A DNA stretch of 30,020 nt from Prevotella sp. (GTDB lineage Bacteria; Bacteroidota; Bacteroidia; Bacteroidales; Dysgonomonadaceae). The notes beneath the pieces were generated by a model. That model ran no database searches. It saw only the letters and a list, made by a program, of their open reading frames with translations, and was not told the origin of the DNA. The position numbers and the translations under genes are program-made. The DNA lies in NCBI GenBank assembly GCA_031263965.1, contig JAISES010000212.1:1-30020 (forward strand). The letters run 5' to 3'. This document shows, in pieces, positions 1 through 30,020 of the stretch (positions are counted from its first letter, which is position 1; each line of letters starts with the position of its first letter).

Positions 1-79
1 GGCTCTTGCCCCTCTTGAAACCCTGCTCTAAAACGAAACGCTCCCTGCCTGAAAGTTGTGGCGTTTTGACTCTGCCCAT
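1..79 (-). CDS. IS630-family transposase, N-terminal fragment (cut by window edge)
   Basis: Reading the minus strand from the ATG at 79-77 gives 26 residues beginning MGRVKTPQLSGRERFVLEQG and continuing FKRGKS to the window edge without a stop. This resembles my memory of the start of IS630-type transposases, where a short leader precedes the helix-turn-helix DNA-binding domain. Only the extreme N-terminus is visible, so neither the DDE catalytic triad nor the far end of the element can be examined. No terminal inverted repeat could be assigned in the bases that follow. The family call rests on recognition of the leader sequence, so it is moderate to weak; another helix-turn-helix protein is possible. 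Confidence 0.5.
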   Translation of the reverse strand, partial: MGRVKTPQLSGRERFVLEQGFKRGKS

Positions 80-126
80 GATCGCTAAGATACAAAATAA
101 TATAATATAATTTTGATGACATACTT

Positions 127-254
127 ATTAACAAATATTCATTGTTACATTAAGAAATTAATAAGATAATTATAGGCTAAGTTTGAGTGGCGTACTTTCA
201 TGGCTGCAATGATTCTGTTAATTGGTAGTTTATTTGTTCGGACTATTCTTGCGT
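127..254 (+). repeat. 128-bp repeat, copy A, upstream of the left gene block
   Basis: This segment aligns without gaps to the reverse complement of 29555-29682, with 11 mismatches in 128 positions by hand count. It contains TAAGTTTG at 178-185, which matches the Bacteroidota -7 promoter consensus TAnnTTTG, but no clear -33 TTTG lies at the expected distance. A short open frame of 18 codons (ATG at 200, stop at 254-256) lies inside. Most differences between the two copies change the encoded residue, so conservation as a peptide is not supported. The copy points toward the GHL10 gene that starts at 669. Confidence 0.85.
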
Positions 255-434
255 GAGAAAAATAATTTTAAAAAATGTAGATGAATGTAAAAATATATTT
301 TTTATGTTTCCGTATAGATTTATTGTCAAAGCCTTTCTTTTGTTATTCATGTCTATGTATTTGTATTTTGTAATTATCCTGCAAATAATTAAAATAAAAA
401 AATATTAAAAATACATCTAATAATACATAAAATA

Positions 435-448
435 CAGAGGTACCTCTG
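435..448. promoter_or_regulatory. 14-bp perfect palindrome in the upstream region of GHL10
   Basis: CAGAGGTACCTCTG is a perfect palindrome about 220 bp before the GHL10 start. It is a possible operator for a dimeric regulator, but a 14-bp palindrome can also arise by chance. The rest of the 255-668 gap is AT-rich; I see no further gene or convincing promoter in it. Confidence 0.25.
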
Positions 449-668
449 AAAAAATATGAAGAAATCTTATATATTTGTGCTAACCGAATAGTGCATAATA
501 TTGTATTTGGTATATTTTACACAATGAAAAGCATTTCTATTTATATTTTACTGTCATTTCTTTATTTCTTTTGATCGGATCTATATATGTTATCCTGATA
601 TATGTCGGTTTTGGTTATAGGTGATGAGGGAGGATGCCGGAAGTTAAAATTTTATTAGTTGCAATGAT

Positions 669-2159
669 ATGAAAAAATTAAATTTCTGCTTGATTTTACT
701 AATGTTATTCTCCGCATCTGCCTATGCTCAATCTAACAAAAGATTTATACGCGGAGTATGGGTAGCCACTGTTGCTAATATAGACTGGCCTGCGCAAAAG
801 GGCCTTTCGGCAGAGGAGCAAAAACAGGAAATGATAAACCTGTTGGACAAAGTGAAGGCATATAATATGAATACCATTATCTTTCAGATAAGACCGACAG
901 CAGATGCTTTTTACAAGTCCGAATTTGAGCCTTATAGTCATTGGCTGACAGGTGTGCAGGGGCAAGACCCTGGTTATGATCCGTTACGGTTTACAGTTGA
1001 CGAATGTCATAAGCGAGGACTGAATATACATGTGTGGCTCAATCCATATCGTATAAATAACGACACTGTTGGCTATAACACATATGCCAAAGATCATATT
1101 ATAAATAAACATCCGGAATGGGTAATAAATTACGGTAAAGCTAAATACTTCGATCCGGGTTTGGCTGAAGTCCGCCAATTTACGTGCAATGTAGTAAAGG
1201 ACATTGTAAATAATTATGATATAGATGCAATACATATGGATGACTATTTTTATCCATACAAAATTGCAAAGCAGGAATTTCCTGATTCTATAACATTTGC
1301 TAAATATCCACGGGGATTTAAAGATAAAGAAGATTGGCGCAGGAATAATGTCAATTTGATAATAAAAGAAATAAACGAAACAATAAAATCTGTTAAGCCT
1401 TGGGTCGAGTTTGGAATTTCTCCATTTGCTATCTGGCGTAATAAGACAGAAGATCCTCGCGGATCGGATACGAAAGCAATGACCAATTACGATGGTTTGT
1501 ATGCCGATATTTTGTTATGGCAGGAAAAGGGATGGATCGACTATGTGTTGCCACAACTATATTTTAATATAGGATACGAAATTGCAGACTATGCTATATT
1601 GGCCGACTGGTGGTCGAAATATAATTATGGCGCGAATGTATATGCCGGCCTGGCTCCATATAGGGTTTCAAAGCAAGCTAAACAAAAAGAATGGCATAAT
1701 TCAAAGGAACTTATTCGTCAGATAAAAAGAAATATGTCAGACCCTAATATTAAAGGAGAAATCTATTTCAGCGCCAAATCCTTGTTTAATAAACCTGAAG
1801 TAAAACTGGAAAAACAACTTACTAAAAAAGAATATAAATACTTGAGCATTTCGCCGGAAAATAATAGAATTAAACGTATTGAACCTGAAAATCCACAGAA
1901 TGCATCAATTCAGATAATTGACGACCGGAATATTTCTTTAAAGTGGCAGCGTGGTAAGGATGCCAAACGTTTTGTGATATATAAGTTCAAAAGAAATAAG
2001 CCGGTAAATAAAGATAATCCAGAGAACATTGTTGCAGTAACCGGCTTAACGGAATTAACAATACCTTGCAAAAATGAAAAGGATTTAGAAAAATACAGAT
2101 ATGGAGTTACCAGCCTGAGTCCTTCTCATTCTGAGAGTTCTATCGTGTTTTTTAATTAA
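669..2159 (+). CDS. Secreted GHL10/DUF187 family glycoside hydrolase (YngK-like)
   Basis: The 496-residue protein has a signal peptide (residues 1 to about 20, ending ASAYAQ) of the type I kind, so it is predicted to be periplasmic or secreted. The GHL10 domain (DUF187, TIM barrel) fills roughly residues 25-390. Its marks are RGVWVATVANIDWP near the start, QIRPTADAFY, HVWLNPYR, the acidic HMDDYFYP (likely carrying a catalytic Asp) and YVLPQLYFN. A beta-sandwich resembling fibronectin type III follows at the C-terminus. Family members are predicted to cleave glycans, and some are linked to cell-wall polysaccharide; the substrate here cannot be read from sequence. It is a paralogue of the lipoprotein encoded at 20394-21848. 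A gap of about 600 bp with a terminator separates it from the next gene, so it is probably its own transcript. The ATG at 669 is supported by the signal peptide. Confidence 0.9.
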   Translation: MKKLNFCLILLMLFSASAYAQSNKRFIRGVWVATVANIDWPAQKGLSAEEQKQEMINLLDKVKAYNMNTIIFQIRPTADAFYKSEFEPYSHWLTGVQGQDPGYDPLRFTVDECHKRGLNIHVWLNPYRINNDTVGYNTYAKDHIINKHPEWVINYGKAKYFDPGLAEVRQFTCNVVKDIVNNYDIDAIHMDDYFYPYKIAKQEFPDSITFAKYPRGFKDKEDWRRNNVNLIIKEINETIKSVKPWVEFGISPFAIWRNKTEDPRGSDTKAMTNYDGLYADILLWQEKGWIDYVLPQLYFNIGYEIADYAILADWWSKYNYGANVYAGLAPYRVSKQAKQKEWHNSKELIRQIKRNMSDPNIKGEIYFSAKSLFNKPEVKLEKQLTKKEYKYLSISPENNRIKRIEPENPQNASIQIIDDRNISLKWQRGKDAKRFVIYKFKRNKPVNKDNPENIVAVTGLTELTIPCKNEKDLEKYRYGVTSLSPSHSESSIVFFN

Positions 2160-2243
2160 ATAGGTTTTTAGATTAAAAAGGAAGTATGAAATAAAATAAT
2201 AATACTCGCCCCCTTTCATATCTGAAAACTTCGAACCGATTAA

Positions 2244-2369
2244 GATATATATACAATTTATAATGCGAGTCAACTTATAGTATGTACTTATTGTTCTCCG
2301 GTTGGACAGAATCAGATCAATTTATATGCTAACTGGGGATATACATTGAGCCAGACTGCGGGCTGGTAA
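2244..2369 (+). pseudogene. Possible C-terminal remnant of an unidentified gene
   Basis: An open frame of 41 codons without a start codon runs from just after a TAA at 2241 to a TAA at 2367. Its translation includes GQNQINLYANWGYTLSQ, which looks coding rather than random. It ends 21 bp before a strong terminator hairpin, as a real gene end would. I do not recognise the protein. It could be the tail of a deleted gene or a chance open frame. The DNA between 2160 and 2243 shows nothing definable. Confidence 0.3.
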
Positions 2370-2390
2370 AATATTGTTCATGTAATAACC

Positions 2391-2429
2391 AAAAGGAGGT
2401 AGCCCAGTATCTCGGGATGCCTCCTTTTA
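2391..2429 (+). terminator. Intrinsic terminator hairpin
   Basis: AAAAGGAGG is followed, after a short region that can pair further (GCCC with GGG), by CCTCCTTTT, giving a strong stem that ends in a T-run. It would isolate the upstream GHL10 gene or the remnant before it from the ROK operon. Confidence 0.7.
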
Positions 2430-2452
2430 GTTTACTAAACAGGATGATACTT

Positions 2453-2507
2453 AGAAACTATTCAAGAAGCTGTTTGAATCTTATAGTAATATTTTTCGCT
2501 AAAATTA
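2453..2507. repeat. Partial third copy of the miniature inverted-repeat element
   Basis: This segment contains AGAAACTATTCAA and a stretch (TAGTAATATTTTTCGCTAAAATT) that matches the right arm of the adjacent element at 2508-2703 with few changes. It looks like a truncated or nested copy. Confidence 0.5.
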
Positions 2508-2703
2508 AGAAACTATTTGAATTTTATAGCAAATTTTTTTTATAGGTATTTTCAGATGGATTTTTTTCTTTTTGCTTGCAGGTTTAGCGGGCTAAACCAA
2601 AAGGAAAAAGGGGAAAATACGCTGAAAAGAGCATAAAAAAATTGCTAAGAAGTTTTTTTCAAATCCTATAATAATATTTTTCGATAAAATTCAAACAGTT
2701 TCT
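2508..2703. mobile_element. MITE-like element, 196 bp
   Basis: The ends AGAAACTATTTGAATTTTAT and ATAAAATTCAAACAGTTTCT are near-perfect terminal inverted repeats. The interior can fold back, with a central GGTTTAG-CGGG-CTAAACC hairpin and outer pairing of ATTTTC with GAAAAT. It contains no coding frame of note. A shorter relative with the same ends and right arm, in opposite orientation, lies at 28851-28943. The parent transposon is not identifiable from this window. It sits directly upstream of the ROK operon and could affect its transcription. Confidence 0.7.
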
Positions 2704-2764
2704 AAAACAGTTTCTTCGGATTTTATTCTTATATTCATTGTCTTAATCTAAACAGGAAACCCTG

Positions 2765-3718
2765 ATGGCTGTTATAGGAATTGATTTAGGGGGAACAAAA
2801 ATTACAGGAGCTGTTTTCGACAACGATGGAAACATGCTTCACAAAGTATCTTCTTTGCTTGAGCACAGGCAGGGAAGCGAAGTAGGGGCATTAGTAAAGA
2901 GTACTATTGATAGTCTCATAGACTTACATAAAATTGCAGATATACAATCTGCCGGAATCTGTGTGCCCGGTATTGCCAATAGCAAAACCGGCAAAATATG
3001 GGCTCCGAATATCAAAGGATGGGATGACTATCCGTTACAAAAAGAAATTGAAGATCACTTAAAGAACCATTCTATAAAGATTGATATAGCCAGTGACAGG
3101 ACTTGCTATATACTTGGCGAAACGTGGAAAGGCGCTGCCATGGAGTGTAGCAATGCTCTGTTTATAGCTGTGGGAACAGGCATCGGAGTAGGTATTTTAG
3201 TTGATGGGAAAATTCTTCATGGACATGGAGATGTAGTTGGCGCAGCCGGTTGGTTGGCATTGGAAACTCCATATCTGGATGAGTATGAGATGTGCGGCTG
3301 CTTTGAAAGCCAGGCATCGGGAAATGGCATTGCATGGCAGACCAGAAAAATAATAAAAGGGGACACTCTTTTCAAAGAGAGCATACTTTATAATAAAGAT
3401 GTAGAAACAATTATCGCCCAGGATATATTTGAAGCATATGAACAAAAAGACCCATTGGCTATATTTGTTCTTGGCAAGGCTGTAAGAATGTGGGGAATGG
3501 CATCTGCTAATTTAGTAAGTTTGTTAAACCCCGAAAAAATCATATGGGGTGGAGGGGTTTTTGGCCCTGCATCGCAGTTTATAGACAATATCTATGAGGA
3601 GGCGTGTAAATGGGCGCAGCCTGTAAGTATTCGCAGGGTTTGTTTTGAACAGTCTCATTTATCAGGTGACGCGGGACTGTATGGTGCCGGTTATCTGGCT
3701 ATTCTTTCACTTAAATGA
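2765..3718 (+). CDS. ROK-family sugar kinase with a divergent substrate/zinc motif
   Basis: The 317-residue protein has the normal length and fold marks of ROK kinases: phosphate-binding IDLGGTK (residues 6-12), the catalytic base in IASDRT (Asp111) and the second nucleotide motif GTGIGVGIL (137-145). ROK enzymes phosphorylate hexoses or N-acylhexosamines with ATP in the cytosol. The usual ExGH motif, which contacts the sugar and supplies a zinc His, reads WLAL (163-166). The cysteine cluster is shortened to CGCFE (177-181). The enzyme may therefore use an unusual sugar or lack the structural zinc. It opens the operon and overlaps the MFS gene by 4 bp (ATGA), which suggests coupled translation. 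ROK repressors are unlikely because there is no N-terminal helix-turn-helix. Confidence 0.88.
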   Translation: MAVIGIDLGGTKITGAVFDNDGNMLHKVSSLLEHRQGSEVGALVKSTIDSLIDLHKIADIQSAGICVPGIANSKTGKIWAPNIKGWDDYPLQKEIEDHLKNHSIKIDIASDRTCYILGETWKGAAMECSNALFIAVGTGIGVGILVDGKILHGHGDVVGAAGWLALETPYLDEYEMCGCFESQASGNGIAWQTRKIIKGDTLFKESILYNKDVETIIAQDIFEAYEQKDPLAIFVLGKAVRMWGMASANLVSLLNPEKIIWGGGVFGPASQFIDNIYEEACKWAQPVSIRRVCFEQSHLSGDAGLYGAGYLAILSLK

Positions 3719-4884
3719 GTAAGTATATGTATAATAAAAATTTTGTCTACATCGCATCCTGTATAGGAATGGCATTCTTTGGCGTAGCCTTTATTGTAAT
3801 GGGCTCAGTATTGCCGTCTCTGACAGAGAAATATAGTCTCGATACTGTGGGCGCTTCATCTCTGGTGACATTTCTTCCGGTTGGCGTATTACTCGGATCG
3901 CTTATCTTCGGCCCTGTAGTAGACCGGTTTGGATATAAAATATTACTTATTGTCAGTACGCTCATAACTATATTGGGTATAGAAGGTTTATCTTTATTTG
4001 ATGATCTGTCAATATTGCGAGGTTGCATTTTCTTTATCGGACTGGGTGGAGGCATGCTTAACGGATCGACAAATGCTCTTGCATCAGATGTTTCCGATGA
4101 CCATAATCGTAGCTCCAGACTCAGCATATTGGGGGTTTCGTACGGGTTAGGAGCTTTGATTGTACCTTTTTTGCTTGGCGTACTTTCAAAAAATTACTCC
4201 TACGAAATAATCCTTCAGTGGACAGGGGTTTTCATGCTCTTTTGCGCAGCATATTTTATAGCGGTCAAATTTCCGGAGCCAAAGTTTAAACAGGGATTTC
4301 CTGCCAAACAGGCAGTATCCCTGCTTAAACAGCCGGTATTACTGGTTCTTAGTTTTTTCCTGTTTTTCCAGAGTGGAATGGAAGGCCTATCTAATAATTG
4401 GGCAACAAGTTATTTAAAAGCTGCAACATCTATCGAAGAAGGAGATATAGTATTGACCCTGACTTTTTTCGTATTGGGTATGACGGTAGCCCGTTTATTT
4501 TTGAGCTACATTTTTAAGAAGGTAAAGCAAAATCATGTCCTTTTTGGAGCAATGACGATAGCTTTGATAGGAATAGCTTTATTGAACCTGTCAACAACAT
4601 TTCCGGTAGCCACATCAGGTTTATTCTTAACCGGTGTTGGCTTGTCAGCGGGATTTCCTGTTGCGATCGGACTTATAGGCTCTGCATACAAACAAACATC
4701 AGGTACGGCAATAGGCATAGCTCTTTTTATAGCATTAGGCGGAAACTCTATCCTGAATTATGCTATGGGACATATTTCCAAAATATTCGGGATAGATTCC
4801 TTCCCTATATTTCTTGCTGTTTTGCTGATAATACAATCAATTATAGTATTTACAAATCCAAAAATTATTAATAATAAATCTTGA
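3715..4884 (+). CDS. MFS sugar transporter (inner membrane)
   Basis: The 389-residue protein has about 12 hydrophobic segments spread evenly. The major facilitator loop 2-3 signature appears as GPVVDRFGYK around residue 66. It lacks a cleavable signal peptide, as expected for an inner-membrane carrier. MFS proteins of this size move sugars or small solutes, usually with proton symport. Its start overlaps the stop of the ROK kinase, and the SIS gene begins 7 bp downstream, so the three are probably co-translated. The likely job is import of the sugar that the kinase then phosphorylates (inference from context). The exact substrate cannot be read from sequence. Confidence 0.88.
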   Translation: MSKYMYNKNFVYIASCIGMAFFGVAFIVMGSVLPSLTEKYSLDTVGASSLVTFLPVGVLLGSLIFGPVVDRFGYKILLIVSTLITILGIEGLSLFDDLSILRGCIFFIGLGGGMLNGSTNALASDVSDDHNRSSRLSILGVSYGLGALIVPFLLGVLSKNYSYEIILQWTGVFMLFCAAYFIAVKFPEPKFKQGFPAKQAVSLLKQPVLLVLSFFLFFQSGMEGLSNNWATSYLKAATSIEEGDIVLTLTFFVLGMTVARLFLSYIFKKVKQNHVLFGAMTIALIGIALLNLSTTFPVATSGLFLTGVGLSAGFPVAIGLIGSAYKQTSGTAIGIALFIALGGNSILNYAMGHISKIFGIDSFPIFLAVLLIIQSIIVFTNPKIINNKS

Positions 4885-4891
4885 GAAAATT

Positions 4892-5653
4892 ATGTTAGCA
4901 TTAGAATGGTTGGCAAATGCCCGCGGCATTATGCAAAAGATTGAAGAAACTCAGTTGGAAAATATCAAGAAGGCCGCATTGGTGATGGCCGACAGCATAG
5001 AATCGAACCATTGGGTGCATACGTTTGGTTGCGGACACGCTACAATACCGGTAGAAGAAATGTATCCGCGTATTGGTGGGTTTGTCGGTTTCCATCCTAT
5101 GGTAGAATTGCCTATGACATTCTTTACCGGAATAACAGGACAAATGGGGATTCATCAATTCTTATTTCTTGAACGTGCCGAAGGTTATGGTAATGCTATA
5201 ATGAAGGCATATAATTTCGATAAGCAGGATTGTATCTGGATTTTCTCACATACAGGTATTAATAATGTGAATATCGATGTGGCTATACGTGCAAAAGAAC
5301 TTGGAATGAAGGTTATCGTATTTGGTTCGGCTGCTGAGGCAAAAGGAAAAGTAACACGCCACCCGAGTGGAAAAACAATATTTGAGATAGCCGATATAGT
5401 AGTTGACTCCTGCGTGCCGGTGGTTGATGCATCTGTTCCGTTGAAGAACCATCAGGATAAAGTCGGTCCGGTGTCTACACTGGCTTTTGTAACAATGGTA
5501 TGGATGACAATAACTACTGTGGCTGAAATATTAGTCGGCAGGGGAGTTAAACTCTATATACATCCTTCACACAATGTTCCGGGAGATACTACTGCCCACG
5601 AACGCCTGGATGCATGCCTGGCCGAGTATAAGAAGCGGGTATCAAAAATATAA
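4892..5653 (+). CDS. SIS-domain phosphosugar-binding protein (COG4821/UPF0309-like)
   Basis: The 253-residue cytosolic protein carries a sugar-isomerase (SIS) fold: HTFGCGHA (residues 43-50) in the first strand-loop and FSHTGINNVNID (118-129), the Ser/Thr-rich phosphate-binding loop. A later stretch, HPSGKTIFEIADIVVDSCVP, is typical of the COG4821 group as I remember it. SIS proteins bind phosphosugars and act as isomerases, deaminases, etherases (for example MurQ on MurNAc-6-phosphate) or regulators. This is not MurQ by sequence. Position right after a kinase and transporter suggests it handles the phosphorylated sugar. No DNA-binding domain is present, so regulation is less likely than catalysis. 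Confidence 0.85.
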   Translation: MLALEWLANARGIMQKIEETQLENIKKAALVMADSIESNHWVHTFGCGHATIPVEEMYPRIGGFVGFHPMVELPMTFFTGITGQMGIHQFLFLERAEGYGNAIMKAYNFDKQDCIWIFSHTGINNVNIDVAIRAKELGMKVIVFGSAAEAKGKVTRHPSGKTIFEIADIVVDSCVPVVDASVPLKNHQDKVGPVSTLAFVTMVWMTITTVAEILVGRGVKLYIHPSHNVPGDTTAHERLDACLAEYKKRVSKI

Positions 5654-5665
5654 TATTCAGCAAAC

Positions 5666-6430
5666 ATGACAGAAGAGAAGAAATACATCGATTTGCAAAA
5701 AGAAACTTATGGAAACCTGAAGGGTTTGCCATATTCCTATGCTGTATTGCCATGGGGAGCAACAGAGCCGCATAATTACCATTTGCCTTATCTGACAGAT
5801 TGCTATCTGGCGCATGATATTGCCGTAGATGCCGTAGAAAAAGCCTGGGCAGAATACGGGGTAAAGGGAATGGTATTGCCGCCTATCCCGTTAGGAGCAC
5901 AGAATCCCGGACAGCGGGAGTTGCCTTTTTGTCTGCATACCCGCTACGAAACGCAGAAACATATCCTCAGCGATATAGTAGAATCTCTGAATTATCAGGG
6001 AATCCATATTCTAGTGATAATGAACGGGCATGGAGGCAACAGCTTTAAGCCTATGGTACGAGATCTGTGCGTCGATTATCCGCAAATGCTGATCGTAAGC
6101 TGCGACTGGTTCGCCGTAGAGTCTCAAAGCGGTTATTTTGAAAATAAAGACGATCATGCGGGTGAAATGGAAACTTCTGTCATGATGCATTATCATCCCG
6201 GTCTGGTAAATCTTGAAGTAGCCGGCGATGGAGCCGGTAAAACGTTCAATATAGAATCCTTGAACAATAAGGTTGGCTGGATGCCCCGTAACTGGGCAAA
6301 AACTACATCAGATACGGGGGTTGGCGATCCAGGGAAATCTTCGGCACAGAAGGGTAAAATCTTTGCCGGAGTTGTTACCGGTAAAATCGCCCGTTTATTT
6401 GATGAGTTAGTGAATAAAACAATATATTAG
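5666..6430 (+). CDS. Creatininase-family metal-dependent amidohydrolase
   Basis: The 254-residue protein has the creatininase-family signature GATEPHNYHLPYLTD, with Glu34, His36, His39 and Asp45 visible; Glu34, His36 and Asp45 match the metal ligands of the classical enzyme as I recall them. NGHGGN (His121) and DHAGEMETS (His163, Glu166) supply the rest of the di-metal site. The family hydrolyses C-N bonds in cyclic amides, formamides and related compounds in the cytosol. Creatinine use is unlikely in this sugar-catabolic operon; deacylation of an N-acyl or lactam-type amino sugar is an inference. It lies 12 bp after the SIS gene and 6 bp before the GH9 gene. Confidence 0.85.
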   Translation: MTEEKKYIDLQKETYGNLKGLPYSYAVLPWGATEPHNYHLPYLTDCYLAHDIAVDAVEKAWAEYGVKGMVLPPIPLGAQNPGQRELPFCLHTRYETQKHILSDIVESLNYQGIHILVIMNGHGGNSFKPMVRDLCVDYPQMLIVSCDWFAVESQSGYFENKDDHAGEMETSVMMHYHPGLVNLEVAGDGAGKTFNIESLNNKVGWMPRNWAKTTSDTGVGDPGKSSAQKGKIFAGVVTGKIARLFDELVNKTIY

Positions 6431-6436
6431 AAAAAC

Positions 6437-8242
6437 ATGAAACTACGATATTTACTGTCTTTTTTGATTGTATTTAGCTTTGCCATGGCAGATGCGCAAA
6501 CGGGATCATGGGTCAGGATAAATCAGTTGGGGTATCTTCCCGATGGGGTTAAGGTGGCCGTTTTTATGTCGGAGAAAGAAGCCGGTAATCCTGATTTTGA
6601 ACTAAAGAATGCCGGAACAAATGCAGTTGTATTTAAAGGCAAGGGGATTGTAACCAATGCTGAACGTTGGGGAATGAAAAGCGCTATGCGTTTGAATTTC
6701 TCATCGGTTATGGCCGGCGGAGAATATTATGTAGAATGTAATGGCGTAAAATCACCGTCTTTCCGCATCGGAGACAATGTTTATGACGGTTCGGCCGATT
6801 TTATACTGAAATACATGCGTCAGCAACGTTGTGGATTCAATCCGTATCTGGATACGGTATGTCATCAGCATGACGGGTTTATCGTAGATCATCCGGTACG
6901 TACAGGAGAGAAAATAGACGTACGCGGAGGATGGCACGATGCTTCGGATTACCTGCAATATCTGCCGACATCGGCCAATGCTACATACCAAATGCTGTTT
7001 GCATGGCAACAGACACCGGATAAAACCATATTCAAGGACGAATACGATGCTTCCGGTAAAAAAGGAGGCAATGGTATTCCTGATATTCTGGATGAAATAC
7101 GTTGGGGGTTGGAATGGATGATCCGGATGAATCCGGATTCGGCTGTTATGTTCAATCAGATAGCTGACGACAGGGATCATGCAGGGATGCGCTGGCCGTC
7201 GCGTGACTATTTGGATTATGGTTACGGAAAAGGAACCGGACGTCCTGTCTATTTTATTACAGGTAAACCTCAGGGCTTGGGCGAACATAAAAACCGTTCT
7301 ACGGGAGTGTCTTCTTCCGCAGCCAAATTTGCCTCGGCTTTTGCTTTAGGGTCAGAGGTATTTAAAGATATTGATCCGCAACTGGCGGGTATATTAAGCG
7401 AAAAATCCGCTTCTGCATATAGTTTTGGAGAGGCCATACCGGGTAATTTCCAGACGGCATGCATGGTATCGCCTTATTTCTATGAAGAAGATAACTGGGT
7501 TGATGATATGGAACTGGCAGCAGCAACGCAATATGTGGTTAAAAAAGATGTTTCGTGGTTAAAAAAAGCTGATTACTGGGGACAACTGGAAGAAGTAACT
7601 CCGTGGATGGAATTAGGCCGTGCCCGCCATTACCAGTTTTATCCGTTTGTCAATCTGGGGCATTATTTCCTGTCTCAATCAAACGATAAGGCTATAAGCG
7701 GCAAGTACGCCGGATACATGAAAAAAGGTCTGGATTGCTTGTTGAAACGGGCAAAAGAATATGACGACCCATTCCTTTATGGAGTTCCGTTCATTTGGTG
7801 TTCCAATAATTTAGTTGCTGCTGCTATTACTCACGCCCGTCTGTACAACCAGGCTTCCGGTGACGAAACGTATCTGGAAATGGAAGCGGCCCTGAGGGAC
7901 TGGCTGTTTGGCTGTAATCCGTGGGGCACATCCATGATTTGCGGTTATCCCGAAAGTGGAGATTCACCCATGAGATCACATTCATTCGTATCAGAGCAAC
8001 GGAATGATGTGCCATATGGGGGATTGGTAGACGGGCCTATTTATAAGTCAATATATGAAAGCCTGAGGGGAATTCACCTGAGATACGATGATCCGTATGC
8101 GCCATTCCAGTCCGGTGCGGCTGTATATCATGACGATCCGGGTGATTATTCATCTAACGAACCAACAATGGACGGTACTGCAAGTTTGAGTTTCTACCTT
8201 TCTACTATGGAAAAGATGGGTAAAACTCAAAAAAAAAAGTAA
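6437..8242 (+). CDS. GH9-family glycoside hydrolase with N-terminal Ig-like domain
   Basis: The 601-residue protein has a signal peptide (residues 1 to about 20, MADAQ end), so it works outside the cytosol. A CelD-type Ig-like domain (about 24-112, starting RINQLGYLPDG) precedes an (alpha/alpha)6 GH9 barrel. GGWHDASDY holds the paired Asp168 and Asp171 (catalytic base and helper), GCNPWGTSMICG is the usual His-loop region, and NEPTMD holds the likely acid Glu575. GH9 enzymes are mostly endoglucanases, but some cleave glucosamine-containing chains. The stop codon lies directly after an A10 run and an in-phase A AAA AAG heptamer. The deacetylase-like frame is open in the -1 phase from there, so the product may be extended by about 230 residues. 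Confidence 0.9.
   Translation: MKLRYLLSFLIVFSFAMADAQTGSWVRINQLGYLPDGVKVAVFMSEKEAGNPDFELKNAGTNAVVFKGKGIVTNAERWGMKSAMRLNFSSVMAGGEYYVECNGVKSPSFRIGDNVYDGSADFILKYMRQQRCGFNPYLDTVCHQHDGFIVDHPVRTGEKIDVRGGWHDASDYLQYLPTSANATYQMLFAWQQTPDKTIFKDEYDASGKKGGNGIPDILDEIRWGLEWMIRMNPDSAVMFNQIADDRDHAGMRWPSRDYLDYGYGKGTGRPVYFITGKPQGLGEHKNRSTGVSSSAAKFASAFALGSEVFKDIDPQLAGILSEKSASAYSFGEAIPGNFQTACMVSPYFYEEDNWVDDMELAAATQYVVKKDVSWLKKADYWGQLEEVTPWMELGRARHYQFYPFVNLGHYFLSQSNDKAISGKYAGYMKKGLDCLLKRAKEYDDPFLYGVPFIWCSNNLVAAAITHARLYNQASGDETYLEMEAALRDWLFGCNPWGTSMICGYPESGDSPMRSHSFVSEQRNDVPYGGLVDGPIYKSIYESLRGIHLRYDDPYAPFQSGAAVYHDDPGDYSSNEPTMDGTASLSFYLSTMEKMGKTQKKK
8229..8242 (+). other. Candidate -1 frameshift (or slippage) site joining GH9 to the deacetylase-like frame
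   Basis: Ten consecutive A bases (8229-8238) are followed by G and then the GH9 stop TAA at 8240-8242. In the GH9 frame the heptamer A AAA AAG (8233-8239) has the X XXY YYZ phase of the classical bacterial -1 slippery site, as in dnaX. A one-base slip back continues as AAA AAA GTA AAC into an uninterrupted frame to 8928. Alternatives are transcriptional slippage on the A-run, a real single-A loss, or a homopolymer sequencing error. A downstream stimulatory hairpin was not established. Confidence 0.6.
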
Positions 8243-8928
8243 ACAGCATAACAGATAGCCAGGGGGCTACTGTCCGGATCAATACAGACAGGAAGGTTAT
8301 TCATCTGATTTTTTCGGCGGATTCGGCATTTGAAGGCGCCGTTTCTATATTGAAAACGTTAGATAATAATAAAACTAAAGCTTCGTTCTTTCTTACGGGG
8401 AACTGCCTCCGTATGAAAGAACACGAAGCTGTGATCCGGGAGATTGTAAAGAAAGGGCATTATGTAGGAGGTCATTCCGACAAGCATTTATTGTATGCTC
8501 CATGGGGAGCAGAACGCGGTAAGAGCTTGGTAAGCGCCGATAGCCTGATAAACGATCTTCGCCGGAATATGATTGAATTAGCAAAATTCGGGGTGGATAT
8601 TTCCGGCGTAAACTATTATTTACCTCCTTTTGAATGGTATAACAAGGATCAAGTGAGGCTAATTGAATCTCAGGGGCAAGTGGTGGTCAATTTTACCTCC
8701 GGTTTAAGAACGGCAGCCGATTACACGACTCCGGATATGAAAAACTATATGCCGTCCCGGAAACTGATCGATCAATTGTATGCGTTCGAAAAGGAAAATA
8801 ATCTGAATGGCAGCATTATACTTATTCATCCGGGGACCCATGCGGCCAGAACAGATAAATTGTATTTAAGACTGGATGAGATAATAAAAACACTAAAAAA
8901 GCAAGGCTATTCTTTTGAACGATTATAA
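8233..8928 (+). CDS. Polysaccharide deacetylase-like (NodB-fold) domain, read as a -1 extension of GH9
   Basis: The frame is open from 8224 but has no ATG, GTG or TTG before a TTG at 8350, which lies inside the domain after its first strand. That makes fusion to GH9 the more natural reading. The NodB-fold marks are FSADSAFEG (8311 on) in place of the usual FDDGP, FFLTGN, GGHSDKH (His at 8473 and 8485), LPPFEWYN and a terminal IHPGTH. The first Asp of the DD pair, the usual catalytic base, is Ala (codon 8317), while the metal-binding Asp (8320) remains. I recall GH9 proteins of Bacteroidota that carry this domain as one polypeptide, with PPFEWYN conserved. Activity as a deacetylase is doubtful; a binding role is possible. 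The next gene starts 10 bp after the stop. Confidence 0.7.
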   Translation, partial: KKVNSITDSQGATVRINTDRKVIHLIFSADSAFEGAVSILKTLDNNKTKASFFLTGNCLRMKEHEAVIREIVKKGHYVGGHSDKHLLYAPWGAERGKSLVSADSLINDLRRNMIELAKFGVDISGVNYYLPPFEWYNKDQVRLIESQGQVVVNFTSGLRTAADYTTPDMKNYMPSRKLIDQLYAFEKENNLNGSIILIHPGTHAARTDKLYLRLDEIIKTLKKQGYSFERL

Positions 8929-8938
8929 AATAGATGGT

Positions 8939-11900
8939 ATGAAAAGGTTATTGATTATTTGTGCATCTTTTCTGTTTTTGACTCCTTGCGGAGCTCAGGC
9001 GCAGGATATTTCCGATGAGATACGGAATGAAATAAGTGATTTTCTTACCCAATTCGCCAATAAGGATATTAGGACTTATCGGATTAAGGTGGATTCTGTT
9101 AATATCAAAGGTAAATCTATTAAGTTTTTTACAGGTATAAATTTGTCTTACGTTCCGTTTCGTCAAGACGATGTGGATAATATTTATATGCACATAAAAG
9201 GATTGTTGCCTGAAAAATATAAAAAGTATAAGGTAGAACTTATAACGGATACACAACCGATAGAGAATCTTATTCCTTTTGGTAAAAAGAAAAAGGACTT
9301 GTTTGCCAATAAATTGGATAAACCGTTGGTTTCTAATTTATCTCGTCCTTATGCATCAGAAAAAGGTTTGCAAAACCATCATCTGGCAATTTGGCAAAGT
9401 CATGGCTGGTATTATGAGCAAAAACTGGCCAGATGGGAATGGCAACGGGCGCGTATTTTTCAAACAGTAGAGGATCTGTATACGCAGAGCTATGTACTTC
9501 CATATCTTGTGCCGATGCTGGAAAACGCGGGAGCAAATGTTCTGTTGCCACGTGAGAGGGATACGCAACGCCATGAGATAATCGTTGATAATGATAAGAG
9601 TACGATGGGTTCCTCTTATGCCGAAAAGTCCGGAAAAGAATCATGGGTTGCAGGAACAAATAGCGGATTTGCTGATACAAAAACATTTTATCTGGATGGC
9701 GAAAATCCGTTTAAGCAGGGTACATATCGTCAGGTAAAAACAGTTTCGAAAGGGGATGTAAGCCAATGTGAATGGAACCCCGATATACCTGAAAAAGGAG
9801 AGTATGCGGTTTATGTATCTTATCAGACATTGCCCAACAGTACAGATGGGGCGCGTTATTCGGTTTATCATTCAGGCGGAAGAACGGATTTCAGTATCAA
9901 TCAAAAAATGGGTGGCGGAACCTGGATATTTTTAGGATTTTTTACTTTCGATAAAGGAAAAAATGATACCTGCAAGATCGTACTGACCAACGAGGATAGC
10001 AAGCAGGGACGTATTCTCACTGCCGATGCCGTCAAAATAGGAGGGGGGACAGGTAATATAGCCCGTCTGCCTCATCCGGGCGGCATTGTAACAGATAATA
10101 TAAAAAGCTCGGAAGCGATAGATGATAGTAATCACAAGAAACTACCGGCGATTGATTATAAACCTGAGACCAGCGGCTATCCGCGATATACCGAGGGCGC
10201 CCGGTACTGGCTCCAGTGGGCGGGAGCTCCCGACAGTATATACAACAGGAGTGAGAGTAAGAATGATTATACGGACGATTATCAAAGCCGTGGATTCTGG
10301 GTGAATTATATCGCAGGCGGTTCTTCAGTATTGCCTCAATCCGGCGGGTTGAATGTGCCTGTTGATCTGGCTATGGCTTTCCATACAGATGCAGGAACCA
10401 CATATAATGATTCTATAATCGGTACTCTTGGAATATACATGACGCATACTAACGGAGAAGTGTTTGGAAATGGTAAAACACGTTGGGCGTCAAGAGATCT
10501 TACAGATGTCATTATGGATGAAATAACAAAAGATATCCGCCGTGAATATGAGCCTGAATGGACGCGCCGCCATATGTGGAACCGTTCTTATAGTGAAGCC
10601 CGTGTGCCTGATGTGCCGACTATGCTTCTTGAACTGTTGTCGCATCAGAATTTTGCTGATATGAAATATGGGCTCGATCCTCGTTTTCGTTTTACGGTTA
10701 GCCGCTCTATTTATAAAGGGATGTTGAAATTTGTTGCCGGACAATATAATTACGAATATGTTGTCCAGCCGCTTCCCGACAAATCGTTTGGAGCAGAATT
10801 TACCGGAGAAACGCAGGTTAATCTTATGTGGAAGCCTGTTGAGGATATTACGGAACCTACTGCAAAACCGGATAAATATATTGTTTATACACGCGTTGGC
10901 GACGGCGGTTTTGATAATGGAGTTATCGTGCATGATACAAAACTCAATTTAGCCATTGAAAAGGATAGAATGTATAGTTTCAAAGTTGCAGCAGTAAATG
11001 ATGGCGGCGAAAGTTTCCCGTCAGAGATACTTTCTGTATACAGGAAATCGAATGAAAAAGGGCAGGTGTTGGTTGTGAATGGTTTCGATCGTTTGTCTGC
11101 ACCATATAGTTTTGCCACAAAAGATAGCATTGGCGGTTTTGTCGATTTCATCGATCATGGTGTTCCGGATAAAAAAGAGTATAATTTTATAGGGAGCCAA
11201 TATGAATTCAGGCGAAGGATTCCGTGGATGGACGATGATGCAGCCGGTTTTGGTGCAAGTAGTGCTAATTTTGAGACAACAGTCGTTGCCGGAAATACAT
11301 TTGATTATCCTGCTATTCATGGGAAGGCTATAGCAAAAGCGGGTTACTCTTTTATATCAACCGGTCGCGATGCTGTTATCGATGGATTTGTTGATATGAA
11401 CCGGTACAAACTGGTTGATGTCATACTGGGTAAGCAAAGACAAACCAAGATCGGCAGAGGCGTACACCCTGCTGAATTTAAAATTTTCACAAAAGATTTC
11501 CAGGATAAAATTGCAACATATTGCAAACAAGGGGGAAATATTTTTGTCAGCGGGGCATATGTTGCTTCCGATCTGTGGGATACTGAAAATTCCACTAATG
11601 AAGATAAGTCATTTGCTACTGATGTGCTAAAATATAAATGGCGGGTGGGCAGAGCCGCTGTAGAAGGCAAAGTAAAGGGTGTATTGTCTCCGTTTGCTTC
11701 CATTACAGGGAATTATGAATTTTATACGAAGTTGAATCCTGTATTCTATGCCGTAGAATCGCCGGATGCAATCGAGCCGGCAGGAGATAATTGTTACACC
11801 GTATTCAGATATGCCGAAAATAATCTAAGTGCAGGAGTGGCCTATTCGGGCGATTATAAAACTTGCATACTGGGTTTTCCGTTCGAAGTTGTAAAAGATG

Positions 11901-11953
11901 AAGCGGGAAGGGATTATCTTATGAAAAGTATTCTTTCATTTATATTCCAATAG
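8939..11953 (+). CDS. Large secreted amidase-like protein with inserted golvesin/xanthan-lyase CBD-like domain and FN3
   Basis: The ATG at 8939 is preferred over 8915 because it directly begins the signal peptide MKRLLIICASFLFLTPCGAQ; the product has 1004 residues. The fold appears to be an Amidase_3 (N-acetylmuramoyl-L-alanine amidase-type) zinc hydrolase cut in two: SHGWYY (His155) and TVEDL (Glu178) lie before an inserted golvesin-type beta-sandwich (about 225-370), and FHTDAG (His482) and LLELLSHQNF (Glu565) lie after it. These four residues fit the H-E-H-E pattern of the family. A fibronectin III domain (about 655-735) and a C-terminal alpha/beta domain resembling a class I amidotransferase fold follow. 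Databases often label such proteins xanthan lyase, probably only for the inserted domain. It is likely periplasmic and would cut an amide in a glycan-peptide. Confidence 0.75.
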   Translation: MKRLLIICASFLFLTPCGAQAQDISDEIRNEISDFLTQFANKDIRTYRIKVDSVNIKGKSIKFFTGINLSYVPFRQDDVDNIYMHIKGLLPEKYKKYKVELITDTQPIENLIPFGKKKKDLFANKLDKPLVSNLSRPYASEKGLQNHHLAIWQSHGWYYEQKLARWEWQRARIFQTVEDLYTQSYVLPYLVPMLENAGANVLLPRERDTQRHEIIVDNDKSTMGSSYAEKSGKESWVAGTNSGFADTKTFYLDGENPFKQGTYRQVKTVSKGDVSQCEWNPDIPEKGEYAVYVSYQTLPNSTDGARYSVYHSGGRTDFSINQKMGGGTWIFLGFFTFDKGKNDTCKIVLTNEDSKQGRILTADAVKIGGGTGNIARLPHPGGIVTDNIKSSEAIDDSNHKKLPAIDYKPETSGYPRYTEGARYWLQWAGAPDSIYNRSESKNDYTDDYQSRGFWVNYIAGGSSVLPQSGGLNVPVDLAMAFHTDAGTTYNDSIIGTLGIYMTHTNGEVFGNGKTRWASRDLTDVIMDEITKDIRREYEPEWTRRHMWNRSYSEARVPDVPTMLLELLSHQNFADMKYGLDPRFRFTVSRSIYKGMLKFVAGQYNYEYVVQPLPDKSFGAEFTGETQVNLMWKPVEDITEPTAKPDKYIVYTRVGDGGFDNGVIVHDTKLNLAIEKDRMYSFKVAAVNDGGESFPSEILSVYRKSNEKGQVLVVNGFDRLSAPYSFATKDSIGGFVDFIDHGVPDKKEYNFIGSQYEFRRRIPWMDDDAAGFGASSANFETTVVAGNTFDYPAIHGKAIAKAGYSFISTGRDAVIDGFVDMNRYKLVDVILGKQRQTKIGRGVHPAEFKIFTKDFQDKIATYCKQGGNIFVSGAYVASDLWDTENSTNEDKSFATDVLKYKWRVGRAAVEGKVKGVLSPFASITGNYEFYTKLNPVFYAVESPDAIEPAGDNCYTVFRYAENNLSAGVAYSGDYKTCILGFPFEVVKDEAGRDYLMKSILSFIFQ

Positions 11954-11976
11954 GGTTCAAAAAAAGAAATAGGCAA

Positions 11977-12135
11977 ATGAGAAACTTTTTAATATATCTT
12001 ATCCTAATTATATCATTTTTGATCTCTTGTAATCCTTCAAATAAAAATGAAAGGGGAAACCAAACGTTATTACAGCCTGAAGATAACATAAAAGTAATTA
12101 TTGACTCTTTTATTCAATTTAGTAATAGACATTAA
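11977..12135 (+). CDS. Small putative lipoprotein, possibly a truncated gene
   Basis: An ATG frame of 52 codons begins 23 bp after the amidase-like gene. It encodes a hydrophobic leader with lipobox LISC (Cys18), followed by a short polar tail ending VIIDSFIQFSNRH. The leader supports a real start and export as a lipoprotein. The mature part is only about 35 residues, and the stop is followed within about 50 bp by a truncated group II intron and gene debris. It may therefore be the surviving N-terminus of a longer lipoprotein. I do not recognise a family. It would be the last gene of the + strand operon. Confidence 0.55.
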   Translation: MRNFLIYLILIISFLISCNPSNKNERGNQTLLQPEDNIKVIIDSFIQFSNRH

Positions 12136-12189
12136 GTACCTCATCACAATAAGTTTTTATTAAAATGGCAAAATTGATGCAGACCAGTT

Positions 12190-12417
12190 TTCCCAATGGA
12201 TGTTTCCGGATAGTTATCGGGCTTTGTCTTGTTCAGCTGACTTACCCGCATCCTTTAGCCTTAGATCCGGTTTCTGTACGTCAGACCGGATGTTTGCCGC
12301 TATCTTCCTTCGGAATTCCAGCTCGCGATGGACACCCTTGGCGTTGGCTAAACACTTCCCTCTATCAGGGTGTGTAAGGGACTTGCACCCATTAGAATAT
12401 ACCCATGCTGGGCGAAC
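12190..12417 (-). mobile_element. Truncated group II intron (5' end, domain I only)
   Basis: On the minus strand the sequence begins GTTCGCCCAGCATGGGTAT at 12417 and continues with GGGTGCAAGTCCC, then CCAACGCCAAGGGTGTCCAT. This matches the 5' end of Bacteroidota group II introns as I remember them (normally GTGCGCCC; here one change). Only about 230 bp remain. There is no reverse transcriptase/maturase gene, domain V or 3' end, so it cannot splice or move. The inner boundary is approximate. Its 5' end lies 6 bp beyond a terminator stem, a site preference known for class C introns. Frames predicted across it are artefacts. Confidence 0.75.
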
Positions 12418-12422
12418 TGAAA

Positions 12423-12454
12423 AAGGTTGATAATCAAATATGACTATCAACCTT
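12423..12454 (-). terminator. Terminator hairpin of the decayed hydrolase copy
   Basis: A perfect 10-bp stem (AAGGTTGATA / TATCAACCTT) with a 12-nt loop is followed on the minus strand by a T-run that ends at the intron boundary. The same hairpin, base for base, is at 29713-29744 behind the intact gene. Confidence 0.75.
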
Positions 12455-12479
12455 AGGGTTATGATAAGTATCGTTTCTT

Positions 12480-12528
12480 TCAGAGTTTCATATCCGTATA
12501 AGTAATATAACGGCAGTATCGTTCTCCT
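12480..12528 (-). pseudogene. Relic of the 3' end of an AmiE-like beta-lactamase-fold gene
   Basis: Positions 12423-12497 match 29713-29787 with 4 mismatches in 75 by hand count, covering the stop codon and terminator of the right-edge hydrolase gene. After a deletion equivalent to about 80 bp, similarity resumes at 12500-12527 against 29870-29897 (AATATAACGGCAGTATCG shared). Nothing further upstream of the gene is preserved. It is a broken, non-functional copy in the same orientation as the intact gene. Confidence 0.8.
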
Positions 12529-12544
12529 GTAGAATTATGTTAGG

Positions 12545-12623
12545 AGGACTGTCTCAAAAGCCTGTCATTCCGTGCCTGACCTGTAATAACAATCAGTGTA
12601 GAAAGGACTTTTGAGACAGCCTC
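12545..12623. repeat. Short inverted-repeat element (MITE-like), ~79 bp
   Basis: The ends GAGGACTGTCTCAAAAG and CTTTTGAGACAGCCTC are inverted copies with one extra base on the left. Such GAGGCTGTCTCAAAAG ends occur on Bacteroidota insertion sequences, so this may be a miniature derivative. It lies 25 bp after the stop of the last - strand gene and could act as a two-way terminator between the convergent blocks. Confidence 0.6.
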
Positions 12624-12647
12624 TTAAAATATAGCTTTCATCATTTT

Positions 12648-13502
12648 TTAAATACCAAACGCCAGTTTTACGGTCACGCCTGCCGACAGCAAATTCACTT
12701 TATCCACATAAGCTTTTTCTCCCTGTTTAGCAGTCAGCAAACTATTCGTCTTTAGTTTATACGGCTCGTTATTATTGTAATTCACCAGTGAAACATCTTT
12801 CTTCCCCGGCGAAACATCCGATAGCCCATAGTCAATATAAAGACCTGTATATAACGACAATTTATCGCTTAATTTCCATTTCAATCCGGTCTCTACCGAT
12901 AAAGCCAGATTTAATCCAAAAGACAAATCATCGGATGAAGATACATTGTTGATAGCGGTAAAGCCATGTTCCGGCATATTGTAAAATTGCTGTAATGTTT
13001 CAGGAAACTCGCCCCATGTTGTCAATTTCGCCGCTGCCAGATCGTATTTTCCTGAAATGGCAAAACCTAATTTTATACCTGGAACTGCATAAAAAGTAGT
13101 AGTTTCCGATACCGGCAATTGATACTGTATCCGTATTGGTATACTCAAACAGGTAACATGTTGAGTTTCCTTATAATTTGTATAACTACTGTTGAAATAC
13201 ATCTCTTCTGTGCGGGTATCATCCGAATATGTTTCCGTGTACCTGCCCGCAAGCCCGTCACTTTCCGCATCCGTAGAATAGAAATCCACTTCCAATCCGG
13301 TATTAATACCCCATTTTGAATTAAGAAAATAAGTATAACCGATACCCAAGCCGCCGCTCAGTTTATTCTTGACGGCAACCTGTTCCGATTTGTACTGTAA
13401 ACCGGAATATCCGCCTTTGCCATACAATTGTATCTCCTGTTGCGCTTTCAGCATACCACATAACAAGATAAAGGCGGAAATTAATATTATTTTAATTTTC
13501 AT
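12648..13502 (-). CDS. Outer-membrane beta-barrel protein
   Basis: The 284-residue protein starts with a signal peptide (MKIKIILISAFILLCGMLKAQ). The rest shows alternating polar/apolar strands: GGYSGLQYKSE, GGLGIGYTYFLN, GINTGLEVDFYS, SIPIRIQYQLPV, KLGFAISG, LALSVETGLKWKL, LYTGLYIDYGLS, and a C-terminal strand ending TVKLAFGI. This is the pattern of small porin-like barrels (OMP_b-brl type) of Bacteroidota. The function is unknown: it could be a pore, or a structural partner of the secreted amidase encoded 28 bp upstream. It is the last gene of the - strand block. Confidence 0.8.
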   Translation of the reverse strand: MKIKIILISAFILLCGMLKAQQEIQLYGKGGYSGLQYKSEQVAVKNKLSGGLGIGYTYFLNSKWGINTGLEVDFYSTDAESDGLAGRYTETYSDDTRTEEMYFNSSYTNYKETQHVTCLSIPIRIQYQLPVSETTTFYAVPGIKLGFAISGKYDLAAAKLTTWGEFPETLQQFYNMPEHGFTAINNVSSSDDLSFGLNLALSVETGLKWKLSDKLSLYTGLYIDYGLSDVSPGKKDVSLVNYNNNEPYKLKTNSLLTAKQGEKAYVDKVNLLSAGVTVKLAFGI

Positions 13503-13530
13503 AAATCTGCGTTTTTTAGAAAGGTTCTTT

Positions 13531-16500
13531 TTATTTTTCGATAATTATTGTTGCCGCCTGGTTACCAACACGTAATATATAATATCCGGGACGCAAACCT
13601 GACACATCTACTGTTGTTTGAGCACCGGTTCCCTGATATTTTCCAGCCATGCGACCATTAATATCGAACAGGTTGATAAGGTCGTTTGACGTTGCCTTCC
13701 CGTTTTCTACAGTAATATAAGACTTCGCCGGATTCGGATATACCTTGAGAGCCTGCCCTGTATTGACCACATTCATATATATTGATCCGCAAACAGATAA
13801 TGTTTCCCCATCAACAGTAGTCAGCTCCACGCTGTATTCTCCGCTCATACCCCGGTCGTGCAAATATAAATGCGGACGTGTGCCTTCATTGCCGGCCACA
13901 GGTTCCCCATCTTTATACCATTGATATCCGGCAAATCTATATCCACCGTTTGTCGCAGGATTTAAATTGACGGCAAGCACATTATCCCAATATTGGCGGA
14001 TAATAGATATGTCAAACAAACGTGTAACAGTTATCTTGTATTCTTTAGAAGTTATTCCATCGGCTGCCAAAGACCGGATAATAGAAGTCACCGATCCCGG
14101 ATGATCCAATGTAACCACTTCTTCATATGTTACACTGCCGTCAGCGGCAGGGATAGCTGTTATGGTAAGGCTGCTTTCATCACAAGATAATGTTGCGAAG
14201 TATTCGGTTGTAGCAGGATTGAACAGCGGGGTTAATCCATCAACAATCAGATCCGACAGATTCGCATCTTTACTTACTTCTTTAGTTGTAAAGGTGTTTT
14301 TGCTGTCATCTTCCATTTCAACACCGTCCTTATCTTTGAATCCGGATATAGATATAGTATATCGGGTATTGTAATCAAGTATGCCTGTAAATGTGAATGT
14401 TACCGTTTTTTTGTCTGCCGACCACTGAGGTGCGGTTAATTCTCCGGTTGCCGTTAGATCCGCGTTATTGATGACAATTGTTCCGGCGGTCGCATCATCC
14501 ATTTCAGTACTGAACGTTACCGAAACACTGCTAAGTTTATGCGATACTCCGGTGACGCCTTTTGCCGGGCTTGTTCCAATGACAGTCGGCTTGACTATTT
14601 TATTGACAGGAATGTCATAAATAGCCCGCGCTGGCGTGGTGAAGCTGTTGTCGGCTTTCGGCAGGGCGTAAACCCGCAACCGTTCCATGTTGTTATCTAT
14701 GGTATAAAGGTTACCGGCTGCGTCAAACGCCACGCCTATGGCGTATGCGCCGGTTGCCGTAGAAATGGAATGCAATTCGCTAAGCGAAGGCACATTGGTA
14801 TTGTCGTCAAAAGTAATCTCAAATACTTTCACAGTACCCGAAGCCGTTCCTATTGCCAGCAATTTGCCGTCCACACTGACAGCCATACCGCCCTGATAAG
14901 AACCGGCAAGGCCTGCCTGAACGCCAAAGTTGGTTAAAGTCCCCGCAGATGTTATATGTATTAGCGATGGTATGGCAACGCTATTAGTAGCTCTGTATTG
15001 AGATATCCACCAACCATCGCGTCCGTCGGGCGCAATAGAGGAATTAAAGTTCTGTTGCAAATTTCCATTTGCCGCATCGTCGTACACGATAGCGTCCGGC
15101 GCGGCTGTCCATGGCAATGTCGCACTTCCTATATCGTACCGGTTAATATTTCCCGTATTGTTTGCGCCCGCATCGAACGTAAACAGCTTGGCGTTTTCAG
15201 CTATTCCTTCTACCCAGCTATGAGGAATACGGCCATGTATAACATCTCCTCCGGCATTGGTTGCTATGCCGGTCGCATCGAGCGTTCCTCCGAATACAGG
15301 AGTAAAGGCTGCTGTAGGATTTGCCGGATCCATTATCCATACGCCGGAATTGGCCATGCTGTTATCCGCCAGAAAAACTTTGCCGTCGGGAGCTACCGAC
15401 GGACGATACAAACCGCTCCATATTACGCCTCCGGCATAAGCCGTCGCACCCTGTGAAGTTACATCGTCCAAAGCAGCATTAAAGATATAAACGCCCCGGG
15501 TGGTTGTCCGTGTCGGATTCGGAGCTCCTGCCGTAATTGTACCGCCGGAGCCTTCCGATGCATACACACGTCCGAAGAAGGGGCTTTCAAAGCTATTATC
15601 TACGGCTACGCCGCGCGGCCCCCAAAACAGGAAGCGCTCCGAGTTGTCGGAAATTTTAGTAACTTCTTCTATAGTTGTTGCCGTTGTAGCGACAGTCCAT
15701 GAATAAGAACCTGAAACAGTCAAATCGTCCGAAAAATCATGCATTACTGTATTCACTCCTTTTGGTAACGATCCTGCGTTGAATGATGCTGCCGGTATTG
15801 CTTCCCCGTCTTTATAAACGGATATGATCACCGATTGAGCATTATCATTTAATGTAAATTGGAAAGTGTTGTCTGTCCGTGAAAGTTCGGACGCATAAAC
15901 ATTGGCTTTCGCAGGATCCAAACCCGCTTCTACCGTATAGGGCGTCTGCGCCGACGTGGTAAAGCTGTTGTCGGCTTTCGGCAGGGAATAAACTATCAGA
16001 CGTTCGACACCGTTGGAAACCATGTAAAGGTTGCCGGCAGCATCGAATGCTATGTCTGTCAGATAGGAGGAGGTAGTAGTAGCCCACCAGCTAATCGTAT
16101 GTTGCAATGTAAGCGTCGGCACATTACCTGCATCATAGGTAATGCTGTACACTTCTACTTCTCCTGCTCTTGTACCCAATGCCAATAACGTTCCGTCGGC
16201 ATTTACCGTCATACTGCCCTGTAAGCTGCCGTTCTGACCGATGTTACCGGCGCTGTTGTAATCTATCGCTCCGTTGGTAACATGAATAAGCGACGGCACT
16301 GCTTCGCTACTGTTTGCCCTGTATTGCGCAATCCACCAGCCGCCGCGCGCATCAGAAGCAATACTGCCGTAAGCATTGATTATTTTATTAGGCGTAATAT
16401 CATTGTAAATAACAGCGCTAGGCGCATCCGTCCAAGGTAACGCACTTAAATCGCCTATATCGTAACGGTTGATATTGCCATGTACCGGACTGCTGGTTCT

Positions 16501-19404
16501 GTCGAACGTGAATAACCGCGTATCCGTTCCTGAACCGCTTACCCAGCAATCCTCAACAGGATTATGAATAGTTACGCCATTGCTGTTTTTCGATGTACCC
16601 GCAGCATCCACCGTTCCGCCGAATACAGGCGTAAATGCCGCCGAAGGATTCGCCGGATCCATGATCCAAACGCCGGGATTGGCGTAATGCGAAGCAGGAA
16701 TATATACTTTCCCGTCGGGAGCTACTGCAGGGCGCGTCGGTCCATACTGGTAACCGGTACCATTATTAGTTCCCCATGCTACACTGCCGTTATAACTGTT
16801 CGTTTGCTGATTGGTAATGTCTTCAAAAGCAGCGTTGAGTACATATATACCCCTTTGCGTAGACCTTGTCGGGTTGGGGCTTCCTACCGTAATAGCGCCA
16901 TCGCCGGACTCTGCCACATATACCCGCCCGAAGAACGGACTTGCAGGATTGTTATCCACTGCTACGCCGCGCGCCGCATAAAACAGGAACTGTGGCGAGT
17001 CGTTGGATATTTTAGTCGGCATTCCTACGGCGCGTGCACTTGCGGTAATACTCCATGTATAATCGCCTAGCGGCACTTCCGCCGAGAAATCATGTTCGAT
17101 TTCATGTACGCCTTTGGACAGGGCTCCGGCATTGTAATTCGCCGCAAATTCACCCTCCTTGTAAAGTGTAATCACCACCGACTGTGCATCTTCGTTCAGC
17201 GTGAACTTAAATTTCTTGCCGGCGGTTACCGAAAGTTCGGATGCATATATATTGGCGGTCGGCTTGGTCGCGGTTTTATAACGCGCGTAACCCTGCGCCT
17301 GCGCCAGTATCATTACATCAATATCCACGCCTGTCACTTTTGCGGCGGCAGCCATGTAAGTGGACGGTGCGGCTCCAAGCCCGTTTTCGGGATATTTATC
17401 CGATACTTTTACAGCTTGGTCGAATCCGTCAGTGATGTCAAACAGCGCTACGCCCACTTGCGTGGCATCGGCATTGGATACCGGCGACGCCATGTAGGTA
17501 TGCTGCGCATAGCGGAAAATGGCAAAGCCTCCCGGCGTGGCACCTAACGTATAGCCTGCCGTTTCGGTAAATACTTTTTTATTTGCCAGCGATGACCTGT
17601 CGGCTGCCGTCCAGTCGAACCGGTATTCGACAGGCAGCGTTACAGGGCTATCCACGTAGAAGTGGTCGCCGTTCCCTGTGCGGGAAATAGTGAACGTATA
17701 ATTCGCACCCCACAGTGCTTCCGTATAGTTGTCAGCGTCCATCATATATTTTGAAGCCGGTTCACCGCTTCCGCCGATAAATTCAAAACCGACAATACGG
17801 ATTTGTTTGGAAGAACTGGAGGTAACCGCCGGCACATAGACTTTGCAGTCTGAGCGGCGACCGCTTACGGTAAAGGTTTCGCCGACTATTCCCGTGCCCC
17901 AGTTGCCCTGTTTTTGCGACTGGAAGAGCACGGTCGGGGCAGCGTTGTCGTCGTCCCATGTATAAACTTTAAAATAACGACCGCCGGTTTCCGGCAAGTC
18001 AATAGTTTCCTTGTTGCAAGCAACCAGAAAATCGTCCGCCGTAAAGGCAATATCACTCAGTATGGCCGAACCTCCGGCAATGCCCGTCAAGTCCAGTTCT
18101 TTTATTTTAGTACCGGTGACAGCATCCACCACGAGTATTTTAGGCTCGGTGGTGAGTACATATAATTTTTCTTTACGGAACAGCGCCCGCTTAACGATTG
18201 CTCCCTGCAACCAGTCGGGATCCTGATTGTTTAATACTTCTTCAAAATCGTATCGGTTCACCGCCGTGATGCCCGGATCCTGTACGGGATCGGGGTAATC
18301 AACATACGGCGTTCCGTCGTCCGACAAGTTTTTATTGGGAGTAAAGACTTTTGCATAAGCCGTTTTTCCGGCTTCTACCACTACTTCCACTGTTTTGGGA
18401 TCGTAGTCGCTGCCGGCAGGCTGCACCGTAATTTGATATGTGCCGGGCGACAGGTCATAGAATGCAAAAATACCATTGTACCAGTTATCCGTAGTATAGG
18501 AGTCCAGTGTAGTGGCGCCGGAAGCGTCTTTCAGCGTCACGGTAGCCGCATTCAGTGGCAGGTATTGGTCGTGGCTGCCGGCAACATATTTAAAATTAGG
18601 CTGATTGAGCAGCGTTACCCGCTCGTTTTCGCTTTTTACAAACCCACCGATAACGCCTTTGTCCGGCATGTTGCGGTTAAAATAGGCATGGTAAAATCTG
18701 TAGAAACTGTAGGCTTCCAGCTTGCAGTAGTCGTCGTTGCACAAGCGGTGCGTTTCCGGTGCATAGTCGTGAAACGAGCCTTCCGACAGGAAGCCGGGCA
18801 CCGTCAGCGGACGCAATACGCCCAGCCCCAAATTATCGCCGTAGAACGTGAAATCGCCCCGCAGCATGGGACTTGCGCTTGTCCATACAGTCAGTTGATT
18901 GGTTATTTGAACAGGTCCCGCCGCCTGTACCATCGGCAAACTGGCAGCCACCGTCGGCTGGTTGTCATAGCCATGATACAGTAACAACAAATAATTGGTC
19001 GTCGTATTGATGGCATTGCTGTGAATGGACAGGAAAGCGTCTACGTTATTAGCATTTGCCTCGGCAGCGATTTCAGACAAGTCTCGGTCACCGCCGCCTG
19101 CATATTGCGCGCCATCCCTTATCCCGCTGGTGTTAGTCGTGCGGGACATGATTACGGTAGCGCCTGCGGCCTGTAGCATATCGCGCAGGGCAAGTCCTTT
19201 CACCAGATTGGATTTCGATTCCCAGTAGCCGTCAGGATTACTCCATGTTTCGGGTACGGGAATTGTCCAGATACTGCGGTCATTGGAATCATAGCCGCCA
19301 TGCCCCGGATTCAGATATATTTTTATACCGGTCATGGGCCCGTCAACCGCATAAAATGCTATACTTGTCAAAAGAGCAAATATAAGGAAAGTTAGTTTTT
19401 TCAT
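13531..19404 (-). CDS. Giant secreted N-acetylmuramoyl-L-alanine amidase-like protein with duplicated propeller-like modules and T9SS sorting tail
   Basis: The 1957-residue protein has a signal peptide (1-19) and an N-terminal Amidase_3 domain (about 27-245) with the zinc/catalytic set LNPGHGG (His35), Glu62, SIHSNA (His128) and FLSEGSF (Glu208). This family cleaves the MurNAc-L-Ala amide of peptidoglycan. Next come a carboxypeptidase-regulatory-like domain (about 250-365), a DUF4623-like region (about 390-710), two similar modules of about 440 residues each (about 715-1165 and 1168-1590), an SbsA-type Ig-like domain (from about 1592), a cadherin-like sandwich and an Ig-like segment. The end (about 1881-1957, LKVYPNPAKSYITV onward) is a type IX secretion C-terminal signal. 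The protein should be exported across the outer membrane and held at the surface or released. Its codons look more GC-rich than those of the GHL10 gene at 669. Confidence 0.85.
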   Translation of the reverse strand: MKKLTFLIFALLTSIAFYAVDGPMTGIKIYLNPGHGGYDSNDRSIWTIPVPETWSNPDGYWESKSNLVKGLALRDMLQAAGATVIMSRTTNTSGIRDGAQYAGGGDRDLSEIAAEANANNVDAFLSIHSNAINTTTNYLLLLYHGYDNQPTVAASLPMVQAAGPVQITNQLTVWTSASPMLRGDFTFYGDNLGLGVLRPLTVPGFLSEGSFHDYAPETHRLCNDDYCKLEAYSFYRFYHAYFNRNMPDKGVIGGFVKSENERVTLLNQPNFKYVAGSHDQYLPLNAATVTLKDASGATTLDSYTTDNWYNGIFAFYDLSPGTYQITVQPAGSDYDPKTVEVVVEAGKTAYAKVFTPNKNLSDDGTPYVDYPDPVQDPGITAVNRYDFEEVLNNQDPDWLQGAIVKRALFRKEKLYVLTTEPKILVVDAVTGTKIKELDLTGIAGGSAILSDIAFTADDFLVACNKETIDLPETGGRYFKVYTWDDDNAAPTVLFQSQKQGNWGTGIVGETFTVSGRRSDCKVYVPAVTSSSSKQIRIVGFEFIGGSGEPASKYMMDADNYTEALWGANYTFTISRTGNGDHFYVDSPVTLPVEYRFDWTAADRSSLANKKVFTETAGYTLGATPGGFAIFRYAQHTYMASPVSNADATQVGVALFDITDGFDQAVKVSDKYPENGLGAAPSTYMAAAAKVTGVDIDVMILAQAQGYARYKTATKPTANIYASELSVTAGKKFKFTLNEDAQSVVITLYKEGEFAANYNAGALSKGVHEIEHDFSAEVPLGDYTWSITASARAVGMPTKISNDSPQFLFYAARGVAVDNNPASPFFGRVYVAESGDGAITVGSPNPTRSTQRGIYVLNAAFEDITNQQTNSYNGSVAWGTNNGTGYQYGPTRPAVAPDGKVYIPASHYANPGVWIMDPANPSAAFTPVFGGTVDAAGTSKNSNGVTIHNPVEDCWVSGSGTDTRLFTFDRTSSPVHGNINRYDIGDLSALPWTDAPSAVIYNDITPNKIINAYGSIASDARGGWWIAQYRANSSEAVPSLIHVTNGAIDYNSAGNIGQNGSLQGSMTVNADGTLLALGTRAGEVEVYSITYDAGNVPTLTLQHTISWWATTTSSYLTDIAFDAAGNLYMVSNGVERLIVYSLPKADNSFTTSAQTPYTVEAGLDPAKANVYASELSRTDNTFQFTLNDNAQSVIISVYKDGEAIPAASFNAGSLPKGVNTVMHDFSDDLTVSGSYSWTVATTATTIEEVTKISDNSERFLFWGPRGVAVDNSFESPFFGRVYASEGSGGTITAGAPNPTRTTTRGVYIFNAALDDVTSQGATAYAGGVIWSGLYRPSVAPDGKVFLADNSMANSGVWIMDPANPTAAFTPVFGGTLDATGIATNAGGDVIHGRIPHSWVEGIAENAKLFTFDAGANNTGNINRYDIGSATLPWTAAPDAIVYDDAANGNLQQNFNSSIAPDGRDGWWISQYRATNSVAIPSLIHITSAGTLTNFGVQAGLAGSYQGGMAVSVDGKLLAIGTASGTVKVFEITFDDNTNVPSLSELHSISTATGAYAIGVAFDAAGNLYTIDNNMERLRVYALPKADNSFTTPARAIYDIPVNKIVKPTVIGTSPAKGVTGVSHKLSSVSVTFSTEMDDATAGTIVINNADLTATGELTAPQWSADKKTVTFTFTGILDYNTRYTISISGFKDKDGVEMEDDSKNTFTTKEVSKDANLSDLIVDGLTPLFNPATTEYFATLSCDESSLTITAIPAADGSVTYEEVVTLDHPGSVTSIIRSLAADGITSKEYKITVTRLFDISIIRQYWDNVLAVNLNPATNGGYRFAGYQWYKDGEPVAGNEGTRPHLYLHDRGMSGEYSVELTTVDGETLSVCGSIYMNVVNTGQALKVYPNPAKSYITVENGKATSNDLINLFDINGRMAGKYQGTGAQTTVDVSGLRPGYYILRVGNQAATIIIEK
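14638..15958 (-). repeat. Intragenic duplication, module 2 of the giant amidase
   Basis: This stretch and 15959-17260 encode the same succession of motifs in the same order: YASELS, GVAVDN, SPFFGRVY, VAPDGKV, GVWIMDPANP, TPVFGGT, GNINRYDIG, GWWI(A/S)QYRA, IPSLIH/VPSLIH and LPKADNSFTT. Runs of DNA identity remain, for example around GAATACAGG at 15292 and 16621. The offset between matching points is about 1.32-1.35 kb. Boundaries are approximate. Confidence 0.85.
15959..17260 (-). repeat. Intragenic duplication, module 1 of the giant amidase
   Basis: This is the N-terminal partner of the module at 14638-15958, with the same motif order. It is slightly longer, with extra residues around the GTGYQYGPTRP segment. 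The repeated VAPDGKV and FDAAGNLY motifs suggest a beta-propeller of NHL/SMP-30 type, possibly a binding or display platform. Confidence 0.85.
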
Positions 19405-19421
19405 TATCTCGTTCCTCCCGA

Positions 19422-20339
19422 CTATTTAATATTAATATCAAGTAAATAAATTTCTCCCTTGTCAGTATTAAAAGCTATATGTTTTCCATCACCTGATACT
19501 GAAGGATACATAGCGATTTTTACATGGGGAACAGTGAGGGCTTCCCGTATCTTTCCATCTATTGTGATTGCTATGATTTCGGACGAAAGGATAAAATCTC
19601 CGTTGTCTTTATCGTTCATGCCTATCACCCATTTATTATTCAGCCACACGGGAGCGTTTAATTTGCCTAACGATTTCACACCCGAACCATCTATCTTGCA
19701 GACAAAAGTACCCCTGCCTGCTACTGTATAAACGATATGTTTCCTGTCGGGAGACACACTAGCCCAGAAATAGCTGGCATCGGGTCCGTTCGGAAGAAGA
19801 ATTTTCTTTGTATCTCCATTGTACAACGCCATTTTCTGGTCTTCTATATTAATGAACGGTACCACCTCGGTAGCTCCGCTGCTTTTCAACGTGTTCTTAT
19901 CTTTCACGAGACTTTTACCCTTGACGTATGCTATTCTGTTCCCTTCAAAAAACGGACTTAATTTTTCGCGCGTCGCCTTCTCTATTTTTTCCACCTTTTT
20001 ATCAACTGTAGAATACTTATACAAAGAAGTATAACGAAGATTATTCACCATTTCCGTTTTCTTAAACAAAATTTCAGAACCATCCCTGCTGATTTTTACA
20101 TCGAACCCGGCTCCGGCATCCTGCGTCAGTGTCATGATATCGTTAGTCTTCATCGAAATTTTCTTTAATCCGGCATAATTTTCGGAGGAGGTAAGTAACG
20201 ATGATCCGTCAGGACTGAATACAGGGTGGTAATATCCGCCGGCTTCTGTTCCTTTCAGTTTTTCAACAGATTTTATTTCAATTTGCTGAGCAAACACAGT
20301 CTGCCCTATCAGACAAATTATAAGCAATAATTTTCTCAT
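19422..20339 (-). CDS. Secreted PD40/TolB-like beta-propeller protein
   Basis: The 305-residue protein has a signal peptide (MRKLLLIICLIGQTVFAQ). Repeats of the WD40-like PD40 kind follow: YHPVFSPDGSSLLTSS, VKISRDGSEILF, ASVSPDRKHIVYT and PSVSGDGKHIAFNT. This predicts a small periplasmic beta-propeller without an enzymatic domain. It lies 17 bp before the giant amidase start, so the two are surely co-transcribed, and it may serve as an accessory or binding factor for the same substrate. It lacks the N-terminal domain of true TolB. Confidence 0.8.
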   Translation of the reverse strand: MRKLLLIICLIGQTVFAQQIEIKSVEKLKGTEAGGYYHPVFSPDGSSLLTSSENYAGLKKISMKTNDIMTLTQDAGAGFDVKISRDGSEILFKKTEMVNNLRYTSLYKYSTVDKKVEKIEKATREKLSPFFEGNRIAYVKGKSLVKDKNTLKSSGATEVVPFINIEDQKMALYNGDTKKILLPNGPDASYFWASVSPDRKHIVYTVAGRGTFVCKIDGSGVKSLGKLNAPVWLNNKWVIGMNDKDNGDFILSSEIIAITIDGKIREALTVPHVKIAMYPSVSGDGKHIAFNTDKGEIYLLDINIK

Positions 20340-20393
20340 ATATAAAGATTTTTAGCTAATTTTCATTACAGTATATATTTTTTTTCAGCTATA

Positions 20394-21848
20394 TCACTGA
20401 TAACTGATAATATTAGAAACAGCGCTTTCTACATTATCCTTATTGACAACCGTCACGCAGTAGTCCCCTTTATCCGTCAGGTCAAATTCCTGTTCTCCCG
20501 TGATACCCACAATAGTACCTCTGTCATTTTCCAGTTTATAAATGGCAAAGCGCAGATTAGCCGGAGCATTCCACATCAGTTTATTTCCGCTTATCATCAC
20601 AGATACAACCGTTGGTTCCGATAATGTTTTACGCCCTACAAACGGGATTAATGCAGGATTTTTATAGATACGGCTTTTCAATACGTCAATTATGCCAATC
20701 CTGTTCGTATTGAAGCAGGTTGCATTGTATAACACACTCCCTTTAATGTTTGTCCTGGCATTCGCCAATCCGAATTGCTGCACAAGTTCTTCGGTCGACA
20801 TAAACTTGTCACCTTGGGACGAATCTCCAAATTTGTAAAGCGCATAGCCTACCATCGGCACAGCTTTGTAATTATTGGTAGCCCACCAGTCGACAAAAGC
20901 GTCAAAATTGTTGGATGCGCTGCCGGTCGCCTGGTAAATCTGAGGAATAACAATATCACACCATCCTTCTTTACACCATGTTGCAACATCAGCAAAAAGC
21001 GTATTAAGGTTGTAATTATAGCTCGACGTCGGACTTATTGAAAATACCACTCCGGGTTTTTCTTTGACAATCGTCTCCATTACTTTTCGTATTGCCTTAT
21101 TGACATTCGCTATGCGGAATTGTGTAATGTTTGCATAACCAGATCCGTAGGTATTATAATCGGCCTGGTCGTTTAACAATGACACATTTCCCAAATCCGG
21201 ATAGAAATAATCGTCGAAATGAATACCATCCACATCATATTTGGTTATAACATCTTTCACAATATCCGCTACATGCTGATGTACTTCCGGCATGGCAGGG
21301 TTATACACCCTGATTTTATCATAATCCTTTGTCCATGCCTGATTAATCTTAGGATCCAAATCGGGAAAGGCTACCGCCGATGACGATCTCTGGGATATAC
21401 GGTACGGATTCATCCACGCGTGAAATTCAAGTCCGCGGGCATGCGCTTCATCAAGCATGAACTGCAAAACATCATATCCCGGATCTTTACCGGCAACACC
21501 GGTAATGGACCTGCTCCAGGATTCATATGCCGAATTGTAGAATGCATCGGCAGTAGGCCGTATCTGAACAAATACAGCATTAATATTTGCATCGGCAAAT
21601 TTATCCAGATAATCGGTATACATCCTTTTCTGGCCGGCTACCGTATAATCGTTTTGAGGCCAGTCTATTCCCGAAACGGTAGCTATCCACACACCCCGCA
21701 GTTCTTTCCTCGACAGAAGGAGTTCATCCGTAGGTGGATCCACAGGTTCTGACGGTATAACAATAATGCCATCGGTATCATCCTTTTCACAAGATGTTAC
21801 AAACGCTAGGAGTGATAATATAATGAGGTATTTTAAATACTTTTTCAT
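20394..21848 (-). CDS. GHL10/DUF187 glycoside hydrolase, lipoprotein form
   Basis: The 484-residue protein has a lipobox (FVTSC, Cys20) followed by EKDDTDG. The K-D-D pattern resembles the lipoprotein export signal that sends Bacteroidota lipoproteins to the cell surface. The GHL10 barrel shows RGVWIATVSGIDWPQ, QIRPTADAFYNS, HAWMNPYRIS, the acidic IHFDDYFYP and DIVIPQIYQ, matching the motifs of the paralogue at 669-2159. A short C-terminal beta-sandwich follows. Placement between the SusC/D genes and the amidase suggests it trims the same substrate outside the cell before import (inference). The substrate is not known from sequence. Confidence 0.9.
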   Translation of the reverse strand: MKKYLKYLIILSLLAFVTSCEKDDTDGIIVIPSEPVDPPTDELLLSRKELRGVWIATVSGIDWPQNDYTVAGQKRMYTDYLDKFADANINAVFVQIRPTADAFYNSAYESWSRSITGVAGKDPGYDVLQFMLDEAHARGLEFHAWMNPYRISQRSSSAVAFPDLDPKINQAWTKDYDKIRVYNPAMPEVHQHVADIVKDVITKYDVDGIHFDDYFYPDLGNVSLLNDQADYNTYGSGYANITQFRIANVNKAIRKVMETIVKEKPGVVFSISPTSSYNYNLNTLFADVATWCKEGWCDIVIPQIYQATGSASNNFDAFVDWWATNNYKAVPMVGYALYKFGDSSQGDKFMSTEELVQQFGLANARTNIKGSVLYNATCFNTNRIGIIDVLKSRIYKNPALIPFVGRKTLSEPTVVSVMISGNKLMWNAPANLRFAIYKLENDRGTIVGITGEQEFDLTDKGDYCVTVVNKDNVESAVSNIISYQ

Positions 21849-21870
21849 CTTTATTGTTCAATTTTTTGTG

Positions 21871-23322
21871 TTATTCATCTTTTGTCGCTTTTGGAGCTTC
21901 AACAACAACAAATCCGGCACCCGGAGCAGCACTCATCAGATACAACGCATCTTCGGTTTTCGCTACGCTCAGATTCGCGGCATATACGCTTGCCACAGCA
22001 GCCCCGCCTAAGGCCAGGGAATATTTCGGCATTTTGGTAGTGGCTTCAAACAATTCGAGAGCCTCCTCTACGGTACTGCCCTTGCTTATGTCATACACGT
22101 ATAGGGTTGCTGCTGCTGTTCCCTGTGTAGATGTTGTCATAACCAGGTAGCGTTCTCCGTTGAAATTAACAATGCGTGCATCATTCCCTTGCAAAGGAAC
22201 CGATGCTGTTGCCATTGTATAAATATCCGAACCGCTTTCGTTCACCAGCATTATCGGAGCCTGATACCCTGTGTAAATATATTCATTGGCCGATCCGTCC
22301 ACCTGATTGTAGCTTGTCCACCATCCTCCATATACGGACAGATTTATCAAGGCAGGATCGGATATATCATCAAATCCGCTTACCGTAAGACGTAAAACGT
22401 ACGGATCAGCGGCAACCGTACCGCGATTGTTACCCAAAAAGATATATCCATTGCCGTTTTCATCCAGATTGACGGATATGCAGTCGCCAAAACGTCCGCC
22501 ACTAGCCGGATAGTCAGGGATTCCATCCATGCCTTTCGAGAAACTTCCTATTTTTTCAGGCTTGGATGCAGGAGTAGCCCAATGATATATATTCAACTCC
22601 TCTCCGTTTCCAAGAACAGACAGGCTGCTTATGTAAATATGCCCGTGTGACAAACGTCCTGCACTTACAGGGAATGTGGGCGGGGAAGAAGTTCCGATAC
22701 CTGTCAAATCCAATGCAACAGGACTGTCGGTTTTACCTTGCTTCAAATCCGACAACCGGAGCAGATGCGGGAATGTAGCCCTGGACACAACCAGTACGTA
22801 ATCGGCATCCATATCTGCACTACGGGTGAGGCCTGCTGAAAAATCAGGATAGATTGTGCCGCTATTCGAAAAGTTATATACCTTGATTTTTGAATCGAAA
22901 TCTGCGCCGAACAATGGTATATCCTTTAATAAAGTGACATAATATTCCCGTTTTCTTGCACCATTAACCACTGCTATCGTACGTTTAATACGACTGCTTC
23001 CGTCCATGGAAAAATCGTAGACACTTTCGTCCAGAAACGCCCGTTCCGGCAATGTGGCTTCAAACCGTATTTTCGAGAAATCAGTAAGCGTATCTATATA
23101 AGGGAAAGTTATTTCCTTACTCAATTCATCGATCATCCCCTCCAATATCTTGTCGCCATGTTCACCGACGTTTACAATCTTAATCCCATAGATAACCGTC
23201 AGGTCGGGAGATTCATCATAAGCCTCTTCATTCTTACATGAAGCAGCTATTATCATCATTACACAATACGGAATGATGAACATACCTATGTATTTTCTTA
23301 TCCTTTTCATTTTCTGTTCCAT
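21871..23322 (-). CDS. DUF4623-like lipoprotein, SusE/F-position surface protein
   Basis: The 483-residue frame starts at 23322; an internal ATG at 23310 directly before the leader MKRIRKYIGMF is equally plausible. The leader ends in lipobox IAASC, then KNEEAYDES. A short Ig-like N-terminal part (VIYGIKIVNVG to YYVTLLKD) precedes a propeller-like region with GGRFGDCISVNLDENGNGYIF and YGGWWTSYNQVDG. It resembles the DUF4623 family, which I also see inside the giant amidase (about residues 390-710). Coming directly after susD, it takes the place of SusE/SusF glycan-binding lipoproteins, so substrate capture at the surface is likely. It starts 8 bp after the SusD stop. Confidence 0.75.
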   Translation of the reverse strand: MEQKMKRIRKYIGMFIIPYCVMMIIAASCKNEEAYDESPDLTVIYGIKIVNVGEHGDKILEGMIDELSKEITFPYIDTLTDFSKIRFEATLPERAFLDESVYDFSMDGSSRIKRTIAVVNGARKREYYVTLLKDIPLFGADFDSKIKVYNFSNSGTIYPDFSAGLTRSADMDADYVLVVSRATFPHLLRLSDLKQGKTDSPVALDLTGIGTSSPPTFPVSAGRLSHGHIYISSLSVLGNGEELNIYHWATPASKPEKIGSFSKGMDGIPDYPASGGRFGDCISVNLDENGNGYIFLGNNRGTVAADPYVLRLTVSGFDDISDPALINLSVYGGWWTSYNQVDGSANEYIYTGYQAPIMLVNESGSDIYTMATASVPLQGNDARIVNFNGERYLVMTTSTQGTAAATLYVYDISKGSTVEEALELFEATTKMPKYSLALGGAAVASVYAANLSVAKTEDALYLMSAAPGAGFVVVEAPKATKDE

Positions 23323-23330
23323 ATATAAAA

Positions 23331-25208
23331 TTAGTCAGGCAAAACCGAAGACCAGCCTTCTGTCTGTGCCAATTCATACCCTTTTGCACGATAATCCCTG
23401 CGCTGAGTATTACCCACAGGCGCCAGATAGACATTTACACCGGGCAAATCCCAGAATGCGCGGCGCTGTTGAATATTTACCGTACTAAAATAACCTACCA
23501 TTTCGGAAACATTGTCGCCTTTATAGACAATCTTTGTCCCATCTTCTTTTACCACTGCTATCTTATCCTTATTTCCATCCAGATCTTTAGCACTCAGTTC
23601 GACCGGCATATTCACCCAAATACCTCTAAGCAAATCAGGATTTTCCCGGTCATTCATATAATCTATCTTATGCCAGCGACGCAGGTCTACCAGACGCGAA
23701 TGCTCGAAGAAAAATTCCATGCGGCGTTCACGGCGGATTTCCCAAATCAACGGAGATACAGTCAAATCCCTATTTATGTCAAAATCTTCATTTATCTCCG
23801 CCAGATACATCGGTGCGGTTTGCTTGATTCCTTTGGCTTTTGCTGTAGCATCGAGCGGCCTGTTCCGTATTTTATTGACGGATGCGTCAATATCGCTTTG
23901 CGTAACGGCAGTACCGCCTAAAGAAGCCAACTCTGCTTTAGCTTCGATCCAGTTCAGTAATACTTCGGCATACCGCATTACAGGATAGTCATTTGTATTA
24001 TTGGACGAGATATATTTTGCCGGTAAAGGCTGGCCTGCTGCCGCAGTCTGCGGCCCTTCCCTGTCGATAAATTTACATGTATACAAACCGGACGCAACAG
24101 CCTTAACGGTAGGCTTGTCCCAAAAAGTAGCTTCGAAACGCGGATCGCGGGTATTTACCAGATTCGTCATATCGAATTGCTTTGCATTCGGCAATGCAGA
24201 ACCTGACCAGGGTTTTCCATCCGCACAAATAAACGATTTCACTAAATCCAGGTTAGCGTTGCCCCCCGGACTTTCCAGCATATTGCAATAAGTAGCGATA
24301 GAATGGGAAACAGGTATTCCCATATCATAGTGGCGGTATAAGATACAATCCTTATTCCCTTTCAGGTCTTCACTGGCAAATAATGAGCGGAAATCGGTTA
24401 CAATATCAAACTTACCGCTGCCCATCACGTAATTACCAGCCTCTATAGCAAATTCCAGAAATTTTTTGGCTCTTTCACTTTTATTATAATAGTATTTCTG
24501 CCATGTTCCTTCATGCAGCATCAACCTTGCGGCATATGCAGCTACAATATAACGGTTAAGCGTCTGGTCGCCATCATCGGGCCGGACGTTATCAAGTGCA
24601 TACCTGAGATCATCGTATACGTGATCCATCACTTCGTCCCGAGGCGTTCTCTCCTTATAGAGCTCGTCCAGTTCGGTATCCATAATTTCACGATCATAAT
24701 AAGGAACATCACCGAATACACGAGCCAGTTCGGCATACTCCAACGCCCTGAAAAAACGACCGACTCCGATCCAGTGTTCTCTTTGCTCCTCGGTTAATTT
24801 GCCGCTCATCCTGCTACTGATACGGTCGAGCATGATATTGGTCTTGCGTACCCAGTAGAAATTCCAAGTAGGTCCATTGTAGGCTTCTATCCACTCAACC
24901 GCATCGGAAACACTGGTGCGGCTTACGGGAATTGTAATTTCCAGCGACCGCTGAATACCATTGACTATAATATCGTCACTGTTAAGATAACCTGTGACAG
25001 GCGTGTAAACAACTCCCCACAATGTACTGTATCCGACAAAGTAATGGGCGTAGTATCCGTTTGCATAGAACCTTAACGACTGTTCGTTTTCCCAATAATT
25101 GATATCGTCTTTTTTATCCAGTTGCGGACGGTCAAGTAAATCTTCGCAACCTGAAAAAAGAATAAGGGATGCGAAAATGACTGATAATATTTTTAACTTT
25201 ATCATCAT
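23331..25208 (-). CDS. SusD/RagB-family outer-membrane lipoprotein
   Basis: The 625-residue protein has a lipoprotein leader with lipobox LFSGC. The mature N-terminus, EDLLDRPQLDKKDDINYW, is typical of SusD. TPR-like helices follow (WIGVGRFFRALEYAELARVFGDVPYY), and the C-terminal SusD marks are PVMRYAEVLLNWIEAKAEL and FFEHSRLVDLRRW. SusD proteins sit over the SusC barrel on the cell surface and deliver oligosaccharide or peptide ligands. The stop of susC is 17 bp before the start here, so the pair is co-transcribed. Two ATG codons in a row make the exact start uncertain by one residue. Confidence 0.95.
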   Translation of the reverse strand: MMIKLKILSVIFASLILFSGCEDLLDRPQLDKKDDINYWENEQSLRFYANGYYAHYFVGYSTLWGVVYTPVTGYLNSDDIIVNGIQRSLEITIPVSRTSVSDAVEWIEAYNGPTWNFYWVRKTNIMLDRISSRMSGKLTEEQREHWIGVGRFFRALEYAELARVFGDVPYYDREIMDTELDELYKERTPRDEVMDHVYDDLRYALDNVRPDDGDQTLNRYIVAAYAARLMLHEGTWQKYYYNKSERAKKFLEFAIEAGNYVMGSGKFDIVTDFRSLFASEDLKGNKDCILYRHYDMGIPVSHSIATYCNMLESPGGNANLDLVKSFICADGKPWSGSALPNAKQFDMTNLVNTRDPRFEATFWDKPTVKAVASGLYTCKFIDREGPQTAAAGQPLPAKYISSNNTNDYPVMRYAEVLLNWIEAKAELASLGGTAVTQSDIDASVNKIRNRPLDATAKAKGIKQTAPMYLAEINEDFDINRDLTVSPLIWEIRRERRMEFFFEHSRLVDLRRWHKIDYMNDRENPDLLRGIWVNMPVELSAKDLDGNKDKIAVVKEDGTKIVYKGDNVSEMVGYFSTVNIQQRRAFWDLPGVNVYLAPVGNTQRRDYRAKGYELAQTEGWSSVLPD

Positions 25209-25225
25209 ATTTTTATTTTTTTATA

Positions 25226-28200
25226 TTAGAAACTCAATTGAACTCCGACTGAAAAAGTTTTGAAGGTCGGAGTGCCTTGTCCTGTACGTCCGGAGTTATA
25301 ATTCGATGCATTCCACATGGAATAACCGTTTATTTCTTCCGGATCGAAAGGTAAGCCACGCAGCTTGTCGAAAGTAAAAAAGTTTTCCAATGACAAGTAT
25401 ACCCGGGCTTTGGTCAGGAATATATTTTTCAGTTGCTTAGCCGGTACGGAATAACCAAACATAATATTCTTGATCCTCAGGTATGACATATCCAGCAAAT
25501 AACGGGTCTGTACCTGCATATTATATCCGGTGTTGTTGCCTCCAAGGTTCCACGGCCGCGGATAAAACGCATCGGTACGGTCTTCTTTCCAGAAATCACC
25601 TGCAATAGTCTGCGGCATAGCCCCTTCATCGGTACGGAACCCCGGAACAGCCAGCGACCCGGAACCGGTTATCTGACGTTTACCGATCCCCTGTAAGTAT
25701 ACCGATACATCAAAACCTTTATAGTCGGAACCCAACCGGAAGCTGTATTCATAACGAGGTGTAGAATTCCCTATAACTTTGCGGTCGCCCGGATCTCCAA
25801 AAGTACCGGCTCCAGGGCCAATATTTCCATCGTTATTTAAATCTACAAATTTCACATCGCCGGGACCAAAAAAGAAGTTTCCTCCCTCCAATTCGGTCTG
25901 ATAGTTCGGATTGTTTCCTGCGAGCATATTTGTCGTCCTCGATAAGCCATTGATAATGATGATTCCCTGTTGTATCTTACCATCGTCCTTATATATAAAA
26001 TCATCTTTCTGATACAACCGGTCCGTAACATATCCCCATATATCGCCGTAACGGGCGCCTGTGGCATATGCATTTCCTATACTCCTGTCTTTCCAGTCTG
26101 TCTTCCAATCCGTACCTTTGGTAATATAGGTGGCGGCATCCGACAATGTAGCTGTGGCATTGATGCCTATTCCGTTCGCAAAACGATGGTTGAAATCCAG
26201 ACTCAGCTCCCAACCGCGGGTGCGTAATTCTCCGAAATTCCCCTTAGGGGCTGCTGTGCCGAAAGTAGCCGGCAATGCATCTCCCGCAATTATCATATCT
26301 CTGGTATAAGTCTGGTACCAGTCGAACGTAAGTCCGACCTTGTCTTTCCATAAACGCCAATCAACTCCCAAGTCCAATGTTTCTATGTCCTGCCATGATA
26401 TATCTTTGGTTATGGCTTTCGGCGTGTCATAATACTGGAATTGTTTCCCTGCACCGGTTAACCAGGTAGATTGTTTCGAATCCAATGTGGCTACATACAA
26501 ACCATTCGGCACATTGGGGTCTCCGATCACACCCCATGAAGCGCGTAGCTTGACAAAACTCAAAACACTGTTTATTCCTGATTTTATATAAAAATTCTCG
26601 TTGGAAAGTACCCAGCCTCCTGAAAACGAAGGATACCATCTCCAGCGTAAAGACGGTGTATATACAGAAGATCCATCGCGCCGGAGATTGGCCTCCAACA
26701 GGTATTTGTCAGCATACGCATAATTGATGCGGCCAAAAAAACCTGCCACGGAACCCCATTCGGCATTGCCGGTAACGGCTTCCGTCCCTGTGGCAAAATT
26801 AAACTGGGGATTTTCAAAATCGTTAAGATCCAGTTTTTCAGCCGTGATTTGTGACCAATCGTTCGCAACGATATTTGTTCCCAGAGTATATTTGAAAGCA
26901 TGTTCTTTTTCAGCTCCGAGTTTCATATTGTAAACGGAATAAGCATTTAATGTATTTTTCTTAATCGCTCTCCTTGTACTGTAGATCTGGCTTTGGGTAT
27001 TGCCCACTCCTCCCGGAGGATTATAGGTAACCTGGGCAAAACGGTATGCGGGAACACCGCCGGTAGAAACAATATTTCCATCCCCGTCTACATATATCTG
27101 ATTACCATTGGCATCGTTCCATGCTACCGGAGCAGCCGTTGACGCCCATATATCTAACGCCGAGAAATTGGGAAGATAATAATTGTTACTTGTTTCTTCG
27201 TTATAATGTGTAAAGTCTACCTTTAGATCCCAGTTCTTTGTAAAATTGAATGTAGCACCCAGATCAATGCTATAATAACGGTTCCCTTTATCGGAAGTGA
27301 TAGCATTGGCTGTTTCATACACCGGCCCCCTTACCGGTACACCATGTTCTTCTACTCCCACAGGAAACATAGGCGACCAACGGTACAGATAATACCATGG
27401 GTCGGATGTCGTCGCAGCTGATGCCGCATAACGTTTTTTTCTGTCAGAAAACGATGCACCGCCTCTCAAAGTCAAATACTTATTGACTTCAGCCGACAGG
27501 CTGAGGGATGCATTATATCTGGTGAAATCATCTTTTTGGGCAGGTTTCATCATACCGCTCTGGTTCACAAAACCCAGACCTATATAGTAGGTCGTTTTTC
27601 CGGAACTCCCGTTGAGCGACAGATTATGCGTCATAGCAGGAGCCCATTCTTTCACCATAGTTTCATAAGGATCGTACATGCGTACTCCCATCAAATTTCC
27701 GCCTTCCATATACCAATCCCTATTGTACACAATAGGATCGGTAGCTTTCACTGTATTGCCGTATTTTTCCTGCCATTCCTTGGCACGGGTGAAACTAGTC
27801 CTGTTCACCTTCCAGAAGATACCGACTGTGGGATTAGAACTCAGGCGCTCAGCTGCCGACAAGGTATAATCCAAAGCGTCAAGAGTCGCCATTTCCATCT
27901 TTTTAGATACGTTCTGCCAAGCTAAAACCGAAGAATATGATACGGACACCGATTCAGTCTTCGAGCCCCTTTTTGTTGTTATTAAAATGACACCGAATGC
28001 TCCTTTCGAACCGTAGATAGATGACGAAGCCGCATCTTTCAGCACCGATATGCTTTCGATATCATTCGGATTGATTGTCTGAATGCTCGGCACTTCCACA
28101 TTATCTACCAGAATAAGGGGCGACTTCCCCCCCTCTATGGATGACAAGGCTCCGCGAACCTTAATTATAGGGTCCGAGCCTACTTCTCCGCTTGGTATTT

Positions 28201-28723
28201 GTATGGTAAGGCCTGCCACCGCACCCTGAAGCCCGCGTCCTACATCGGAGATGGGCCTGCTGCCCAATGTTTTCTCAACATCCACGGCAGTAACAGCTCC
28301 TGTCAGGTTCGCTTTCTTCGTCGTGCCATAACCCACAACGACAACTTCATCCATCATCTTAGAGTCTTCCTGCAATGTAATATTTATAGTTTTATTATTC
28401 TCTACCGTACGGAATTCGGTTTTAAATCCAAGATATGAAAATACAAGTACATTACCGGAAACCGCATTAATAGTATATGTTCCGTTTATATCTGTAAAAG
28501 TTCCTTGTGTTGTACCTTTTATTACAACACTTACGCCGGTTAAAGGCTCGCCGCTTGAATCGACGACTTTACCCTGAATTGAAATTTTTTCCTGCTGTTG
28601 TTCCCGCACGGCTATAGATTCCGCATTCGAATCATAAGCATACCCCACGGATGAATAAACCAATCCGGTAACTAACAAGCAAAGCATCTTATTCAATAGT
28701 GTTTTTCTGCTTTTGTTATTCAT
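25226..28723 (-). CDS. SusC/RagA-family TonB-dependent outer-membrane transporter
   Basis: The start at 28723 (MNNKSRKTLLNKMLCLL) is chosen over the longer frame at 28744 because it gives a clean signal peptide; the product has 1165 residues. Domains in order are a carboxypeptidase-regulatory-like domain (ISIQGKVVDSSGEPLTGVSV to the mid-120s), a SusC linker with DEVVVVGYGTTKK, the plug (from about 140, with LILVDNVEVPSIQTINP and SVLKDAASSSIYGSKGAFGV), and a long 22-stranded barrel ending FSVGVQLSF. SusC proteins pump the ligand held by SusD across the outer membrane using TonB energy. It heads the - strand block. There is no regulatory STN domain, so no direct anti-sigma signalling through this transporter is expected. 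Confidence 0.95.
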   Translation of the reverse strand: MNNKSRKTLLNKMLCLLVTGLVYSSVGYAYDSNAESIAVREQQQEKISIQGKVVDSSGEPLTGVSVVIKGTTQGTFTDINGTYTINAVSGNVLVFSYLGFKTEFRTVENNKTINITLQEDSKMMDEVVVVGYGTTKKANLTGAVTAVDVEKTLGSRPISDVGRGLQGAVAGLTIQIPSGEVGSDPIIKVRGALSSIEGGKSPLILVDNVEVPSIQTINPNDIESISVLKDAASSSIYGSKGAFGVILITTKRGSKTESVSVSYSSVLAWQNVSKKMEMATLDALDYTLSAAERLSSNPTVGIFWKVNRTSFTRAKEWQEKYGNTVKATDPIVYNRDWYMEGGNLMGVRMYDPYETMVKEWAPAMTHNLSLNGSSGKTTYYIGLGFVNQSGMMKPAQKDDFTRYNASLSLSAEVNKYLTLRGGASFSDRKKRYAASAATTSDPWYYLYRWSPMFPVGVEEHGVPVRGPVYETANAITSDKGNRYYSIDLGATFNFTKNWDLKVDFTHYNEETSNNYYLPNFSALDIWASTAAPVAWNDANGNQIYVDGDGNIVSTGGVPAYRFAQVTYNPPGGVGNTQSQIYSTRRAIKKNTLNAYSVYNMKLGAEKEHAFKYTLGTNIVANDWSQITAEKLDLNDFENPQFNFATGTEAVTGNAEWGSVAGFFGRINYAYADKYLLEANLRRDGSSVYTPSLRWRWYPSFSGGWVLSNENFYIKSGINSVLSFVKLRASWGVIGDPNVPNGLYVATLDSKQSTWLTGAGKQFQYYDTPKAITKDISWQDIETLDLGVDWRLWKDKVGLTFDWYQTYTRDMIIAGDALPATFGTAAPKGNFGELRTRGWELSLDFNHRFANGIGINATATLSDAATYITKGTDWKTDWKDRSIGNAYATGARYGDIWGYVTDRLYQKDDFIYKDDGKIQQGIIIINGLSRTTNMLAGNNPNYQTELEGGNFFFGPGDVKFVDLNNDGNIGPGAGTFGDPGDRKVIGNSTPRYEYSFRLGSDYKGFDVSVYLQGIGKRQITGSGSLAVPGFRTDEGAMPQTIAGDFWKEDRTDAFYPRPWNLGGNNTGYNMQVQTRYLLDMSYLRIKNIMFGYSVPAKQLKNIFLTKARVYLSLENFFTFDKLRGLPFDPEEINGYSMWNASNYNSGRTGQGTPTFKTFSVGVQLSF

Positions 28724-28818
28724 AGTACATCTGTTTAATAACATAAAAATAAAAATAAACTTTTCTAAGGTTTAACTCTTTCGCAAATTTTCGGAAAAAG
28801 TTGTAGCTAGAGATCAAA

Positions 28819-28834
28819 TCCTATCCGGATAGGA
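28819..28834. promoter_or_regulatory. 16-bp perfect palindrome upstream of susC
   Basis: TCCTATCCGGATAGGA reads the same on both strands and lies about 96 bp before the susC start. It is a candidate operator for a dimeric regulator of the right block. No consensus promoter pair was assigned nearby. Confidence 0.4.
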
Positions 28835-28850
28835 ATAATCAACATATATA

Positions 28851-28943
28851 AGAAACTGTTTGAATTTTAGCGAAAAAAATTATTATGGGATTTGAAAAAA
28901 ACTTCTTAGCACTTTTTTATGCTATAAAATTCAAACAGTTTCT
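28851..28943. mobile_element. MITE-like element, 93 bp, shorter relative of the 2508-2703 element
   Basis: The ends AGAAACTGTTTGAATTTTA and TAAAATTCAAACAGTTTCT are inverted copies. The reverse complement of the interior (GCTAAGAAGTTTTTTTCAAA) matches the right arm of the 2508-2703 element almost base for base, so both belong to one family and lie in opposite orientation. It has no coding content. It sits just upstream of the palindrome and the susC leader. Confidence 0.75.
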
Positions 28944-29169
28944 AAGAGTCAGAGCCCGGATAATTCAAGATTAAGAATAATCAACCCGTTTTATTTCCAT
29001 AATGATTATTATTGTTAAAAAAATAATAGTCTAATCGCCTTGCAAGTTTATATATTTTATTTGTTTTTTTATATTTTACCTACTTAAATTAATTATTATT
29101 TCGTATTATATACATATATTAACTTTATATGTTTTCAGAATATATAATTAATGTATTTTGCCACAGCAC

Positions 29170-29313
29170 ATGCTAAAAAATATTACGCTGTCCTTACAAG
29201 ACTCCGGCCGATGGTTGTACTCTTTTTTCCAAGACGTTGCCATTAGGTGGATAGCATCGCGGGAACAACGCCCTGTGGTAGCTTATATAAATTCTATTCC
29301 AAGATTTGGCTAA
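29170..29313 (+). other. Short unassigned open frame in the intergenic region
   Basis: An ATG frame of 47 codons includes LQDSGRWLYSFFQDVAIRW and has a higher GC content than the AT-rich DNA around it (28944-29169 and 29314-29554, where I see nothing else). The change in composition suggests debris of a gene or insertion sequence rather than a working gene. I recognise no family, and the opposite strand also gives coding-like fragments, so the direction is uncertain. Confidence 0.25.
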
Positions 29314-29554
29314 CGCCGATTTTTAATTCACATTCCAAGATTTCAAAATTCTGTATATCAACAAAATACAATTATTATTTGTAAAATTATTTATTGTAAA
29401 CTATATGTTATTGACAAGAATGCTGTTACATTTCTTGTCATGTACTCAGAAAATACAGATATAAATAACAGAACAGAGGTTGTGAAAATAAATCGACACA
29501 GAAAGATAAAAACACATTTTCGTGTTTATTCGCTTTTTTTTAACTATATCTCAT

Positions 29555-29682
29555 ACGCAAGAATAGACCGGGCAAATAAACTACCCATTAACGGAATCAT
29601 TGTAGCCATAAAAGTACACCATACAAACTTAGCCTATAATTATCTTATTAATTTCTTAATATAACAATGAATATTTGTTAAT
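29555..29682 (-). repeat. 128-bp repeat, copy B, upstream of the right gene block
   Basis: This is the reverse-complement partner of 127-254 (117 of 128 positions identical by hand count). The promoter-like TAAGTTTG is kept, on the minus strand at 29631-29624. It lies after the terminator of the right-edge hydrolase gene and about 830 bp before susC, pointing toward it. The short internal frame here is 21 codons and ends differently from that of copy A. Confidence 0.85.
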
Positions 29683-29712
29683 ATATTGATTTGAGGGCTT
29701 TTTCAAATGACA

Positions 29713-29744
29713 AAGGTTGATAATCAAATATGACTATCAACCTT
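29713..29744 (-). terminator. Terminator hairpin of the AmiE-like gene
   Basis: A perfect 10-bp stem (AAGGTTGATA / TATCAACCTT) with a 12-nt loop lies about 25 bp beyond the stop codon of the right-edge gene. Only a short T-run follows (TTTGTCATTTG). An identical hairpin is at 12423-12454. Confidence 0.7.
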
Positions 29745-29769
29745 AGAGTTATGACCCGTATCGTTTCTT

Positions 29770-30018
29770 TCAGAGTTTCATATCCGTTATAGATGCAGCA
29801 ACTACATTGGCAACCACTTCACGCAATCGTGACACAGCCCCTTTATCCTCGGGATGAACGCGATTTGTAAGCAATATAACGGCAGTATCGCTCTCCGGAT
29901 CGATGGTAATCGATGTGCCTGTATAACCTGTATGCCCATAAGCCGAAACGTCAAAAATATCTCCATCGCTGGCATAACCGGAATAAACATCCCAACCTAA
30001 AGCCCTGCCAAACCTTTC
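29770..30018 (-). CDS. Class C beta-lactamase-fold serine hydrolase, C-terminal part (AmiE-like; cut by window edge)
   Basis: The minus-strand frame entering from the window edge gives 82 residues to a TGA at 29772-29770. It contains ALGWDVYSG and AYGHTGYTGTSITIDPESD, followed by AVILLTNRVHP. HTG in place of KTG is the third active-site motif of class C beta-lactamase-like hydrolases, and GHTGxTGTS with LLTNRVHP is characteristic of the group that includes AmiE, the MurNAc-L-Ala amidase of Bacillus. The SxxK and YxN motifs lie outside the window. AmiE-type function would fit the two Amidase_3 proteins nearby, but beta-lactamase-fold esterases and DD-peptidases share this end. A decayed copy of its 3' end is at 12480-12528. 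Confidence 0.8.
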   Translation of the reverse strand, partial: ERFGRALGWDVYSGYASDGDIFDVSAYGHTGYTGTSITIDPESDTAVILLTNRVHPEDKGAVSRLREVVANVVAASITDMKL

Positions 30019-30020
30019 AA

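Follow-up and report, generated by a model that had tools for sequence, protein, structure and literature searches.

A probable programmed recoding site between a GH9 glycosidase gene and a NodB-like deacetylase frame in Bacteroidota and relatives

A gene for a glycoside hydrolase family 9 (GH9) enzyme in the window (the whole 30,020-nucleotide stretch of DNA analysed) ends in a run of ten A bases, past which a NodB/CE4-like deacetylase domain is encoded in the -1 frame. We consider it likely that the join serves as a programmed recoding site, conserved among homologues, which yields both GH9 alone and a GH9-deacetylase fusion, in the window through slippage of RNA polymerase on the A10 run. 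Because the -1 layout recurs among homologues, falls into distinct signal classes and carries a domain under selection, the window gene probably makes both products. The original prediction had proposed a programmed -1 site with these two products, a proposal strongly backed by the recurrence of the layout in distant genera, by signs of purifying selection and by the absence of +1 joins in 257 loci.

The GH9 gene and its overlapping frame

Matches to the GH9 catalytic domain and to the CelD_N domain place the window enzyme in glycoside hydrolase family 9 (Table 1). Its open reading frame ends CAA AAA AAA AAG TAA, giving a protein C-terminus of ...TQKKK, and in this assembly the run counts exactly ten A's and is followed by G. 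As had been predicted, the heptamer A AAA AAG lies in X XXY YYZ phase with a stop codon directly behind it. The -1 frame is open from 5' of the run to a stop ending at 8928, and read from 8236 it gives 230 residues that match PF01522; the first ATG, GTG or TTG after the run is a TTG at 8350, within the deacetylase domain, in agreement with the expected NodB-type frame with no early start codon. The masses proposed for the two products, about 67 and 93 kDa, are also correct, since the GH9 and -1 pieces are calculated at 67.5 and 26.1 kDa.

Table 1 Features of the GH9 locus in the window
Feature	Coordinates	Strand	Basis
GH9 enzyme (CelD_N Ig-like and GH9 domains), 601 aa, encoded by the 0 frame	6437..8242	+	PF00759 E 1e-62 (213 bits), PF02927 E 1.2e-21 (78 bits)
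A10 run, proposed RNA-polymerase slippage site	8229..8238	+	27 other -1 homologues with A9 or A10 there
Slippery heptamer A_AAA_AAG, in phase	8233..8239	+	phase compared with GH9 frame
0-frame stop TAA directly 3' of slippery site	8240..8242	+	sequence
NodB/CE4-like deacetylase domain, -1 frame	8236..8928	+	PF01522 E 2.7e-11 (44 bits); nearest solved sequence 4m1b E 6e-7
Possible RNA structure downstream of run	8240..8299	+	60 nt, MFE -12.9 kcal/mol, z -2.65
ROK kinase, MFS transporter, SIS-domain sugar isomerase and creatininase-family hydrolase, upstream and co-directional with GH9	2765..6430	+	domain matches

The canonical CE4/NodB motif, which includes the catalytic Asp, is TFDD. This motif is absent from the window deacetylase, which reads FSAD, and the subfamily mostly has F-TGH, F-TGD or F-SAD at this position, so that deacetylase activity of the -1 domain is uncertain. 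Both His residues of the metal-binding HxxxH (HSDKH) are conserved at 100% (rounded down) across 200 aligned domains. The upstream gene order of the window is repeated in Dysgonomonas hofstadii (L041). Runs of at least ten A's occur at six places in the 3.52-Mb metagenome-assembled genome (MAG), so that one at this join exceeds what chance would give; inspection by eye of the five others recognised no second recoded gene.

We propose that the majority of transcripts would be read in the 0 frame as far as the TAA, giving the GH9 enzyme, while on a minority RNA polymerase would slip on the A10 run and add one A; normal translation of such a transcript would run on into what the DNA encodes in -1, yielding a fusion of about 830 residues with a KKK-V junction, to which ribosomal -1 slippage at A_AAA_AAG may contribute. 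The fusion would supply the start-less deacetylase with the N-terminus of GH9, where a signal peptide can be discerned by eye, and would tether it to the glycosidase. GH9 alone may be a useful product too, because several lineages retain GH9 only.

Join frames and selection across homologous loci

We read the join between GH9 and deacetylase at 257 homologous loci. Before counting, eight duplicate loci, three loci ending inside GH9 and L169 (called -1 by the script, with a deacetylase match that begins at residue 86) were left out, giving 245 rows. After clean-up, 137 joins were in one frame, 72 in -1 and none in +1, with the deacetylase domain missing from 35; since 60 of the regions had been chosen by the length of the GH9 frame (43 short, 17 long), these proportions are not prevalences. 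Sphingobacterium spiritivorum provides an example of a natural in-frame fusion. Nine pairs of rows have identical GH9 sequences, eight of them in-frame, so that the 137 in-frame loci represent 129 different GH9 sequences and, through L222/L223, the 72 -1 loci represent 71. The domain-less GH9 genes include some in an unchanged gene neighbourhood (L045, L047, L048, and L115 minus the creatininase gene).

An in-phase A6 heptamer stands at the join in all 72 -1 loci, as against 7 of the 138 loci scored in-frame by the script. One of these, L207, proved on inspection to have an A10/-1 join and, beyond it, another break in the frame, which brings the in-frame figure to 6 of 137; L207 remains tallied as in-frame in the 138-locus count and the 245-row set. 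The homologue comparison called for by the original prediction found an in-phase A6 heptamer in every -1 locus, and varied non-slippery sequence only at the joins of one-frame homologues, which therefore tells two gene states apart and leaves the idea unrefuted.

The -1 domain bears the marks of purifying selection. Its dN/dS lay between 0.06 and 0.27 in the 11 of 19 pairs that allowed an estimate, and its reading frame is of full length in 71 of the 72 loci. A point on the other side is that wherever both values could be estimated, the domain's dN/dS exceeded the GH9 one. Long A runs gain and lose bases easily. A10 was nevertheless kept in both partners of four pairs whose GH9 dS ranges from 0.29 to 0.87 (L015/L016, L018/L025, L183/L192 and L220/L233). 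The long-A state is scattered over a window-type group, Rufibacter, Ignavibacteria and Sphingobacterium. On the GH9 tree, in a count from which L207 was left out, this distribution requires no fewer than 11-12 changes along branches with good support. Judged from these comparisons, the layout of the join is more than a one-off indel.

Two classes of signal and the competing readings

The 72 -1 loci divide cleanly into two classes. The 44 class I loci are Sphingobacteriaceae-like and carry six or seven A's followed by G; every one has an in-phase heptamer and, upstream, a Shine-Dalgarno-like (GGAGG-like) motif ending 7-13 nt before it. RNA downstream of class I sites is more folded, with a mean z of -0.89 (se 0.18) against 0.04 (se 0.13) in a control stretch. 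With heptamer, motif and downstream folding all present, class I has the signals of dnaX-type ribosomal frameshifting, by which these orthologues would make both products, aided by the Shine-Dalgarno-like motif and probably also by the downstream structure. A true dnaX-type version of the site is thus present within this gene family, in a bacterial family other than that of the window. The 28 class II loci comprise the window, Dysgonomonas, Rufibacter with the isolate R. glacialis, Ignavibacteria and some Sphingobacterium. Their runs are A10 in 24 cases and A9 in four, never six to eight, and all lead into -1. A single nucleotide separates the run from the 0-frame stop at 38 of 44 class I and 10 of 28 class II loci. 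With long runs in every phase and no Shine-Dalgarno-like motif, class II is best read as a set of RNA-polymerase slippage sites.

Ribosomes might instead shift by -1 at the window's own A_AAA_AAG in the manner of dnaX, the long run merely adding slipperiness, and we give this reading a small though appreciable chance. It would explain the in-phase heptamer with a stop immediately after it, and it draws support from the class I orthologues with their full dnaX-type signal. Two observations that favour it also count against polymerase slippage in the window: the direction is -1 at all 72 slip loci, and PMC3711429 takes conservation of a single direction (-1) to point to the ribosome and away from transcription; and the 60 nt downstream of the run are well folded (z -2.65), the class II set as a whole being weakly more folded there than a control stretch (mean z -0.60, se 0.24, against -0.30, se 0.21). 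Moreover, an A run nine or ten long offers an A_AAA_AAR heptamer in the right frame in each of its possible phases, so that class II is compatible with ribosomal slippage.

Seven nucleotides would suffice for a ribosomal site, however, yet all 28 class II runs are nine or ten long; every one of the three phases is represented, and in three cases the next base is C. None of the 28, the window included, has GGAGG, GGGAG or AGGAG over the 20 nt preceding the run, as against the motif found throughout class I, although not every site of the dnaX type carries such a stimulator. Pairing upstream of class II runs did not exceed that of shuffled sequence. Both mechanisms had been offered for the window in the original prediction; as runs of nine or ten without a Shine-Dalgarno-like motif mark the window and 27 sites like it, slipped transcripts now appear the more likely and the dnaX-type mechanism the less.

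For Thermus, tRNA-Lys(CTT) has been proposed to make slippage on AAG less favourable (PMC5009743). ARAGORN found this tRNA in the window's own genome (L297), which speaks against the ribosomal reading, but also in class I genomes (G1017, G1125, G1165, G1218, G1223, G914) and in further class II genomes (G012, G489, G1031, G836, G024, G050, G043), and its occurrence in both classes ruled it out as a discriminator. A close copy was not found in G609, G567 and G842 of class I, nor in G1321 (Rufibacter) and G1323 (Ignavibacteria) of class II; the loci returned for these five genomes carry other tRNAs.

A switch in the DNA itself, by which changes in run length would turn the fused gene on and off, leaving GH9 alone in the off state in which the sequenced genomes would happen to be, is improbable. 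Homopolymer runs are unstable, and three homologues with A10 or A11 at the join are in-frame (L020, L171, L265), so that run length is not locked. However, joins with runs of at least nine, a mixture judged from one genome per species, comprise 28 in -1 (29 with L207), three in-frame and none in +1, which is far from even. This skew and the A10 runs unchanged across diverged pairs led us to set phase variation aside as the main explanation; in addition, 44 orthologues attain the same -1 layout where the site has six or seven A's.

An error of assembly, or an indel that recently inactivated the gene and left the deacetylase a decaying remnant, is a very poor candidate. The run is a homopolymer in a MAG that is 82.7% complete and in 527 contigs, and 35 of the 245 rows are relatives from which the domain has been lost. 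Yet an A lost or miscounted in one assembly, which had been raised as an equal possibility, cannot account for an identical layout in isolates and across many genera, for purifying selection on a domain that is intact past nearly every join, or for the lack of +1 cases. Least probable of all is a separate deacetylase, its translation re-initiated at, or coupled to, termination near the end of GH9: the class I Shine-Dalgarno-like motif does sit shortly before the stop, and 16 of 72 loci have a GTG or TTG of the deacetylase frame upstream of the run or within 40 nt after it, but an ATG so placed and able to start the domain is found in only two, the window's first start codon falls inside the domain, the product would be without the GH9 N-terminus, and the two domains form one continuous frame in 137 homologous loci.

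Known recoding systems and wider meaning

Polymerase slippage and ribosomal frameshifting are both known mechanisms. The preferred reading of the window, slippage on A10, has a counterpart in Thermus thermophilus dnaX, where transcriptional slippage on nine A's is described (PMC5009743, PMC1088944) and where, likewise, a run of nine or ten A's in a cellular gene leads to two product lengths. There, however, the long product is unshifted and the short one slipped, whereas in the window the short product would be unshifted and slippage would add a domain; gene, enzyme and phylum all differ. In Escherichia coli dnaX, according to general background together with PMC5009743 and PMC4066793, a -1 ribosomal frameshift occurs at A AAA AAG with an upstream Shine-Dalgarno sequence, resembling class I in its in-phase heptamer, upstream motif and downstream folding. 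The E. coli shift shortens the product and that in the GH9/deacetylase gene lengthens it, and the E. coli Shine-Dalgarno has no equivalent at the window site.

Among glycosidases, the fucA alpha-L-fucosidase gene of Saccharolobus solfataricus also undergoes a -1 frameshift at an A-rich heptamer, A-AAA-AAT (PMC8037382), but it is archaeal and its frameshift completes a single enzyme from two parts, whereas in the GH9 gene a second enzyme domain would be added. The conserved frame-transition clusters of GeneTack represent comparable comparative evidence for programmed shifts; a term search of the main text (PMC3711429) gave no deacetylase, cellulase or GH9 cluster, and our literature searches, which covered the text of open-licence papers, found no report of GH9/deacetylase recoding.

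What makes the class I motif noteworthy is that Shine-Dalgarno motifs are for the most part disregarded by the ribosomes of Bacteroidia. Bacteroidia prfB is described as undergoing Shine-Dalgarno-dependent +1 frameshifting despite an occluded anti-Shine-Dalgarno (PMC8710568); it shares with class I a Shine-Dalgarno-type recoding signal in that setting, but the shift is +1 and serves autoregulation of release factor 2, as opposed to -1 in a glycosidase gene. Class I sites make testable whether the occluded anti-Shine-Dalgarno is used by elongating Bacteroidia ribosomes. More tentatively, one secreted-enzyme gene family across Bacteroidota and relatives might maintain a fixed output of short and fused products through interchangeable signals, either polymerase slippage on A9-A10 or Shine-Dalgarno-driven ribosomal -1 frameshifting, the latter read by elongating Bacteroidia ribosomes with an occluded anti-Shine-Dalgarno. 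On that view the share of enzyme with the deacetylase could follow ribosome composition, for example the supply of bS21. In either case the GH9 gene would be a widespread recoded gene of cellular rather than mobile-element type, in which recoding sets how much enzyme bears the extra domain. Its two mutually exclusive signals let polymerase slippage be compared with ribosomal frameshifting among natural orthologues of a single gene.

The deacetylase domain also escapes annotation: for example, proteins of the class I isolate Sphingobacterium puteale and of S. athyrii are listed at 608 residues as 'glycoside hydrolase family 9 protein', without a deacetylase, and at what are putatively the corresponding loci (L237, L238) the domain follows in -1.

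Frames at the GH9 join

The window's glycosidase gene (GH9) ends in a run of A's, behind which a deacetylase domain lies open in the -1 frame, and the earliest candidate start codon 3' of the run in that frame is a TTG at 8350, within the domain. The source MAG (3.52 Mb, 82.7% complete, with the window as contig 59) has A runs of at least 10 in 6 places. An A10 run was also seen at position 392 of L003 (contig 115 of this genome); the long open frame that contains it looks, by eye, like a gene for a CoaBC-type flavoprotein.

Features of the window around the GH9 join and downstream of it
Feature	Position	Strand	Remarks
GH9 gene	6437-8242	+	terminal codons CAA AAA AAA AAG TAA
A run, length 10	8229-8238	+	at GH9 3' end
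Deacetylase, NodB-type domain	-1 frame, open to 8928	+	
Golvesin_C gene	8915-11953	+	next after deacetylase frame; 14-base overlap if TTG start used; alternative ATG at 8940
Match to Rfam group II intron family RF02001	12161-12332	-	78 bits (gathering 32)
Polysaccharide-utilisation-type cluster	12648-28744	-	SusC-like, SusD-like, DUF4623, GHL10 hydrolase, PD40, outer-membrane barrel
1957-aa protein	same cluster	-	Amidase_3 (N-acetylmuramoyl-L-alanine amidase domain), type IX secretion tail

GH9 homologues were searched for in 199 relatives, the family, 393 genomes of the order, 395 of the phylum, 400 of the order of genome G609, 79 of the family of genome G836 and named genomes (80 loci kept from 316). 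Loci read were among the matches listed, at most 30 per search, and 60 further regions were fetched by choice. A script comparing the GH9 end with the deacetylase frame scored 142 of 257 loci as same-frame, 76 as -1 and none as +1, and found no deacetylase adjoining GH9 in 39. After exclusion of 8 duplicate loci, 3 whose sequence stops within GH9 and one artefact, 245 loci remained; GH9 sequences are still identical in eight pairs of in-frame loci and one pair of -1 loci. The 245 comprise 138 loci scored in-frame (137 with L207 corrected), 35 without the domain, and -1 joins with A6-7 (class I, 44 loci) or A9-10 (class II, 28 loci, including the window). In a set not selected by frame length (30 loci of the 40 matches in the 199-relative search), 18 were in-frame and 8 in -1, and 4 lacked the domain. 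L207 has an A10 run and a -1 join, and its deacetylase is interrupted by another frame break, which may be either decay or a sequencing error. Among the 119 nearest database proteins, 71 were short and 21 had the exact KKK end; as protein sequences alone, these are consistent with further class II members.

Two classes of -1 join

All class I loci fall within one family code (f121, probably Sphingobacteriaceae) and eight genus codes. Genus code g219 corresponds to Sphingobacterium (e.g. S. puteale, L237, and S. athyrii, L238). Their run (A6 in 43, A7 in one) is followed by G in the phase A_AAA_AAG, with a stop 1 nt past the run in 38 of 44. Every one of the 44 carries GGAGG, GGGAG or AGGAG within 20 nt upstream. 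The motif stops 7-13 nt short of the heptamer and occurs in two different codon phases, which argues against mere protein conservation. Pairing with the anti-Shine-Dalgarno averages -10.2 kcal/mol vs -5.8 in mononucleotide shuffles. Folding of the 60 nt downstream exceeds that of shuffled sequence (mean z -0.89, se 0.18), with no excess in a stretch 200 nt further on (mean z 0.04, se 0.13). By these sequence features, the class I signal is of the dnaX type. This is notable because the anti-Shine-Dalgarno of Bacteroidia ribosomes is described, in passages of PMC9976891, as sequestered, such sequences being unrecognised in initiation. Precedent for a Shine-Dalgarno-type signal comes from prfB +1 frameshifting, which sections of PMC8710568 give for 523 of 726 Bacteroidia genomes and all Sphingobacteriales analysed.

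Class II loci have A10 in 24 cases and A9 in four, in all three phases, the next base being G in 25 and C in three. The same upstream motifs were absent from all 28, anti-Shine-Dalgarno pairing was not above shuffles (-3.8 vs -4.2), and downstream folding was weak (mean z -0.60, se 0.24, vs -0.30, se 0.21, in a control stretch). Besides the window, the class takes in Dysgonomonas hofstadii and further genomes from the window's family; Rufibacter psychrotolerans, R. glacialis and R. roseus; the Ignavibacteria MAG L083; L141, from family code f135; and 14 Sphingobacterium (g219) genomes, to which L207 would add a fifteenth.

The fixed A9-10, absent upstream motif, free phase and -1 direction of class II fit RNA-polymerase slippage. 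Excerpts of PMC5009743 and PMC1088944 describe such slippage as efficient at nine A's and, in Thermus dnaX, as inserting one or several additional A's, longer insertions being progressively less frequent. A uniform shift direction is treated as a ribosomal sign in part of PMC3711429, so a ribosomal share at class II joins is possible. tRNA-Lys(CTT) does not separate the classes, being present in genomes of both.

Selection and frame changes

Of the 72 -1 loci, 71 have a full-length deacetylase ORF; that of L215 is short. In 11 of 19 pairs of -1 loci the dN/dS of the -1 domain is 0.06-0.27, the rest being saturated or identical; it exceeds that of GH9 in the same pairs. By these ratios, the -1 domain is clearly under purifying selection. 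A10 is constant within class II pairs whose GH9 sequences differ by a dS of 0.29-0.87.

On a FastTree tree of the 245 GH9 sequences, with gain and loss not told apart, the long-A state requires 14-15 changes (11-12 forced by well-supported branches) and slip vs in-frame 24-25. Classes I and II are exchanged about twice, so few independent events underlie the clean division between them. Across 16 independent pairs differing in frame state on supported branches, the heptamer tracks the state in about 12 and runs opposite in none, an agreement that is partly built in, because the heptamer is present at all -1 loci. Among in-frame homologues, the in-phase heptamer occurs in 7 of 138 (6 of 137 corrected) and the upstream 5-mers, over a wider 90-nt zone, in 26 of 138. 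Three in-frame joins (L020, L171, L265) hold A10 or A11 in one continuous frame; slippage there would make the product shorter, not longer.

Gene surroundings and putative function

GH9 is preceded by ROK, MFS, SIS and creatininase-family genes, in that order. This neighbourhood is kept around domain-less GH9 genes in L045, L047 and L048, and the domain-less GH9 of L115 lies in ROK-MFS-SIS. At L044 (5800-5852), the tail of a short GH9 ORF was seen by eye to encode, in another frame, the deacetylase's last residues, a pattern suggestive of a deletion that removed most of the domain.

The content of the window's cluster suggests an amino-sugar or peptidoglycan-type substrate, and breakdown of amino-sugar glycans, perhaps peptidoglycan-derived, is a reasonable guess at function. 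Across 200 aligned deacetylase domains, the HSxxH histidines are kept, HSDxH, P-x-(Y/F)-EWYN and H-x-GT are conserved motifs, and TFDD, the canonical motif of such deacetylases, is not kept. The domain is a predicted deacetylase by fold, and on this alignment these domains form a distinct subfamily in which the usual TFDD is absent. In L081 the order differs, with a homologue of the deacetylase (35% identity) upstream of GH9, not behind it.
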